Assembly: GCA_018433675.1 (NCBI GenBank)
Contig: JAHDQS010000029.1
Span: 62,001-126,000, forward strand
Source of the DNA: Clostridia bacterium
GTDB taxonomy: Bacteria; Bacillota; Peptococcia; DRI-13; SM3-B62
DNA length: 64,000 bases
Direction: 5' to 3'
Positions 1 to 64,000 of the stretch are shown here, one piece after another; the stretch's first letter is position 1, and the number at the start of each line of letters is the position of its first letter. The notes beneath the pieces were generated by a model. The model did no database searches and was not told the origin of the DNA. It saw only the letters and a list, made by a program, of their open reading frames with translations. The translations under genes were made by a program, and so were the position numbers.

Positions 1-1
1 A

Positions 2-613
2 GATTTAAATATAATTATTAAGGCTGATGTTCAGGGCTCGATTGAAGCAATTAAACAATCTTTGGAGAAACTTTCTAATGAGGAAGTTAGGGTTAATATT
101 ATTCATCAAGGTGTAGGTGCGGTAAGCGAAACGGATGTCATGCTTGCAGATGCTTCAAATGCAATTATTATCGGCTTTAATGTACGTCCCGATACAAACA
201 CCAGGAAAGCCGCAGAGAACCATCAAATCGATATCAAGCTTTACAGGGTTATTTACGACGCAATTGAAGACGTCAAAGCTGCCTTAAGCGGGCTGTTAAA
301 GCCGGAAATACGCGAAGTAATCCAGGGCCGGGCGGAAATAAGGGCTGTCTTCAAGGTGCCTAAGGTGGGCACAGCGGCTGGCTGCTATGTCACAGAGGGT
401 AAGTTCGTGCGAACCTCTCATGTTAGGGTAATAAGAGACGGTATTGTCGCTCACGAAGGTGAAATAGCTTCCCTACGGCGTTTTAAAGACGATGTAAAAG
501 AAGTTGTCAGCGGCTATGAATGCGGAATTGGGCTGGAAAGATATAATGACATACATGAAGGAGATATATTAGAAGCATACACCTTCGAGGAGATTAAGAG
601 GGAATTGTCCTAG
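2..613 (+). CDS. infB: Translation initiation factor IF-2, C-terminal part (cut by window edge)
   Basis: This is the 3' end of infB; the frame is open from base 2 and the 5' part lies outside the window. IF-2 is the GTPase that brings fMet-tRNA to the 30S subunit and promotes subunit joining. The visible part covers the end of domain III ([11 protein letters not shown]) and the C-terminal beta-barrel that binds fMet-tRNA ([17 protein letters not shown], then GCYVTEGK and the ending [17 protein letters not shown]). G-domain motifs are not visible. It is followed 29 bases later by rbfA, the usual infB-rbfA order of Firmicutes. Identification is secure; only the N-terminus is unknown. Confidence 0.97.
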
Positions 614-642
614 AATATAATCAGACAGGGGTGTGATGCGTT

Positions 643-1014
643 ATGTCAGAACGCAGAACCGCAAAGATTTCTGAGGAAATAAAAAGAGAACTTTCCTCAA
701 TGATTATGAATGAATTAAAAGATCCGAGAGTGAAAGGTTTAGTCAGTATAACCCATGTGGATGTGACTAATGATTTGCGTTTCGCAAAAGTATATGTAAG
801 TGTTTTTGCGGATGAAGAAAGTAGAAATTCTGCTTTGAAAGGATTGAGCAAGGCAAGTGGGTATCTGCGCAGCGAATTGGCCAAGAGACTGCGTTTAAGA
901 TATACACCGGAGTTAATATTTAAGATTGATAATTCTATTGAGTACGGTTCGAAGATCAATAAGATGTTGTCGGAAATCGGCAATGATGTAGGAGATAAGG
1001 ATAAGGATGTCTAA
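643..1014 (+). CDS. rbfA: 30S ribosome-binding factor A
   Basis: RbfA is a small KH-like protein that binds 16S rRNA helix 1 and helps mature the 30S subunit, especially in the cold. The 123-residue length is normal. Family features are the opening [17 protein letters not shown], the segment LKDPRVKGLVSITHVDVTND and the later LRSELAKRLRLRYTPELIFKIDNSIEYG. The ATG follows a purine-rich SD (AGGGGTGTG). The last codons overlap the start of nrnA by 8 bases, so the two are probably translationally coupled in the infB-truB operon. Confidence 0.96.
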   Translation: MSERRTAKISEEIKRELSSMIMNELKDPRVKGLVSITHVDVTNDLRFAKVYVSVFADEESRNSALKGLSKASGYLRSELAKRLRLRYTPELIFKIDNSIEYGSKINKMLSEIGNDVGDKDKDV

Positions 1015-1969
1015 CTGGAAGAATTTTATCTCGGTATTAAAAGATACCGCAAATACAGTGGTACTTGTTCATGAAAAGCCTGACGGAGATTGTCTCGGTT
1101 CAGCATTAGCTCTCTGTCAGGCTCTGGACTATATAAAAATTAAGCCTGTAATGTTGCTGCCGGAGGAATTACCGTCGCTATACAGTTTTTTGCCGGGGCA
1201 GCAATATATTGAATACAGACCTGCAGGCAAGCTTGATGAAGGTCTCACGACGATTGCCGTTGATTGTGCAGAGCCACAGCGCATACCATATGAATTCGGC
1301 AAAAATAGCGTTATTATAAATATTGATCATCATATCAGTAATACAAATTATGGTCATTTAAACATTGTCGACCCTGAAGCAGCCGCAACCTCCGAGCTAC
1401 TCTATCATATGTTTGAAGAGGGTGGTATTAAGATAAACAGGGATATGGCAACATGTATGTACGTGGCATTATCAACGGATACGGGATCCTTTTCTTACAG
1501 CAATACAACATCTGAAACATTGAAAACCGCCGGGGAGCTTTTATCTCTCGGTGTAGATATCGCCCAAGTCAGAAGCAAAATACATGAAAACCGGCCTTTT
1601 AATGAACTTTTATTGGTGAAGCTGGGATTAAATAATATTATAAAACCGCCAAACAAGAAAATTATTGCCGCCTTCTTGTCGTATGAAGATTTGCAAAGTA
1701 ACGATCTGCTTACAGCCGATACAGACGGCCTTATGGGAATGATAAGAGCAACGGAGGGTGTGGAAATTGCCGTGCTTTTCAAGGAGGTTGAACCGGAAAC
1801 GGTAAAAGTCAGCCTGCGCTCAAAATCCTACGCAGACGTAAATGAATTAGCTTGCGGATATGGGGGAGGAGGGCACTCACGGGCTGCCGGCTGCACACTA
1901 AAGGGTAATTTAAATAAGATTGTCGAAGAAGTGTTGGAAAAAGCCGGCGAATATGACGGGAGTGTATAG
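1007..1969 (+). CDS. nrnA: DHH-family nanoRNase / pAp phosphatase
   Basis: NrnA-type enzymes degrade 2-5 nt RNAs and dephosphorylate pAp in the cytoplasm; Firmicutes use them in place of oligoribonuclease Orn. The 320 residues carry the DHH metal motifs in order: HEKPDGDCLGSA near residue 22, the VDCAEP aspartate near 87, and NIDHHISN near 106, followed by a DHHA1 domain ending in the GGGGHSRAAG substrate loop near 290. All metal ligands look intact. The position between rbfA and truB is the conserved Firmicutes arrangement. Confidence 0.93.
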   Translation: MSNWKNFISVLKDTANTVVLVHEKPDGDCLGSALALCQALDYIKIKPVMLLPEELPSLYSFLPGQQYIEYRPAGKLDEGLTTIAVDCAEPQRIPYEFGKNSVIINIDHHISNTNYGHLNIVDPEAAATSELLYHMFEEGGIKINRDMATCMYVALSTDTGSFSYSNTTSETLKTAGELLSLGVDIAQVRSKIHENRPFNELLLVKLGLNNIIKPPNKKIIAAFLSYEDLQSNDLLTADTDGLMGMIRATEGVEIAVLFKEVEPETVKVSLRSKSYADVNELACGYGGGGHSRAAGCTLKGNLNKIVEEVLEKAGEYDGSV

Positions 1970-1975
1970 CACTAC

Positions 1976-2875
1976 ATGGACGGCCTTATTAATGTTCTGA
2001 AACCTCCGGGGATGACCTCCCATGATGTGGTTTCTTTTTTAAGAAAAACTTTCAAACAAAAAAAAATCGGGCATGCAGGGACTCTTGACCCACAAGCTGC
2101 CGGTGTATTATTGGTTTGTATGGGTCAGGCCACACGATTGTTGGAATACATGAGCGTTTATGACAAAGAGTATGTATGTCGTCTTACCCTGGGTATTACG
2201 ACAACCACTCAGGATGCTTGGGGTGAAGTGCTTCATCAGCGAAATGCCGAGAAAATCACGCTGGAGGATGTGCAGCAGTCAATTGATGCTCTTACGGGTG
2301 ATATAGTGCAGACCGTACCCGTTTATTCCGCAGTAAAGGTTAATGGGATACCTCTTTACAAAAGGGCCCGCAGGGGTGAAGATGTTCAACCTGTCACGAG
2401 AAAAGTTACAATTCATGAAATTAAATTGCTGAAATTTATTCCGCCTGTTGTGGTATTAAGTGTTAGATGTTCAAAAGGAACGTACATCAGGACATTATGC
2501 CATGATATGGGGGAAATGCTTGGTACCGGGGCACATATGTCGTTTCTGCTGCGAAAAAAGGTTGGGGCGTATGATATTGACAAAAGCTACACTCTGGAAG
2601 AAATTACCCAGAGAAAAGAGAAGGTATTGCTTCCTGTTGTGGATTGTATTCGGGGAATGAATAAAATTGTTTTGGGCGGCAATGCACTGCATGCTTTGAA
2701 AAACGGTCGGACAGTTTTTCTGTCTTTGGAGGAATTGAGAAAAACGGTCTACGATAAATATGGCGAGATGGCAGTATTGGATTCAGATGGAGATCTTCAG
2801 GCTATTGCCGATTTCTGGCGTGAAAGTGACGGCAAACATTTTTTAAAGCCAAAAAAAGTTTTTAATTTGGAGTGA
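1976..2875 (+). CDS. truB: tRNA pseudouridine(55) synthase
   Basis: TruB converts U55 in the T-loop of all elongator tRNAs to pseudouridine. The catalytic motif GHAGTLDPQAAGVL is present with the nucleophilic Asp at residue 38, followed by the YDKEYVCRLTLG strand and the SVRCSKGTYIRTL motif near 162. The C-terminal third (about 215-299) is a small PUA-like tail. At 299 residues the length is typical. It starts 6 bases after nrnA and ends just before ribF, continuing the operon. Confidence 0.95.
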   Translation: MDGLINVLKPPGMTSHDVVSFLRKTFKQKKIGHAGTLDPQAAGVLLVCMGQATRLLEYMSVYDKEYVCRLTLGITTTTQDAWGEVLHQRNAEKITLEDVQQSIDALTGDIVQTVPVYSAVKVNGIPLYKRARRGEDVQPVTRKVTIHEIKLLKFIPPVVVLSVRCSKGTYIRTLCHDMGEMLGTGAHMSFLLRKKVGAYDIDKSYTLEEITQRKEKVLLPVVDCIRGMNKIVLGGNALHALKNGRTVFLSLEELRKTVYDKYGEMAVLDSDGDLQAIADFWRESDGKHFLKPKKVFNLE

Positions 2876-2878
2876 GAT

Positions 2879-3871
2879 ATGCGTCTATTAAAATCTATTG
2901 AAGATATACGGAAATTGGATAAAACGATCGCGGTTGCTTTAGGTAATTTTGACGGTGTTCACAAAGGACATCAGGCCTTATTGCGTCAATGCGTAAATGA
3001 AAGCCAAGATAATTCTTGGACTTCCGGCGTTTTGACCTTGCATCCTCATCCTGCACAAGTTATAAATAAGCATAATAATATGATGTTTATAAATACCCCT
3101 GAGCAGAAGAGATATCTTATAGAAAAACTGGGGATTGATTACTATATGCAACTAAGCTTTACAGAAGAAATGTCCTTTCTTGAACCTCAAGAATTTATTA
3201 AGAACTACCTTTGCGAATTGATTTCTGTAAAGAAGGTCTACGTTGGCTATAATTATACATTTGGCAAAGACGGAAAAGGAAATTCTGAGCTTTTACAACA
3301 GGCAGGAAATAAGTACGGCTTTGACGTTTTCGTTATGCCGCCCTACAGTGTTAACAATACTGTGGTGAGCAGTTCGCTTATCAGAAAAATGTATCTTGCC
3401 GGCAAGATATCCACAGCAGCTGAACTTTTAGGTTATTGGCCGTATGTTGAAGGGCTAGTTGCACCGGGGTATCGCCGAGGTCGTGAAATCGGTTATCCGA
3501 CAGCAAATATTACAGTAGCAGAAAATACCCTTTTGCCTGCGCTGGGGGTTTATGCGGGTATACTTGTTATAACGGATGAGAAAAGGAAAGAAGAGGGTAC
3601 AAGGTTCCCTGCCGTGGTCAACATCGGCAAGAAGCCAACCTTTGGCGGAGATGAGATTACAATCGAAGCCCATGTGCTGGATTATACGGGAGACCTATAT
3701 AAAAAGAGAGTTAGGCTTCATATCATAAGTTATCTTAGAAAAGAAAATGTTTTTAAAAACCCGATAGAACTATCGTTGCAGATTGCCAAAGACGTCGAGA
3801 AGGCAAGGAATGTGATAATCGATACACTCGGCAAAACAACGACTTGCATATCTGTAGCCGATACCTTATAA
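2879..3871 (+). CDS. ribF: Bifunctional riboflavin kinase / FMN adenylyltransferase
   Basis: RibF makes FMN and then FAD. The N-terminal nucleotidyltransferase domain shows GNFDGVHKGHQALL (about 21-34), and the loop VVSSSLIRKMYLAG precedes the C-terminal kinase domain with GYRRGREIGYPTANI near 197. The 330-residue length is slightly longer than usual because of extra C-terminal residues. The end of this gene appears to contain a promoter for rpsO: its last codons overlap a perfect TATAAT. The gene closes the infB-rbfA-nrnA-truB-ribF run. Confidence 0.95.
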   Translation: MRLLKSIEDIRKLDKTIAVALGNFDGVHKGHQALLRQCVNESQDNSWTSGVLTLHPHPAQVINKHNNMMFINTPEQKRYLIEKLGIDYYMQLSFTEEMSFLEPQEFIKNYLCELISVKKVYVGYNYTFGKDGKGNSELLQQAGNKYGFDVFVMPPYSVNNTVVSSSLIRKMYLAGKISTAAELLGYWPYVEGLVAPGYRRGREIGYPTANITVAENTLLPALGVYAGILVITDEKRKEEGTRFPAVVNIGKKPTFGGDEITIEAHVLDYTGDLYKKRVRLHIISYLRKENVFKNPIELSLQIAKDVEKARNVIIDTLGKTTTCISVADTL

Positions 3872-3872
3872 T
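3844..3872 (+). promoter_or_regulatory. Promoter for rpsO inside the end of ribF
   Basis: TTGCAT (3844-3849), a 17-base spacer and a perfect TATAAT (3867-3872) overlap the ribF stop codon. The -35 matches the consensus only in its first three bases. Position just before the structured rpsO leader makes an independent rpsO transcript plausible. Confidence 0.5.
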
Positions 3873-3876
3873 TGGA

Positions 3877-3945
3877 ACTGCTGAGTTAGCGTATTCTAGG
3901 CCGGACGAGTCACCGACGTCCTGACTTGGTTTATGCCGAATATAT
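3877..3945 (+). promoter_or_regulatory. Structured rpsO leader, possible S15 autoregulatory element
   Basis: The leader can fold into a GGACG/CGTCC hairpin (3903-3907 with 3917-3921), flanked by AGGCC/GGTTT and GCGTA/TATGC pairings that include G-U pairs. This nested stem just upstream of the SD resembles the kind of element S15 binds to repress its own translation in other bacteria. The fold was worked out by hand and the S15 assignment is inferred from position. Confidence 0.45.
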
Positions 3946-3962
3946 AAGGAGGTGAATGTATA

Positions 3963-4232
3963 GTGTCTCTCGAAAAGGACAGGAAGAATGAAATAATCGG
4001 CAAATATCGTCTCCATGATAGCGATACGGGTTCCCCTGAGGTACAGGTAGCGATATTGACCGAAAGGATCAACTATCTGACAGAACACCTTAAGATCCAC
4101 AAGAAGGATCATCACTCGCGTCGTGGATTATTGAAGATGGTCGGACAGAGAAGACACCTTCTGAACTACTTAAAGTCGAAAGATATTAAGAGATATCAGA
4201 ATGTGATAAAAAGTCTTGGTATCAGGAGATAG
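3963..4232 (+). CDS. rpsO: 30S ribosomal protein S15
   Basis: S15 is a primary 16S rRNA-binding protein of the platform. The 89 residues carry the family signature: [15 protein letters not shown] near 22, [25 protein letters not shown] near 46, and the ending [12 protein letters not shown]. The start is GTG at 3963, set by the near-perfect SD AAGGAGGTGA seven bases upstream. A strong terminator follows directly. Its place between ribF and pnp is conserved from Bacillus to clostridia. Confidence 0.97.
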
Positions 4233-4256
4233 GGCGTTTTTAACGCCCTCTTTCTT
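4231..4256 (+). terminator. Intrinsic terminator after rpsO
   Basis: AGGGCGTT and AACGCCCT form an 8-bp stem with a 3-base loop, followed by CTCTTTCTT. Some read-through into pnp is possible because the U-tract is interrupted. Confidence 0.8.
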
Positions 4257-4359
4257 ATGCTTAGTATTTTCATTACGGCATGAAGGATATAATAAATATT
4301 GTGTAGAATAAAGTTAGGTTAAGAAAAGAACTTAATGATTAGGAGGTTTATCAAGGTAT

Positions 4360-6492
4360 ATGGACTACATACAAAAAATACTTACTAGAAGTATTGTTAT
4401 TGCCGGAAAGGAATTAACACTGGAAACAGGAAGGATGGCTAAGCAGGCAGGTGGAGCGGTTTTCGTCAGATATGGCGATACGTGTCTTATGGCTACTGCC
4501 ACCTCTTCGGCGGGACCACGGGAAGGGATAGACTTTTTCCCTTTAACAGTCGACTACGAAGAAAGACTCTATTCGGTTGGCAAGATCCCGGGAGGTTTCA
4601 TAAAAAGGGAGGGAAGGCCAAGTGAAAAGGCGATTCTTTCGGCAAGATTAATCGACCGCCCGATTAGGCCCTTATTCCCCAAAGGTTATAGAAACGATGT
4701 ACATGTGGTGTCGACAATAATGTCGGTAGATCAGGATTCGCGTCCGGATATAACTGCTATTATAGGAGTTTCGGCTGCTCTGCATATTTCGGATATACCT
4801 TTTAAGGCGCCTATTGCCGCCGTAGAGGTAGGATATGTTGATGGGGAGTATGTCATCAATCCTAATATTGAACAAAGTGAAAAATCTCTTCTCAGTCTTA
4901 TCGTAGCAGGTACGAAAGATGCAGTTATGATGGTTGAAGCCGGAGCATCGGAGGTCTCCGAAGAAATTATTCTGGAAGCGATTATGACCGGACATGAACA
5001 AATCAAAGAAATTGTAGCTTTGATTGAGGATTTTAGAACAGAATCACTTAAAATGGAACTTGCGAAAGAAAAAAGAATTCTCCAACTCCATGCTATTGAT
5101 GAACAACTCGAAAAGAACGTGCGGGAATACGCAGAAGGCTTGCTGCTTGAAGCTGTCACTGTCAGAGAGAAACTGGCGAGAGAAGAAAAAATTGACGCCG
5201 TTAAAAGCGAAGCATTGGAAAAATATGCTGAAATCTATCCTGAACAGCTTGATGAGGTCAAAAGTGTTCTGGATGCAATCGTGAAGGAACATGTCCGTAA
5301 GCTGATAACGATAGACAAAATTAGACCAGACGGTAGAAAGACCGATGAAATCAGAACTATAACATGTGAAGTAGGGGTTCTTCCGCGAACTCACGGCAGC
5401 GGTCTGTTCACCAGAGGGCAAACCCAGGTTATGAACGTATTGACATTAGGAGCTGTCGGAGATGAACAAATTCTTGACGGCTTGGGAGTAGAAGAAACAA
5501 AACGTTATATGCATCACTACAATTTTCCTCCCTACAGTGTCGGTGAAACCAGACCAATGCGCGGACCAGGCAGAAGAGAAATCGGGCATGGAGCGCTGGC
5601 TGAAAGAGCCCTGGAACCGATGATTCCTAATGAAGTGGAGTTCCCATATACAATCAGGCTTGTATCTGAGGTCTTAGAATCAAACGGTTCAACATCGATG
5701 GCTAGCGTTTGCGGCAGTACATTGTCTCTGATGGATGCGGGTGTTCCGATCAAAGCACCTGTCGCTGGTATAGCTATGGGATTGGTAAAAGACGATGATA
5801 ACTATACCATCTTGTCAGATATTCAAGGTATGGAAGACGCCCTTGGTGATATGGACTTTAAGGTTGCGGGAACTAAAGATGGTGTTACGGCCATCCAGAT
5901 GGACATAAAAATTGCGGGGATTAGTAGGGATATTCTTAAGGATGCCCTTGAGCAGGCAAGAAACGGTCGCTTGTTTATATTAGGAAAAATGCTGGCGGCA
6001 ATTGATAAGCCAAGGGCGGAATTATCACCCTACGCTCCCAGAATAATCACGACGGTTATTGATTCTGATAAGATACGTGATGTAATTGGTCCAGGTGGTA
6101 AAACAATCAAAAAAATTATAGAGGACACCGGTGTCAAAATCGACATCGAGGACGACGGACGTGTTTTCATTGCCGCGGTAGACGGCGAAGCAGGACAGAA
6201 AGCGCTAAGGATCATCGAGGATCTGGTGAAAGATGTGGAAGTCGGTGTAACCTATGTAGGTAAGGTAACCAGAATCATGAATTTCGGAGCCTTTGTGGAA
6301 ATACTTCCCGGTAAAGAAGGACTTGTACACATCTCCCAATTGGCGGAGGAGAGAGTCGGTAAGGTTGAGGATGTTGTCGCGGTCGGTGATGAAATAATTG
6401 TGAAACTCACCGAGATTGACAGACAGGGCAGAATAAACCTGTCGCGCAAGGAAGCCTTGCGGGAACAAAAGAATAGCAATGACACGAAATAA
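4360..6492 (+). CDS. pnp: Polyribonucleotide nucleotidyltransferase (PNPase)
   Basis: PNPase is a trimeric phosphorolytic 3'-5' exoribonuclease. The 710 residues show the full layout: first RNase PH domain ([18 protein letters not shown] near 30), an all-helical linker around 230-310, second RNase PH domain ([12 protein letters not shown] near 322; [10 protein letters not shown] near 349), a KH domain ([13 protein letters not shown] near 573) and an S1 domain ([16 protein letters not shown] near 632). The start ATG lies 13 bases from an AGGAGG but has a nearer AAGG. A TATAAT at 4288-4293 may give it its own promoter, although the -35 is poor. Confidence 0.97.
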
Positions 6493-6521
6493 AGCGGTTA
6501 AAATCGCTTTATTTTTCTTTT
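6489..6521 (+). terminator. Intrinsic terminator after pnp
   Basis: ATAAAGCG (6489-6496) pairs with CGCTTTAT (6505-6512) around an 8-base loop, followed by TTTTTCTTTTT. The stem includes the pnp stop codon. Confidence 0.85.
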
Positions 6522-6603
6522 TAGCTAAATCCTCGGCAGATAGAATTGTTCCGGTGAAAGCGCATATATATTAATTAATTCTTATCTGTTCCGGGGTGAA
6601 AAA

Positions 6604-7311
6604 ATGAAAGTATATTTCATCAGTAAAGAAAAGGTTTTATATTATCTCGTGCCACTGTTATTGCTTGTCTTTTTTCTTATTTTGTTATTAAGGTATTGCC
6701 ATAATGTGAATGAGGTTCCGGTGATAAACCCAATTTACATCGGCAACACACAAGAAAAGGCTGTTGCTTTGATGATCAATGTCGACTGGGGAGAAGATAT
6801 TATACCGGACATGCTCCAGATCCTTTCCGAGAATGACGTTAAAGCCACTTTTTTTGTTACCGGCAGGTTTGCGAAAAAATTTCCGGATGTAGTATTAAAC
6901 ATCTTTGAACAGGGGCACGAAATAGGTAATCACGGTTATTCCCATCCTCATCCTGATAAAATTACCATAGAAAAAAATCGTGAAGAAATATTGAGAACCG
7001 AGGAGGCACTTAAAGAAATAGGAATCGAATGTAATAAGGTATTTGCCCCCCCCTATGGGGAACATCAGGACCATGTGATCAAAGCGGCGGAAGAGTTAGG
7101 TTACAAAACTATTATGTGGACTCTGGATACTGTTGATTGGCAGGAACCGGCACCGGAAAAGATAATAGAAAAGGTTATTTCTAAGTTAGACAGCGGCTTT
7201 TTGATACTGATGCATCCCAAAGAATGTACACTCCAATCCTTGCCTGTAATGATAAAAAGAATTAAAAATGAAAATTACCTTTTTAAAACGGTTTCTGAAA
7301 TCATTAGTTAA
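6604..7311 (+). CDS. YlxY-like membrane-anchored polysaccharide deacetylase
   Basis: A 235-residue protein with one N-terminal membrane anchor (about residues 12-29) and an extracytoplasmic NodB/CE4 domain. CE4 enzymes remove acetyl groups from peptidoglycan or other glycans. Motif 1 is altered: the usual TFDDG reads NVDWGED, as in YlxY-type proteins, so the metal-binding aspartate pair is not standard. Motif 2 survives as HEIGNHGYSHPHP, and APPYGEH and LMHP fill later motif positions. Placement after pnp and before an M16 peptidase matches B. subtilis ylxY. Catalytic activity is uncertain. Confidence 0.85.
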   Translation: MKVYFISKEKVLYYLVPLLLLVFFLILLLRYCHNVNEVPVINPIYIGNTQEKAVALMINVDWGEDIIPDMLQILSENDVKATFFVTGRFAKKFPDVVLNIFEQGHEIGNHGYSHPHPDKITIEKNREEILRTEEALKEIGIECNKVFAPPYGEHQDHVIKAAEELGYKTIMWTLDTVDWQEPAPEKIIEKVISKLDSGFLILMHPKECTLQSLPVMIKRIKNENYLFKTVSEIIS

Positions 7312-7352
7312 TTTTCTTAAAAAAAGCCATAATATATAAAAGGTGATCGTAC

Positions 7353-8180
7353 ATGACTTTGCGTAAAAAAATATTTTACTGTCTCTTGATTTCTTATTTA
7401 GCAATTTCTGTTCTGCCGTTTACCGCAACAGCAGAAATATCCATATCTGCTCGTTCTGCAGTACTGATAGAATGCGAAAGCGGAAGGGTACTTTTTACCA
7501 AGAATGCAAGTGAAATACTGCCGCCGGCAAGTACGACTAAGATATTAACAGCTCTACTGGGGGCAGAATCAGAGAAACTTGAACAGGTATTTAGGATTAG
7601 TAAAAATGCTGCCTCTGTAGGGGAAGCCTCTATCCACCTTCATGAAGGGGATGAGATGTCTCTTTTAAACATTCTGCATGGGGCATTGATTAGATCCGGT
7701 AACGATGCGGCCGTAGCTATTGCCGAAGCTGTAGCTCCCAGCGAAGAGGAATTCATCGGCATGATGAATCTCAAGGCCAAAACAATCGGAGCATACGATA
7801 CACAATTCTGTAATACCAATGGATTACCTAATGATTATCACTTAACTACCGCTTATGACTTAGCCCTTATAGCCCGTTGCGCATTAAGAAATGAAACCAT
7901 TGCGGACATTATCAAAAAAAGATATTATCGATTGACGTGGGAGACACCGAAACGTGTACAGCAAATAAAGAACACCAACATCTTGTTGTGGACTTATCCT
8001 TATACCACCGGTATAAAAACCGGTACTACATTTAAAGCCGGTAAATGTCTTGTTTCTTCCGCGAAAAAGCAAGAAATAGAAATGATAGCGGTTGTATTAA
8101 ATGCGTACGACAGGTATAATGATGCGAGAAGTCTATTAGAATATGGCTATAATTTAATGGAGGGGACTTATGCACAATAA
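7353..8180 (+). CDS. D-alanyl-D-alanine carboxypeptidase (DacF-like, short form)
   Basis: A serine DD-carboxypeptidase of the S11/PBP5 family that trims the terminal D-Ala of peptidoglycan stem peptides. A signal peptide spans about residues 1-27. The three active-site motifs are intact: STTK at 60-63, SGN at 115-117 and KTG at 222-224. At 275 residues it ends soon after the catalytic domain and lacks the C-terminal beta-rich domain and amphipathic anchor of full-length DacF/DacA, so membrane attachment would have to be different. It overlaps the M16 peptidase gene by 11 bases. Confidence 0.9.
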   Translation: MTLRKKIFYCLLISYLAISVLPFTATAEISISARSAVLIECESGRVLFTKNASEILPPASTTKILTALLGAESEKLEQVFRISKNAASVGEASIHLHEGDEMSLLNILHGALIRSGNDAAVAIAEAVAPSEEEFIGMMNLKAKTIGAYDTQFCNTNGLPNDYHLTTAYDLALIARCALRNETIADIIKKRYYRLTWETPKRVQQIKNTNILLWTYPYTTGIKTGTTFKAGKCLVSSAKKQEIEMIAVVLNAYDRYNDARSLLEYGYNLMEGTYAQ

Positions 8181-9450
8181 TATTGCCAAAATACGTCTTA
8201 ACAATGGTATCAGGATTGTAACGGAAGAAATACCGGCTGTTCGCTCTGTGGCCATAGGAATATGGGTTGGAGCCGGCTCACGCCATGAATGCGAAAAGAA
8301 TAAGGGGATTACTCATTTTATAGAGCATTTATTATTTAAAGGAACGTCGAACCGCTCTGCCTCAGATATTGCCGAATCACTTGAATCTGTCGGTGGACAG
8401 CTTAATGCCTTTACGTCAAAAGAAATTACATGCTACTATGCCAAAGTGCTGGACGAGCATTTTGATTTGGCGGTAGATGTCTTGTCTGATATGTTCTTTA
8501 ACTCTTTGTTTGCTGAAAAGGCGATCAATAAAGAACGGGGAGTTGTAGAAGAGGAAATAAAAATGTATGAAGATACGCCTGATGAGTTAATTCACGATGT
8601 TTTTGTGCAGACTGTTTGGCCCAACCATCCACTGGGCAGGCCGATCCTTGGTACAGTCGAATCTCTCAGTAAAATAACACGAGAGGACATTATTACTTAT
8701 ATACGTGATAATTACATACCTGAACGTATTGTCATAGCCGTAGCAGGTAATATCAAACATACGGATGTACAGGATAAACTTCGCCCGCTTTTTGAAGGAA
8801 TGAAGAATGAAGCGGGAACAGCTATTGATATATCAACGCCGCATCATACAAAACCAAACGTATCAAATCTATACAGAGAAACAGGACAGGTCCAGATTTG
8901 TCTCGGCACAAAAGGCCTAAGCCAAATCGATGAAAGGATATACAGCATTTATATTCTTAACAGTATTCTGGGGGGAGGCTCATCTTCGCGTCTGGTACAA
9001 TCGATTAGAGAAGAACGTGGATTGGCCTACTCGGTTTATTCATATCATGCTGCTTTTCACGATACCGGTCTTTTTACTTTCTATGCCGGGACAAGTCCAA
9101 CAAAGTATGATGAAGTTATAGACTTAATTATAAGGGAAACCTCGAGTATAGTTAAGGACGGTATTAACTCAAGAGAACTTGAAAGAACAAAGGAACACCT
9201 TAAGGGCAATCTTTATTTAGGCTTAGAAAGTGTCGGCAGCAGAATGACAAGACTTGGCAGGACAGAACTGTCCATGGGCAAAACATTAACGGCAGACCAA
9301 GTAGTGGAAAAACTATCTGCCGTGACACGAGAAGATGTCCAAGAGATTGCCAAGGAGCTGTTTGCAGAAGGCGATTTTAATTTGAGCACTATTGGTCCCT
9401 TAAAAGAGCAAGTTAATATTGAATCTTATCTGAAACAGTTGTTGTCATAG
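8170..9450 (+). CDS. M16 family zinc peptidase (MlpA/YmxG-like)
   Basis: A 426-residue insulinase/processing-peptidase-like protein. The inverted zinc motif HFIEH (residues 49-53) is intact, and the downstream KERGVVEEEIKMYED supplies the glutamate ligand. The second half is the usual inactive M16 repeat, with GGGSSSRLVQSIREERGLAYSVYSY near 270 as the conserved region. The gene sits between ylxY-like and ymxH-like genes as in B. subtilis, where the homologue affects sporulation-protease regulation. Its substrate here is unknown. Confidence 0.93.
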   Translation: MHNNIAKIRLNNGIRIVTEEIPAVRSVAIGIWVGAGSRHECEKNKGITHFIEHLLFKGTSNRSASDIAESLESVGGQLNAFTSKEITCYYAKVLDEHFDLAVDVLSDMFFNSLFAEKAINKERGVVEEEIKMYEDTPDELIHDVFVQTVWPNHPLGRPILGTVESLSKITREDIITYIRDNYIPERIVIAVAGNIKHTDVQDKLRPLFEGMKNEAGTAIDISTPHHTKPNVSNLYRETGQVQICLGTKGLSQIDERIYSIYILNSILGGGSSSRLVQSIREERGLAYSVYSYHAAFHDTGLFTFYAGTSPTKYDEVIDLIIRETSSIVKDGINSRELERTKEHLKGNLYLGLESVGSRMTRLGRTELSMGKTLTADQVVEKLSAVTREDVQEIAKELFAEGDFNLSTIGPLKEQVNIESYLKQLLS

Positions 9451-9451
9451 A

Positions 9452-9496
9452 GAACCTCCTTCCCGCATAAAAATATTGTGGGGAGGAGGTTTTTTT
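9452..9496 (+). terminator. Strong terminator overlapping the SD of the next gene
   Basis: AACCTCCTTCCC (9453-9464) pairs with GGGGAGGAGGTT (9480-9491) and runs into a T-tract to 9496. The right arm contains the GGAGGAGG that is also the SD for the ATG at 9497, so the hairpin both terminates and hides a ribosome binding site. Confidence 0.85.
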
Positions 9497-9823
9497 ATGT
9501 TCTTCAAGCTGATTTTATTATTAGTGATAATAGGTCTTATCGTATGGGCAATTAAATCAAGGATAGATATCAGGAGAAAAAGGATCACCGAAAATGTAGA
9601 AACCGCAGAAGCATCCCCGATGTCGGTTGCCATCGCTGAATTGGTAGCAATAGCGGGAGGTATCTATATTTCCCTGGTATTAATAGTATCCTTCCTTAAA
9701 ATGCAAATACCTGAAAGAGTATATTGGTTCAACGTTTCTTTGGATCCTTTAGCAATGATCGCCGTAATTGCGGCGCTTCTTCAGCCAATAATTATTCTGT
9801 TCTATTATAGGATCAAAAAATAA
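9497..9823 (+). CDS. Small three-helix membrane protein, unknown function
   Basis: I do not recognise a family. The 108 residues contain three likely membrane helices (about 3-18, 47-67 and 82-103), with a charged cytoplasmic-type loop KSRIDIRRKRITENVE between the first two and a short basic end RIKK. The ATG at 9497 is chosen because GGGAGGAGG ends seven bases before it; an upstream TTG in the same frame lies inside the terminator stem. It stands between the M16 peptidase and the ymxH-like gene, an interval that is empty in B. subtilis. Confidence 0.7.
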   Translation: MFFKLILLLVIIGLIVWAIKSRIDIRRKRITENVETAEASPMSVAIAELVAIAGGIYISLVLIVSFLKMQIPERVYWFNVSLDPLAMIAVIAALLQPIIILFYYRIKK

Positions 9824-9840
9824 TATTAAACAGGAGTGAA

Positions 9841-10119
9841 GTGATTTTGGATAAGGTAAGACTCAGTGATCTAATTGGCAAGGATATCGTTAACATCCAG
9901 GATGGTTGTAGATTAGGCACCGTTGCCGATTCCGATCTGGTCATACAGGCAGAATCGGGGGAAATTGATTCGATAATTTTACCGAGCAGGAATGGTCTTT
10001 TAAATATGTGGAACAGAAATAATTTTACCGTACCTTGGAGTGCAGTAAAGAAAATAGGAGCTGAAGTGATTATTGTTGATTTGGATGATACTCACATGCG
10101 ATATAAGCTCTCCTATTAA
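9841..10119 (+). CDS. YlmC/YmxH family PRC-barrel protein
   Basis: A 92-residue single-domain protein of the YlmC/YmxH sporulation-associated PRC-barrel group. Diagnostic stretches are LSDLIGKDIVNIQDGCRLGTVADSD, the IDSIILPSR strand and the ending VPWSAVKKIGAEVIIVDLDD. The exact role of the family is not settled. Start is GTG at 9841 or TTG at 9847; the AGGAG at 9832-9836 fits the latter slightly better. Position after the M16 peptidase gene matches ymxH in B. subtilis; the dipicolinate synthase genes that follow there are absent. Confidence 0.85.
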   Translation: MILDKVRLSDLIGKDIVNIQDGCRLGTVADSDLVIQAESGEIDSIILPSRNGLLNMWNRNNFTVPWSAVKKIGAEVIIVDLDDTHMRYKLSY

Positions 10120-10142
10120 AACAAATTAAAACAACCTCATCC

Positions 10143-10171
10143 TTGACAAATCTCCGGGATAGACATAAGAT
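10143..10171 (+). promoter_or_regulatory. Promoter of the lysine riboswitch-dapB-dapA unit
   Basis: Perfect TTGACA (10143-10148), exactly 17 bases, then TAAGAT (10166-10171). Transcription would begin near 10178, just before the riboswitch. Confidence 0.85.
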
Positions 10172-10185
10172 AATATGTAAAATAA

Positions 10186-10400
10186 ATGTATTACCTCACT
10201 CTGGCGGGTGGGGTAGGGGTTGCGACAGTCATCAGTAATCCGGGAAGCTCAGCAGTGATGAACCGGACGAAAGGGTCTGTCGCCGAAGTGCGCATGGTAC
10301 TGGACCTGTTGCGCTGGGGTTGCATTGAATAAGTGCAACACTGTCAACCGTTTTGCCCGATAACGGTTGGAGAACTATCTCACTGTGGGCATGAGGAGGG
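10186..10400 (+). promoter_or_regulatory. Lysine riboswitch (L box)
   Basis: The conserved L-box core elements occur in order: GGGTAGGGGTTGCGA near the 5' end, GGTCTGTCGCCGAAGTG at 10275-10291, TGCATTGAATAAGTGCAAC (10320-10338) with CTGTCAACCG after it, and AGAACTATCTC at 10371-10381, closing with GAGGAGGGTAGC. These match the family's lysine-binding five-way junction. Lysine binding normally turns the downstream gene off. The gene controlled, dapB, is in the lysine pathway, which supports the call. Confidence 0.95.
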
Positions 10401-10413
10401 TAGCTAGAGCTTA

Positions 10414-10454
10414 AGACAGCTGAAAGTTACGCTTTTAGCTGTTTTTGTTTTTTT
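10414..10454 (+). terminator. Riboswitch expression-platform terminator
   Basis: ACAGCTGAAA (10416-10425) pairs with TTTTAGCTGT (10432-10441), followed by a T-rich tail. It sits 14 bases after the aptamer, so lysine-bound RNA would terminate here before dapB. Confidence 0.88.
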
Positions 10455-10513
10455 CTTAACTACTCATTGATGAGCAGTCGAGTAATCTTTAAATGGAAAG
10501 GAAATGGTATGTT

Positions 10514-11311
10514 ATGGATTTACTTGGAGTTGTTGTTATTGGAGCAACCGGGAAAATGGGAAGGGAAGTAGTCAATGCTGTTAATGAAGCCGATGATGTT
10601 TATGTTGCCGGTGCCATCGACATTTCGAATCAAGGTGCCGATATAGGTGAAATGATAGGAAGTAAACCATTAGGCATTTTTGTTTCCAACGATCTGGGAG
10701 AAGTTTTAGATAATGCCAAAAAACCTTGTGTAGTGGTTGACTTTACCAGAAAAGATGCGGTTCTTAAAAATATTCCTGTTGCTTTAAATAAAGGAGTTTC
10801 TGCTGTTATTGGGACAACAGGATTTACAGAAGATGAAATAAATGAGTTTGATAAAATGGGTAAAGAAAACAATGCCGGAATATTGCTGGCCCCTAACTTT
10901 TCTCTCGGTGCGGTAATGATGATGAAATATGCAAAGGAGCTTTCACGTTTTTACGATCAAGCAGAGATTATTGAGTACCATAATGATAAAAAGATTGACA
11001 GTCCTTCCGGTACGGCAAAAACAACTGCCGAGCGTATGACGGAGGATGATAACGCTATTATAAAAGGTGTTGACAGTTCTGATGAGCATCCCTGCCGCGG
11101 CGGTGACTTTAACGGTGTGCGGGTCCACAGTGTCAGATTAAAATCTATGATCGCCCACCAAGAAGTGCTTTTTGCCGGACACGGCGAATTGCTCACTATC
11201 AGGCATGACTCGTTTTCACGCCAATCCTTTATGCCGGGAGTACTGATGGCAGTACGGAAAGTTCGGGAATGGAACGGGTTAAAATATGGTCTGGATTCAA
11301 TTATAGAATGA
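10514..11311 (+). CDS. dapB: 4-hydroxy-tetrahydrodipicolinate reductase
   Basis: DapB reduces 4-hydroxy-tetrahydrodipicolinate with NAD(P)H in the diaminopimelate/lysine pathway. Visible parts are the N-terminal Rossmann motif VIGATGKMGREVV, GTTGF near 105, APNFSLGAVMMM near 128 and the active-site loop EYHNDKKIDSPSGTA near 155. Compared with the usual HHRHK-type motif, the first His and the Lys are kept while the second His is Asn. The ATG at 10514 is preferred because GGAAAGGA lies upstream; an earlier in-frame ATG at 10493 overlaps that SD. Controlled by the lysine riboswitch. Confidence 0.96.
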   Translation: MDLLGVVVIGATGKMGREVVNAVNEADDVYVAGAIDISNQGADIGEMIGSKPLGIFVSNDLGEVLDNAKKPCVVVDFTRKDAVLKNIPVALNKGVSAVIGTTGFTEDEINEFDKMGKENNAGILLAPNFSLGAVMMMKYAKELSRFYDQAEIIEYHNDKKIDSPSGTAKTTAERMTEDDNAIIKGVDSSDEHPCRGGDFNGVRVHSVRLKSMIAHQEVLFAGHGELLTIRHDSFSRQSFMPGVLMAVRKVREWNGLKYGLDSIIE

Positions 11312-11348
11312 CATTATTTCAACAATAAATTACAGGGAGGATAAGTTT

Positions 11349-12227
11349 ATGAATACATTTCCAAGGCTGTTTACAGCTATGGTTACGCCCTTTAAAGAAG
11401 ATTTGAGTATAGATTTTGATGCTGCGCAAAGGTTGGCCTTAAAGTTGGTGAATGAGGGAAGCGGCCTTGTCGTTTGCGGAACCACCGGTGAATCCCCAAC
11501 CTTATCTATCAAAGAAAAAATCGATTTATTCAAAGCGGTGAAGGAAGCTGTAGGGGAAAAAGGAACCGTTCTAGCCGGAACAGGTACTAATTCTACCTCT
11601 GATTGTATAGAAATGACACAAGCGGCGTGCAAACTTGGGGTTGATGGTGTAATGGTCGTTGTACCATACTACAATAAACCCAATCAGGAGGGACTATATC
11701 AACATTTCAAAGCAGTTGCCGCCGAGTCTTCTCTGCCTATTCTGCTTTATAACGTTCCGGGACGAACCGGTATAAACATGTTGCCGGATACGGTGAAAAG
11801 ACTAGCGGGAATAAGTAATATCGTCGGCATTAAGGAAGCTTGCGGCGACATGGATCAGGTATCCTTACTAAGATCAATACTACCTAAAGACTTTCTCATA
11901 TACAGCGGCGATGACAGCATCACATTGCCGATGATGGCTCTTGGATGTTTTGGTGTTATCAGTGTTGCAAGCAATATCGCAGCCAAGGAGATCAATCAAA
12001 TGCTTAAGGCATTTACTGCAGGCAAAACAGAAGAAGCCTTACAAATTCATTTACGGCTGTTCGACTTATTTAGGGCAATGTTTTTAACAACTAATCCCAT
12101 TCCGGTTAAAAAAGCTGTTTCGCTGACAGGTATGTGTTCCGATAAGTTAAGGCTTCCTATGGTAGAAGCCGATTCAAAACAGGAAAAGGTAATTAGCAAT
12201 GTTCTCAAAGATTTATCGTTGATTTAA
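11349..12227 (+). CDS. dapA: 4-hydroxy-tetrahydrodipicolinate synthase
   Basis: DapA condenses pyruvate with aspartate semialdehyde, the first committed step to DAP and lysine. The TIM-barrel of 292 residues shows GTTGESPTLS near 44, the Tyr of LLYNVPGRTG near 133 and the Schiff-base Lys in GIKEACGD near 161. GGGAGG lies eight bases before the ATG. It is co-transcribed with dapB under the riboswitch. The downstream rnj-tepA-ylzJ-ftsK order matches Bacillus. Confidence 0.97.
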   Translation: MNTFPRLFTAMVTPFKEDLSIDFDAAQRLALKLVNEGSGLVVCGTTGESPTLSIKEKIDLFKAVKEAVGEKGTVLAGTGTNSTSDCIEMTQAACKLGVDGVMVVVPYYNKPNQEGLYQHFKAVAAESSLPILLYNVPGRTGINMLPDTVKRLAGISNIVGIKEACGDMDQVSLLRSILPKDFLIYSGDDSITLPMMALGCFGVISVASNIAAKEINQMLKAFTAGKTEEALQIHLRLFDLFRAMFLTTNPIPVKKAVSLTGMCSDKLRLPMVEADSKQEKVISNVLKDLSLI

Positions 12228-12238
12228 GTGATCCAAGA

Positions 12239-12273
12239 GGGGATAACCGTTGTATATCTACGGTTATCCCCTT
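12239..12273 (+). terminator. Inverted repeat after dapA, probable terminator
   Basis: A perfect 12-bp stem (12239-12250 with 12260-12271; GGGGATAACCGT and its complement) with a 9-base loop. Only CTTAAAAATT follows, so it lacks a classic T-tract and may act mainly as an mRNA 3' stabiliser. Confidence 0.6.
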
Positions 12274-12350
12274 AAAAATTATACCGGTGCAACGTATAGA
12301 ATATGAAAAATAATGTAACAATATGAAAAAGCATATGAAAAAGCTTGCCC

Positions 12351-12379
12351 TTGTCATTTGATAGAGTTTATCTTATAAT
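12351..12379 (+). promoter_or_regulatory. Promoter upstream of rnj
   Basis: TTGTCA (12351-12356), 17 bases, perfect TATAAT (12374-12379). Predicted start near 12386 gives a leader of about 105 bases before the rnj ATG. Confidence 0.82.
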
Positions 12380-12385
12380 ATGCAT

Positions 12386-12461
12386 TGAGGGTTTAGGTTC
12401 GGAATGCTCTGGGTTGGAAAGAAACCTTCGGCACGGAATAGAAATGTGAAGGTTTTTTTTT
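12386..12461 (+). promoter_or_regulatory. Possible transcription attenuator in the rnj leader
   Basis: AAACCTTC (12422-12429) pairs with GAAGGTTT (12448-12455) and is followed by an unbroken T-run, an intrinsic terminator placed between promoter and gene. The left arm can instead pair with GGGTTT (12389-12394) or GGTT (12412-12415), giving mutually exclusive folds. What would switch it is unknown; I recognise no known riboswitch class. Confidence 0.55.
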
Positions 12462-12491
12462 GTGTCAAATAAAAATTAAAGGAGGACAGTA

Positions 12492-14159
12492 ATGTCGGAT
12501 AATGAAGCTAAGCTGCAGATTATTCCTCTGGGCGGTTTGGGGGAAGTCGGCAAGAACATGACGGTTTTGCGTTACAAGAATGAAATAGTGATTATTGATT
12601 CGGGTTTAATGTTTCCCGAGGATGAGATGCTGGGAATTGATGTCGTTATACCTGATATAACCTATTTAATGGAGAACAAGGGTTTAATAAAGGGAATAGT
12701 ATTAACCCATGGTCATGAGGATCATATTGGCGCTTTACCTTACGTTTTAAAAGAAATAAATGTGCCTGTATATGGGACAAGGTTAACTTTAGGTCTGGTA
12801 CAAGAAAAGCTGAAAGAAAATGGTGTATCCGGTGCTAAGCTTAATATTATTAAACCGCGTGATACTTTTAAATTGGGAAAATACTTCTATATTGATACCT
12901 TCAAGGTAAGTCATAGTATCCCGGATGCTATTGGCTTGGCAATACGTACTCCCCTTGGTGTAGTTCTGCACACAGGAGATTTTAAGTTTGACCAGACTCC
13001 TGTTGACGGAGGAGTAATGGATTTCGCCAAAATAGCCGAGTACGGTGAAAAGGGTGTATTGGTTATGTTTTCCGACAGCACAAATGTGGAAAGGCCTGGC
13101 TTTACTACATCGGAACGTACTGTCGGTAAAACCTTTGAAGAAATGTTTCTTCAAGCCAAAGAAAGATTGATTGTGGCAAGTTTTGCGTCAAACATTCACC
13201 GCATTCAGCAGGTCATCAATGCCGCCAATAAATACAATAGAAAGGTAGCAATTGTTGGCAGAAGTATGCTTAATGTTGTAAATATCGCTCAGGAAACAGG
13301 GTACATAACGATACCAAGGGATACACTGATAGAAATAGAGAGCATTGACAAATACCCTCGGGATCAAATTGCAGTTATTACTACCGGAAGCCAAGGTGAG
13401 CCTATGTCGGCTTTAACCAGAATGGCAAGAGGCGACCATCGTAATGTAGAAATTGTTCCTGGGGATACGGTAATTATTTCAGCCAGTCCGATACCGGGCA
13501 ATGAAAAACTGGTAGCTAAAACGATTAACCAGCTCTACAAGTTAGGAGCAGAAGTTGTTTACGAGGCAATGAGCGGTATCCATGTTTCAGGACATGCCTG
13601 CCAAGAAGAATTAAAAATGATGATCAACTTGGTCCGCCCAAAGTTCTTTATTCCGGTGCATGGGGAATACAGACACCTCGTTAAGCACGCCAAATTGGCC
13701 CAACAAATGGGTATTCCTGAAGAAAACGTTTTTGTTGCCGAAAATGGTTCTGTCCTGGAATTTGGCAGAAACAGCGGAGCGATTTGCGGCAAGGTCACAT
13801 CCGGGAAAGTCTTGATTGATGGTTTGGGTATCGGAGACGTTGGCAATATAGTTCTGCGAGACCGTAAGCAGTTGTCAGAAGAAGGAATCCTTATTGTTGT
13901 CATGACAATAAATAAAGAACAGCGTATACTGTCGGCAGGACCTGACATTATTTCAAGAGGTTTCGTTTATGTTAGAGAATCGGAAGAGTTGATTGAAGAA
14001 GCACGTGAAATTGTTAAAAACGTCTTGGATAAATGCTTTGAAAAAAAACTGCACGAATGGGCTGCAATAAAGTCCCAGGTTAAGGATGCCTTAGGGAAAT
14101 ACCTTTATGAAAAAACAGGAAGAAGACCTATGATCATTCCCATCATTATGGAGACATAA
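12492..14159 (+). CDS. rnj: Ribonuclease J
   Basis: RNase J is a metallo-beta-lactamase/beta-CASP enzyme with endonuclease and 5'-3' exonuclease activity, central to mRNA decay and rRNA maturation. The zinc motif THGHEDHIGALPYV is near residue 74, the beta-CASP region includes HTGDFKFD and SDSTNVERPG, and the GIHVSGHACQEEL and PVHGEYRHL motifs are near 360-390. The C-terminal domain is complete at 555 residues. By position before tepA it corresponds to Bacillus rnjB, but no second paralogue can be checked here. PNPase, RNase Y and Hfq are encoded elsewhere in this window. Confidence 0.95.
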   Translation: MSDNEAKLQIIPLGGLGEVGKNMTVLRYKNEIVIIDSGLMFPEDEMLGIDVVIPDITYLMENKGLIKGIVLTHGHEDHIGALPYVLKEINVPVYGTRLTLGLVQEKLKENGVSGAKLNIIKPRDTFKLGKYFYIDTFKVSHSIPDAIGLAIRTPLGVVLHTGDFKFDQTPVDGGVMDFAKIAEYGEKGVLVMFSDSTNVERPGFTTSERTVGKTFEEMFLQAKERLIVASFASNIHRIQQVINAANKYNRKVAIVGRSMLNVVNIAQETGYITIPRDTLIEIESIDKYPRDQIAVITTGSQGEPMSALTRMARGDHRNVEIVPGDTVIISASPIPGNEKLVAKTINQLYKLGAEVVYEAMSGIHVSGHACQEELKMMINLVRPKFFIPVHGEYRHLVKHAKLAQQMGIPEENVFVAENGSVLEFGRNSGAICGKVTSGKVLIDGLGIGDVGNIVLRDRKQLSEEGILIVVMTINKEQRILSAGPDIISRGFVYVRESEELIEEAREIVKNVLDKCFEKKLHEWAAIKSQVKDALGKYLYEKTGRRPMIIPIIMET

Positions 14160-14160
14160 A

Positions 14161-14187
14161 AAGCGCCGAAAGGCGCATTTTTTTTTG
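14161..14187 (+). terminator. Intrinsic terminator after rnj
   Basis: GCGCC-GAAA-GGCGC tetraloop hairpin (14163-14176) followed by a long T-run. It begins just after the stop codon. Confidence 0.92.
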
Positions 14188-14265
14188 CACTATCGGAAAG
14201 TATATTTCTATCGGAAGATAGAATAAGTGCAACTGTATAAGTGCAGCTAAGGAGTGGATATTTTT

Positions 14266-15003
14266 GTGGCCAGAACAGGTGTGACAATCAGGAGTTTAAG
14301 ACCGGATAAACCGGGCCAGAAAAAAAATGACGGAACAGATCTCATCAAGGAATTAGGCACCATTCAACTGCCGGATCAAACTGCAACCAGCAGCATACAC
14401 TGTTTGACAATTGTAGGGCAGATTGAAGGCCATATTATCCTGCCTCCGCAAAACAAAACGACTAAGTATGAACATGTTATACCTCAGCTTGTTGCAGTGG
14501 AACAGAATACCAATATAGAAGGCTTAATAATTATTCTTAATACAGTCGGCGGCGATGTAGAGGCCGGGTTAGCTATCGCGGAAATGATTGAAGGATTGTC
14601 AAAACCAACGGTATCAATAGTGTTAGGCGGAGGTCATAGCATTGGTGTGCCGATCGCCCTGGCAGCAGACTATTCATTTATCGCAGAGACAGCTACTATG
14701 ACTATACATCCCATCAGGCTGACGGGACTGGTTATAGGCGTTCCACAAACCTACGACTATCTTGATAAAATGCAGGATAGAGTGGTAAATTTTGTTATGA
14801 AGCATTCTAACATCAGTGAAGAAAAACTGCGGCAATTAATGTTTCAAACAGGCGATCTGGCCCGCGATATAGGTACAGTACTTGTCGGCAAAGATGCGAC
14901 GGAGGTTGGGTTGATAAACGAAGTAGGAGGGTTATCACAGGCCGTTAAACGTCTGAATGAAATGATAAAAACACGTAATTCTCAGAGGGGGCATTTACAA
15001 TAG
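14266..15003 (+). CDS. tepA: ClpP-fold protease, TepA family
   Basis: A 245-residue member of the ClpP/SppA-like translocation-enhancing protein family (YmfB in Bacillus). The core has the oxyanion-type [15 protein letters not shown] segment and the candidate nucleophile Ser in [17 protein letters not shown] near residue 129, then the conserved [11 protein letters not shown]. Start is GTG at 14266, eleven bases after AAGGAG; a GTG at 14254 overlaps the SD and is unlikely. The gene lies between rnj and ylzJ-spoIIIE as in Bacillus. It overlaps ylzJ by four bases. Confidence 0.9.
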
Positions 15004-15224
15004 TTATTTATTCTCCTTTACCGCCGGAAATAATATGGGGTAATTCAGAACAAGGGATTTTTGATATAAAGGAAGAAATCATTAACGGTCAACCTGTGCA
15101 AGTTATGGTGACAGCAGATAATTGTGTTAGATTAGAACGTATCCTAGGTACTGATCCTGCCGTTTATCTTGACAACACTTTTCAACCGGGGAATCTATTG
15201 TCGTACAAGGTTAAATTAGAATAA
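15000..15224 (+). CDS. ylzJ: YlzJ-like protein with a non-canonical ATA start
   Basis: A 74-residue frame beginning [14 protein letters not shown] and containing [35 protein letters not shown]. It matches my recollection of B. subtilis YlzJ (MILYTTMPQEIVF, then a STDPQDF and YTPGQ region), and it sits in the same place between tepA and spoIIIE. Function is unknown. No ATG, GTG or TTG precedes the conserved N-terminus; the codon aligned to Met is ATA at 15000, eight bases after GAGGGGG, overlapping the tepA stop. The first canonical start in frame (GTG at 15096) would remove the conserved half. Family membership fairly sure, start codon inferred. Confidence 0.82.
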
Positions 15225-15316
15225 CGAGTCATTTTTAAATATTTTATAGTTGCAGCTCAGAAATCCATTGCTCGGACGTCCCAGTCATAGTAAACTAATT
15301 ATGGTGGGGTGAATGA

Positions 15317-17554
15317 ATGAAAAAGAAGAAAAATGTTAATGAGGAAATAAAACACGAATTAATAGGTATGATCTTAATTGCCTTAAGCTTTTTTATTGTC
15401 TTATGCTTTTGGCAGGGTACCGGTGGAAACGACATTAGCACGATTGGTGCAGTCGGAAGCTTTTTTTACCGGGTGATGACAACCTTTTTCGGCAGTGGGA
15501 GATATCTTATCCCGCTTGTACTGTTTATTCTTGGAATAACAAGGTTATGGGCTAGGAAAAAGTGGAGTAAGCAAGTAATCACTTCCTGGTTCGTGATTGT
15601 TTTGTCAATACTGGCGATATTGCATTTGCAATTACCTGAACCTCAACAAAACTTAACTGCAGGAATGGAAGGAGAAGGAGGGGGAATTGCCGGTGCATTA
15701 GCGGCACGCCTTTCCTTAACTTTGTTCGGTAACGTAGGGGCTTATATATTTTTAATTGTCTGTATTGGTATTTCGATTGTTGTAATTGCCCAAAAACCGT
15801 TCATTGTTCTCCTGAGAAATTTATATAACCAGGTGTGTGACTTCCTTAGCAAAACTCGCCAGGAACTGGTTGACTTTATTTTTCAAAAAGAGGAAGCAAA
15901 GGTCGCGAAAAAGAAAAAAAGTAACAGGCAGATAAGAATAGAATACGAAGAAGATGCTCATGAAACACCTCTAATAGTAGATCATACAGAGACGGTAGTC
16001 GAGGAAAAAGAAATCAACGCGATGTCTTCTCCTGCAATGGTAAGAGGTCATCTCAGGCTTGTAGAGAAAAAGGATAATGAGAACGAAAAACAAAAAGAGC
16101 ATGAGATAGAGGAACCCTTAAGTACGGACTATGTGAAACCTTCCTTAAGCCTGTTACAGTTTCCTACGTATGCCAAAAGCCGAAGATTGAATAAAAACAT
16201 AACCGATAATGTCAAAATACTCGAAGAAACTCTGGTAAATTTCGGAGTTAAGGCAAAAGTAACTCAGGTTAGTAAAGGTCCCAGTATAACACGATATGAG
16301 ATACAGCCCCCTCCGGGTGTGAAAGTCAGCCGTATTGTTAATTTAGCGGACGATATCGCCCTTTCTTTGGCCGCGCCACAGGTGCGGATTGAGGCGCCCA
16401 TACCTGGGAAAGCCGCTGTCGGTATTGAAGTCCCTAATGAGGAAATTGCTGTTGTTACTCTGCGTGAGGTACTTGAAAATGATATATTTCAGAATTCGCC
16501 TTCCAATCTTTCTATCGCGTTAGGAAAGGATATCGGTGGAAATCCAATTTTAGCGGACCTTAGTAAGATGCCGCACCTGCTTATTGCGGGTGCTACCGGT
16601 TCAGGCAAGAGCGTTTGTATGAATGCCATCATAGCCAGCATTTTGTTTAAAGCAAGTCCGGATGAGGTAAAGCTATTAATGATCGATCCTAAGGTAGTAG
16701 AGCTATCAAATTTCAATGGTATTCCGCATCTTATATCACCTGTTGTTACTGACCCCAAGAAGGCAGCAAGTTCACTGCGTTGGGCAGTACACGAAATGGA
16801 AACTCGCTATGAGCTTTTTGCAGGATTGGGTGTAAAAGACATAATCAGATATAATCAGGCCAGAAAAGCGGATGAACAATCGGAATTTCCGACGCTGCCC
16901 TATATTGTTATTCTTATTGATGAGCTTGCAGATCTGATGATGGTTGCACCTGCAGATGTGGAGGATGCTATCTGCCGTCTTGCTCAAATGGCCAGGGCAG
17001 CAGGTATACATTTGGTCGTCGCCACGCAAAGACCTTCAGTCGATGTTATTACAGGTATCATCAAAGCAAATATTCCCTCGAGAATAGCTTTTGCTGTCTC
17101 CTCGCAGACAGATTCCCGCACCATATTGGATATGGGTGGTGCTGAAAGACTCCTGGGGAGAGGAGATATGCTGTTTTATCCGACGGGAATGGCAAAACCG
17201 ATTCGGGTACAAGGGGTATATATTTCAGACCAGGAAATGGATAAGCTGGTAACGTACCTTAAAAATCAAATCACGCCCCGGTATGTTACACCCTGGGAAA
17301 ATGAAGAAAGTAATGCTCGCGAGGAAACCGAAGAAGATGAATTACTGCCCCAAGCCGCCAAGCTATTTATTGAGAGTGGACAGGCTTCAATATCTCTTTT
17401 GCAGAGACGACTGCGTATAGGATACACCAGGGCTGCACGTATTATTGATCAGCTTGAGGATAGAGGTATTGTAGGTGCTTACGAGGGAAGTAAGCCGCGT
17501 TCTATTCGTATGACCTGGGAAGAATATGAAAGAGTTTTTGTTGAAAACAAATAG
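15317..17554 (+). CDS. spoIIIE: DNA translocase FtsK/SpoIIIE
   Basis: A hexameric dsDNA pump that clears chromosome from the division septum and, in spore formers, packs the forespore. The 745 residues comprise four N-terminal membrane helices (about 16-32, 55-73, 85-100 and 130-155), a charged linker to about 280, the motor with Walker A GATGSGKSVCMNA near 428 and Walker B VILIDELADLM near 535, and the C-terminal gamma winged helix (LLQRRLRIGYTRAARIIDQLE near 695). The gene context (after tepA-ylzJ) is that of Bacillus spoIIIE. A weak promoter-like TTGCTC-17-TAAACT ends at 15296. Confidence 0.94.
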   Translation: MKKKKNVNEEIKHELIGMILIALSFFIVLCFWQGTGGNDISTIGAVGSFFYRVMTTFFGSGRYLIPLVLFILGITRLWARKKWSKQVITSWFVIVLSILAILHLQLPEPQQNLTAGMEGEGGGIAGALAARLSLTLFGNVGAYIFLIVCIGISIVVIAQKPFIVLLRNLYNQVCDFLSKTRQELVDFIFQKEEAKVAKKKKSNRQIRIEYEEDAHETPLIVDHTETVVEEKEINAMSSPAMVRGHLRLVEKKDNENEKQKEHEIEEPLSTDYVKPSLSLLQFPTYAKSRRLNKNITDNVKILEETLVNFGVKAKVTQVSKGPSITRYEIQPPPGVKVSRIVNLADDIALSLAAPQVRIEAPIPGKAAVGIEVPNEEIAVVTLREVLENDIFQNSPSNLSIALGKDIGGNPILADLSKMPHLLIAGATGSGKSVCMNAIIASILFKASPDEVKLLMIDPKVVELSNFNGIPHLISPVVTDPKKAASSLRWAVHEMETRYELFAGLGVKDIIRYNQARKADEQSEFPTLPYIVILIDELADLMMVAPADVEDAICRLAQMARAAGIHLVVATQRPSVDVITGIIKANIPSRIAFAVSSQTDSRTILDMGGAERLLGRGDMLFYPTGMAKPIRVQGVYISDQEMDKLVTYLKNQITPRYVTPWENEESNAREETEEDELLPQAAKLFIESGQASISLLQRRLRIGYTRAARIIDQLEDRGIVGAYEGSKPRSIRMTWEEYERVFVENK

Positions 17555-17576
17555 AAAGAGGAAAATGAAGGATTGT

Positions 17577-18620
17577 ATGGAAAATACTATTATGGCTCAT
17601 GAGGCTTTGAATATGCAAGAACCGCTGTTTGTGGATTTGCGCTCCCCTGCAGAATTTCTGGAAGCAAATATCCCAGGGTCCGTTAACTTGCCTTTACTTG
17701 AAAACGAGGAAAGGGCTATTGTTGGAACCATTTACAAAAAGGGCTTAACCCAAGAAGCTTTTGATAAAGGTTTTTCTATAATTGCTCCGAAATTACCTGA
17801 AATGTATGAGAAGATAAAAGAAATCAGCCATAAAAAAAACATCGTTTTATATTGCTGGCGAGGCGGTATGCGCAGTCAGTCAATGTCTAAGCTTTTAGAT
17901 ATTTTGGGAATCAAACATTTTTTGTTGCAAGGTGGTTATAAAGGTTTTCGTAAGTTAGTTGTTTCTTATTTCTCAGAGCCTCTTAAACAGCAATTTATCG
18001 TTTTAGACGGTCTTACCGGCGTAGGAAAAACAGAAATCATTAAAAGACTGCGTAAAGAAGGGCTGCCGGCTCTTGACCTTGAAGAACTGGCTAACAATAG
18101 AGGCTCGGTATTTGGACACATTGGGCAATCTGTTTCCCCTTCACAAAAACAATTTGAAGCCAGATTGTTTTTGGAGTTGCTGAAATACAAAAATGAAAGC
18201 CACATTGTAGTCGAATGTGAAAGTAAAAGGATTGGGTCTGTTACTTTACCGGAAACTTTTTTTCAGGCGATGCAGGACGGTAAGAATGTTTTAGTTTATG
18301 ATACCTTGGATAACAGAATCAAACGTTTGATTTTGACATATCTGGATGGTAATGCGCTCATTCCTTCAACAGATATGGAATTACTAAAAGATGCGGTTTG
18401 TAATTTAAAAAAACGATTAGGTCATAAAAGAGTTAATTATTTGATACAATTATTAACTGAGGGTAATACGGATGAATTTGTTCGCACGCTGTTGCTTGAC
18501 TATTACGATCCGATGTATAAATACCCTCCAGGTCCATCACAGGACTATGAGGTGAATCTAAATGCTCAAAACATGGCAAGGACGACAGCAGTACTGAAAG
18601 AACTGTTGTCGAAACAATAA
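17577..18620 (+). CDS. mnmH: tRNA 2-selenouridine synthase
   Basis: MnmH (SelU) converts geranylated or 2-thiouridine at tRNA position 34 to 2-selenouridine using selenophosphate. The rhodanese domain (about 5-125) carries the catalytic Cys in LYCWRGGMRSQSM near 93, and the second half carries a P-loop, LDGLTGVGKTEII near 145. At 347 residues it is typical. ATG 17577 or 17565 could be the start; longer versions overlap ftsK. Its presence implies the cell makes selenophosphate, although selD is not in this window. It seems inserted between spoIIIE and the rodZ-like gene. Confidence 0.93.
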   Translation: MENTIMAHEALNMQEPLFVDLRSPAEFLEANIPGSVNLPLLENEERAIVGTIYKKGLTQEAFDKGFSIIAPKLPEMYEKIKEISHKKNIVLYCWRGGMRSQSMSKLLDILGIKHFLLQGGYKGFRKLVVSYFSEPLKQQFIVLDGLTGVGKTEIIKRLRKEGLPALDLEELANNRGSVFGHIGQSVSPSQKQFEARLFLELLKYKNESHIVVECESKRIGSVTLPETFFQAMQDGKNVLVYDTLDNRIKRLILTYLDGNALIPSTDMELLKDAVCNLKKRLGHKRVNYLIQLLTEGNTDEFVRTLLLDYYDPMYKYPPGPSQDYEVNLNAQNMARTTAVLKELLSKQ

Positions 18621-18646
18621 ATATATCATAAAGGGAGGTGGAAACA

Positions 18647-19411
18647 TTGGGAATTGGCGATACTCTTAAAAAAGCGCGTTTAGAAAAAGGAATTTCCCAT
18701 GCGGAAATAGAAAAAATCACAAAGATAAGAACACGCTATCTTACCTCAATGGAAAACGAACAATGGGATCAATTCCCCGGCAGGGTCTATTTAAGGGGTT
18801 TTTTGCGGACGTACAGTCGCCAGCTTGGCTTGAACGATGATGAAATTGTCACCGCTTTTGATGAATTGCAAATAAAAGAAGCCAAGACAGAACCCCTTCC
18901 GGAGAAAATAGAAATCCCCGGCAAGCCACGTAAAAAACTGGGTATTATCCTTGCCGTTATTGCAATTGTGTTGTTAGTTGCCCTACAGTTCGTATACAAA
19001 AACTATTTCTACCACGTAATTCCTGAAAATAATCCTTCAGTGGGCCAAACGGAAAATGGCGAATCAACTACGCCTGAAATTGAGGATGTTCAGAATCCTG
19101 AAGAGGTCGAAAATGAAACCGGCGTAGGGGAGGAAGTACCGGAGATAATTGAATCGATTACCTTCAAAATTGTTGTAAATAGCAAATGCTGGGCTTCAAT
19201 CAGTAGCGGTTCGAGACTCTTATACGAAGGTACGTTGAACAGAGGCGACGAAAGAACCTTCAGCGACTTAAAGCGCGTTTCGTTTCACCTTGGAAATGCC
19301 GGAGGAGCAGAGGTGTTCTTAAACGATGAAAGTCTGGGAGTGCTAGGGGGTATTGGCGATATCGTACGTAAAACCTATTTGTTAGAAGATAATGAAATAA
19401 CTGAAAGGTAG
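18647..19411 (+). CDS. RodZ/YmfM-like helix-turn-helix membrane protein
   Basis: A single-pass protein of 254 residues: N-terminal HTH_25 domain (IGDTLKKARLEKGISHAEIEKITKIRTRYLTSM split over residues 2-35; RVYLRGFLRTYSRQLGL follows), a membrane helix about 104-122, an acidic Glu/Pro-rich spacer, and a C-terminal DUF4115-type beta domain (KIVVNSKCWASISSG onward). RodZ links MreB to the elongation machinery. Start is TTG at 18647, eight bases after AAGGGAGG; the upstream GTG is part of that SD. In Bacillus the homologue ymfM also lies just before pgsA. Confidence 0.86.
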   Translation: MGIGDTLKKARLEKGISHAEIEKITKIRTRYLTSMENEQWDQFPGRVYLRGFLRTYSRQLGLNDDEIVTAFDELQIKEAKTEPLPEKIEIPGKPRKKLGIILAVIAIVLLVALQFVYKNYFYHVIPENNPSVGQTENGESTTPEIEDVQNPEEVENETGVGEEVPEIIESITFKIVVNSKCWASISSGSRLLYEGTLNRGDERTFSDLKRVSFHLGNAGGAEVFLNDESLGVLGGIGDIVRKTYLLEDNEITER

Positions 19412-19431
19412 GCAGAACGTTAAGCTTGGCT

Positions 19432-19460
19432 TTGACACGGTTTGCGACGTATTATATACT
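19432..19460 (+). promoter_or_regulatory. Promoter of rimO
   Basis: TTGACA (19432-19437), 17-base spacer, TATACT (19455-19460). rimO starts 46 bases after the -10. Confidence 0.85.
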
Positions 19461-19505
19461 ATTAGCGATATGTAACCAGATTACCGAAAAAGACGGAGGA
19501 TGCGG

Positions 19506-20873
19506 ATGTCAAAGTCCTTTCATATAGTCACCCTCGGCTGCCCCAAGAATATAGTCGACAGTAAACAAATATACGGTTATTTAGTTTCTTTAGGGTTTGT
19601 GCCTGAGAAAAGGGTAGAACTTGCGAATACTATTGTGGTAAATACTTGCGGTTTTATTCTCGATGCTAAACAAGAATCTATTGAAGAGATACTCAGACTG
19701 TCACAATGGAAGGCACGAGGGAAATGCCAATATTTAATTGCAGCAGGATGTCTTGTACAAAAATATGCCGAGGAACTTAAAAAGGAAATCCCTGAAATAG
19801 ATGCGTATCTAGGCACTGGAAGTATTCACCGCTTACCGGAGCTGATAAGTGAATTGCATGAACAAAAAATTAACAGGCCAATCATTAAATTAGGTCCCCC
19901 TGATGATTTTTTGTATAATGAAAAATTCAGTGGAATTAGTACCGTGCCCGAGTCTGCAGCACATTATGCTTACATCAAAATAGCAGAGGGTTGCGATAAC
20001 AGGTGCTCGTACTGCGTAATACCTTCTCTACGCGGTGCGTATAGAAGCCGTACGATCGAGAATATTGTCGCGGAGGTTAGTTTACTGGCAAGCAAAGGTA
20101 TGAAAGAGGCTATTCTTGTCGCTCAGGATACTACAAATTATGGCATGGATATCTATGGTAAACATATGCTGAGTCCCCTCATAAGAAAACTCTCAGACAT
20201 ATCCGAATTAAAGTGGATAAGACTTTTGTATTGTTATCCTAACCATATTAATGACGAATTAATAAAGACCATCAAAGAAGAAGATAAAGTATGTAAGTAT
20301 CTTGATATTCCTCTACAGCATATTGCAGACAACACTTTAAAAAAAATGGGCAGACCGTTTTTAAAAAATGATATTATAAGACTATTGGATAAGATAAAAA
20401 AACAGTTACCGGAAGTAGTTTTACGTACAACCTTTATCGTTGGTTTTCCCGGAGAAACTGAAGAGGATTTCCAGGAACTTCTTGCCTTTATTCGCGAAGT
20501 TGAATTTGATCGTGCCGGTTTCTTCACTTACTCCCGGGAACCGGACACCAAGGCATATTATTTGCCGGACCAGGTTAAAGAGCAAGAAAAAGAAAGAAGA
20601 CTTTTTTTGGCTTCTTCCTTACAAAAAGAAATTATGGCAAAAAAGCAGGAAAAATTTCTTAACAAAACAATAAAAGTTATCGTGGATGGACCAAGCTCCG
20701 ACTGTAATGAGCAATGGGAAGGCAGGACAGCGGGAGATGCTCCTGAAATAGACGGTTTAGTTTATTTTAATCCGCAAAAAAGTTTAGAACCAGGTAATTT
20801 TATCAAGCTCAGGGTTACTCATTGTCAAGAATTCGAATTAATAGGAGAGATAGTTGATGAATCTCGCCAATAA
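19506..20873 (+). CDS. rimO: Ribosomal protein S12 methylthiotransferase
   Basis: RimO methylthiolates the conserved Asp of ribosomal protein S12 using two 4Fe-4S clusters. The N-terminal UPF0004 domain begins HIVTLGCPKNIVDSK and contains the cluster cysteines in NTCGF and AAGCLVQKY. The radical-SAM CxxxCxxC is in EGCDNRCSYCVIP near 157, and a TRAM domain ends the protein. GCPKN and the TRAM end separate it from MiaB, which is encoded at 47.4 kb. ATG 19506 is chosen because the first ATG (19500) abuts the GGAGG. Confidence 0.95.
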   Translation: MSKSFHIVTLGCPKNIVDSKQIYGYLVSLGFVPEKRVELANTIVVNTCGFILDAKQESIEEILRLSQWKARGKCQYLIAAGCLVQKYAEELKKEIPEIDAYLGTGSIHRLPELISELHEQKINRPIIKLGPPDDFLYNEKFSGISTVPESAAHYAYIKIAEGCDNRCSYCVIPSLRGAYRSRTIENIVAEVSLLASKGMKEAILVAQDTTNYGMDIYGKHMLSPLIRKLSDISELKWIRLLYCYPNHINDELIKTIKEEDKVCKYLDIPLQHIADNTLKKMGRPFLKNDIIRLLDKIKKQLPEVVLRTTFIVGFPGETEEDFQELLAFIREVEFDRAGFFTYSREPDTKAYYLPDQVKEQEKERRLFLASSLQKEIMAKKQEKFLNKTIKVIVDGPSSDCNEQWEGRTAGDAPEIDGLVYFNPQKSLEPGNFIKLRVTHCQEFELIGEIVDESRQ

Positions 20874-21393
20874 GCTCACGTTATCAAGAATATTTCTTGT
20901 TCCGGTTTTTATGTTTGTTCTCTTGACCCGTATTAGTTTCGGAGAATACATAGCTGCAGCAATATTTATTATCGCCGCCAGTACAGACGGGTTAGACGGC
21001 TATATTGCCCGTAAACGCAAAGAGGTCACGAACCTGGGAAAATTAATGGACCCTCTGGCCGACAAACTACTTATATCCGCAGCACTTATTTCCCTTGTCG
21101 AATTGAAAGCTGTTTCAGCGTGGATAGCGGTAGTAATAATCGGTAGGGAATTTTTCGTTACGGGTCTACGTGCTGTTGTAGCTTCAGAAGGAGTAGTAAT
21201 TGCTGCCAGTAAACTGGGCAAGATTAAGACAATCAGCCAAATCGTGGCCATATCGGCCTTGCTTTTGAATGATTTCTTACGGAGCCTTCTGAATATTGAA
21301 TTCGGCAAATACGCCATTTATGTAGCAATGCTGTTTACCGTATGGTCCGGTATTGACTATTTTTACAAAGCCAGAAAGTCAACCAGGTTGTGA
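20857..21393 (+). CDS. pgsA: CDP-diacylglycerol-glycerol-3-phosphate 3-phosphatidyltransferase
   Basis: PgsA makes phosphatidylglycerol phosphate in the membrane. The 178 residues carry the CDP-alcohol phosphotransferase signature from DGLDGYIARKRK through NLGKLMDPLADK (about 45-70), with all aspartates in place, and several membrane helices follow. Start is ATG 20857, seven bases after AGGAGAG; it overlaps rimO by 17 bases. The proximity of pgsA to cinA-recA is common in Firmicutes. Confidence 0.95.
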   Translation: MNLANKLTLSRIFLVPVFMFVLLTRISFGEYIAAAIFIIAASTDGLDGYIARKRKEVTNLGKLMDPLADKLLISAALISLVELKAVSAWIAVVIIGREFFVTGLRAVVASEGVVIAASKLGKIKTISQIVAISALLLNDFLRSLLNIEFGKYAIYVAMLFTVWSGIDYFYKARKSTRL

Positions 21394-21418
21394 ATCCCGT
21401 AGCGCTGCGGGATTTTTT
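21393..21418 (+). terminator. Intrinsic terminator after pgsA
   Basis: ATCCCG (21394-21399) pairs with CGGGAT (21408-21413) and runs into TTTTTT. It ends the rimO-pgsA transcript. Confidence 0.85.
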
Positions 21419-21452
21419 CCATCCTTTTGCTAAGGAAATACCTCATTCCCTG

Positions 21453-21461
21453 TGATATAAT
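21453..21461 (+). promoter_or_regulatory. Extended -10 promoter of the 21.5 kb membrane gene
   Basis: TGATATAAT, the TGn extension plus a perfect TATAAT, with no recognisable -35 at the right distance. It lies just past the pgsA terminator and 25 bases before the next start codon. Confidence 0.55.
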
Positions 21462-21485
21462 GTGGCGCAGAGAGAGGTGTTGAGT

Positions 21486-22043
21486 GTGGATAAGATAAAA
21501 AAAACATTGACAACCCTGATTTCAGGTCTTGTCATTTTTGTTGTCTTAGCCGGAGCAACCGGCTTTTATAATAAAACCTTTTTACGGGCTCCTTTAGAAG
21601 ATGCGGTGCAAAAAATGCCGGGCATTGAGTATTTTGAATATCAAAGCGCAAATAACCGGAAAAAGGCAACTGTACAATTCAACGTAAGGAGTAATTTAAA
21701 ATCTGTATTTTATTTGTTTTTGGACAAGCTTGAAGGAAAAACCAATAGTAGAAATCCTGAAATCACAGTGGAAATAAGGAATCAGCGGAATCCTGAACTC
21801 GCTCTTTTTTTAAAAAAAGCAAATCTTTTCTTGTATGAAGCCATAGATACAGGTGAGCTTTCAAAGTTGCCTGCCAGGCTCGATGATATCTCTGATGGTC
21901 AGAATATTGTTTACGATATTGAAATTGACAATAATTACATTTTTCTCACAGCCAATAAGGAAGATGATACTGCTCACCTCGTTATCTGTAAAGAAAATGG
22001 TACTTTACAGATCATTAATACCATGGGGGGTGATTATCTATGA
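21486..22043 (+). CDS. Membrane-anchored extracytoplasmic protein paired with FtsH-like protease
   Basis: I do not recognise a family. The 185 residues have one N-terminal membrane helix (about 9-27, TLISGLVIFVVLAGATGF), then an outward-facing domain of mixed helices and strands with no cysteines before the last 20 residues. Start is GTG 21486, eight bases after AGAGAGGTG; a TTG at 21480 and a GTG at 21462 are in frame but too close to or ahead of the SD. The end overlaps the FtsH-like gene by four bases (ATGA), so the two are very likely translated together and may act together. Confidence 0.75.
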   Translation: MDKIKKTLTTLISGLVIFVVLAGATGFYNKTFLRAPLEDAVQKMPGIEYFEYQSANNRKKATVQFNVRSNLKSVFYLFLDKLEGKTNSRNPEITVEIRNQRNPELALFLKKANLFLYEAIDTGELSKLPARLDDISDGQNIVYDIEIDNNYIFLTANKEDDTAHLVICKENGTLQIINTMGGDYL

Positions 22044-23536
22044 TTGGACGTGAGGCTATTATAGGTGCAATTATCGGTGGCACAGCATATTTAGTATATC
22101 AAGGATTTGATATCACACCGCTTGTCCTGTTTGCCGCATTCGGTCTTGGCTTGTATATCATCACAAAAAAAAGAGGTCTACTAAAGCTGGACTCCCATCA
22201 AAAGATTGTTGCAGACAAAAAGTTCAAGTTTGAGGATATAGGTGGACTGGAGGTCGCAAAGCAGGAGCTCAAGGAAGCCTTAGAATTTCTGCTGGAGTCA
22301 GAAAAGATACACAAGATGGGGATAAGACCTTTAAAGGGTATTCTTCTCACGGGTCCTCCCGGTACGGGTAAAACTCTTCTGGCCCGGGCAGCCGCAGGTT
22401 ATTCTGATGCTGTCTTTCTTACCGCATCAGGAAGTGAGTTTATTGAAATGTATGCAGGGGTTGGTGCACAACGTGTCAGGAGTTTGTTTAAATCCGCACG
22501 GGAAATGGCCAAAAAACAAAAAAGGGATAAAGCAATAATTTTTATCGACGAAATCGAGGTTCTCGGCGGAAAGAGAGGCAGTAACTCAAGCCATCTCGAA
22601 TATGATCAAACTCTTAATCAATTACTAGTGGAAATGGATGGGCTGACTAATGAACGTGCAACCCAGGTTCTGTTGATTGCCGCAACAAACAGAGCCGATC
22701 TTCTTGATCCGGCTCTCCTGAGGCCAGGAAGGTTCGACAGACAGGTCAGAGTCGATCTGCCGGATAAAGAAGGCAGACTGGCTATTTTAAAGCTTCACGG
22801 CAAGAATAAACCCCTTGCTGATGATACGAGACTTGAAGAAATAGCAGGAGGAACCTACGGTTTTTCGGGAGCTCATTTAGAAAGCCTAATGAACGAGGCA
22901 GCAATACTTGCCTTAAGAGACAGAAGTTTAATGATACAGCAAGCGCATCTTACGGAAGCAATTGATAAGGTAATTATGGGTGAAAAACTTGACCATCAAG
23001 CAAATCAAGAAACACTGCGTCGTGTTGCCGTCCATGAGGCCGGACATGCTGTGGTAAGCGAGGTTTTAGAGCCTGGATCTGTTGAACAGATAACTGTAAC
23101 ATCACGGGGCGATGCTTTAGGGTATGTCCGTCACAGTCAATCTGAAGATACGCAATTGCTTACAAAATCCTCATTAGAGAATAAGATAATCATCTTTTTG
23201 GCCGGAGCTGTCAGTGAAGAATTATTCTTAGGAGAGAAAAGCACAGGAGCCATTAATGATTTTCAAAAGGCTATGAATCTGGCTGAAAGGATAATAAACG
23301 CTGGGCTTTCAAGGTTAGGTATTGCTTCTAAGGAGAATGTGCCGGAAAAGGAATTCCATCACGTTTGTCGTGAAATCATGCAAAACCTGGAATTCAAGGC
23401 AGAAGAAATCCTTACTGGAAAAAGAGACATTCATGAAAGGATAGTAAAGGAGTTAATTACTCGAGAAAAGTTGAATGGACCAGAACTCAGGCAATTACTT
23501 GAGACAAGCCAGGACAAGGCAGCTATGTCAGCATAG
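22040..23536 (+). CDS. Short FtsH-type AAA protease with minimal extracytoplasmic part
   Basis: A 498-residue AAA+ ATPase fused to an M41 zinc peptidase. Visible parts are two adjacent membrane helices (about 5-21 and 26-42), Walker A GPPGTGKT at 105-112, Walker B IIFIDE ending at 171, the SRH NRADLLDPALLRPGRFD near 217-233, HEAGH at 332-336 and the third zinc ligand in TGAINDFQKA. Ordinary FtsH has about 70 residues between the two helices and 600 or more in total; here that domain is missing. It is not the canonical ftsH by length or position. The preceding gene encodes a membrane-anchored outer domain. Confidence 0.88.
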   Translation: MIGREAIIGAIIGGTAYLVYQGFDITPLVLFAAFGLGLYIITKKRGLLKLDSHQKIVADKKFKFEDIGGLEVAKQELKEALEFLLESEKIHKMGIRPLKGILLTGPPGTGKTLLARAAAGYSDAVFLTASGSEFIEMYAGVGAQRVRSLFKSAREMAKKQKRDKAIIFIDEIEVLGGKRGSNSSHLEYDQTLNQLLVEMDGLTNERATQVLLIAATNRADLLDPALLRPGRFDRQVRVDLPDKEGRLAILKLHGKNKPLADDTRLEEIAGGTYGFSGAHLESLMNEAAILALRDRSLMIQQAHLTEAIDKVIMGEKLDHQANQETLRRVAVHEAGHAVVSEVLEPGSVEQITVTSRGDALGYVRHSQSEDTQLLTKSSLENKIIIFLAGAVSEELFLGEKSTGAINDFQKAMNLAERIINAGLSRLGIASKENVPEKEFHHVCREIMQNLEFKAEEILTGKRDIHERIVKELITREKLNGPELRQLLETSQDKAAMSA

Positions 23537-23542
23537 CTGCCT
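23517..23542 (+). terminator. Hairpin at the end of the FtsH-like gene
   Basis: A perfect 11-bp stem, AGGCAGCTATG with CATAGCTGCCT, around TCAG, spanning the stop codon. The T-rich stretch follows only after about ten bases, so termination efficiency is uncertain. Confidence 0.55.
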
Positions 23543-23543
23543 G

Positions 23544-23572
23544 TTGATTTATATCCCTTTTTTCTGTATAAT
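23544..23572 (+). promoter_or_regulatory. Promoter of cinA
   Basis: TTGATT (23544-23549), 17 bases, perfect TATAAT (23567-23572), 32 bases before the cinA start. Confidence 0.7.
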
Positions 23573-23603
23573 GATGCAAGCGAAATCCAGGGGGATAGAC
23601 ATT

Positions 23604-24908
23604 ATGAATGCAGAAATAATTTCAGTAGGAACGGAGCTATTACTCGGTCAAATAGTAAATACCAATGCAAAATACCTTTCGGAAAAAATGGCAGAAATAG
23701 GTGTTGACGTATACTACCATACCACTGTGGGAGACAATAAAGAAAGATTTAAGAAAGCATTACAAATTGCCGAAAAAAGAGCAGATTTAGTAATCACAAC
23801 GGGAGGGCTTGGTCCCACAGGCGACGACATTACGAAGGAAGTCGTTGCAGAATACCTTGATTTGCCGCTTTTTGTTTCTGAGGATGATGTTTCGTGTTTT
23901 AAGCGGTACTTAGAAGAAAGAAACCGCGAATGGGTGGAATCCAACTTGCGCCAATTTATGTATGCTAAAGGCACTGAGATACTAAAAAATGATCTTGGTT
24001 TTGCTTTAGGAATGGCTGCAAAAAAGGATAACAGCTCGTATATCCTATTGCCGGGCCCACCCGGCGAGATGAAATGCATGTTTGAAAGATACGCGCTTCC
24101 GTGGATCAATAAAAATCTACTTGATTACACGAGGATAACCCTATTTTCTCGTGTTTTGCGCTTCGCAGGTATTCCCGAATCAAAGCTGGAATACGATTTA
24201 AAGGATTTGTTCGATGAACAGCAAGACCCAACCTTGGCTCTTTTAATTAAACCTGGGGAGATAACATTACGCTTATCAGCAAAGGCTCAAAATCAAGAAG
24301 ATTTTAACGCCAAAATCGCACCATTGCTATCCGAGATTAAAAACAGAGTCGGGAAATACCTCGTTAAAGAAGACGAAGTACCTTTGCTGGAAATTTTGGC
24401 AAAACGGTTAACAGAACAGAAACTTACAATCAGCACAGCAGAATCATGCACAGGAGGGATGGTAAGCGGTCATTTTACTTCAATACCGGGTTCGTCTAGT
24501 TTTTATCTAGGCTCGATAATTGCTTACAGTAATGAATTGAAGATCAGGCTTTTAGATATTCCTTACGATATGTTGGAAAATCATGGCGCAGTCAGTAAAC
24601 AAGTAGCATCTGCTATGGCCGAGAATGTCAGAAGGATTACCGGCAGCTCGTTGGGAATAGCTGTCACCGGAATCGCAGGCCCGGACGGTGCAACAGCAAA
24701 AAAAGAAGTGGGCTTGGTATATATCGCTTTAAACGCCCCCGGATTTGCAGTGACACAAAAATTCAATTTCACAGGCGATCGTGAAAATGTCAGAATGAGT
24801 TGCGTTAATTCCGTACAGCACATTCTGTGGCAATACCTTAAAAATGCGCCTAAGATAGGCAGCACAAATATATATAATGAAGGAGCTAATAATGAGCATC
24901 GAATTTAA
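23604..24908 (+). CDS. cinA: CinA: competence/damage-inducible protein, NMN amidase family
   Basis: A 434-residue two-domain protein. The N-terminal MoaB/MogA-like domain (IISVGTELLLGQIVNTN; GGLGPTGDDITKE near 73) is associated with ADP-ribose pyrophosphatase activity, and the C-terminal CinA domain (ISTAESCTGGMVSG near 280; GIAVTGIAGPDG) is the PncC-type nicotinamide-nucleotide amidase. Start is ATG 23604; the longer frame upstream runs into the previous gene's hairpin and promoter. The cinA-recA neighbourhood is widespread in Firmicutes; here a helicase gene lies between. Confidence 0.95.
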   Translation: MNAEIISVGTELLLGQIVNTNAKYLSEKMAEIGVDVYYHTTVGDNKERFKKALQIAEKRADLVITTGGLGPTGDDITKEVVAEYLDLPLFVSEDDVSCFKRYLEERNREWVESNLRQFMYAKGTEILKNDLGFALGMAAKKDNSSYILLPGPPGEMKCMFERYALPWINKNLLDYTRITLFSRVLRFAGIPESKLEYDLKDLFDEQQDPTLALLIKPGEITLRLSAKAQNQEDFNAKIAPLLSEIKNRVGKYLVKEDEVPLLEILAKRLTEQKLTISTAESCTGGMVSGHFTSIPGSSSFYLGSIIAYSNELKIRLLDIPYDMLENHGAVSKQVASAMAENVRRITGSSLGIAVTGIAGPDGATAKKEVGLVYIALNAPGFAVTQKFNFTGDRENVRMSCVNSVQHILWQYLKNAPKIGSTNIYNEGANNEHRI

Positions 24909-26481
24909 GGACTTATCAATAACAAAAAAAGTAATGGCGGCTATATCCGAGATGGGCTTCGAAGAACCCACCCCGATTCAGGCTAAAGCTATTCCTTTAA
25001 TCATGAACGGGAATGATGTAATCGGACAGGCTCAGACCGGGACAGGTAAAACTGCCGCATTTGGTATTCCTATTGCAGAAGGAATCGATAGTAAGGTTTT
25101 ACAGGTACAATCCCTGATAGTCACTCCGACAAGAGAACTCGCCATCCAAGTTGCAGAAGAAATGGCAAAGATAGGGAAGCAAAAGAGGATTAGGGTACTG
25201 CCAATTTACGGCGGTCAACCCATTGACAGGCAAATACGTTCGCTTAAAAAAGGTGTTCATGTTGCAATAGGGACCCCTGGGCGCCTTATTGACCATTTAC
25301 GCAGGAGAACCCTTAATTTAGATAAGGTAAAAATTGTCGTGCTTGATGAAGCTGATGAAATGCTGGATATGGGTTTTGTGGAAGATATCGAATCTATTCT
25401 CAAATGTACAGATGAAGGCAGACAAACCCTGCTTTTTTCAGCGACTATGCCATTTCCTATACGTCAGCTGGCCGAAAAATACATGAAAAAACCGCACTTA
25501 GTTACAATCGACAAGGAAGCAATCACTGTTCCTCTTATCCAGCAGTATTATTATGAAATATTGACCGGCACCAAAACAGATGCCTTGTGTCGTATTCTCG
25601 ACTTCGAAGAATATAACTCCGTCATTATTTTTTGCAGAACAAAAAGAAGCGTTGATGAATTATCCGCAACATTACAAACCAGAGGTTATTTCGCCGAGGG
25701 TTTGCATGGTGACATGACACAGGCCCAAAGGGATAAAACTATGAACAGTTTCAGACGGGAAGAGGTGGAGATCCTGGTTGCTACTGATGTGGCTGCAAGA
25801 GGACTCGATATCGGCGGTGTCAGCCACGTTATTAATTATGATATTCCGCAGGACCCTGAGTCCTATGTGCACCGTATTGGCAGAACAGGACGTGCGGGTA
25901 AAGAAGGTAAGGCTTTGACTTTGATAATTCCTAAGGAGTATCGTCAGTTGAGGATGATCGAAAGGTTAATCAAAGCACGCATTGATAAAGCCAGTTTACC
26001 AACCTTTAAGGACGTTCTGGAGCATAAGCAAAACATGACATATAACACCATCTGCGAAATAATCAAGATGAATGAGATGGATGACCAAAAGAAAATCGTA
26101 GAAGACCTAATGAAGGAGTTTGATCTTTTAGATATAGCTTCGGCTGCTATCAAGCACGCTTTTGTGCAAAATGGTCTTGAATATGATGACCGTCCGGAAA
26201 ACAATGAACTTACTAATACAGGGGCAAAAAACGGCATGGTAAGACTATTTATAACCATAGGCAGGCAACAGAATATCAAGCCTATTGATCTCGTAAACAA
26301 TATTAGTCGGGAAACCGGCATTAATGAACGTTCTATTGGGGACATCAGAATTTATGATAAGTTTTCTTTTCTTGAGGTCCCCGAGGATGTCGCTTCCCGT
26401 GTGATTAATATTATGGATAGAAATGATATCAACGGAAAAAGAATTTCTGTTCAACCGGCTCGGGCCAGGCGCGAATTTTAG
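24892..26481 (+). CDS. DEAD-box RNA helicase with DbpA-type RNA-binding domain
   Basis: A 529-residue ATP-dependent RNA helicase. Motifs in order are the Q-motif (FEEPTPIQAKAI), AQTGTGKT, PTRELA, TPGRLIDHL, DEAD, SAT and HRIGRTGRAG. Residues after about 445 form a DbpA/RRM-like domain (MVRLFITIGRQQNIKP, then NERSIGDIRIYD and ending NGKRISVQPARA), the module that directs DbpA/YxiN to structured rRNA. Related names would be CshA, DeaD or DbpA; the exact orthologue is not settled. ATG 24892 sits six bases after AAGGAG and overlaps cinA by 17 bases. Confidence 0.93.
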   Translation: MSIEFKDLSITKKVMAAISEMGFEEPTPIQAKAIPLIMNGNDVIGQAQTGTGKTAAFGIPIAEGIDSKVLQVQSLIVTPTRELAIQVAEEMAKIGKQKRIRVLPIYGGQPIDRQIRSLKKGVHVAIGTPGRLIDHLRRRTLNLDKVKIVVLDEADEMLDMGFVEDIESILKCTDEGRQTLLFSATMPFPIRQLAEKYMKKPHLVTIDKEAITVPLIQQYYYEILTGTKTDALCRILDFEEYNSVIIFCRTKRSVDELSATLQTRGYFAEGLHGDMTQAQRDKTMNSFRREEVEILVATDVAARGLDIGGVSHVINYDIPQDPESYVHRIGRTGRAGKEGKALTLIIPKEYRQLRMIERLIKARIDKASLPTFKDVLEHKQNMTYNTICEIIKMNEMDDQKKIVEDLMKEFDLLDIASAAIKHAFVQNGLEYDDRPENNELTNTGAKNGMVRLFITIGRQQNIKPIDLVNNISRETGINERSIGDIRIYDKFSFLEVPEDVASRVINIMDRNDINGKRISVQPARARREF

Positions 26482-26499
26482 TAAATATATTTTTGTGGA

Positions 26500-26528
26500 T
26501 TGACAAACCATTCCCAAAATTGTACAAT
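26500..26528 (+). promoter_or_regulatory. recA promoter
   Basis: Perfect TTGACA (26500-26505), 17 bases, TACAAT (26523-26528). Confidence 0.87.
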
Positions 26529-26536
26529 TACATCAT

Positions 26537-26550
26537 CGAACAAACGTTTT
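26537..26550 (+). promoter_or_regulatory. LexA box (SOS operator) of recA
   Basis: CGAACAAACGTTTT fits the Gram-positive LexA site GAAC-N4-GTTY. It lies a few bases after the predicted start of transcription, so LexA would block initiation or clearance. Confidence 0.82.
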
Positions 26551-26569
26551 GGGTATAAGGAGGTTTCTC

Positions 26570-27580
26570 ATGTCTGATAAGAAAAAAGCGCTTGAAATTG
26601 CTCTGGCAAATATTGAGAAAAGTTTTGGCAAAGGTTCTGTAATGCGTTTAGGAGAAGCGTCTTCTAAGCTGCATGTTGAAGTAATTTCCACCGGAGTCCT
26701 ATCATTGGATATGGCCCTTGGCGTAGGGGGTGTCCCGCGAGGTAGGGTAATTGAAATATATGGTCCTGAATCCTCCGGTAAGACAACGGTTGCTCTCCAT
26801 ATAATAGCCGAAGCACAAAGGAAAGGTGGGGAGGCGGCATTTATTGATGCCGAACATGCCCTTGATCCGGTATATGCCGGAAAACTGGGAGTGGATGTAG
26901 ATAAATTATTAGTCTCTCAGCCGGACACAGGAGAACAAGCCCTTGAAATCGCTGAAGCATTGGTCAGAAGCGGAGCAATTGACGTTGTCGTTATCGATTC
27001 TGTTGCGGCTTTAGTACCTCGTGCGGAAATTGAGGGGGAAATGGGAGACTCACACGTAGGTTTGCAGGCACGTCTGATGTCACAAGCCCTGCGGAAATTG
27101 ACAGGCGCTATCAGTAAATCTCACACAACAGCCATCTTTATTAACCAAATAAGAGAAAAAGTAGGCATCATGTTTGGCAACCCGGAAACCACGTCAGGGG
27201 GAAGGGCTTTAAAATTTTATTCCTCAGTACGTATCGATGTCCGAAAAATAGAAACACTTAAGCAGGGTTCAGATATGGTTGGCAACCGCACCCGGGCAAA
27301 AATTGTTAAAAACAAGGTCGCACCACCTTTTAAGATGGCAGAATTTGATATCATGTACGGTGAAGGCATATCAAGAGAGGGCGACATTCTGGACTTGGCG
27401 GCTGATGTTGATATCATCAAAAAAAGCGGAACTTGGTATTCGTACAATGACGAACGTTTGGGCCAAGGTAAGGAAAATGTAAAACAATATTTAAAAGAAC
27501 ATCCCGAGCTCACATCAGAGCTAGATGCCAAGGTGCGGGAACACTTTTTTGGGTCCCCGAAGGACGTTGAAGTCAAGTGA
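26570..27580 (+). CDS. recA: Recombinase RecA
   Basis: RecA forms the nucleoprotein filament for homologous recombination and triggers LexA self-cleavage. The 336 residues contain [16 protein letters not shown], Walker A GPESSGKT near 64, the DAEHALDP motif, [11 protein letters not shown], and the loop L2 region [20 protein letters not shown]. No intein. The start ATG follows a GGAGG and an upstream in-frame frame extension is non-coding. recX overlaps its stop codon. Regulated by the SOS box just upstream. Confidence 0.98.
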
Positions 27581-28023
27581 TTGATGAGAAAAAACTGTTA
27601 AGCTTTGCGTTAAAAAAGCTTGCCAGAAGGCAATACAGTGTTTACGAGATGGACAGACTTATGCGGTATAAAGGCTATGAAGGAAAAGAGATAGAAACGG
27701 TGATAAAAAAACTGCTGAGTCTTGGTTATCTTAATGATAAAGCCTTAGCGGAAAGCCTGCTTGAACTTTATACCCTCCATAAGCCTCATGGAAAAATGAA
27801 GTTAAAAGCAAAACTCTTGCAAAAGGGAATACCTGAAGATATTATTTCATTACAAATGGAAAAATTCGATCCAGCCATGGAAAGAGAAACCGCGTTAACG
27901 GCGGCAAGAAGGTTTTTGATAAAGAATGAGCCCGATCAGCAAAAGCTGGCGAGATTTCTTGCCCGAAAAGGGTTTTCTCAGGAGGTTATTGAGGGAACAG
28001 TTTGGGCTTTGCTCCAATCTTGA
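27577..28023 (+). CDS. recX: Regulatory protein RecX
   Basis: RecX caps RecA filaments and limits their growth. The 148 residues show three-helix repeats typical of the family: [20 protein letters not shown], then [20 protein letters not shown], and a last repeat ending [20 protein letters not shown]. Start is GTG 27577, overlapping the recA stop by four bases, with only a weak upstream SD (AAGGACG), which suggests translational coupling to recA and lower output. Confidence 0.92.
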
Positions 28024-28351
28024 CAACTTTTATGTTTAATATTAGAATTAAAATCGGGTAAAAACGGTTTGATTTTTCTACCACAACGGATTTAGCATAT
28101 ATATAATGGTGTTTTGTTATATTTTTGTACTGAATCCCAATGCGGGTATTATTAGATATGAAATGAAAATTTAAACATGATATTGTTGTCATGGCAGAAT
28201 TAGTGTATCTAATATCACCTCGTTCAATTAAAGATGGTGGAAATGATAAACCGGCTCTTTTCCGGTTTTATTTTTTTATCAGGGAGCTTATTACCCGCCT
28301 TGACTAGCTAATGTTTAATGAAGTTAGGTTATATTATCAAAATAATGGGAG
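28024..28351 (+). other. Non-coding region between recX and rny with structured RNA potential
   Basis: About 330 bases without a credible gene. It contains a TATAAT at 28102-28107 without a good -35, a 9-bp inverted repeat TATTAGATA (28150-28158) with TATCTAATA (28206-28214) enclosing an inner CATGA/TCATG pair, and the terminator at 28248. The region after the terminator has a TTGACT at 28300 whose nearest TATATT is too far (24 bases) to be a standard promoter. Confidence 0.6.
28248..28277 (+). terminator. Intrinsic terminator upstream of rny
   Basis: AAACCGG (28248-28254) pairs with CCGGTTT (28262-28268) around a 7-base loop, followed by TATTTTTTTA. It lies 225 bases after recX and about 75 before rny, so it could end recA-recX or attenuate rny. 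Confidence 0.82.
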
Positions 28352-29893
28352 GTGAGAAAGATTAAAGAAATAATAATAGCAGTTGTCGCCAGCTTAATTG
28401 GAATACTGGTTGGCTACATAATTCGCAAAAAAATTGCTGAGGCAAAGATTGAATCAGCCGAGGATGCCGCAAACAAGCTTATTAGCGAAGCAAAGAGAAA
28501 TGCAGAGGCAAAAAAGAAGGAAGCCATACTCGAAGCAAAGGAAGAAGCCCATCGCCTGCGTGTTGAATGCGAAAGAGAAAATCGGGAAAGACGTAATGAA
28601 CTGCAGCGCATGGAGCGTCGTTTGGTGCAGAAGGAAGAAACCCTCGATAGAAAATCTGAATCTATTGAGAGAAAGGAAGAAAATATCCACAAGCTCGAAA
28701 ACGAATTAAACAATCAAAAAAAGAACTTGTCTGAAATAATGAAAAGACAGATGTCCGAACTTGAAAATATATCCGGTATGTCTTTTGAACAGGCACGAGA
28801 AATACTCTTGGCTCGTGTTGAAAACGAAATAAAACACGAAACGGCAATGATGATTAAGGATTACGAGAACCAGGCTAAAGAGGAAAGTGAAAAGAACGCG
28901 CGTAAAATTATCTCATTAGCCATACAAAGATGTGCGGCCGACCATGTTGCCGAATCAACGGTTTCTGTTGTGTCTTTGCCCAATGATGAAATGAAGGGAC
29001 GAATAATTGGGCGTGAGGGTCGCAATATCAGAACCCTTGAAACTCTTACCGGAATTGATTTAATCATAGACGATACGCCTGAGGCTGTTATACTGTCGGG
29101 ATTTGATCCTATTAGACGTGAAGTTGCACGTACTGCCTTGGAAAAACTAATCTTAGATGGTCGTATACACCCGGCAAGAATTGAAGAGATGGTTGAAAAA
29201 GCACAAAAAGAAGTAGACCAAAAGATAAGAGAAGAAGGAGAACAGGCAACATTTGAAACCGGAGTGAACGGATTGCATCCCGAACTCATTAAATTACTTG
29301 GCCGTTTAAAATATCGGACAAGTTATGGACAGAACGTCCTAAAGCATTCTATTGAGGTTTCACATCTGGCGAAAGTGATGGCTTCTGAAATAGGTGCGGA
29401 TGTGACACTTGCTAAGCGTGCGGGACTTTTACACGATATTGGCAAGGCGGTCGACCACGAGGTCGAGGGGCCTCACGTAACTATCGGGGCTGATTTAGCC
29501 AAGAAGTACAGAGAATCTCCAGAGGTTATACATGCGATTGCTGCCCATCACGGCGATATATCTTTCCAGAGTGTTGAAGCAGTGCTGGTAGCAGCCGCCG
29601 ATGCGATGTCAGCGGCAAGACCGGGTGCCAGAAGGGAAACACTAGAGGCATATATTAAGAGGCTTGAAAAACTGGAAGAAATAGCGAACCAATTCGATGG
29701 TGTAGAAAAGTCATACGCTATTCAGGCCGGCAGGGAAATACGCATAATCGTTAAACCGGATAAAATTGACGATGCAACCTCTGTCGTTATGGCACGGGAT
29801 ATTGTTAAAAATATCGAAGAAAGCCTGGAGTATCCGGGACAAATAAAGGTTGTTGTGATAAGAGAAACAAGATCGGTGGAATTTGCTAAATAG
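28352..29893 (+). CDS. rny: Ribonuclease Y
   Basis: RNase Y is the membrane-bound endonuclease that starts mRNA decay in Firmicutes. The 513 residues have an N-terminal membrane helix (about 6-24), a long charged coiled coil to about 200, a KH domain ([15 protein letters not shown] near 220) and an HD domain ([12 protein letters not shown] near 355). The annotated GTG at 28352 is the only canonical start but is itself part of the SD GGGAGGTG; the codon eight bases after GGGAGG is ATT at 28361, which would give a protein three residues shorter. recA-rny-ymdB-spoVS order is conserved. Confidence 0.96.
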
Positions 29894-29918
29894 AAAAAGC
29901 GGTGAATAACCGCTTTTT
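29894..29918 (+). terminator. Intrinsic terminator after rny
   Basis: AAAAAGCGGT and ACCGCTTTTT pair around GAATA. The right arm supplies the T-tract; the run of A on the left could make it bidirectional. Confidence 0.88.
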
Positions 29919-29978
29919 CCATATCTGTAATTTATTAATATGGTTGATTTGTACCAGTAAAAAGGATTTTTGCATTTG

Positions 29979-30542
29979 ATGAAGAATAAAAAACCTTATA
30001 CATATATTAAAGACGGGATGGTTGTACTGTTGCAAAAAAAGACGTTTAAAAATGATGAGGAAAGCATAAACTTATTAACATCTCTCATGTTGCGCTTTCC
30101 AGAATTATGTAAAATAAATTACACGCCTAATGGTCAATTATTAAAAATGAACTTTATTCTACAGGGTGAAATAGATTATAAATTGCTTACATGTTTTAAA
30201 GAAAGATTGGAAAACTGTGTAAATGTTTTTATGTATTACGAGAACAAGAGAATGCCAAAATGCATAAACATAGAATATGCTATGAATTCCGGTATAACTG
30301 TAATCCAAATCACCAGGGACACAGTCACCCTTACTCCAAAGGAGATCACTCTAATTGTTGATATTTTACACCAACAGTTTGAAAATAAAATTGTAAGCGA
30401 TGGACTATACATAGATGACGAAGAATTATTAGATCATGACGATTATATCGGCAATATGCTGGATAATTTAAGGATAAGGAAACCTAAGAATAAATTTATT
30501 GCCCTAAGAGAAGAAGGACGGGTTCTCGTTTTCAAAAGATAG
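29979..30542 (+). CDS. Conserved-looking protein of unknown function
   Basis: I do not recognise this 187-residue protein. It has no signal peptide or membrane helix, a mixed alpha/beta composition, a few scattered cysteines without a metal-motif pattern, an acidic stretch DDEELLDHDDY near 150 and a basic end. Compositionally it looks like a real cytoplasmic protein. The start is uncertain: ATG 29979 is used, with TTG at 29970 and 29976 as alternatives, the latter nine bases after AAAGGA. It lies between the rny terminator and ymdB and probably shares their transcript. Confidence 0.65.
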   Translation: MKNKKPYTYIKDGMVVLLQKKTFKNDEESINLLTSLMLRFPELCKINYTPNGQLLKMNFILQGEIDYKLLTCFKERLENCVNVFMYYENKRMPKCINIEYAMNSGITVIQITRDTVTLTPKEITLIVDILHQQFENKIVSDGLYIDDEELLDHDDYIGNMLDNLRIRKPKNKFIALREEGRVLVFKR

Positions 30543-30571
30543 TATTCGAACGTAATTCAGGGAGGACATTA

Positions 30572-31354
30572 ATGCTAAACATACTATTTATTGGTGATAT
30601 TGTTGGAAGACCGGGTCGCAGAGCCGTTAAAGAATTAGTCAGGGATTATAGAAAGAAATATAAGCTGGATTTGGTTATTGCAAATGGAGAAAATGCAGCC
30701 GGAGGAAACGGCATTACAAAAGCGATTGCAGATGAACTATATGATAACTATATCGACATAATTACAATGGGTAATCATACTTGGGATAAAAAAGAGATTT
30801 TTGAATTTATCGACCATGAACAATACCTAATCAGGCCGGCAAATTACCCGCCGGAGACACCGGGCCGCGGTTATGGAATAATTAAAGTAAAAGGAGGAAT
30901 AAAAGTTGCCGTAATGAATCTTTCAGGCCGTGTTTTTCTACCTCCGCTTGATTGTCCTTTTCGTAAAGCTACAGAACTGCTCGATGAAATAAAAAGGGAA
31001 ACCAAAATCTCAATTATTGATTTTCATGCTGAGGCAACCTCCGAAAAGGTAGCATTCGGTTGGTATATGGACGGACTAGTTTCGGCAGTTATTGGTACAC
31101 ATACTCATATTCAAACGGCTGATGAAAGGATCTTGCCGCAAGGAACTGCCTATATAACAGATGCCGGGATGACGGGACCTCGCGATTCTGTTTTGGGGGT
31201 TGAGAGAGAAATGGTTATAAAAAAATTCATTTCCCAGATGCCTGTAAGATTTGAGACAGCCAAAGGGGATTCTCAATTGAACGGAATACTTTTGGAAATA
31301 AATGAAGTGACAGGGAAGACCGAAAGCATCAAGCGAATCCAGGATTATATTTAG
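30572..31354 (+). CDS. ymdB: YmdB-family metallophosphodiesterase
   Basis: YmdB is a cyclic-nucleotide phosphodiesterase that affects biofilm and motility decisions in Bacillus and interacts with RNase Y function. The 260 residues show the metal-binding series IGDIVGRPGRRAV, NGENAAGGNGIT, MGNHTWDKKEI, DFHAEATSEK and GTHTHIQTAD. The SD GGGAGG precedes the ATG. It is placed after rny and before spoVS as in Bacillus. Confidence 0.94.
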   Translation: MLNILFIGDIVGRPGRRAVKELVRDYRKKYKLDLVIANGENAAGGNGITKAIADELYDNYIDIITMGNHTWDKKEIFEFIDHEQYLIRPANYPPETPGRGYGIIKVKGGIKVAVMNLSGRVFLPPLDCPFRKATELLDEIKRETKISIIDFHAEATSEKVAFGWYMDGLVSAVIGTHTHIQTADERILPQGTAYITDAGMTGPRDSVLGVEREMVIKKFISQMPVRFETAKGDSQLNGILLEINEVTGKTESIKRIQDYI

Positions 31355-31411
31355 CTTCCTACATCTTCTTGGAAAAAAAAAGAGAAATAGAAAGGTTTAT
31401 TTTTGGATTTA

Positions 31412-31440
31412 AAAGGAATTTTTTAAATTTTGTAGAATAA
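31412..31440 (+). promoter_or_regulatory. Sigma-H-type promoter of spoVS
   Basis: AAAGGAATT (31412-31420) and GTAGAATAA (31432-31440), 11 bases apart, fit the sigma-H consensus RnAGGAWWW and RnnGAATWW exactly. Bacillus spoVS is also sigma-H dependent, which supports the call. Confidence 0.7.
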
Positions 31441-31487
31441 AAATACTATAGGACTCATAAATATAGGATACGAAGGAGGTTACAAAG

Positions 31488-31748
31488 TTGGAAGTATTGA
31501 AAGTCTCAGCAAAATCTAGTCCAAATGCAGTTGCAGGTGCACTGGCAGGTGTAATCCGCGAGAGGGGTTGCGCAGAAATACAGGCTATCGGTGCCGGAGC
31601 ATTAAACCAATCTGTTAAAGCCGTTGCTATTGCTAGAGGGTTTGTTGCACCGAGTGGTATTGACCTGATATGCATTCCTGCGTTTACAGACATCGTCATT
31701 GATGGAGAAGAGAGAACAGCAATAAAAATCATTGTCGAACCCAGATAA
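31488..31748 (+). CDS. spoVS: Stage V sporulation protein S
   Basis: SpoVS is an 86-residue Alba-like protein needed for coat assembly and spore development in Bacillus. The sequence is almost fully family-conserved: EVLKVSAKSSPNAVAGALAG, GCAEIQAIGAGALNQSVKA and ARGFVAPSGIDLICIPAF. The start is TTG, nine bases after GGAGG. It is preceded by a sigma-H-type promoter and followed by a strong terminator, so it is a single-gene unit. Confidence 0.97.
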   Translation: MEVLKVSAKSSPNAVAGALAGVIRERGCAEIQAIGAGALNQSVKAVAIARGFVAPSGIDLICIPAFTDIVIDGEERTAIKIIVEPR

Positions 31749-31761
31749 ATGGGAATAACTT

Positions 31762-31792
31762 AAAAGCCTGTTACTAGAACAGGCTTTTTTAT
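31762..31792 (+). terminator. Intrinsic terminator after spoVS
   Basis: AAAAGCCTGTT pairs with AACAGGCTTTT around ACTAG and continues into T residues. Confidence 0.92.
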
Positions 31793-31845
31793 TGCCTGAA
31801 TTTAATAATAATGCTATTCAAAACTGCAAGCGAGGTGGTTTTTTA

Positions 31846-32820
31846 ATGATGAATAGGGACGAGGATATTCATAGAAGCTGTGTCATTATTGATGGGCATT
31901 GTGATACTTTACTGGAGCTTTACAAGCATAAGAGATCGTTCTGGGAGCAGAATAACCATTGTCACCTTAATTGGCCTCTTTTGCAAATGGGCAAAATAAA
32001 CCTTCAGTTTTTGGCTATTTATATTGAACCTGAGTATAAGCCTTATGGGGCCTTGTGCAGGGTAATGGAATTACTTGATCACTATCACACGATAAGCAGT
32101 GAAGGGGAAATACAGTTGAAAACAATCCTAAAAAAAAAGGATCTGGCTTTGCTTTCGCCTAATGATGATTGCATGTTCTTACTGTCCATTGAAGGCGGCG
32201 AGGTGCTGGAAGGTAAAATAAGCACCTTGCGAATTCTATTTGAGCTTGGCATACGTTGCATGACACTCACCTGGAATCAGAGGAACAAAATTGCCGACGG
32301 GGTTTGGGAAAAAGACAGTCAAGGTGGTTTAACCACTTTTGGCCGGGAAGTTGTTAAAGAAATGAATAGAATAGGTATGTTGATTGACGTATCCCATATT
32401 TCGGAAAAAGGTTTTTGGGATGTCATATCACAAAGCAATAAACCTGTTGCAGCGACACATTCTTGTTGTGCTGCCTTGCATAAGCACCCAAGAAACCTGA
32501 CTAACGAGCAATTAGCAGCAATTAGAGCTAATAACGGAATAGTGGGAATCAATTTTTATCCCGGTTTCCTAGGCGAAGGTGAAATTACAATAGATACGGT
32601 TATTGATCACCTTGAGCATGCCGTATCCATTGCCGGAATAGACCATGTTGGTTTGGGATCGGATTTCGACGGTATTGATAAAACCCCTCTTGGTTTGAGT
32701 AGCCCGTCGGATTTGCCACAGATAACAAAAAAGCTTATTATAAAAGGGTGGAGCCGGGAGGATATTAGAAAAGTGCTGGGAGGTAATTACGTTCGCTTAT
32801 TGCAAAACACCTTGCCATGA
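31846..32820 (+). CDS. M19 (renal-type) membrane dipeptidase family protein
   Basis: A zinc-dependent dipeptidase-like protein of 324 residues. The N-terminal DGHCDTLLELY motif (near 16) gives the HxD ligands, the bridging Glu is in LSIEGGEVLEG near 112, and later ligands are in IDVSHIS, ATHSCC and LGSDFDGID. These match M19 enzymes that cleave small peptides, often D-amino-acid containing. Start is ATG 31846, after GCGAGGTGG; the longer frame overlaps the spoVS terminator. Its TGA overlaps an ATG (TGATG) that does not lead into a gene. It may be transcribed with the PHP and cob genes. Confidence 0.9.
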   Translation: MMNRDEDIHRSCVIIDGHCDTLLELYKHKRSFWEQNNHCHLNWPLLQMGKINLQFLAIYIEPEYKPYGALCRVMELLDHYHTISSEGEIQLKTILKKKDLALLSPNDDCMFLLSIEGGEVLEGKISTLRILFELGIRCMTLTWNQRNKIADGVWEKDSQGGLTTFGREVVKEMNRIGMLIDVSHISEKGFWDVISQSNKPVAATHSCCAALHKHPRNLTNEQLAAIRANNGIVGINFYPGFLGEGEITIDTVIDHLEHAVSIAGIDHVGLGSDFDGIDKTPLGLSSPSDLPQITKKLIIKGWSREDIRKVLGGNYVRLLQNTLP

Positions 32821-32830
32821 TGCCAAAACC

Positions 32831-33655
32831 CTGATAAAATGCGACTTACACCTTCATACAACTTTTTCAGACGGGAAGTATGATCCGGAGGTTCTTATTG
32901 ATTTCGCGCATAAAAGTTATATCCGTTTTTTGTCCATAACAGACCATGATACTACCGCAAGTTTACAAGAAACGGCACAAGCCTGTGAACAAAAGGGAAT
33001 TAGATTTATACCCGGAATAGAGCTCAGTACGGTTTATGAAAGAGTAGAAATTCATATTCTGGGTTACAATTTTGACCCTCAAAATGCCAGCCTGCAAACA
33101 GAAATAAAGAAGATACGAACTTATCGCTTACAGCGTGCGGAAACTATAATTGGACGCCTGAATAAGCTGGGAATGGATGTGCAACTGAGTGAAGTTCTGG
33201 ATGTGGCCGGGAGCTGCGATAACATCGGACGACCCCATATTGCTCTGTTATTAAAAGAAAAAGGATATGTAAAGACAATTGCTGAAGCCTTTATTAAATA
33301 CCTTGATTCCGGACGACCAGGTTATGTTGAACGCTATAAACTCAAACCCTCAGAAGCAATTGATTTGATTGCAAATGCAGGGGGGATACCGGTTTATGCA
33401 CACCCGGGAATAAACTTTTCAAAAAATGTCTTTGATACTGTGTTAAACATGGACATAGCAGGAATAGAGGTATTTCATCCCAGTCACAGCCGAGAGGTCT
33501 GTAGTTTTCTTTCTAATACGGCCAAAAAAAGAAAGCTGATAATAACTGGCGGCTCCGATTTTCACGGACATGAAGCCCATGATTTCTCTAATCTCGGAGC
33601 AATGAATGTACCTTATGCAACAATTGAGAAACTTTTTCAGGATGTGGTACTATGA
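32831..33655 (+). CDS. PHP-domain phosphoesterase with no canonical start codon
   Basis: A PHP phosphoesterase of the TrpH/YciV group, related to 3',5'-nucleotide phosphatases and a 5'-3' exonuclease. Motifs in order are CDLHLHTTFSDG at the N-terminus, SITDHDTT, GIELST, IGRPHIALLL, YAHPG and GGSDFHGHE, so the active site is complete. The first two strands lie upstream of the first canonical start (TTG 32930), which would delete HLHTTFSDG. In frame upstream there is only CTG 32831 or ATA 32834. An ATG overlapping the dipeptidase stop at 32820 is one base out of frame and stops after four codons. Start inferred; a frameshift is possible. Confidence 0.8.
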   Translation: MIKCDLHLHTTFSDGKYDPEVLIDFAHKSYIRFLSITDHDTTASLQETAQACEQKGIRFIPGIELSTVYERVEIHILGYNFDPQNASLQTEIKKIRTYRLQRAETIIGRLNKLGMDVQLSEVLDVAGSCDNIGRPHIALLLKEKGYVKTIAEAFIKYLDSGRPGYVERYKLKPSEAIDLIANAGGIPVYAHPGINFSKNVFDTVLNMDIAGIEVFHPSHSREVCSFLSNTAKKRKLIITGGSDFHGHEAHDFSNLGAMNVPYATIEKLFQDVVL

Positions 33656-34236
33656 GTGCAGGAAAGCTTATTTTGATATCGGGAGCAGTAAGAAGCGGAA
33701 AAAGTTCATTCGCCGAAAAAGTTGCCATGCAAAAGGACGAATCAGTGGCTTATTTGGCAACGGCACAACCTCTGGACGATGAAATGAAAGAAAGGATTAG
33801 GCAACACCGCTTAGTTCGTCCGGACAAATGGCAGACATTTGAAGAACCTTACGACATTTCAAGCGTAATCAAAAGAAACCATGCTGAGTATAGTACTTGG
33901 CTTTTGGATTGTGTTACAATGCTGATATCAAATTTATACCTCGCAAAGATTGATAATCTGCCGCAAGAAAAACTGACAGCAGTAAAAATCAATGAAATTC
34001 AGGGCTTTATCATGGCTCAGTTTACGGATATAATTGAGACTGTTTTTGAAACGGGAGTCACAATGATTGCCGTTACAAACGAAATCGGTTGGGGAATTGT
34101 GCCTGCCAACCCTTTGACGAGGGGATATCGTGATATTGTCGGTCTGACTAATCAAATGTTAGCTGCTAAGGCCAGTGAAGTGTATCTTGTGTCACTTGGT
34201 ATACCTCTAAAAATTAAACCGAAAAGAGATTATTAA
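33652..34236 (+). CDS. cobU: Adenosylcobinamide kinase / guanylyltransferase
   Basis: CobU phosphorylates adenosylcobinamide and attaches GMP in cobalamin nucleotide-loop assembly. The 194 residues show the P-loop GAVRSGKSSFAEKVA, YLATAQPLDDEMKERIRQHR with the family GTP-site residues, LLDCVTMLISN and AVTNEIGWGIVPANPLTRGYRD. It overlaps the preceding PHP gene by four bases and cobS by one, indicating a tight operon. Confidence 0.95.
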   Translation: MSAGKLILISGAVRSGKSSFAEKVAMQKDESVAYLATAQPLDDEMKERIRQHRLVRPDKWQTFEEPYDISSVIKRNHAEYSTWLLDCVTMLISNLYLAKIDNLPQEKLTAVKINEIQGFIMAQFTDIIETVFETGVTMIAVTNEIGWGIVPANPLTRGYRDIVGLTNQMLAAKASEVYLVSLGIPLKIKPKRDY

Positions 34237-34982
34237 TGAAAAGCTTCATAATTGCTCTTCAGTTTTTAACTATTATCAGGGTTAAGAATAATACGGCGTT
34301 TACTGAGTCGGATTCCGGCAGAGCAACCGTATATTTTCCGTTTGCCGGGTTGCTCATAGGAGGAATATTGGCGCTTTTGGCTTACTTCTGTAGCCATCTT
34401 TTCTTGCATTCAACAACAGTTCTCTTTGTAATAATAGCTGAGATAATAATTACCGGTGGTTTGCACCTTGACGGTCTTATGGATACTTGTGACGGCATAT
34501 TAGCGCGCCGCGGACCGGAAAAGGCCTTGGAAATAATGAAAGACAGTCGTGTAGGAGCAATGGGTATCTTAGGTTTGGTTGTACTGCTTTTACTCAAAAT
34601 ATCTTTATTGCTCGAGGCTTCCTATCCGATAATATTGGTTCTTTTAGTCCTAATGCCCTTATGCGGACGCTGGACAATGGTCTATTTGATTTATTTTCAT
34701 CCTTCTGCCAGAAAATCCGGTTTAGGTAGCCTTTTTAAAAAGCATACTAAAAAAGTCGGTTTTTTCATCGCAACAGCATATACCCTCATCGCTTTGGTTG
34801 TTCTTTGGTTTTTTTCAGTTAAACTACTGATGGCTATTCCCTTGACAGGTATTTCCATAGTATTAATCGGCAGAAAAATCAACGAGATATTAGGCGGACA
34901 CACCGGTGATACCTATGGAATGATGAGCGAGCTAACAGAAGTCCTTTTTTTATTTTGGTGTATATTGCTTCTCAAAATATAA
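34236..34982 (+). CDS. cobS: Adenosylcobinamide-GDP ribazoletransferase (cobalamin synthase)
   Basis: CobS is an integral membrane enzyme joining adenosylcobinamide-GDP to alpha-ribazole. The 248 residues contain about six membrane helices, the N-terminal IIALQFLTIIRV, and the motif GGLHLDGLMDTCDGI near 76 followed by RRGPEKALEIMKDSRVGAMG. The C-terminal GGHTGDTYGM motif is near 218. A weak SD and adjacency to cobU suggest coupling. Confidence 0.95.
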   Translation: MKSFIIALQFLTIIRVKNNTAFTESDSGRATVYFPFAGLLIGGILALLAYFCSHLFLHSTTVLFVIIAEIIITGGLHLDGLMDTCDGILARRGPEKALEIMKDSRVGAMGILGLVVLLLLKISLLLEASYPIILVLLVLMPLCGRWTMVYLIYFHPSARKSGLGSLFKKHTKKVGFFIATAYTLIALVVLWFFSVKLLMAIPLTGISIVLIGRKINEILGGHTGDTYGMMSELTEVLFLFWCILLLKI

Positions 34983-35001
34983 CAATTTCAGGAGAATTAC
35001 T

Positions 35002-35613
35002 ATGGTGCAACGAATTTATCTCGTAAGACACGGTCAAACTATTTGGAATCATGAACACCGCTATCAAGGACATACCGATACTGAATTAAGTCCTGAAGGC
35101 ATAGAACAAGCAATGGCCTTGCAAAAACGCATGCTTCATGAAAATCTCACTGCCGCATATAGCAGTGATTTAAAAAGGGCCTATGAAACCGCCCGAATAA
35201 TTGCCCAGCCGCACAATATTGATGTTAAAGTCTGCTCCGGCTTAAGAGAAATAAATTTTGGTGTATGGGAAGGCTTAACTTACACAGATATTGAAAAAAA
35301 TTATCCTGACTTACTAAAACTCTGGCTGGAAACACCCCATCTTTTACATGTTCCTCAAGGAGAGAGTTTCCCTATTGTAAAAGAAAGGGCTTTGAAAAGC
35401 ATAAAAGAAATAATTAATAGTAATCATAAAGACGACGTGCTTATCGTATCCCACGGAGGTACTATAGCAGCTCTGATCTGTTCCTTAGAAGGTAAATCAT
35501 TGATGGAAATGTGGCAGTATAAGCAGAGTAACACTTCGGTAACTACTTTAAGAATTAATAAAGGGAATATCACTATCGAATCAGTAAATGATGTTTCTCA
35601 TCTTCAAAGTTAA
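35002..35613 (+). CDS. cobC: Histidine phosphatase, probable alpha-ribazole phosphatase
   Basis: A 203-residue phosphoglycerate-mutase-like phosphatase. The catalytic LVRHGQTIWN is at residues 7-16, with YSSDLKRAYETA near 52, REINFGVWEGL near 80 and VSHGGTI near 150. Its place right after cobU-cobS makes removal of the 5'-phosphate in alpha-ribazole synthesis the likely role. By sequence alone the substrate of this superfamily cannot be fixed. Confidence 0.87.
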   Translation: MVQRIYLVRHGQTIWNHEHRYQGHTDTELSPEGIEQAMALQKRMLHENLTAAYSSDLKRAYETARIIAQPHNIDVKVCSGLREINFGVWEGLTYTDIEKNYPDLLKLWLETPHLLHVPQGESFPIVKERALKSIKEIINSNHKDDVLIVSHGGTIAALICSLEGKSLMEMWQYKQSNTSVTTLRINKGNITIESVNDVSHLQS

Positions 35614-35633
35614 ATCTAATGAGGTGACTAATT

Positions 35634-35933
35634 ATGCCGAACGGATATCAGAGATGGAGAATGATCTGGAATATCCCCCGGCTGTTAAAAAAAGGCTGGA
35701 GATATCTAAGAGACGACAGCGTTTCCTTTTGGCATAAAACGCTGTTACTCTCGGCTAGTATTGGCTACATCCTTTGGCCCCTTGACTTGATACCGGATAT
35801 TCCGGTAATTGGACAATTGGACGACATCGGCATAGTGTTCCTGCTCTTGAATTGGTTTGTGAACCGTTCTGAAAAGGGATTCATAGAGGCGGAATACCGC
35901 ATTCATGATATGGAGGATGACGATGAAAAATAA
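35634..35933 (+). CDS. DUF1232 (YkvA-type) small membrane protein
   Basis: A 99-residue protein with the DUF1232 signature LLSASIGYILWPLDLIPDIPVIGQLDDIGIVFLL, split as a helix, a Pro-rich turn (PLDLIPD) and a second helix between residues 40 and 75. The family has no settled function; it is often found next to unrelated housekeeping genes. GAGGTG lies eight bases ahead of the ATG. Likely the last gene of the dipeptidase-cob transcript. Confidence 0.85.
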   Translation: MPNGYQRWRMIWNIPRLLKKGWRYLRDDSVSFWHKTLLLSASIGYILWPLDLIPDIPVIGQLDDIGIVFLLLNWFVNRSEKGFIEAEYRIHDMEDDDEK

Positions 35934-35955
35934 TATAACATATCCAGTTAGAATG

Positions 35956-35964
35956 TGTTATAAT
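35956..35964 (+). promoter_or_regulatory. Extended -10 promoter of guaB
   Basis: TGTTATAAT with no good -35, 55 bases before the guaB start. Confidence 0.58.
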
Positions 35965-36003
35965 GCCAATAATAATATTTTGCTGATATACTTAGCGTGA
36001 TAA

Positions 36004-37470
<1,467 letters not shown>

Positions 37471-37503
37471 CTATTTAATAGTTTATTAACATGTCAATTA
37501 TTT

Positions 37504-37531
37504 AACAGAGGAGCAATCCTCTGTTTTTTTA
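37504..37531 (+). terminator. Intrinsic terminator after guaB
   Basis: AACAGAGGA pairs with TCCTCTGTT around GCAA, followed by TTTTTT. Confidence 0.92.
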
Positions 37532-37597
37532 TTGTTGTATATGGCTAAAATATTTTACATTATTTGATAAATTGGTCTATATTTTGTCTTATATGTA

Positions 37598-37606
37598 TGT
37601 TATAAT
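37598..37606 (+). promoter_or_regulatory. Extended -10 promoter of the Tad-like cluster
   Basis: TGTTATAAT, followed by an AT-rich leader of about 95 bases rich in alternating TATA. No convincing -35 is present. The AT-rich interval 37532-37690 is otherwise without a recognisable feature. Confidence 0.5.
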
Positions 37607-37703
37607 AAGTAAAACATTGTATATATATGCTATTACTTGTATATATTACTATCTTTTCGTGTGTGAAAGATATTTGAAATAGAGAGAGGAGGAAAGAATA
37701 GTC

Positions 37704-38555
37704 GTGATTGTTCCACTTATAAATACACTGCTCGTCGGAGTTTGGTTTGTTTTTGCCGTACTTTATCTGAATCCGGCAGCACAAAAGTCTTTTACCTTAT
37801 TCTCAAACCGAGATTCTTTGGTAAGAACACCCTACAGATTTAAAATAAAAAACAAATTACCCCTCATCACTTCCGCCAGCTGGGTATCTGCCATATTGAT
37901 ATCCATCATGACACAAAATATCTTTCTTTTAGCGGCAGGGTTGGCCGCAGGAGCCTATTTGCCTGGGTTTTTAATAGAAAAAAAGAGAAGAGGGCAAAGA
38001 ATAAGGATTATCACAAAGCTCGTTAGTCCTTTAAGGTTACTGATATCACGTTTGCCGGATCAGAACAACATTACAAAAGCCATTGAACTTACCCGCAATG
38101 AAATCATAGATGATGAGATTCGCAGCATTTTTTCAAATTATCTCAAGGATGTTAATATTTGCGGAAACGTACATGATGCCCTGCTGAATATGAAAGACTC
38201 AGTAAGCCTAAGCAAGTTTGATGTTTTTATTGAATATCTGCTGCAAACACACTATGAGGGGTTTACAAAAGAATCGCTTAATGCTTTAAGTAAATCCGTC
38301 GAAGCAATAGAGTTTGATTTAAGAGCTATTGAGAAGGTCAACGAAAAAAGCCGCGCTAAAAAAAGAAATCTCTATACGGCCTTGGTAGTATCCTGGATGT
38401 TTCCCGTTATTCTTTCTTTTGCCAATACAGGTCAACGCAATGTTTATCTTCATACTACAGCCGGAAAGATTCTAATTCTTTTCTATGTTGTCGGATCCCT
38501 GTTCGTTTATCTCAAGGGTGAAGAATACCTCACCTTAAACCTTGATGAACTTTAA
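37704..38555 (+). CDS. TadB-like type II secretion F-domain membrane protein
   Basis: A 283-residue protein resembling the TadB inner-membrane platform of tight-adherence pili. It has helices near 5-25, 55-85 and a closing pair near 230-270 around a cytoplasmic helical domain (about 90-215, with LLQTHYEGFTKESLNALSKSVEAIEFD). Family similarity is by topology and position rather than a sharp motif. GTG 37704 is used; GGAGG lies 11 bases upstream. It overlaps the first in-frame bases of the next gene's leader. Confidence 0.65.
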   Translation: MIVPLINTLLVGVWFVFAVLYLNPAAQKSFTLFSNRDSLVRTPYRFKIKNKLPLITSASWVSAILISIMTQNIFLLAAGLAAGAYLPGFLIEKKRRGQRIRIITKLVSPLRLLISRLPDQNNITKAIELTRNEIIDDEIRSIFSNYLKDVNICGNVHDALLNMKDSVSLSKFDVFIEYLLQTHYEGFTKESLNALSKSVEAIEFDLRAIEKVNEKSRAKKRNLYTALVVSWMFPVILSFANTGQRNVYLHTTAGKILILFYVVGSLFVYLKGEEYLTLNLDEL

Positions 38556-38568
38556 GGAGTTGGTATCA

Positions 38569-39474
38569 TTGCTGATGATAGTCTGGTCATACATAATGCC
38601 TTTCATCCTTGCCGTTTGTCTAACAGGCCTTTTGGCAAAAAAACTACTGCCTGACAAAAAAGCACATCAAGCGATAATGAAGGCTAGGCAGGCAATTATG
38701 TCCGAAGCGGAATTAGAACTTGCCGCTGAGGGACAAGCAATAAAAACCGTATCGGCGCTATTAAGAACAATACGTAAGTATGCAGAATTAGACGATCAAA
38801 TAATTGTAGAAATGGGAAATATGCTGCGCTTAATGGGTTCGTTGAATAAGCCGGAAAAGGAGCTGGCACGCTATATCGTCCGCGCCATAGGTGGTGCTGT
38901 TCCAATTATCGTTGTTCCGGTTTTAACAGGCTTTGAAGGCTATCTTCTTCTGTATCCGCTTGCCGTGGTTATTTTGGTGCTCCAACAATACAAGAGCCTA
39001 AAAAAACAGTTTAATCAGTGGCAAAAGGATATAATTGTCGATCTGCCCGCTTTAATCGATAAACTGAGGATCAGTTTTTCCTGTGGTAAAGATTATGTTT
39101 CGGCATTTATACAGGTTCGTGAACTATCGGGTTTGAGGATGAAAACCGTTATTGACAACTTAATAAATGATTTACAATACTTAAGACCTGCCTTAGCTCT
39201 TGATTCTTTCGCGGAATCCTTTAACCTGCCTGTTGTCAATAAGTTCACCTCTGCCGTTAAAATAGCTATTGAACATGGTTATGAGGCCGCAGAAAGCTAT
39301 TTTGCCGCAATTGAGGATGACATTTCGGAAGTTAGGAAGGTTGCTATAGAGGAGAAGACAAAATCAAAACCGGAAAAGGTCGTTCTGCTCTATTTGATTA
39401 TTATCAGTTTGTCTGTAGGTTCATTACTGATTAAAGGATGGGAAATATTTAACGGGTTAAATACCATAATGTGA
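38569..39474 (+). CDS. TadC-like type II secretion F-domain membrane protein
   Basis: A 301-residue second platform-like protein: an N-terminal helix, a charged cytoplasmic segment, two helices near 110-150, the T2SSF-type domain with DLPALIDKLRISFSCGKDYVSAFIQVRE (near 163-190) and a final helix near 275-292. The invariant-looking LPALID-LRISFSCG stretch is what marks the family. Start is TTG 38569, nine bases after AAGGAG; the earlier in-frame ATG overlaps tadB and precedes that SD. It forms a pair with the gene before it. Confidence 0.72.
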   Translation: MLMIVWSYIMPFILAVCLTGLLAKKLLPDKKAHQAIMKARQAIMSEAELELAAEGQAIKTVSALLRTIRKYAELDDQIIVEMGNMLRLMGSLNKPEKELARYIVRAIGGAVPIIVVPVLTGFEGYLLLYPLAVVILVLQQYKSLKKQFNQWQKDIIVDLPALIDKLRISFSCGKDYVSAFIQVRELSGLRMKTVIDNLINDLQYLRPALALDSFAESFNLPVVNKFTSAVKIAIEHGYEAAESYFAAIEDDISEVRKVAIEEKTKSKPEKVVLLYLIIISLSVGSLLIKGWEIFNGLNTIM

Positions 39475-39489
39475 AACGGGGGAGAAAAA

Positions 39490-39657
39490 ATGATTAACAT
39501 GAAAAACCTTATCACCGACGAGAGGGGTGAAATGCTGGGAACTGTGGGATGGATGGCAATTGTTGCGACAATTCTGGTGCTGGTTCACGGACTCATTGCA
39601 GGATGGCTGCCGGGCTTCATTCAGAGGATCTTTAGCCAAATGGATGCCCTTGTTTAG
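39490..39657 (+). CDS. Short Flp-like single-helix peptide
   Basis: A 55-residue peptide: polar N-terminus MKNLITDERGEMLGTVG, a hydrophobic helix WMAIVATILVLVHGLIAG and an amphipathic end PGFIQRIFSQMDALV. Size, layout and position between TadC- and CpaB-like genes suggest an Flp-type pilin or pseudopilin. However, the usual Glu at +5 after the processing Gly is not obvious, so cleavage by a prepilin peptidase is uncertain. GGGGGAG lies eight bases before the ATG. Confidence 0.7.
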   Translation: MINMKNLITDERGEMLGTVGWMAIVATILVLVHGLIAGWLPGFIQRIFSQMDALV

Positions 39658-39705
39658 GTTAGATATGAGTGTAGCTGTATATTAGAAAGAGGGAGGTAGT
39701 GAAAA

Positions 39706-40443
39706 TTGCGCAGATTGACAAGGATAAGGATATTTAAGACCGCCTTGCTCATGGCCACCTTTCTAATGGTGTTCACTGTTACTTTTATGATAAACAGAAC
39801 ATATATCAGAAAACACACCGAATTAGTCGAAGTTGTGGTTGCCGCCAATAAGCTTTCACCATATTCATTGGTAACTAGAGACGATCTCACTATGTCTAAA
39901 AGACCGCGTTCCGTTGTCGGCGCTGAAGCCGTTCGGGATTTAGAGTTTTTTGGCCCCGAAAAAAGCTACTACACAGAGGAGCTGGGATTTGGCAAGGGTG
40001 ATATTATATCCCAGGACCGCATTTTTGAAACGGAAACCTCAAAGCTAGGCCAAATCGTCAAACTGGCGAATGAGAACAAGATGCTATTATCTGTCAACAC
40101 TAACCTTGTCAGAAGCTGTGCAAATATGGTAACCGCAGGTACTTATGTTGATCTTATCGTTTATCTCGATGATAGAGAGAAGGAAGATAGTGACACTATT
40201 ATTAGCCCAGCGGAAGACGCTCGTCTTTCTAGCTTGTTAGTTGTTGCCACCAAGAATTCCGAAGCCTCTGGAATCGAAGAGGAGGGACGTAATGCTATTC
40301 CTGCCGTTGTTACCTTTGAATTAACAAGGGACAAGATGGATGTAGCAAAAGTATTGGTTAAATATAACGAGAAGGGCAGTATTTATCTTCTGCCAGTAGG
40401 CTACAGCGGAACAACTGACAAAGGATGTTTAGCGGGAATGTAA
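39706..40443 (+). CDS. CpaB/RcpC-like SAF-domain protein
   Basis: A 245-residue protein with an N-terminal membrane helix (about 11-29) and an extracytoplasmic part that begins with a SAF-type segment (VEVVVAANKLSPYSLVTRDDLTMSKRP near 42-68) and continues as a CpaB/RcpC-like beta domain. In Tad systems this protein helps assemble the outer part of the apparatus. Start is TTG 39706 behind GGGAGG. The operon is continuous from the TadB gene with gaps of 13-50 bases. Confidence 0.72.
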   Translation: MRRLTRIRIFKTALLMATFLMVFTVTFMINRTYIRKHTELVEVVVAANKLSPYSLVTRDDLTMSKRPRSVVGAEAVRDLEFFGPEKSYYTEELGFGKGDIISQDRIFETETSKLGQIVKLANENKMLLSVNTNLVRSCANMVTAGTYVDLIVYLDDREKEDSDTIISPAEDARLSSLLVVATKNSEASGIEEEGRNAIPAVVTFELTRDKMDVAKVLVKYNEKGSIYLLPVGYSGTTDKGCLAGM

Positions 40444-40461
40444 ATATGGGAGGTATGTATT

Positions 40462-40773
40462 ATGAAATGGAGAGTCAAAGAAGGGCAGATTGTTATTGCT
40501 GGAAGAATCGGAATGATTGAGAAAAAAAGCGACAGTATGTTTATTGTTTCCATTGCCAATAGGTTTAACAAAGATGATACCAAATGGGAGCATGTGGCTT
40601 TTGCCAGCCCCAGAAGCGGGGATGGCTATAAATACGCCGAACTAGCGGAAAAGCATATGGGTATTGGACAATATGTTACAGTTGTCTGCAATGAAAGAGA
40701 AAACGGAGATTACAAAAATCTCTACGCCACTGCTGTTGAATTGGGTCCAAAACCATCAAAAAACAAAGAATAG
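40462..40773 (+). CDS. Short SSB-like OB-fold protein
   Basis: A 103-residue protein that resembles the N-terminal OB domain of single-stranded-DNA-binding proteins: GRIGMIEKKSDSMFIVSIANRF as first strands, a Trp in DDTKWEHVAFASPR at the position of the SSB WH(V/R) motif, and LAEKHMGIGQYVTVVCNERE resembling the SSB KGxxVxVEG strand. It lacks the acidic C-terminal tail of true SSB. A DNA-binding partner in a Tad-like cluster is odd. Assignment is by pattern only. Confidence 0.62.
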   Translation: MKWRVKEGQIVIAGRIGMIEKKSDSMFIVSIANRFNKDDTKWEHVAFASPRSGDGYKYAELAEKHMGIGQYVTVVCNERENGDYKNLYATAVELGPKPSKNKE

Positions 40774-40823
40774 GTTATCTATATGTTAGATTGTCGGCAT
40801 AGAATTTTTGCTCTTGAATAAAT

Positions 40824-41651
40824 ATGCTTACAAAAGAACACTCCTTTTCAAAAAAGGAGGAATGCCTTATTTCTGTTTTAATACTTTCCAAGAAGAATTT
40901 GGCAAAATATCTCTTCGTTCTGGTTATAACAATAGTAGCCATCAGCATATTCAGTCCCTCTCTTAAACAAACAACACAAGAGGTTATTGCTGTTTTAGTC
41001 TCGGGGCAAAGACTTGTACCTATATATGCCGTAGAAACGGACGAAAAAGTTGTGGCCATTTCTTTTGACGCAGCTTGGGGCAGCACAAGGACCCAGGATA
41101 TATTAAAAACACTGGCTGAAAATGATATTAAAACAACTTTCTTTCTCACGAATATCTGGCTGAAAAAGTACCCTGAATTAGCCCGGCAAATTGTTGAGGA
41201 AGGCCACGAAGTTGCACTGCATTCAGCCTCACATCCGGATATGAGCAAACTGTCTGTCGACGAAATAAAAAAGGAACTACAGGATAACGAGACTATGATC
41301 AAGGAAATTACTGGCCAGTCCCCTGTGCTTTTCAGGCCCCCGTTTGGCGCGTATAATAACATACTTCTTAAGACCGCCGAGGATTTAAGCTTCATCACAG
41401 TACAATGGAGCATAGACTCACTTGATTGGAAGAACCTATCAGCAGATGAAATATATACACGAGTAACTGAAAGAATAACACCTGGGGCCATAGTTCTTTT
41501 CCACAATGATGGGAAAAACACGCCCCAAGCCTTGATCGCTATCTTAAATCATCTGAAAAATGATGGATATTCCGTTATTCCGATTTCACAGCTTTTACAT
41601 AAGGATAACTACTTTATCGACCATCAAGGACTTCAACGGCTCAAGGAGTAA
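40824..41651 (+). CDS. PdaB-like polysaccharide deacetylase
   Basis: A 275-residue NodB/CE4 protein with an N-terminal membrane helix (about 29-45). Motif 1 is SFDAAWG, the variant found in PdaB-type sporulation deacetylases, where the second Asp of the TFDDG motif is replaced. Motif 2 HEVALHSASHPDM and motif 3 RPPFGAYN are present, with FHNDG later. The ATG at 40824 has no SD; the strong AGGAGG at 40855-40860 instead points to ATT at 40869, eight bases on, giving a protein 15 residues shorter. Follows the Tad-like cluster, possibly unrelated to it. Confidence 0.85.
   Translation: MLTKEHSFSKKEECLISVLILSKKNLAKYLFVLVITIVAISIFSPSLKQTTQEVIAVLVSGQRLVPIYAVETDEKVVAISFDAAWGSTRTQDILKTLAENDIKTTFFLTNIWLKKYPELARQIVEEGHEVALHSASHPDMSKLSVDEIKKELQDNETMIKEITGQSPVLFRPPFGAYNNILLKTAEDLSFITVQWSIDSLDWKNLSADEIYTRVTERITPGAIVLFHNDGKNTPQALIAILNHLKNDGYSVIPISQLLHKDNYFIDHQGLQRLKE
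40841..40860 (+). promoter_or_regulatory. Hairpin enclosing the SD of the PdaB-like gene
   Basis: CTCCTTTT (40841-40848) pairs perfectly with AAAAGGAG (40852-40859) around CAA, burying an AGGAGG. It could limit translation unless opened by an upstream ribosome. Confidence 0.5.
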
Positions 41652-41691
41652 GAAACCTTTTCAATATTGCCTTTTTCTTTTTCCTCTAATA

Positions 41692-41700
41692 TGTTAAAAT
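41692..41700 (+). promoter_or_regulatory. Possible extended -10 promoter of hisC
   Basis: TGTTAAAAT, 29 bases before the hisC start; a TTGCCT lies 22 bases from its hexamer, too far for a normal -35. Confidence 0.42.
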
Positions 41701-41729
41701 ACTTTTCGTAGCAAGTAAGGAGGAATTTT

Positions 41730-42806
41730 ATGCGTGATAGTATTAGCAAGATAATACCCTATGATCCCGGAAAATCTGTCGATACACTGGAAAAGGAAAT
41801 AAAAAAGCCTATTATCAGGCTTCATGCCAATGAGAGCATATGGGGACCTGCCCCTGCTGTGTTGAATTTTTTACAAGAATCTTTAAAAAATATTATGTAC
41901 TATCCTGACGGCGGGGCTCAAGAATTAAAGGATTCTCTGAGTGAATACTGGGGCTTTGAAAAAAACCGTTTCTGCATTGGCAACGGGACAGATGAAATTA
42001 TTATGATGCTGGCCGCTGCATTCCTAAACCCAGGAGATGAAGCGCTTATTCCGATTCCTACTTTCAGTCAGTATGCCACTGCTGTTACAATTGCAGGAGG
42101 ATGCAACAAATTTGTTGAACAACCCTATTCTTCTTTTAAGCTTGAGGAAATTCTTTCGCAAGCATCTGAAAATACTAAGCTTGTCTTCTTATGTAATCCT
42201 AACAATCCCACAGGCACAATATTTACACATTCCGAACTGGAATCTTTCCTGGAAAAATTATCTCCCGAGACGCTGGTGATTCTGGACGAAGCGTATTGCC
42301 AATACGCAAACAATCCCGATTTTCCGCGTTCCGAAAAACTGCTGGCTAAATATGATAACCTGATGGTCATGAGAACCTTTTCAAAAGTTTACAGCCTTGC
42401 CGCACTGAGGGTTGGTTATGCAGTAGCGTGTCCAAAGATTATTGAAAAGCTTGAGAAGGTTAGGCAGCCATTCAATGTCGATATGCTGGCACAAGGAGCG
42501 GCTTCTATCGCCATCAAGGAAGTTGAGTATACAAGCAACGTTATCAAAGAAACTATCAAGGAACGTGATTGGCTTTCAAAACAGTTAGGAAAATTGGACC
42601 TGCTCGTTCTTCCTTCACAGACAAATTATCTCCTTGTAGAATTCAAAACAAAATCCGCAGCCGTAGTTGCCGAGAAACTATTGCAGGAAGGAATTCTTGT
42701 CCGCACTATGGCCTCGTTTAATTTGCCTGACTGGTTAAGGATTTCCGTAGGAAAAAGATCGTCCATGGAAAAACTCATTTCCGCATTAGAAGACATTTTA
42801 AATTAG
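41730..42806 (+). CDS. hisC: Histidinol-phosphate aminotransferase
   Basis: A 358-residue fold-type I PLP aminotransferase. Features are RLHANESIWGP near 27, YPDGGAQELK near 55, GNGTDEIIM near 82, FLCNPNNPTGT near 152, ILDEAYCQYA near 184 and the PLP Lys in RTFSKVYSLAALRVGYA near 214. HisC transaminates histidinol phosphate; aromatic substrates are a common second activity. It is isolated from other his genes. Its stop overlaps the convergent mreB stop. Confidence 0.9.
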   Translation: MRDSISKIIPYDPGKSVDTLEKEIKKPIIRLHANESIWGPAPAVLNFLQESLKNIMYYPDGGAQELKDSLSEYWGFEKNRFCIGNGTDEIIMMLAAAFLNPGDEALIPIPTFSQYATAVTIAGGCNKFVEQPYSSFKLEEILSQASENTKLVFLCNPNNPTGTIFTHSELESFLEKLSPETLVILDEAYCQYANNPDFPRSEKLLAKYDNLMVMRTFSKVYSLAALRVGYAVACPKIIEKLEKVRQPFNVDMLAQGAASIAIKEVEYTSNVIKETIKERDWLSKQLGKLDLLVLPSQTNYLLVEFKTKSAAVVAEKLLQEGILVRTMASFNLPDWLRISVGKRSSMEKLISALEDILN

Positions 42807-43840
42807 TTAACTGCAAATTTCCTTAAAAGCCCTATTTCTTCAAGGGCTTTTCCTGTTCCTCGGACAACACAAGTCAGAGGGTTGTCGGCAATAAGCACCG
42901 GAATGTTAGTTTCTCCGGAAATGAATTTATCGATGTTTTTCAAAAGGGCACCACCGCCTGTTAAGACCATACCCATATCTATAATATCTGAGGCCAGTTC
43001 GGGCGGGGTCCTTTCCAGCGTTATTCGCACTGCTTGAATAATCGATTGCAAGGGTTCATGAAGTGCACCGCTGATTTCCGCTGCAGTAACATTTATACTT
43101 TTGGGCAGACCGCTTGCTAAGCTTCTGCCTTTAATTTGATATGTTCTGCCTTCAGGCGCATCAATGGCATAACCTATTTCGATCTTAGCCATTTCCGCTG
43201 TTCGTTCCCCTATATCCATGCTATATTTATTTTTTACATACCTTACGATAGCAAGATTCATTTCATCACCTCCAAAGCGGAGGGACTTACCGACAACAAC
43301 ACCACCCAAGGATAACAGAGCTACCTCGGTCGTACCCCCGCCAATGTCTACAACCAAATTTCCCTTTGCCTCAGCAACAGGAAGACCGGCACCAAATGCT
43401 GCTGCTACCGGTTCTTCAATTAGATACGCTTCTTTTGCGCCAGCCTGTTGAGCAGCTTCCAGTACCGCACGTTTCTCAACCTGAGTTATGCCTAAGGGTA
43501 CTCCGATTAATACTCGCGGCTTGACAAGACTCATCCCTTTTATAGTTTTAGAGATAAAATATTTAAGCATTAATCTTGTGGTATTGTAGTCAGCAATTAC
43601 ACCGTCTCTTAACGGTCTGATGGCTATAATGTTTTGTGGCGTTCTGCCAATCATAGCACTTGCTTCACTGCCTACCGCAAGCACATCTCTGCTTTTTGCA
43701 TCTATAGCCACAACGGACGGTTCTTCGAGGATGATGCCTTTTCCCTTCAAAAATACAAGTGTATTGGCTGTTCCCAAATCAATACCAATGTCTTTATATA
43801 TTCTGAGAGAATAAGAACGTTTTCTCTTTCTTGGTCTCAT
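42803..43840 (-). CDS. MreB-like rod-shape actin homologue
   Basis: A 345-residue bacterial actin that guides lateral wall synthesis. The MreB motifs are clear: DIGIDLGTANTLVF near 17, the connect-1 region, VLIGVPLG, DIGGGTTEVALL near 175 and GGGALLKNID near 296. The N-terminus carries a basic extension, MRPRKRKRSYSLRIYK, longer than typical MreB starts and possibly a membrane-binding replacement. mreC and mreD are absent, so this is a stand-alone paralogue of the Mbl/MreBH type. It converges with hisC, sharing bases at the stop codons. Confidence 0.92.
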   Translation of the reverse strand: MRPRKRKRSYSLRIYKDIGIDLGTANTLVFLKGKGIILEEPSVVAIDAKSRDVLAVGSEASAMIGRTPQNIIAIRPLRDGVIADYNTTRLMLKYFISKTIKGMSLVKPRVLIGVPLGITQVEKRAVLEAAQQAGAKEAYLIEEPVAAAFGAGLPVAEAKGNLVVDIGGGTTEVALLSLGGVVVGKSLRFGGDEMNLAIVRYVKNKYSMDIGERTAEMAKIEIGYAIDAPEGRTYQIKGRSLASGLPKSINVTAAEISGALHEPLQSIIQAVRITLERTPPELASDIIDMGMVLTGGGALLKNIDKFISGETNIPVLIADNPLTCVVRGTGKALEEIGLLRKFAVN

Positions 43841-43926
43841 TGGCCTAAAACCTCTTCTTATCTTAAAAAGTGCATATAAGTATTATTTTCTTTTTTAAAA
43901 AAAGAATACAAGGTTGAACTTATCTA

Positions 43927-43955
43927 TTGCTAATAATCTCAAATGCTTTTATAAT
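43927..43955 (+). promoter_or_regulatory. Promoter of speA
   Basis: TTGCTA (43927-43932), 17 bases, perfect TATAAT (43950-43955), about 75 bases before the speA start. Confidence 0.75.
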
Positions 43956-44032
43956 GGTTCAGCAGGCATTTTGAAATTAATTATAATTTGTGCGTTAATT
44001 TATTCATTGCGTCTAGAATGGTGGTGAGTGCA

Positions 44033-45544
44033 ATGCAAAAAAAGATTCTCAACCAAAATCAAACACCGCTTTATTCCGCTATTATAAACTACACAGTGGA
44101 AGGCACAATACCTTTTCATGTTCCGGGCCACAAACAGGGCCGTGGGAACAAAGAACTAGCAGATATATTGGGCCAAAATTGCATCAACATGGATCTGACA
44201 TGCATGGAGGATCTGGATAATATCTGCAATCCTGTCAGTGCAATCAAAGAAGCAGAAGAGCTAGCCGCGCAGCTTTACGGAGCTGATAAAGCATATTTTC
44301 TTGTCAACGGAACCACAAGCGGTATTCAAGCTATGATTATGAGTGTTTGTGAACCGGGTGATAAAATAATACTGCCTCGCAATGTTCATAAATCAGCTAT
44401 TGGCGGAATAATTCTCAGCGGCGCAAAACCTGTCTATGTCCATACTGAAATAAACGAACAGTTTGGAATTGCCATGGGAGTCAAAACAGAGGATATTGCT
44501 GCAGCACTAGAGAATAATCCCGATGCTAAGGCCGTATTCCTGATGAATCCTATCTATTATGGGATTGCCTCCAACCTCAAGGAAATCGTGTCTCTTGCCC
44601 ATTCATTCAACGTACCTGTTATTGTTGACGAGGCTCATGGGGCTCATCTTGTATTTGACGAAAGGCTCCCACAATCATCGATGGAAGCCGGTGCCGATCT
44701 GGCTGCCAGCAGCACTCATAAACTTGGAGGTTCTCTGACGCAAAGTTCCTTGCTGCTACTGCAGGGTTCATTAATAAATCCACAGAAACTCAAAGCCACA
44801 CTTAATCTAACCCAAACCACCAGTCCTTCCTATATTTTACTGGCCTCCCTTGATATTGCCAGAAAGCAGCTGGCCTTAAAAGGACAACAAATGATCAAAG
44901 ACACTTATGAACTTGCGATTTGGGCCGGTGAAAGAATAAAACAAATTGAAGGACTCCAGGTCATGGACGAGGAAATTTTAAACTACCAGAGTTCTTATGC
45001 CTACGACCCGACCAAAATTGTTATTAACGTCCGTGATTTAGGTCTTTCCGGATATGATGTCGAAAAAATCCTGCGAAAAAAATACCATATTCAGGTTGAA
45101 CTTTCCGATCTTTTCAATATCATAATACTAGTATCACTGGGTGACAATAAAGAAACTCTAAGCGTACTGATAGACGCCCTTGCGGAAATAACCAAGGGAC
45201 AGAAGCTGCATAACGTGTTTAAATATTTCGTTCCGCTTCCTGCCATTCCTGAACCCGTAATATCACCACGCGATGCTTTTTATGCTGAAACAGCGCCCAT
45301 CCCGTTATGTGAAGCAGAGGGGGAAATAAGTGCGGAAATGATAATGGCTTATCCGCCCGGTATTCCCATTATATGCCCCGGTGAAAGGATAACCCAGGAT
45401 GTCATCGACTATGTCAACATTTTGAAAAAGGAAACTGCAGAATTGCAAGGAACAGAGGACCCGGACATGGTAAACATCAAGGTTCTGAAGAATCGTCTGG
45501 TATTGGTACAAAACGAGGAAAAATTAAATCAAGAAGCCATCTAA
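44033..45544 (+). CDS. speA: Arginine decarboxylase of the SpeA/fold-type I (Orn/Lys/Arg) family
   Basis: A 503-residue PLP decarboxylase; the Bacillus SpeA type converts arginine to agmatine for polyamine synthesis. Signals include FHVPGHKQGRG near 27, NGTTSGIQAMIMS near 92, NPIYYGIASNLKEIV near 180, VDEAHGAHLVFDE near 205 and the PLP Lys in SSTHKLGGSLTQSS near 230. The C-terminal domain is complete (RDAFYAE, AYPPGIPIICPGE). Lysine or ornithine as substrate cannot be excluded. ATG 44033 is placed after GGTGGTGAG; an earlier in-frame start lacks an SD. Confidence 0.9.
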   Translation: MQKKILNQNQTPLYSAIINYTVEGTIPFHVPGHKQGRGNKELADILGQNCINMDLTCMEDLDNICNPVSAIKEAEELAAQLYGADKAYFLVNGTTSGIQAMIMSVCEPGDKIILPRNVHKSAIGGIILSGAKPVYVHTEINEQFGIAMGVKTEDIAAALENNPDAKAVFLMNPIYYGIASNLKEIVSLAHSFNVPVIVDEAHGAHLVFDERLPQSSMEAGADLAASSTHKLGGSLTQSSLLLLQGSLINPQKLKATLNLTQTTSPSYILLASLDIARKQLALKGQQMIKDTYELAIWAGERIKQIEGLQVMDEEILNYQSSYAYDPTKIVINVRDLGLSGYDVEKILRKKYHIQVELSDLFNIIILVSLGDNKETLSVLIDALAEITKGQKLHNVFKYFVPLPAIPEPVISPRDAFYAETAPIPLCEAEGEISAEMIMAYPPGIPIICPGERITQDVIDYVNILKKETAELQGTEDPDMVNIKVLKNRLVLVQNEEKLNQEAI

Positions 45545-45548
45545 TTAT

Positions 45549-45575
45549 AACCCGGCAAAAGACCGGGTTTTTTAT
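45549..45575 (+). terminator. Terminator between speA and the L,D-transpeptidase gene
   Basis: AACCCGG pairs with CCGGGTT around CAAAAGA, followed by TTTTTATT. It lies between convergent genes; it is strong only for the + strand. Confidence 0.88.
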
Positions 45576-45586
45576 TGTGAATTCAA

Positions 45587-46303
45587 CTACCATAACCCCA
45601 GCAATTGATACTCCTTATAGCCAATCTGTCCGGTTTTAGCCAGACCATAATATTTCTGAAACTCTAAGACAGCTTTTTCCGTGTAATAACCGTAAATGCC
45701 GTCTGGGTTACCTTCATAAAATCCCCTGCGCATCAAAATCTCCTGAATATGACTAACATCTGAACCCTTGTCGCCTTTGTTAAGTCTCTTGAATCCCCCC
45801 GACATATAGCCAAAAGGATTGCCGACAACAATAACCTCTGTCCCACTTTTGATCCAAGGATAGATTTTCTCAACATCGGAATTATTCATGCGAAAGCAGC
45901 CATGGCTTGCCATCGCTCCTATCGACCACGGTTTATTTGTACCATGGATTCCATATGTTCCCCAAGGAACATTTAATTGCATCCACCTGGTGCCAAATCC
46001 TGTCCCCCAATTTACAGCCTTCCTAACCACCTTCCAATTGCCTATGGGGGAAGGACTTTCTGATTTGCCGATTGCAATAGGAAAGTCTGCAAACGCAACA
46101 TTACCATCCATAATAATCAGCTTTCTTCTGAAGGTATCAATTAAAACAGTGACCTTTCCTAAAGGTGCACTCTTTTGTTGTTCGGCGCTGGCAACGCGGA
46201 CAGTCCCGGTATCGGCGGCAGCAACCTCCTGCAATAATGTACAAGTACTCATGACCGTTAACAAAAATATTACAAGATAATAGAGATCTCTTTTATTTAA
46301 CAT
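45587..46303 (-). CDS. L,D-transpeptidase with peptidoglycan-binding domain
   Basis: A secreted 238-residue wall enzyme that forms or exchanges L,D crosslinks. A signal peptide spans about 1-30. The YkuD domain follows (TVLIDTFRRKLIIMDG; catalytic HGTNKP then SHGCFRMNNSDVEKIYP with the active Cys near 137), and a C-terminal PG_binding_1 domain ends the protein (RLNKGDKGSDVSHIQEILMRRGFYEGNPDGIYG, split at the glycine turn). The start ATG at 46303 is set by GGAGG just upstream on the minus strand. Confidence 0.93.
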   Translation of the reverse strand: MLNKRDLYYLVIFLLTVMSTCTLLQEVAAADTGTVRVASAEQQKSAPLGKVTVLIDTFRRKLIIMDGNVAFADFPIAIGKSESPSPIGNWKVVRKAVNWGTGFGTRWMQLNVPWGTYGIHGTNKPWSIGAMASHGCFRMNNSDVEKIYPWIKSGTEVIVVGNPFGYMSGGFKRLNKGDKGSDVSHIQEILMRRGFYEGNPDGIYGYYTEKAVLEFQKYYGLAKTGQIGYKEYQLLGLW

Positions 46304-46408
46304 TTTTTCCTCCGAGTGAATTGTTTTGATTTCCCAGGAAATGTAAGCCAAGCACCATTCACCCCCCGTACCTCATATAGTGTGGTAAGGGTAAGGGAGG
46401 GGGGAAAC

Positions 46409-47263
46409 ATGGCTCTGGGATTAGTTCTATCGGGCGGGGGTATCAAAGCTGGTGCGCATATCGGTGTCCTCAAAGCCCTACATGAAAATGGTATAAAACC
46501 GGATGTTGTTTCCGGCACGAGTGCGGGTGCAATTGTAGCCGGTTTGTACGCTTATGGTTACACACCTGAAGAAATAGGACTCATTGCTAACAGATTGGCC
46601 AAGAGATATTATGATGTTGATTATTCTGGTATCTTATCCTCAATTCTTTCTTTTATGTGCCAAGGTACACTCACGATTGATGGATTGATTAAGGGTAATA
46701 TCATAGAATCTTACATGCACAGACTCACTAAGGGAGTAAAAATTCGCAACGCAAAAATTCCTGTAGCGATAACAGCTGTCGATATCAACAACACCAATAT
46801 TGTCGTGTTTACTTCTTGTATGGAAAGATTATTATGGAGAGATGACTTTTTATTTGTTACCGATAGCTCATTTGCCGAGGCTATACGCGCAAGTATCGCC
46901 ATACCCGGAGTCTTCAAGCCAAAAATCTACCGTGACATGAGGCTTGTGGATGGCGGAATAAGGGCAAATTTACCGGTAGAAATAGTTAGAAGGATTGGGG
47001 CGGAAAAGGTTATTGCCGTCAATCTGAGCTACAGCGGTTATCCAGTCCCCGGGGTAAGTGATATCTTAGAAATTTCGCTTCAAGCCATAGAATTGATGAT
47101 TTATCAGATTACACGACCAAACATTGAATCAGCAAATATCATCATCTCGCCTGTAATACATGAAGTAAAGCACCGAGAAATGGGGAAAATAGACTACATC
47201 ATTGATTGTGGTTATCGGGCAACAAAAAGCATCATGCCGAAGATAAAGAAACTTATCAATTAA
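46409..47263 (+). CDS. Patatin-like phospholipase
   Basis: A 284-residue acyl hydrolase of the RssA/patatin group. The oxyanion motif LSGGGIKAGAHIGVL lies at residues 7-21, the nucleophile elbow GTSAG at 36-40 with the catalytic Ser, and the Asp of the dyad in VDGGIRANLPVEI near 178. No membrane anchor is evident. The natural substrate is unknown. GGGAGGGGGG precedes the ATG; a CCCCCC upstream (46362-46367) can pair with that SD. Confidence 0.9.
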   Translation: MALGLVLSGGGIKAGAHIGVLKALHENGIKPDVVSGTSAGAIVAGLYAYGYTPEEIGLIANRLAKRYYDVDYSGILSSILSFMCQGTLTIDGLIKGNIIESYMHRLTKGVKIRNAKIPVAITAVDINNTNIVVFTSCMERLLWRDDFLFVTDSSFAEAIRASIAIPGVFKPKIYRDMRLVDGGIRANLPVEIVRRIGAEKVIAVNLSYSGYPVPGVSDILEISLQAIELMIYQITRPNIESANIIISPVIHEVKHREMGKIDYIIDCGYRATKSIMPKIKKLIN

Positions 47264-47370
47264 TAACTGTAATTCCTGACACACAAAGAAGGTTCACTTT
47301 TACCAATGTAGAAGGTTATAATAATAGTATGTCCCGTTAAGTAGTCCATATTTCAAGGAAGTGAACAGTA

Positions 47371-48690
47371 TTGAAAAAGTATCATATAGAAACTTATGGT
47401 TGTCAAGCCAATGAACACGACTCGGAAATAATGGCAGGTATCCTGCAGGAAATGGGTTATGAGAATGCAAAAAAGGCAGAAGAAGCCGACATCGTTCTTT
47501 TTAACACTTGTTGTGTAAGGGAAAAGGCAGAGAATAAGGTATTAAGTGGAGTAGGGGAGTTGAAGTCATTAAGAACAAAAAGGCCCGGTGTCATTATTGG
47601 CATTGCCGGTTGTATGACGCAACAGAATAATATGCCCCGTCATATATTGCATCGTGCTCCTCATGTAAATCTTATCTTTGGCACTCATAATATTCAGGAT
47701 TTGCCCCGTTTAATAAACAACATTCTCGAAAAAAAGGAAACACCTCAAGTGAAAGTCCTTCCTGATAGCCAAGAAATTACCGAGGGTCTTCCTACTTGCA
47801 GACAATTCCCTTATAAAGCTCTGGTGCATATCACCTATGGCTGTAATAATTATTGTTCATATTGCATTGTTCCTTATGTAAGAGGACGTGAAAAGAGCAG
47901 AGAACCGCAAAACATTCTCCAAGAGATTTCATTCCTTGCCAAAGACGGTGTCAAGGAAATTATGCTTTTAGGACAAAACGTCAACTCCTACGGTAAAGAT
48001 CTGAAGACACCGTTTGATTTTGCCGATCTTTTAGAAAAGGTCCATGAAATCGAAGGAATAGAGAGAATCCGTTATATGACATCACACCCGCGGGATTTTT
48101 CGGACAAGCTCATCGATTCCATTAAAATTCTGCCTCGTGTCTGCCGCCATTTTCACCTACCGGTCCAGTCCGGAAGCGATAAAATATTAAAACTAATGAA
48201 CCGCGGATACACTAGAGGTTATTACCTAAATCTAATCGATAAAATCAAACATAATTTTCCCCAAGCCAGTATTACCACTGACATAATAGTTGGATTTCCG
48301 GGTGAAGAAGAAAATGATTTTGCACAAACATTAAGTCTTGTTGAAGAAGTCGGGTTCGATTCCGCTTTCACATTCAAGTATTCACCCCGCAGCGGCACAC
48401 CCGCAGCCAGAATAACGGAGCAAGTAGACGAGGCCATCAAAAAGGACAGGCTGCAAATACTCATGGATGTCCAAAACAGAATAAGCCTAAATAACAATCT
48501 TCTTTTAGAGGGAAAAAACATGTCAGTCCTTGTTGAAGGCCCCAGTAAAACCTCCGGCCAGATATTCTCCGGTCGGACGGATACCAATAAAACAGTGTTG
48601 TTTGAGGGCAGGCAGGAACTAATAGGGGACTTGATTACTGTCAGGATACAAAAGGCCCAAACATGGATCTTAAAAGGAGAAGTGATTTAA
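47371..48690 (+). CDS. miaB: tRNA 2-methylthio-N6-isopentenyladenosine methylthiotransferase
   Basis: MiaB adds the methylthio group to i6A37, the product of MiaA (encoded at 57.2 kb). The 439 residues show the UPF0004 domain (YGCQANEHDSE, NTCCVREKAENK, GCMTQQ), the radical-SAM CNNYCSYCIVPYVRGRE near 153 and a C-terminal TRAM domain. Start is TTG 47371 with AAGGAAGTGA upstream. It is followed by mutS, which has its own promoter. Confidence 0.96.
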   Translation: MKKYHIETYGCQANEHDSEIMAGILQEMGYENAKKAEEADIVLFNTCCVREKAENKVLSGVGELKSLRTKRPGVIIGIAGCMTQQNNMPRHILHRAPHVNLIFGTHNIQDLPRLINNILEKKETPQVKVLPDSQEITEGLPTCRQFPYKALVHITYGCNNYCSYCIVPYVRGREKSREPQNILQEISFLAKDGVKEIMLLGQNVNSYGKDLKTPFDFADLLEKVHEIEGIERIRYMTSHPRDFSDKLIDSIKILPRVCRHFHLPVQSGSDKILKLMNRGYTRGYYLNLIDKIKHNFPQASITTDIIVGFPGEEENDFAQTLSLVEEVGFDSAFTFKYSPRSGTPAARITEQVDEAIKKDRLQILMDVQNRISLNNNLLLEGKNMSVLVEGPSKTSGQIFSGRTDTNKTVLFEGRQELIGDLITVRIQKAQTWILKGEVI

Positions 48691-48697
48691 GAGAGTA

Positions 48698-48706
48698 TGA
48701 TATAAT
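48698..48706 (+). promoter_or_regulatory. Extended -10 promoter of mutS
   Basis: TGATATAAT just after the miaB stop, about 63 bases before mutS; no clear -35. Confidence 0.55.
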
Positions 48707-48768
48707 TAATGGATAAATTATTAACCGAAAATTAATCGCATGTAAAGATTGGAGTGCAGTGAACCGAT

Positions 48769-51369
48769 ATGTTGGCAAAAACCCCCATGATGCTCCAGTA
48801 TCAACAAATCAAGGAGCAGTACCCTGATACAATAATCTTTTTCCGCCTGGGAGATTTTTACGAAATGTTTGGAAAAGATGCCGAATTGGCTTCCCGGGTG
48901 TTGGAAATAACCTTAACAGGACGTGATGCAGGTCTACCCGAACGTGTGCCTATGTGCGGAATTCCTCATCATGCGGCCGACAGTTATATAAACAAACTGA
49001 TACAAAAAGGATATAAAGTTGCAATTTGCGAGCAAGTGGAGGACCCCAAAAAGTCAAAGGGAATCGTGAAACGAGATGTGATCCGAGTCATAACCCCCGG
49101 GACAAACCTTGACCCGCAAATTATGAAGATTAAAGAAAATTCCTACCTGGTAGCTCTATCTCAACATCAAGGGACTTGGGGTTTAGCATTTTGTGATATT
49201 TCCACCGGCGATTTTAAAGTCAGCGAATTCACGGGTCTTAATTGCGAAAGTGTCTTGCAGGACGAATTAGTACGCTTGAACCCGTCGGAATTACTCCTCA
49301 ACGGTGAATGCGATCCTGGTTTTTTAAGAAACAATAGCAGGACAATCATAACAAAATGTGATAACCGCCTATTTTCCTTTGAAAAAGCTAAGGAAATGTT
49401 ATTTAAGCACTTCAAGGTCACCGGCTTAGAGGCTCTCGGCCTTCAGGACATGAGGCAGACGGTCATTTGTGCGGGAGCCGTAATATCTTACCTGCTGGAA
49501 ACGCAAAAATCTCCACCCCAACAACTTAAAACCATCGAAATCTACCATCCTGACGCTTTCATGATGATTGATGCCACAACGTTTCGTAATCTTGAAATCA
49601 AGAGGACAATTCGCCGAAATGAAAGAAAAGGTAGCCTTTTTGATATCATGGATAGAACAAAAACCGCTGCAGGGTCACGCTTGCTGCTAAATTGGCTGCA
49701 GTGGCCTCTGACCGAAATTGCAGAGCTAAAAAGAAGGCATAATGCAGTTGAAACACTATCCGGCAGTTGGGAAATACGTCATGAAATAAGAAGTGACCTC
49801 GAAAAGGTATATGATTTGGAAAGATTAATGACAAGAATCCTCTATCTGAGGGCACAGCCTCGTGAATTACATGCCTTAAAAGATTCTTTGGCAGTAATAC
49901 CAAGTATTAAGACGGCATTGGCAACATTAAAGGATTCTGAATACCTTGACGAGTTAACAGAAAAAATAGATACACTTGAAGATATCCGGACATTACTGGA
50001 ACGCTCAATTGTCGCAGACCCGCCGTATACTCTTAAGGAAGGCGGAGTTATTAAGACCGGTTTTAATCCGGAAATAGATATACAGCGTGAAGCGAGTACC
50101 CATGGTAAAGAATGGATTGCCCGGCTTGAAACGGAGGAAAAAGAGAAGACCGGCATCAAATCACTCAAAGTGAGCTTTAATAAAGTTTTCGGCTACTACC
50201 TTGAGGTAACAAAAGCCAATCTCTCCCTGGTTCCGGAACGTTATCAGAGAAAACAAACACTGTCAAATTCCGAAAGATATGTTACGGAAGAGCTTATCCG
50301 TCTTGAGAATCAGGTACTGGGTGCAGAGGAAAAACTTTTGGCTCTGGAGGAAGATGTATATAATAGCTTATTAAAAGAATTAGGCTTGGCTACCGACCGA
50401 ATACAACACACCTCTCAGATATTGTCACAAGTGGATGTATTACAATCCATGGCCGAAATAGCCGTTAAAAACTCTTATACCCGTCCGCAAATGATCGAAT
50501 GTGACGAAAATATTCTCTTCTTTAAGGACTTGCGCCATCCCGTAGTAGAAAGCATCATGTCGGAACCGTTTGTACCGAACGATTTAGATATGTCAAAATC
50601 CACTGATCTCTTCATTATCACAGGGCCTAATATGGGCGGTAAAAGCACTTATTGCCGCAGCATTGCCTTAGCCGTAATTATGGCTCAGGCAGGAAGCTTT
50701 GTCCCGGCTCAAGAGGCTAAAATATCTATCAGGGATAAGGTTTTTGCCCGGGTAGGAGCTAGTGATGATTTAATGAGTGGACATTCTACCTTCATGGTAG
50801 AAATGAACGAGGTCGCAAATATCCTTCGTCATGCCACAAAATACAGCTTAGTCGTACTGGATGAAGTAGGCAGGGGGACAAGCACCTACGACGGATTGAG
50901 TATGGCCTGGGCCGTTAGTGAATATCTCGTTAAAAAATTGCAGCCTAAAACACTTTTTGCAACTCATTATCATGAATTAACGCAGCTGACGGACATCTTC
51001 CCTAATATCAAAAATCTGTCTCTTGCAGTGAAAGAAAAGGGCGATGACATTATCTTTCTTCACAGGATAATCAACGGCCCGGCAGACAAGAGCTATGGAA
51101 TTCAGGTGGCGCGACTTGCCGGTCTGCCAATCACAGTAGTCTCACGTGCCAAGGAAATATTAAGGCTATTGGAAAAAGGTCAGCTTGGAGGCAATAATCC
51201 TGAAGATTGGCCACGGAAAAATGAAGAAGAGACCTCCGGAAACATACCGGAAGAAATATGTAAAGTTATAGAAATGATTCAAGACATTGATATCAACAGA
51301 CTTACACCTCTGGAATCAATTAACCTGCTCAATCAAATAATAAGGCAGTGTGAGAAGCTAGATACCTAA
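48769..51369 (+). CDS. mutS: DNA mismatch repair protein MutS
   Basis: MutS recognises mismatches and small loops and recruits MutL. The 866 residues include the N-terminal mismatch-binding motif (FFRLGDFYEMFGKDA near 28, the Phe-X-Glu wedge), connector and lever domains, and the ABC ATPase with Walker A TGPNMGGKSTYCRS near 622, DEVGRGTSTYDG near 702 and THYHEL near 733. A complete, typical MutS1. It opens a cluster with hyuA-like, HDAC-like and mutL genes. Confidence 0.97.
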   Translation: MLAKTPMMLQYQQIKEQYPDTIIFFRLGDFYEMFGKDAELASRVLEITLTGRDAGLPERVPMCGIPHHAADSYINKLIQKGYKVAICEQVEDPKKSKGIVKRDVIRVITPGTNLDPQIMKIKENSYLVALSQHQGTWGLAFCDISTGDFKVSEFTGLNCESVLQDELVRLNPSELLLNGECDPGFLRNNSRTIITKCDNRLFSFEKAKEMLFKHFKVTGLEALGLQDMRQTVICAGAVISYLLETQKSPPQQLKTIEIYHPDAFMMIDATTFRNLEIKRTIRRNERKGSLFDIMDRTKTAAGSRLLLNWLQWPLTEIAELKRRHNAVETLSGSWEIRHEIRSDLEKVYDLERLMTRILYLRAQPRELHALKDSLAVIPSIKTALATLKDSEYLDELTEKIDTLEDIRTLLERSIVADPPYTLKEGGVIKTGFNPEIDIQREASTHGKEWIARLETEEKEKTGIKSLKVSFNKVFGYYLEVTKANLSLVPERYQRKQTLSNSERYVTEELIRLENQVLGAEEKLLALEEDVYNSLLKELGLATDRIQHTSQILSQVDVLQSMAEIAVKNSYTRPQMIECDENILFFKDLRHPVVESIMSEPFVPNDLDMSKSTDLFIITGPNMGGKSTYCRSIALAVIMAQAGSFVPAQEAKISIRDKVFARVGASDDLMSGHSTFMVEMNEVANILRHATKYSLVVLDEVGRGTSTYDGLSMAWAVSEYLVKKLQPKTLFATHYHELTQLTDIFPNIKNLSLAVKEKGDDIIFLHRIINGPADKSYGIQVARLAGLPITVVSRAKEILRLLEKGQLGGNNPEDWPRKNEEETSGNIPEEICKVIEMIQDIDINRLTPLESINLLNQIIRQCEKLDT

Positions 51370-51402
51370 AGAACCTATTTATTAATAAGGGGATATCTTT
51401 TT

Positions 51403-53094
51403 ATGTATATCGGAATTGATGTAGGCGGCACGTATACCGATGGAGTATTGATTGATGGTTCTAAAGTAATAAAATCTGTCAAAATTGAAACTGAAAATAA
51501 TCTTTCAATCTCTGTTCAACAAGTTCTTGCCAAGCTTTTACTCAACCAAGAAAACAAAAACATCTCCCGGGTTGTCCTGAGTACAACCTTGATAACTAAT
51601 ATGCTGGCCGGGATAAAAAAACCACCTGTGGGTATGCTTCTTCTCCCCGGGCCGGGAACAAACCCACGGTCTCAGAATTTCTGCAGCGATTACATTCTGC
51701 TAAAAGGCGCTGTTGACTACAGAGGACGGATTATAGAGGAAATTGACTTCGGTGAAGTAGATAATGCCGTGAAATATTTTCTTGACAAAAGCATCACCTC
51801 CTTGGTAGTGGCTTGCAAATTTAGTCAGCGCAATCCTTTCCTGGAAAACAGGATTGAACATTATATAAAAGAAAGGTATCCCCAAGTAGATGTCGCACCG
51901 AGCAACAGAACAAGCGGTCTCTTGAATTGGATAAGACGGGCAAACGGTACAGCTTTCACCCTATTTGTAAAAAACGAGTACGATAAATTCATGCAGAGAT
52001 TTGAAGAAACAATTGCCGAACATGAGATCAACTGTCCCGTCTATATACTAAAAGCAGATGGCGGTACCCTACCCCTGGAAATAGCTCGGCAATATCCTTT
52101 GGAATCGATTTTTTCCGGGCCTGCTGCCAGTACCTTCGGCGCACTTGCCACTACACAACAGGATATAACGGGCATAATGCTCGATATAGGGGGTACCACT
52201 ACCGATATTGGCCTGATTCTTAACGGTATACCCCTGATGGCTGAACGAGGAATATATGTAAATGGATATTTAGTGCCTGTCAGAGCCTTGGCTTTGTCTT
52301 CTCTTGCTCTGGGAGGTGACTCTGCTATTACTCATAAAAACGGACAACTAGGAATAGCACCAAGAAAGGGAAAAGCCTGTTATCTGGGAGGAGATTCCTT
52401 AACTTTTACAGATATCTTGGTCTACTTGGAGAAAAGCAAGCTTTCCTCTCATCCAAAAATCGAACTAGCTCTAAAGGAAATATCCAAAAATATCGGAAGG
52501 ACGGCAGAAAATATTGCCGAAGAGATTCTTAACCAGTTCATTGCAAGAATTGATGAGAAAATAGAGGAAATGTTTTTACGCTGGGAGGAGGAACCTGCCT
52601 ACAGGATTTTTCAAATCATTTCCGGTCAGGAAACGAGACCTCAGACCATCATCTGCTTGGGAGGTCCCGCCCAAAGTATAGGAAGTATTCTTGCTCAAAA
52701 AAGAAACTGGAGGATAATAGTCCCTCAGCATGCGGAAATTGCCAACGCGATTGGTGCCGCCCTAGCCAAAACAACCTTAAAAATGGATGTTTTAATAGAT
52801 ACCGAACAGGGTAGATATTCCACTAACCTTCCCGGTCTCAGTGGAGCATTGTCCTCCAGGCTGTTAACTCTTGACGAGGCTAAGACCTTTGCTCTGGAAA
52901 TGTTCAAAGGAAAATGCGCTGAATGGAAGCTTGTGACCGCAGACAAAGAACTTGAAGATATTGAAATTATATATGAAGAAGGTTTTAATATTGTCAGGAA
53001 CTGGCAAACCAACGGTAAAATATTTCAAATAGGTCTGCAAATAAAACCGGGGTTGGTAAATCTATTAAACGAAGGGACTGATGCAATTGAATAA
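51403..53094 (+). CDS. Hydantoinase/oxoprolinase-like protein
   Basis: A 563-residue actin-fold ATPase-like protein of the hydantoinase A/oxoprolinase family. It opens with IGIDVGGTYTDGVLID (phosphate-1 loop), has STTLITNMLAG near 58, PLESIFSGPAAST near 228 and LDIGGTTTDIGLI near 264 (phosphate-2), and GGPAQSIGS near 429. These are the expected family motifs, but the B subunit (HyuB) is not adjacent, and substrate is unknown. It overlaps the HDAC-like gene by 14 bases and is inserted between mutS and mutL. Confidence 0.88.
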   Translation: MYIGIDVGGTYTDGVLIDGSKVIKSVKIETENNLSISVQQVLAKLLLNQENKNISRVVLSTTLITNMLAGIKKPPVGMLLLPGPGTNPRSQNFCSDYILLKGAVDYRGRIIEEIDFGEVDNAVKYFLDKSITSLVVACKFSQRNPFLENRIEHYIKERYPQVDVAPSNRTSGLLNWIRRANGTAFTLFVKNEYDKFMQRFEETIAEHEINCPVYILKADGGTLPLEIARQYPLESIFSGPAASTFGALATTQQDITGIMLDIGGTTTDIGLILNGIPLMAERGIYVNGYLVPVRALALSSLALGGDSAITHKNGQLGIAPRKGKACYLGGDSLTFTDILVYLEKSKLSSHPKIELALKEISKNIGRTAENIAEEILNQFIARIDEKIEEMFLRWEEEPAYRIFQIISGQETRPQTIICLGGPAQSIGSILAQKRNWRIIVPQHAEIANAIGAALAKTTLKMDVLIDTEQGRYSTNLPGLSGALSSRLLTLDEAKTFALEMFKGKCAEWKLVTADKELEDIEIIYEEGFNIVRNWQTNGKIFQIGLQIKPGLVNLLNEGTDAIE

Positions 53095-54412
53095 GACGGG
53101 ACTAATATTTTTCCCGGCCTTTGATTGGTCCATTTCGCCCACACATCCGGAACGGGAAGAACGTTTATTATACACTAGAGACCAGATATTCGAAGAAGGC
53201 ATTCCCGATAGTTCATATATACGCGAATACAAACCGAGATTGGCTGCCAAGGAAGATATCCGGCGCGTACACTTCTGTGTACCGGATGTGGAAGATCAAA
53301 CAACAGAGGCTCACCTAATCTCTGCCGGCAGCGCCTTGAAGCTTGGCGATGCCTTAATGAAAAATGAAATTGCCAACGGCTTCGTAATGGCCAGACCTCC
53401 CGGGCATCATGCCATGCGTGTTGTACACGGCAACAGAGGGTTTTGTAACACTAATAATGAAGCCATCTTAGTTGAATACCTGCGTCGTAAATACGGACTT
53501 AAAAGAATTGCTATCGTTGATACGGATGTTCACCACGGAGACGGTACACAAGATATTTTTTATCATGATCCTGATGTTTTATGTATTTCCCTTCACCAGG
53601 ATGGACGAACCATTTTCCCCGGTACAGGTTTTGTTCATGAAACAGGGGGACCTGGTGCATATTTAAAAAATATCAACATCCCTCTCCCGCCAGGAACGGG
53701 GGATAAAGGATTTTTGAGAGTTTGGCGTGAAATAATCAAACCGGTTTTAACTAAATTCGACCCTCAATTAATTATCAATTCTGCCGGACAGGACAATCAT
53801 TTCACCGATCCCTTGGCAAGCATGAGGGTCAGTGCACAAGCCTATGGCAAATTGACAGAAGAGCTTCAACCGGACATCGCCGTATTAGAAGGCGGTTACG
53901 CTATTGAAACCGCACTGCCCTATGTCAATTTAGCAATACTTTTGGCAATGGCCAAACAAGACTACAGCAAGGTAATAGAACCACAATTTGAACCTGCTGC
54001 CGTAAAACAGGATGAAGGTATTACGCTTTATATTGACGACCTAATCAGATATTGGCAGGATGCTCTCAGTGAAGATGTCCCTTCGAAAGAAGATCTCTTC
54101 GGCGAGGGGAAAGTCTATCAGAGAAAAAAATCCATTTATTATGATACTGATGGAATAAGGGAAAATCAACAGGAAACCGTACAGTATTGTCCCGAGTGCC
54201 CGGGTCTTTACCAGGTATCTTCTACCGCAAGGGACCAGGTTGGCCGGGGAACTAGTATCTGGGGCCTGTCAATTCCGCTTTTTGTATGCGACAGATGCCT
54301 TGAAAAGGGCTACAAAATGTGGGAACAAGCCATAAAAGAGGGTAAAGAACAAAAGACCTTCGCATATTATTACTTGCAGGATAAAAAGAACGATAATTAT
54401 CTTAAGGAATGA
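53081..54412 (+). CDS. Histone-deacetylase-like (AcuC/HDAC) amidohydrolase with zinc-ribbon-like tail
   Basis: A 443-residue arginase-fold zinc hydrolase. All HDAC residues are visible: ARPPGHHAMR (general-base His pair near 106-107), DTDVHHGDGTQDIF (zinc Asp and His near 147-153), NSAGQDNH (zinc Asp near 233) and LEGGYAIE near 268. Bacterial relatives deacetylate acetyl-lysine on acetyl-CoA synthetase or polyamines. After about residue 310 comes an extension with CPECPG near 369 and CDRC near 403, a pattern like a zinc ribbon. It overlaps the hyuA-like gene and is 11 bases from mutL. Confidence 0.87.
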   Translation: MQLNKTGLIFFPAFDWSISPTHPEREERLLYTRDQIFEEGIPDSSYIREYKPRLAAKEDIRRVHFCVPDVEDQTTEAHLISAGSALKLGDALMKNEIANGFVMARPPGHHAMRVVHGNRGFCNTNNEAILVEYLRRKYGLKRIAIVDTDVHHGDGTQDIFYHDPDVLCISLHQDGRTIFPGTGFVHETGGPGAYLKNINIPLPPGTGDKGFLRVWREIIKPVLTKFDPQLIINSAGQDNHFTDPLASMRVSAQAYGKLTEELQPDIAVLEGGYAIETALPYVNLAILLAMAKQDYSKVIEPQFEPAAVKQDEGITLYIDDLIRYWQDALSEDVPSKEDLFGEGKVYQRKKSIYYDTDGIRENQQETVQYCPECPGLYQVSSTARDQVGRGTSIWGLSIPLFVCDRCLEKGYKMWEQAIKEGKEQKTFAYYYLQDKKNDNYLKE

Positions 54413-54423
54413 GAGGATAGAGG

Positions 54424-56292
54424 ATGTCACGAATACACATTCTTGATGAATTAACAGCAAATCAAATAGCGGCGGGAGAGGTTATTGAGCGACCGGGTTC
54501 CGTCGTAAAAGAACTGGTTGAAAACTCCCTTGATGCCGATTCCGGCTCTATCTCTGTCGAGATATCCGATGGCGGCTTAAGTTCCATCAAGGTTAGTGAT
54601 GACGGCTGCGGAATGTCGGAAGGCGATTTGCTATTGGCTGTACAAAGGCATGCCACCAGCAAACTTACCGGAATAGACGATCTTAACGAATTAAGAACAC
54701 TTGGTTTTCGTGGTGAGGCCTTAGCTAGTATTTTCGCAGTGTCAATAACCGAAATTACAACCAGAGAAAAAGACAGTGAATCCGGGATCAGACTGTTAAG
54801 TGAAGGAAATCATCACAAGCTGCTTGAACCCGTTGGCGCTCCTGTAGGAACGACTTTTAAGGTTGAAAATCTTTTTTTTAATACACCGGCCCGTAAAGAG
54901 TTTATGCGTTCAACCCGTTATGAAGGGGGACTTATTCATGAGCTGATGATGCACTTTTCCTTAAGCTTTCCCCATGTATGTTTTAAACTCACCAACCAAG
55001 GAAAAGAAATCCTCAATACAGCCGGAATTAATACTATTCCGGAACTTTTAGCTAGCTATTACGGACGAGATATCACAGAATCCCTCCTGGAAATCAACGA
55101 AACTCTGACAAAAGTAAAGGTCAACGGATATATAACCGAACCTACAAAATATAGAGCTAACAGAAAGGGGATCCACTTTTTCGTTAATAACAGAAAGGTG
55201 AGTTCTAAAGAGCTTTCTCTTATGATCGATGAAGCCTACGCCAATATCCTGCCAAAAGGTCGTTTTCCTGTAGCTGTTTTTAATCTTCACATTGAACCTT
55301 CATTAATTGATGTAAATGTTCATCCCAGCAAACTGGAAATACGTTTTCGCGAGACAAGGTTCCTTTCTGAGGTAACAGAAATAGTTAAATCTTCCCTAAG
55401 TAAGAGCAAAAGGATCCCTTATTATGATATTGGCAAAAAACCCTTCTCAGCAAACAGCTTTACAAAAATATTTACATCTCCCCCTAAGAATGAATACCTT
55501 CAAGAAGAATTGTCTTCATTTTCTGTAAAACGGAAACCGGAACAAGAATACGAATTGCCTCTAAATTCTAGTGTACCTCCGAAGCTCAGTGTACCACCGA
55601 AATCTAATGCACCAACGAAAACTGAATCTCAGCCATTAGCAGAACCTGACATTATCACAGACATAATAGATAGTTCTGCAGAAACTGCAGAAACTAAAAA
55701 TACTCTTGATATGCTGTCAGATTTAAGAGTTATCGGGCAGTTGGACGCGACCTTTATTCTAGCTGAGGGAAGAGACGGCCTCTATATCATAGACCAGCAT
55801 GTGGCACACGAAAGAGTTATTTTTGAACAACTCCTCAAAGAGCATTCCCAAAAAGGAAAGCTCCAAAGCCAACTTCTGCTGACGCCCATAACGCTGGAGC
55901 TATCTGCACTCGAAGAGGAATTGGTGGTAGAACACATTCTCCCGCTGACAGATATGGGACTGATTCTCGAACACTTCGGACAAAGAAGCTATCTTATCAG
56001 AGCAGTTCCGTCCTGTCTCAGGGAAGATCCGCTGGATTTTTTTCAAGGACTTTTAGAAGACTTGAATAACGCAACAAAAAAAATATCTGGAATCGATATT
56101 AAAAGGGAGTTCCTGGTTATGGCCTCCTGCAAAGCGGCCATAAAAGCCCACCAAAAATTATCGATATCTTCAATGGAAGATCTCATCAGGGATTTGCTGC
56201 TTACGGATAACCCTTTAACCTGCCCTCATGGCAGGCCCATCATCTATAAGATCTCATATCGGGAGCTTCTCAAGGCCTTTCACAGGATATAG
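54424..56292 (+). CDS. mutL: DNA mismatch repair protein MutL (endonuclease type)
   Basis: A 622-residue GHKL ATPase and nicking endonuclease. N-terminal motifs: LVENSLDADS near 36, VSDDGCGMS near 58, LGFRGEALAS near 97. The C-terminal domain has the endonuclease motif DQHVAHERVIFE near 457, ACKAAIKAH near 562 and TCPHGRPI near 599, so it should nick DNA as in species without MutH. A Pro/Lys-rich linker (about 335-420) separates the domains. GAGAGGA precedes the ATG. Confidence 0.96.
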   Translation: MSRIHILDELTANQIAAGEVIERPGSVVKELVENSLDADSGSISVEISDGGLSSIKVSDDGCGMSEGDLLLAVQRHATSKLTGIDDLNELRTLGFRGEALASIFAVSITEITTREKDSESGIRLLSEGNHHKLLEPVGAPVGTTFKVENLFFNTPARKEFMRSTRYEGGLIHELMMHFSLSFPHVCFKLTNQGKEILNTAGINTIPELLASYYGRDITESLLEINETLTKVKVNGYITEPTKYRANRKGIHFFVNNRKVSSKELSLMIDEAYANILPKGRFPVAVFNLHIEPSLIDVNVHPSKLEIRFRETRFLSEVTEIVKSSLSKSKRIPYYDIGKKPFSANSFTKIFTSPPKNEYLQEELSSFSVKRKPEQEYELPLNSSVPPKLSVPPKSNAPTKTESQPLAEPDIITDIIDSSAETAETKNTLDMLSDLRVIGQLDATFILAEGRDGLYIIDQHVAHERVIFEQLLKEHSQKGKLQSQLLLTPITLELSALEEELVVEHILPLTDMGLILEHFGQRSYLIRAVPSCLREDPLDFFQGLLEDLNNATKKISGIDIKREFLVMASCKAAIKAHQKLSISSMEDLIRDLLLTDNPLTCPHGRPIIYKISYRELLKAFHRI

Positions 56293-56322
56293 TTATTTAA
56301 ATGATACTGAGGGGGGTTTAAA

Positions 56323-57102
56323 GTGAAAATCGCAGTAACCACCTCCAGGGAAAATCAAGAAGTAGTAAAAAAAGCCGAAGAGATAGCAAAGCAGCTTAAT
56401 TTATTATATTTACCTCGTAAAAAGAGGTGTATTGATTCAATCCGTTCGGAATATGACCTTTCATATCTGCTTGTGGTCGAAAAAGAAAGAGTTATACTCC
56501 AAGGAGATAATACGGTCTTTTGGCATCCAAACATGGCAGTTCCACGCCTTAAGTGCCTTCGTCAAGGGAAAAGCGATAATATGATAGAGGCTATGCAGTT
56601 AAAACCCGAAGAGAGACTCCTCGATTGCACTTTAGGGTTAGCTGCCGACGCTCTCGTGGCAGCATACGTTGTTGGTCTGAAAGGTTTGGTAACAGGTCTG
56701 GAAGCCAGTAAGTATCTATCCTTTTTAACGAAATGGGGGATGGAAAACTATCGAGGTCAAAATACACATGTCAGAAGCTTACTTAAACGTATTACCATAC
56801 TCAATGTATCCTACGAAGAATACTTAAATACTTTACCGGAAGGTTTCTATGATGTTATTTATTTTGACCCGATGTTTAATAGAGGCTTAAACAATTCCTC
56901 CGGTATTAATGCCATCCGGCCACTGGCGTGTTATAAGCCCCTTACCCGCGAAATTATCGATATGGCCTTGAAGGCAGCCGGGCGTCGTGTCGTTGTAAAA
57001 TCAACTCCTACAAGTGCTGACCTCCATCTTCTTAAAGCTAACTCCATCGTAGGAGGAAAACACAGTAGTGTCGTGTATGGTATCTGGAAAAAAGAAGGAT
57101 AG
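56323..57102 (+). CDS. RsmJ-like class I SAM-dependent methyltransferase
   Basis: A 259-residue protein with a Rossmann methyltransferase fold: LLDCTLGLAADALVAAYVVG near 105-124 (SAM-binding), VTGLEASKYLS near 130 and the DPMFNRGL motif near 186, which resembles the DPMYPHR of 16S rRNA methyltransferase RsmJ. The ending RRVVVKSTPTSADLHLL fits the same group. rRNA as substrate is inferred. Start is GTG 56323 behind GAGGGGGG. It links mutL to miaA in the same direction. Confidence 0.8.
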   Translation: MKIAVTTSRENQEVVKKAEEIAKQLNLLYLPRKKRCIDSIRSEYDLSYLLVVEKERVILQGDNTVFWHPNMAVPRLKCLRQGKSDNMIEAMQLKPEERLLDCTLGLAADALVAAYVVGLKGLVTGLEASKYLSFLTKWGMENYRGQNTHVRSLLKRITILNVSYEEYLNTLPEGFYDVIYFDPMFNRGLNNSSGINAIRPLACYKPLTREIIDMALKAAGRRVVVKSTPTSADLHLLKANSIVGGKHSSVVYGIWKKEG

Positions 57103-57152
57103 AGGAGTAAAAATCCTGATATTGGCAATAATAGAGCAGAGGGGGTTTATGT

Positions 57153-58112
57153 TTGTTACCCTTAGTTGTCATCATAGGCCCGACGGCTGTGGGCAAGACA
57201 AAACTCAGTGTTGACCTTGCTTTGAATATTAACGGCGAGATTATCTCCGGTGATTCAATGCAGGTTTATCGCTACATGAATATAGGTACGGCAAAGATAA
57301 GAAATCAGGAGATGAAAGGCATTACTCACCATCTGCTCGACATCTTGGAACCTGATGAACCTTTCAGTACCGCTACATTCCAAAAACTTGCCGATTGCAA
57401 GATTAAGGGAATCGTTAGAAAGGGCAGAATACCCATAATTGCGGGTGGAACAGGCTTGTATATTCAATCCGTCGTTGACTCATACGACTTCCAGCCTCAG
57501 CAAGATACAACGGAATACCGCCGGGAACTGCTGGCTATCGCGGATACAAAGGGTAAGAAATATTTGCATCAGATGCTTAATGAAGTTGATCCAACCGCAG
57601 CACAAAAAATCCATCACAATGATGTTAAGAGAACCGCCAGAGCACTTGAGTATTATCACGATACAGGAAAAAAAATATCGGATAAGGCCGGTGCCCAAAA
57701 AGGAAAAGGAAGCAACAAATATCAAGCTGTCATGATTGGTTTAACAATGACGAGAAAAAACCTTTATGAAAGAATAAATAAAAGAGTAGATAATATGATG
57801 GAAGTGGGCTTCCTAAAAGAGGTTAAGGACCTCAGAGAAAAGGGGTATTCCCCCGATTTACCGGCAATGCAAAGCTTGGGATATAAACAATTGAATTGCT
57901 ATTTAGACGGCAATTATGATCTTGAAACCGCAGTTTCTTTAATTAAAAGAGACTCTCGTCGTTTTGCCAAAAGACAAATGACCTGGTTTGGAAAAGACTC
58001 AAGAATCAATTGGTTTAATGTCGATGAATATCAGGATTGCTCACAATTGCTTCCCGAAATCATCGCTATTATTGGCAGGACAATCAATATTGGTGTAGAA
58101 TATGATAGTTGA
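57153..58112 (+). CDS. miaA: tRNA dimethylallyltransferase
   Basis: MiaA prenylates A37 of tRNAs reading UNN codons. The 319 residues have the P-loop IIGPTAVGKTKLSVD near 7, GDSMQVYRYMNIGTAK, GGTGLYIQS near 97 and the DVKRTARALEYYHDTG region near 155, with RRFAKRQMTWF near 269. Start is TTG 57153 after GAGGGGG. Followed by hfq, the usual miaA-hfq pair. Confidence 0.96.
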   Translation: MLPLVVIIGPTAVGKTKLSVDLALNINGEIISGDSMQVYRYMNIGTAKIRNQEMKGITHHLLDILEPDEPFSTATFQKLADCKIKGIVRKGRIPIIAGGTGLYIQSVVDSYDFQPQQDTTEYRRELLAIADTKGKKYLHQMLNEVDPTAAQKIHHNDVKRTARALEYYHDTGKKISDKAGAQKGKGSNKYQAVMIGLTMTRKNLYERINKRVDNMMEVGFLKEVKDLREKGYSPDLPAMQSLGYKQLNCYLDGNYDLETAVSLIKRDSRRFAKRQMTWFGKDSRINWFNVDEYQDCSQLLPEIIAIIGRTINIGVEYDS

Positions 58113-58139
58113 TTACATAGAATCGGAGGTACCAAAAAT

Positions 58140-58376
58140 ATGACTAAACAGCAGATAAACCTGCAGGATTCTTTTTTAAATCAAGTCAGAAAGGATAATG
58201 TGGCGGTAACTATCTATCTCATAAATGGATTTCAGATCAAAGGAAGTGTTAAAGGCTTCGATAACTTTACAGTTATACTGGAAATTGAAGGTAAGCAACA
58301 ATTGGTGTATAAGCATGCCATCTCTACAATTGCCCCTTTTAAACCGATTAATTTGAACCCCGAGAACAAAAACTAA
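58140..58376 (+). CDS. hfq: RNA chaperone Hfq
   Basis: A hexameric Sm-like RNA chaperone of 78 residues. Sm1 is [27 protein letters not shown] and Sm2 is the YKHAISTI motif near 61 (counterpart of VYKHAIST in other Hfq). Length matches the short Gram-positive form without a long C-terminal tail. GGAGG lies ten bases upstream. Ends in a probable terminator. Confidence 0.96.
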
Positions 58377-58390
58377 AAAATGGGAACTTT

Positions 58391-58415
58391 AAAGGTCCCT
58401 GTGATGGGGACTTTT
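58391..58415 (+). terminator. Probable terminator after hfq
   Basis: AAAGGTCCC pairs with GGGACTTTT (one G-U) around TGTGATG. The T-run is only four bases, and an overlapping GGGAACTTTAAAGGTCCC near-palindrome could compete, so efficiency is uncertain. Confidence 0.52.
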
Positions 58416-58480
58416 ATAATTCCAGATAATAGTATATATGGAGTATTAGTGCATGCTACTCATCACACTCAGTCTGGGAG

Positions 58481-59773
58481 TTGGTAAAAATAGATTCTTT
58501 GGAAACAAAAAATGCAAACACTCTTTTAATTGGATTCCGGAAAAACAAAAAGAACGAATGCAACGATATCGAGTCGTTAAATGAACTTCATCAGCTGGCC
58601 AAAACAGCAAAACTCAATATTGTTAAGCAACTGCTTGTAAGCCTTAATAAGAACACTCCGGATTCCGCTTTGTACATCGGCAAAGGAAAGGCAGAGGAGC
58701 TTTCACTACTGTGTCGTGAAGAAGATTTGGATTTGATAGTATTTGACGATGAACTGACTCCCCGTCAACAACGTAATTTAGAGCTTATAACCGAATGCAG
58801 AATTGCGGATCGTACCGCGTTAATCTTAGAAATCTTTGCACAGCGGGCCAGTACAAAAGAAGGAAAATTGCAGGTAGAACTTGCCCAATTGAACTATTTG
58901 CTGCCCAGGTTAACGGGTTCAGGTAAAGAGCTTTCGAGGCTTGGAGGAGGTATCGGCACAAGAGGTCCCGGAGAAACAAAACTAGAAACTGATAAGCGTC
59001 GTATTCGTAAAAGAATAAATGATCTGCAAAGGGAAATAGAAAAAATAAAAACACAAAGGACAGTAACCAGGAAACACCGCAAAAAGAGCCTAATACCTAT
59101 TGTCGCCTTGGTCGGTTACACAAATTCCGGCAAATCAACATTGATGAATGTCCTTACAGATGCCGGGGTAACCTCCGAGGATAAGCTTTTTGCCACCCTA
59201 GATTCTACCATACGCCGTATTCCTTCTAAGAAACAAGATCTATTATTAACCGACACCGTTGGTTTTATCCGAAAACTGCCCCATCAGCTGATTGCAGCCT
59301 TTCGCACTACCCTTGAAGAAATAAGGCATGCAGATCTTTTACTGCATGTCATCGATGCAGGCAATCCTTTCTATCATTCACAAATCGATGCTGTGAACAA
59401 TGTTCTGCGACAAATCGGTGCGTCCGAAAAAGCTACGATAACAGTCTTCAATAAATGGGATACCGTCCGAGATGTCACGGAAATGAGTTCAATCGTGAAT
59501 CGTGATAGTTATTCCTTAGCCATTTCCGCCTATACCGGTTATAACATCGAAGCCTTGCTTGAAATGATAGAAAAGTATTTCCTCGAACGCAGACACAAGC
59601 TTACCTTGTTAATACCATTTACTGAGGCTTCCTTATTAAACTCTTTACACCAAAAGGGTACAGTGATAAATGAAGAATACACAAGTGATGGCGTTTTATG
59701 CACCGTAGAACTTGAAGAATTCTGGTTGAAAAACATAGAACATTACATAACGAAAATAATTCCCGGTGAATAA
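58481..59773 (+). CDS. hflX: Ribosome-associated GTPase HflX
   Basis: HflX splits stalled 70S/100S ribosomes after heat or antibiotic stress. The 430 residues have the HflX N-domain ([13 protein letters not shown] near 64; [15 protein letters not shown] near 87), [22 protein letters not shown] near 155, and the G domain with G1 GYTNSGKST near 213, [10 protein letters not shown] near 259 and NKWD near 325. TTG 58481 is the only canonical start but abuts the SD GGGAG; ATA 58490 lies nine bases from it. Follows hfq as in Bacillus. Confidence 0.94.
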
Positions 59774-59783
59774 GGAGTAATTT

Positions 59784-61085
59784 ATGTTAAGCTTATATGA
59801 AAGTCTAAAGAAAATATATAATGTTAATGATGCCGTATTAAGAAGGCTGGAAATATCCTCGGATGACTGCAAAGATATTTTTGATGATATCGACAGAAAA
59901 ACGGAATTAAACCAGTTAAAGGTCTTAAAATCTTTTTACGATAACGACATCAGCGATTATCATCTTAACGGTTCAACAGGATATGGTTACGGGGATAGCG
60001 GCCGTGATGCGCTGGAAAGGGTATTTGCTTCGATATTTGAAGGCGAGCGCGCATTGGTACGTTCGCAAATAGTATCAGGCACACATGCCATCGCGATAGG
60101 ACTTTTCGGGAACCTACAAGACGGGGATGAATTAATTATTGCTACGGATACACCATACGATACATTGCTGAAGGTAATCGGAAACAAAGAAGCACCCGCT
60201 CCCGGCACCATACGGGCTCACGGCGTCAGATGCCTTGAAATACCTCTCAAAAAGGATAACGAGATTGATTTAGAGAAAATAGATAAAGAAATCACCTCAC
60301 AAACTAAAATGGTATATTTTCAGCGATCTCAAGGCTATGCCTGGAGGCCTTCCTTTAAAATATCCGACCTTAAAGAGGCTATCTCTTACATCAAGAAAAA
60401 CCATCCTAACATAATCTGCATGGTGGACAACTGCTATGGAGAATTCGTAGAAGAACAAGAACCACTATCAGCCGGTGCTGATTTAATAGCAGGTTCCCTC
60501 ATAAAAAATCCCGGCGGCGGGCTGGCCTTATCAGGAGGCTATCTCGTGGGTAAAGCCGAACTCATTGAAAACGCCGCTAATCGTTTGACTGCTCCCGGAA
60601 TAGGCTTGGAAGTTGGGGCTAGCTTCAACTTCAATCGGTCGGCTTTTCAAGGAATATTTCTATCTCCCGGTGTTGTAGGGGAAGCTTTAAAGGGAGCCGT
60701 TCTCGCCGCACGGCTTTTTTCGTCGTTAGGCTTTGAGGTACAGCCTCTCTACCGGGAATTCAGAACGGATATAGTGCAAGCTATTAAATTAGGCCATCCT
60801 GACCGTATGGTTGCTTTTTGCCAAGGTCTGCAGCAGGCCTGCCCCCTTGATGCCAAAGCTTCTCCCGAACCTTCATTTTTACCGGGCTATGAACATCAGG
60901 TCATCATGGCAGGAGGCACTTATATCCAAGGTTCATCAATAGAACTGAGCGCAGACGGTCCGATAAGACCACCTTATATCATATACGTGCAAGGCGGTAT
61001 GTCACTTTCACACATCAAGATTGGGCTTGCCTTAGCGGCGGACAGAGTAATGAAGATATTTTTAGATACAAACGTTGATAACTAA
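59784..61085 (+). CDS. YnbB-like PLP-dependent methionine gamma-lyase family protein
   Basis: A 433-residue fold-type I PLP enzyme of the family once labelled aluminium resistance or methionine gamma-lyase-like. Visible features: GSTGYGYGDSGRDALERVFASIF near 62-84, RSQIVSGTHAIAIGL near 93, CMVDNCYGEFVEEQEP near 212 and the PLP Lys in GSLIKNPGGGLALSGGY near 235. GGAGT precedes the ATG. In Bacillus ynbB also follows hflX (ynbA). The true substrate of the family is not established. Confidence 0.88.
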   Translation: MLSLYESLKKIYNVNDAVLRRLEISSDDCKDIFDDIDRKTELNQLKVLKSFYDNDISDYHLNGSTGYGYGDSGRDALERVFASIFEGERALVRSQIVSGTHAIAIGLFGNLQDGDELIIATDTPYDTLLKVIGNKEAPAPGTIRAHGVRCLEIPLKKDNEIDLEKIDKEITSQTKMVYFQRSQGYAWRPSFKISDLKEAISYIKKNHPNIICMVDNCYGEFVEEQEPLSAGADLIAGSLIKNPGGGLALSGGYLVGKAELIENAANRLTAPGIGLEVGASFNFNRSAFQGIFLSPGVVGEALKGAVLAARLFSSLGFEVQPLYREFRTDIVQAIKLGHPDRMVAFCQGLQQACPLDAKASPEPSFLPGYEHQVIMAGGTYIQGSSIELSADGPIRPPYIIYVQGGMSLSHIKIGLALAADRVMKIFLDTNVDN

Positions 61086-61145
61086 TATTAAAGGGATTTT
61101 AAGCATATTATTATACTACGTTTAAATGAAAGGCGGGGCTCAGAT

Positions 61146-62243
61146 ATGCCAAAGTTAAAAATTGCCGTTCTATTTGGAGGACGTTCGGGCGAACACGAAG
61201 TCTCAAGAAATTCCGGCGCTGCGATATCCAATGCATTAAGCGTTTCTTGCGAGGTTTTTCCGATAGGGGTAGCAAAAGACGGTCAATGGTATGGGCCGAT
61301 ACCGCTTGCAGAAATAACTGCATTTGAACCGCAAAATTATCCGGAAAAGAAAGTCACTATTTTACCGTTCCCACACAGTAGGGGGATAATATACAGTTTG
61401 CCTAACCTAGCTAAAATAGAGGAGGTAGATGCTTTTTTCCCTGCTATGCACGGAACTTTTGGCGAGGATGGTACATTACAGGGTTTCCTGGAACTCTCAC
61501 AAGTCGCATATGTCGGCTCCGGTGTTCTGGCCTCATCAGCAGGAATGGATAAAATAATTATGAAAAGAATATTTGCCGATGCCGGTCTGCCTCAAGTACC
61601 ATATCTCAGTTTCTTAAGAAAAGAATTAGATAGTGGGCCGCCGGATAAGATAATAAAACTAATCAAGAAGGAACTGGGGTTCCCTTGCTTTATAAAGCCT
61701 GCCAACATGGGTTCCAGTGTCGGCATATCAAAAGCAATTGATGAAGAACAGTTGAGGCAAGGCTTGAGCAAAGCTGCAGAATACGATAGGAAAATTATTG
61801 TCGAAAAGGGTATTAACGCCCGCGAAATAGAAATAAGCGTATTAGGAAATGAAAATCCCCAGGTATCGCTACCGGGGGAAATTATCCCTTGCAATGAGTT
61901 TTATGACTATAAGGCGAAATATGTTGACGACCGCTCATCCCTACGCATTCCGGCGGATCTGACATCAAATCAGATTAAAAAGATACAGGAGTACGGAACT
62001 ATTGCATATGAAGCAATTGATGCTGCAGGTCTGGCCCGTATCGACTTCTTTATAGATAAAGATACCAACGAAATATTGATAAATGAAATTAACACTTTAC
62101 CCGGTTTTACTGCTATCAGTATGTATGCAAAGCTCTGGCAACATTCAGGTCTATACATGGAGGAACTTACAAAGAAGCTCGTCGATTATGCTTTGGAAAG
62201 AAACGCAGAAAGCCGAAGGAATAAAACCGTATATACGGATTGA
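61146..62243 (+). CDS. ddl: D-alanine-D-alanine ligase
   Basis: An ATP-grasp ligase making the D-Ala-D-Ala terminus of peptidoglycan. The 365 residues show VLFGGRSGEHEVSRNSG near 8, AMHGTFGEDGTLQGFLELS near 97, KPANMGSSVGISKA near 183 and the metal-binding end DFFIDKDTNEILINEINTLPGFT. The ending INTLPGFT and the lack of van-type neighbours favour an ordinary Ddl rather than a resistance ligase, but D-lactate or D-serine specificity is not decided from this read. A clean SD (AAAGGCGGGG) precedes the ATG. It converges with lexA across seven bases. Confidence 0.93.
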   Translation: MPKLKIAVLFGGRSGEHEVSRNSGAAISNALSVSCEVFPIGVAKDGQWYGPIPLAEITAFEPQNYPEKKVTILPFPHSRGIIYSLPNLAKIEEVDAFFPAMHGTFGEDGTLQGFLELSQVAYVGSGVLASSAGMDKIIMKRIFADAGLPQVPYLSFLRKELDSGPPDKIIKLIKKELGFPCFIKPANMGSSVGISKAIDEEQLRQGLSKAAEYDRKIIVEKGINAREIEISVLGNENPQVSLPGEIIPCNEFYDYKAKYVDDRSSLRIPADLTSNQIKKIQEYGTIAYEAIDAAGLARIDFFIDKDTNEILINEINTLPGFTAISMYAKLWQHSGLYMEELTKKLVDYALERNAESRRNKTVYTD

Positions 62244-62249
62244 TGCTGT

Positions 62250-62855
62250 TTAGTACCTTCTAACCAGTGCCGTTACCTTTCCGAGAACCACGGCATCTCT
62301 GGTAATAATCGGTTCATACATTTCGTTCTCAGGTTGGAGACGAATATGATTTTCTTCTCTGAAGAACCTTTTAACTGTGGCCTCATCTCCCAGCAAAGCC
62401 ACAACAATATCGCCGTTTTGAGCCGTACTTTGCTTTTTCACAACCACAAGGTCTCCGTCGATTATTCCGGCATTATTCATGCTGTCACCCTGGATTTTGA
62501 GAATATAAACGTCATCTGTATTCAAAAAATCGAAGGGAAGGGGAAAGGTATCCTCAATATTCTCGACGGCAAGTATCGGCATCCCGGCGGTTACACGACC
62601 CACAATGGGTACATCGACCATTTCCTTACTGTGAGAACTTCCGTCGGAAACCTCAATTGCTCTGGGTTTTGTAGGGTCTCTTCTAATATAGCCCTTTTCT
62701 TCAAGCTTGTTAAGGTGAGCATGTACCGTGGAACTGGAACTTAAGCCTACGGCACTCCCGATTTCTCTAACTGACGGCGGGTACCCTTTAGTCTTTATTT
62801 CCTGTTTTATATAGGTTAGAATCTCTAATTGTCGCTCAGTAAGATTTTTATACAT
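62250..62855 (-). CDS. lexA: SOS repressor LexA
   Basis: LexA represses damage-response genes and cleaves itself when RecA filaments form. The 201 residues have the N-terminal winged helix ([26 protein letters not shown] onward; [22 protein letters not shown]), the scissile Ala-Gly in [11 protein letters not shown] near 88, the nucleophile Ser in [11 protein letters not shown] near 123 and the Lys in VVVKKQ near 140. The minus-strand SD GGAGG lies ten bases ahead of the start. A LexA box overlaps its own promoter. Confidence 0.97.
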
Positions 62856-62890
62856 CTTAAGGATTCCTCCTTGTGGAACATATTAAAAAT

Positions 62891-62919
62891 ATTATACCAT
62901 TATTTTCTCATATTAGCAA
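62891..62919 (-). promoter_or_regulatory. lexA promoter (minus strand)
   Basis: On the minus strand TTGCTA (62919-62914), 17 bases, then perfect TATAAT (62896-62891). The LexA box at 62917-62930 overlaps the -35, giving autoregulation. Confidence 0.75.
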
Positions 62920-62930
62920 ACGAATGTTCG
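62917..62930. promoter_or_regulatory. LexA box 1, next to lexA
   Basis: CAAACGAATGTTCG fits the palindrome with AAAC-GAAT-GTTC. Overlaps the lexA -35. Confidence 0.83.
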
Positions 62931-62940
62931 TAAAAAGGTG

Positions 62941-62969
62941 TTGACTCCAAACAATTGTTCGTATATAAT
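62941..62969 (+). promoter_or_regulatory. yneA promoter
   Basis: TTGACT (62941-62946), 17 bases, perfect TATAAT (62964-62969), with LexA box 2 inside the spacer. Confidence 0.87.
62948..62961. promoter_or_regulatory. LexA box 2, inside the yneA promoter spacer
   Basis: CAAACAATTGTTCG, AAAC-AATT-GTTC, lies between the -35 and -10 of yneA. Confidence 0.87.
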
Positions 62970-62975
62970 CATATT

Positions 62976-62989
62976 AGAACATACGTTTG
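62976..62989. promoter_or_regulatory. LexA box 3, at the yneA transcription start
   Basis: AGAACATACGTTTG, GAAC-ATAC-GTTT, located at the predicted yneA start of transcription. Confidence 0.83.
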
Positions 62990-63001
62990 GAGTGGTGTCT
63001 C

Positions 63002-63316
63002 GTGAGGATTATACGGAAAAGAAAGCTTAACAGCCGCAGGGTATTTCTAACCCTAACAATGCTTTTACTGACATTGATTATTATCGGTCATTCTCTGAAG
63101 CCCAGTTCATTAAAAGCTTATGAGCCAATTACCTATGAGCCTGTTAAGATCGTGACTGTAAATGTAAATAAAGGCGATTCGCTCTGGAAGATTGCCGGTA
63201 TATACAGCAATAACAAAATGGATTTAAAAGTGTATATCAACATCATACAACAGTATAATAACCTCAGTAATACAATTATCCAGCCAGGCCAAGAATTAGA
63301 AGTACCGATTTATTAG
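63002..63316 (+). CDS. yneA: YneA-like SOS-induced LysM cell-division suppressor
   Basis: A 104-residue protein with a basic start, one membrane helix (about 13-31) and a single LysM domain (VNVNKGDSLWKIAGIYSNNK near 58, ending LEVPIY). This is the layout of Bacillus YneA, an SOS-induced inhibitor of division transcribed divergently from lexA, exactly as here. Three LexA boxes lie in the 146-base gap. Start is GTG 63002; TTG 62987 is the alternative and overlaps a LexA box. Identification rests on architecture and position, since sequence conservation in this group is low. Confidence 0.88.
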   Translation: MRIIRKRKLNSRRVFLTLTMLLLTLIIIGHSLKPSSLKAYEPITYEPVKIVTVNVNKGDSLWKIAGIYSNNKMDLKVYINIIQQYNNLSNTIIQPGQELEVPIY

Positions 63317-63401
63317 AACCGTTTAAACGGATATCAGCGTTGCAGCCGGCCGAAATAAAAAATGATTAAATAAAGATAAGAATAATAAATAGCGTAATAA
63401 T

Positions 63402-63450
63402 AGCCCCTGTATAAGAATTGCCGGAGAAAATCCGGCACAGGGGCTTATTT
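63402..63450 (+). terminator. Two-part hairpin downstream of yneA
   Basis: AGCCCCTGT (63402-63410) pairs with ACAGGGGCT (63437-63445), and inside it GCCGG (63420-63424) pairs with CCGGC (63432-63436). A nine-base bulge on the left side separates the stems. TATTTT follows. It is most likely a terminator, with more structure than most. Confidence 0.62.
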
Positions 63451-63547
63451 TACAATTAATATTACTTCCGATAATGGATATTATGTAAACTTGCTGATTT
63501 TTAAGCCATGAATCTATCGTCAATTGTAAAAATATCCCCTCTACTAC

Positions 63548-63576
63548 TTTACATAAATATAATTGTATGGTAGTAT
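63548..63576 (+). promoter_or_regulatory. Possible cspA promoter
   Basis: TTTACA (63548-63553), 17 bases, TAGTAT (63571-63576); a TATACT three bases later is an alternative -10. The match is moderate. Confidence 0.38.
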
Positions 63577-63696
63577 ACTGTAGATACAAAAAAGTTTTCA
63601 AACGCAAACCGTTTTTGGCCTCGATAATTTGATTGGTCAAAGGTGTTTATGTTTTAGACTTTTTGATCAATCTAATTGTAAAAGGAGGTTATTAAT

Positions 63697-63894
63697 ATGC
63701 AAGGTAAAGTAAAATGGTTTAACTCAGAAAAAGGTTATGGTTTTATCGAGTCTGAAGAAGGCGGCGACGTTTTCGTTCATTTCACCGCAATCCAGGGTGA
63801 AGGCTTTAAAACCCTCGACGAAGGACAAGACGTAACTTTTGATGTTGTCCAGGGCAACCGTGGACCGCAGGCAGAAAACGTAACTCGTGTCTAG
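63697..63894 (+). CDS. cspA: Cold-shock domain protein
   Basis: A 65-residue single cold-shock domain that binds single-stranded RNA or DNA and keeps mRNA unfolded. RNP1 is KGYGFIE (residues 13-19) and RNP2 VFVHF (26-30), with the opening [20 protein letters not shown] precedes the ATG. Names in Firmicutes (CspA-E) are not strictly orthologous, so the symbol is a family label. Confidence 0.96.
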
Positions 63895-63912
63895 TCACCA
63901 ATAAGAACCATG

Positions 63913-63947
63913 AAGGCCGGTCATTGCGACCGGCCTTTCCTTTTTTA
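63913..63947 (+). terminator. Intrinsic terminator after cspA
   Basis: AAGGCCGGTC pairs with GACCGGCCTT around ATTGC, followed by TCCTTTTTT. Confidence 0.93.
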
Positions 63948-64000
63948 TCAACTTTTTTATTTGACCAGGACCTTTTGAAAATATGGATTGAGCATTTCCG

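Follow-up and report, generated by a model that had tools for sequence, protein, structure and literature searches.

A Tad-like gene cluster without an ATPase as the probable displaced portion of a DUF4320-type pilus operon in a Clostridia bacterium

The 64,000-nucleotide stretch of contig C42 analysed here (the window) carries, downstream of guaB, a cluster of five genes, four of which resemble components of Tad pili. As a previous sequence-only reading had stated, neither the CpaF/TadA ATPase nor the prepilin peptidase is encoded within this cluster. The locus thus raises the question of whether it is a remnant, part of a conjugative or DNA-uptake apparatus, or a pilus powered by an ATPase that is encoded elsewhere. 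We put at roughly 0.8 the probability that the cluster has been displaced from a single Tad pilus operon of the A-type (DUF4320-type).

Gene content of the cluster at the guaB site

The cluster consists of five consecutive, tightly packed open reading frames on the plus strand (Table 1); tadB' and tadC' overlap by 14 nt and the remaining gaps measure 15, 48 and 18 nt. The run had been taken to begin at position 37598, which is upstream sequence, the first gene starting at 37704. The promoter call in the leader is weak because a scan of the region gave 14 sites against 9.2 expected. An Rfam scan of the window and the Tad loci detected no riboswitch at the Tad genes, and no remnants of cpaF' were found by a search 5' of the cluster.

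Table 1. Features of the cluster (window positions) and of the complementary sites (contig C42 positions)
Feature	Position	Strand	Remarks
Intergenic leader 3' of guaB	37471-37703	+	hairpin, promoter-like pair, GGAGG ribosome-binding site directly 5' of 37704
guaB terminator-like hairpin	37504-37525		within leader
Promoter-like pair	37554-37583		within leader; consensus match only
TadB' gene	37704-38555	+	283 aa; inner-membrane platform protein of A-type Tad operon
TadC' gene	38542-39474	+	310 aa; second platform protein
Flp-like small pilin gene	39490-39657	+	55 aa
CpaB/RcpC gene	39706-40443	+	245 aa
103-aa protein gene	40462-40773	+	GGGAGG just 5' of gene
Peptidase_A24 match	C42:138750-139040		
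Block A	C42:146757-152909		
CpaF' gene	C42:150127-151494		within block A

The earlier naming of four of the products as TadB-, TadC-, Flp- and CpaB-like was borne out, on different grounds for each. CpaB was recognized by profiles: it matches RcpC (PF16976) above the cut-off (E 8.8e-07), and TIGR03177 with E 1.4e-15 and 57.3 bits, below the cut-off of 71. TadB' matches T2SSF at E 0.096 only, under the family cut-off, and is assigned mostly by orthology and position, with phmmer E-values of 7e-57, 1e-71 and 6e-90 against its TadB' neighbours at loci L055, L059 and L101, respectively. TadC' and the Flp-like protein match no Pfam family and are assigned wholly by orthology and position, so that it is these two grounds that place a pair of platform proteins at 37704-39474.

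In the small pilin, G13 is followed by EMLGT (G-EMLGTV), which departs from the canonical G/XXXXEY processing site. Gram-positive Tad loci are known to encode Flp-like proteins without the +6 tyrosine (PMC3244431). We refer to the protein as Flp-like rather than Flp because the glutamate at +5 is missing from it as well. The absence of the canonical Tad processing motif counts against the split-operon view.

A complementary block on the same contig

A second set of genes (block A), located 47 kb from the cluster on the same contig, encodes TadZ', CpaF', a DUF4320 protein, a 140-aa protein, a CuAO-like protein and a 447-aa protein, and lacks exactly TadB, TadC, Flp and CpaB. CpaF' is a Tad ATPase encoded outside the cluster itself (T2SSE, E 3.3e-33). 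The DUF4320 protein (PF14208, E 1.6e-11) appears to be TadE-like and the 140-aa protein TadG-like, and we count the two as putative minor pilins; literature searches found no papers naming DUF4320. No remnants of cpaB' were found in the 228-bp gap of block A. Adjoining block A is a B-type Tad operon (block B), which lies 36 kb from the cluster and carries tadV. The Peptidase_A24 match listed in Table 1 is accompanied by two others in the genome. The proposed search for orphan cpaF and tadV genes thus located both on the contig of the cluster, in block A and the B-type operon, respectively.

Elsewhere the two gene sets are not separated. The four Tad genes form one operon with genes for the CpaF-type ATPase, the TadZ-like ATPase, the DUF4320 protein and the 140-aa protein in all 13 chromosomal loci, counted as the other loci that cover both genes, and likewise on the five plasmids examined. 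TadC' matches at E<1e-40 occur in 10 genomes besides its own (299 searched), every one with the joined operon, which in one of the 10 is ended by the contig end at tadB'. In four relatives from the same order, with CpaF' 75-77% identical, the operon is likewise undivided over the part that their contigs cover. Downstream of the A-type operon, the nearest relatives have genes for CuAO- and CARDB-like surface proteins, with the B-type Tad operon beyond them. These loci define a recurrent gene set, TadZ'-CpaF'-TadB'-TadC'-Flp'-DUF4320-140-CpaB'. The recurrence expected of the whole five-gene cluster holds for its four Tad genes, joined to cpaF', but not for the 103-aa gene, which is absent from 10 joined loci. 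Because the cluster and block A are complementary on one contig and joined elsewhere, the suggestion of a pilus that borrows its ATPase is well supported, and the likely lender can be named: the CpaF' of block A, whose orthologues are always adjacent to the platform genes in other genomes.

All nine relatives that lack Tad genes at this site have the deacetylase gene directly after guaB, and the cluster is therefore a derived insertion. The split layout is common to both genomes of the genus, evidence that comprises two draft genomes (the G001 record is labelled a MAG). Between these genomes, dN/dS is low, at 0.03-0.42. In trees of both sets the genus falls in the same clade; support for the deep branches is low (22-69), and the two trees disagree on where the genus belongs within the order clade.

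We propose that an ancestral operon had the order tadZ'-cpaF'-tadB'-tadC'-flp'-DUF4320-140-cpaB', and that tadB'-tadC'-flp'-cpaB' may have moved into the guaB-deacetylase interval together with the 103-aa gene, while tadZ', cpaF', DUF4320 and the 140-aa gene would have stayed about 47 kb downstream beside the B-type operon. Retention after duplication, with complementary loss, could have produced the same layout. The products of the two sites most probably cooperate in trans as a single machine, in which CpaF' would power the TadB'/TadC' platform, the platform would build a thin pilus on the cell surface from Flp' and TadE-like subunits, and CpaB' would be located outside the membrane. Production of such a pilus is likewise a prediction.

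The cluster might instead serve the B-type operon, rather than cpaF', as an alternative set of platform proteins and pilin. Block A lies directly 5' of block B here and in related genomes, and in one genome (G005) the 103-aa gene sits inside the B-type operon. However, cpaF' accompanies the platform genes at every other locus and the B-type operon already encodes a TadB, TadC, Flp and CpaB, which makes this service unlikely. The B-type platform proteins could in principle serve CpaF', a possibility that counts against the split-operon view.

The 103-aa protein

The 103-aa gene has relatives in G001 (protein 92% identical) and G005 (56%), and lies amid Tad genes in all three genomes that have it. 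The linkage to Tad genes, on which its inclusion in the cluster had been made to depend, is thus upheld, and the family appears as an orphan that is Tad-linked wherever it is found. No relatives were detected in viral contigs, plasmids or phages. The sole match in a phylum-wide search besides its own genome (G236, E 0.0015) is an RpiR-type regulator and was rejected as a false positive.

The claim that this protein has an SSB-like OB fold gained nothing from any sequence test. The protein is similar in length to members of the SSB family (PF00436) but has no match to that profile at E<=10, and comparisons with Pfam, NCBIfam, PHROGs and PDB sequences provided no SSB support. It scored 0.2-0.3 bits against an HMM of 26 SSBs from the order, and its hhalign score against the same 26 was no better than that of 13 out of 50 column-shuffled controls. 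In global alignments of the three relatives to SSBs, the observed maximum was reached by 81, 18 and 34 of 200 shuffles. The best hint was a divergent SSB paralogue in G003, 30.8% identical to the window protein over 52 aa (E 0.20) and 28.8% identical to the G001 relative (E 0.043); we rejected it as a homologue since it was not significant by shuffles. An ordinary SSB is encoded once in the genome, on contig C7.

AlphaFold2, with an alignment of three sequences, yielded models with pLDDT 43.2 and 47.4, and the strand order of a low-confidence model could suit an OB fold. Foldseek searches with the two models returned no match at E<=0.001, and neither search had an SSB within its 50 best hits, an outcome that is evidence neither way because both models are of low confidence. 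The protein probably has an accessory or regulatory role in the cytoplasm, the cytoplasmic placing being suggested by the lack of an N-terminal hydrophobic stretch.

Plasmid copies, DNA transfer and known Tad systems

All five top plasmids, from Paenibacillus (pY5S7-2, pAP1, pSb31l and two more), keep the order of the A-type operon (tadZ'cpaF'-tadB'-tadC'-flp'-DUF4320-140-cpaB'-CuAO-CARDB). They share this order with the chromosomal A-type operons but differ from the locus described here in being joined, with TadZ' fused to CpaF', in lying near conjugation-type genes, and in lacking the 103-aa gene. Upstream of the operon, three plasmids have TraG P-loop/DUF87, M23 and FtsK/SpoIIIE genes, and the other two a T4SS coupling protein gene and a Replic_Relax gene.

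Because the same operon type lies near conjugation-type ATPases on these plasmids, the A-type machine could have a role in moving DNA, by uptake or as a conjugation mating pilus, with the 103-aa protein binding single-stranded DNA at its base. The conjugation-type neighbours on five of five plasmids point this way, as do the presence of ComEC in the genome and the competence pilus of Micrococcus luteus, made jointly by two tad islands (PMC4322843). However, ComEC occurs in many bacteria (it was present in 10 of 14 control genomes), the 103-aa protein showed no SSB/OB similarity in any sequence test, neither the plasmid loci nor the 10 joined chromosomal loci contain its gene, and the chromosomal neighbours resemble housekeeping genes. 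In the stretches of the contig read near the cluster, block A and block B, no relaxase, coupling protein or VirB4-like gene was recognized by eye among the open reading frames. The conjugative or DNA-uptake interpretation thus finds an echo on plasmids but not at the chromosomal stretches read, and we regard it as improbable for this locus. Still more speculatively, the A-type operon might be a DNA-handling pilus module, carried among Firmicutes by plasmids within their conjugation equipment, that settled on Clostridia chromosomes and here gained the 103-aa protein, whose gene lies with those for platform and pilin, as a subunit binding single-stranded DNA. The link to plasmids with conjugation-type genes makes it a testable question whether Tad pili take part in DNA transfer in monoderms.

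That the cluster is a degenerating, functionless remnant of a second operon copy, as its incomplete gene set at the displaced site might suggest, is very improbable: all five frames are open in both genomes, with dN/dS of 0.095-0.42, and the missing genes are present on the same contig. If the cluster is the displaced half of a complete machine, caution is due in labelling ATPase-less pilus clusters as remnants.

The Gram-positive Tad operons covered by Imam et al. 2011 (PMC3244431), who also describe several tad operons in one genome, share TadA/CpaF, TadB/TadC, Flp or Flp-like proteins, a TadE-like protein, RcpC/CpaB, TadZ and TadV with the system described here. It differs from them in that one operon is split over two sites, Flp' lacks the canonical processing motif and a 103-aa gene has been added. 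A close parallel is Micrococcus luteus, whose tad-1 and tad-2 (Angelov et al. 2015, PMC4322843) are likewise two complementing clusters on one chromosome, with the peptidase gene lying away from both. Both Micrococcus luteus clusters include tadA, tadB and tadC, whereas here platform and ATPase are encoded at separate sites.

Missing Tad genes on the same contig

The sequence-only reading described four Tad-like genes and a last one for an SSB-like 103-aa protein, in one operon without an ATPase or prepilin peptidase gene; the five ORFs are indeed consecutive and on one strand. The CpaB product matches RcpC (8.8e-07) and, below its curated cut-off, TIGR03177 (1.4e-15); the sole family support for TadB is a sub-threshold T2SSF match, and the family search gave no match for TadC and Flp. 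In the source genome (G000), five T2SSE genes and five T2SSF genes scored over threshold, and there are three prepilin peptidases. The window covers 62001-126000 of contig C42, and this contig also carries two of the T2SSE genes, 42-48 kb downstream of the cluster. CpaF' is encoded in block A and TadV in block B, an adjoining B-type operon. Primed names denote products of the A-type (DUF4320-type) Tad operon. Names in block B were assigned partly from family matches and otherwise from position and similarity.

Features of the contig, the source genome and related loci
Feature	Position	Strand	Context or content
Five consecutive ORFs (cluster)	37704-40773	+	Between guaB and polysaccharide deacetylase gene
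guaB	36016-37470		Upstream of cluster; name assigned from sequence
Polysaccharide deacetylase gene	40824-41651		Downstream of cluster
Block A			LuxR/sigma-like HTH gene, TadZ' (265 aa), CpaF' (455 aa), DUF4320 (145 aa), 140-aa protein, Cu-amine-oxidase-N protein, 447-aa protein; from ORF maps and family matches
Block B	Directly after block A		TadZ, CpaF, TadB, TadC, Flp, TadE, TadG-like, CpaB, 567-aa protein, TadV; full Tad set
Lysine riboswitch	Window 10206-10385		99.6 bits
cspA thermoregulator match	Window 63591-63942		Barely above threshold (79.2 vs 78 bits)
Azaaromatic (yjdF) riboswitch	L012:18652-18753 (G000:C42 ~163.65 kb)		99.6 bits
T2SSE/T2SSF genes, G000	C38 (61698-69531), C40 (51631-53341), C16		Also peptidase gene on C38
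NusG-like gene	L101:5560-6045, L104:9629-10114		Upstream of A-type operon in two order relatives; L104 below Pfam cut-off
CuAO-like and 447-like genes, G001	L100:11569-14358, L065:17442-19948		Both contig ends
guaB stretch, G010	L142 (G010:C6:26460-27908)		One in-frame TAG
A-type Tad/DUF4320 operon	13206-27762		L146-L150, five Paenibacillus plasmids; TadZ' fused to CpaF'

Absent from block A are precisely tadB, tadC, flp and cpaB; no cpaB' remnant was found in block A, nor a cpaF' remnant ahead of the cluster. The cluster is best explained as one portion, now displaced, of a Tad operon that is otherwise complete. Between the two genomes of this genus, G000 and G001, dN/dS (Nei-Gojobori) was 0.20 for TadB', 0.12 for TadC', 0.095 for Flp' and 0.27 for CpaB'; it lay at 0.03-0.15 in five tested block A genes and at 0.08-0.11 in four genes of block B; the value for the 103-aa gene (0.42) reflects few changes (dS 0.088). 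The further T2SSE/T2SSF genes of G000 and the C38 peptidase gene suggest at least one or two additional Tad or type IV pilus systems.

The A-type operon in relatives and the guaB-deacetylase interval

A TadC' search of 299 phylum genomes matched 43 at E<=1e-3, and 10 besides G000 itself at E<1e-40; neighbourhoods were fetched for these 10 strong matches, leaving aside the 33 weaker ones. All 10 encode TadB', TadC', Flp', DUF4320, the 140-aa protein and CpaB', and nine also encode TadZ' and CpaF'; in the tenth (G012) the contig ends at TadB'. The gene order is tadZ'-cpaF'-tadB'-tadC'-flp'-DUF4320-140-cpaB'. In a search of 10 genomes including G000, CpaF' orthologues 75-77% identical were found in the order relatives G003, G004, G005 and G010, in joined loci. 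That of G004 has the same order; in G003 tadC' is followed directly by cpaB', DUF4320 and CuAO, with a Flp-like sequence recognised in the gap by eye only, and on a second contig a B-type operon is accompanied by genes of the 447-like and 140-like kinds. Contigs break after flp' and the start of DUF4320 in G010, and inside tadC' in G005. From these joined neighbourhoods, cpaF' therefore adjoins tadB' in 13/13 non-genus chromosomal loci spanning both genes. The Tad genes recur in one operon in these relatives; in G001 the cluster and the two blocks lie apart, as in G000.

In all nine order relatives searched for guaB, the deacetylase gene comes next, with no Tad genes between. The spacing between matches is 93-288 bp in eight and 886 bp in G006, where it holds one unrelated 273-aa ORF; in G000 it is 3353 bp. 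The cluster is a derived insertion in this interval. The adjacency of cpaB' and tadC' in G003 hints at how one contiguous A-type piece could have moved; duplication followed by complementary loss would be an equally possible origin. Two trees of 16 genomes (TadB'+TadC'+CpaB' and TadZ'+CpaF'+DUF4320+140) both group G000 and G001 with G003, G004, G005 and G010, away from G007 (supports 64 and 69); within this clade they conflict, with weak support.

The NusG-like gene of the two order relatives may encode an operon-specific antiterminator; in this genus the LuxR/sigma-like HTH gene stands in its place. The CuAO-like and 447-like genes of G001 look as if tandemly duplicated, and the TAG in G010 guaB is either a sequencing error or a sign of a broken gene.

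The 103-aa protein

The proposed resemblance of this protein to SSB found no backing. PF00436 gave no match at E<=10, an HMM of 26 SSBs scored 0.2-0.3 bits, the hhalign score against SSB was equalled by 13/50 shuffles, and the observed mean of global alignments to SSBs was reached by 141, 142 and 49 of 200 shuffles for the three relatives. Nothing significant emerged from Pfam, NCBIfam or PHROGs, nor from PDB sequences, where the best E was 0.041, to Kelch-like proteins, and 0.93 with a profile. AlphaFold2 on three family sequences gave pLDDT 43.2 and 47.4; the models run from strands through a helix to two strands, an order that could be compatible with an OB fold, but with these low-pLDDT models Foldseek gave no match at E<=0.001, and SSBs were missing from the top 50 of both searches. 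Because a three-sequence profile makes such tests weak, the OB fold is unproven rather than disproved.

Family members occur in 3/100 relatives and 3/46 class genomes. A phylum search (398 genomes) returned the protein itself and one false positive, and a pattern-based scan of genome_contigs returned two loci, one in a Clostridia bacterium MAG and the other in a Peptococcaceae MAG, whose matches agree with those of G001 and G005; viral contigs, plasmids and phages yielded no relatives. Linkage to Tad genes holds at 3/3 loci, though in two contexts: in G005 the gene lies within a B-type operon, flanked by TadE and a 173-aa TadG-like gene. The protein is an orphan and, with the plasmid-borne A-type module, among the most interesting points.

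Plasmid-borne operons and published Tad systems

Against plasmids, CpaF' matched 417 records at E<=1e-20, of which the best five, all Paenibacillus (33-41% identity), were analysed. By profile search, fused TadZ'-CpaF', TadB', TadC', DUF4320, 140, CpaB', CuAO and 447-like products are present in 5/5, and Flp' in 4/5. Upstream lie DUF87, M23 and FtsK/SpoIIIE genes in three plasmids (Pfam confirms TraG P-loop and FtsK_SpoIIIE in two and M23 in one, the third resting on annotation), whereas two have genes for a T4SS coupling protein and for replication-relaxation, which Pfam confirms in one of them. PLSDB classes all five as non-mobilizable. A conjugation-associated Tad pilus is possible but no more than a lead, since the five plasmids come from one genus, conjugation genes are frequent on plasmids and the neighbours of chromosomal copies appear, by eye, housekeeping-like.

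A literature search for the term DUF4320 found no paper. Flp-like proteins without the usual motif, and more than one tad operon per genome, are described for Gram-positive tad loci in PMC3244431. PMC4322843 describes a competence pilus of M. luteus made jointly by two tad islands.
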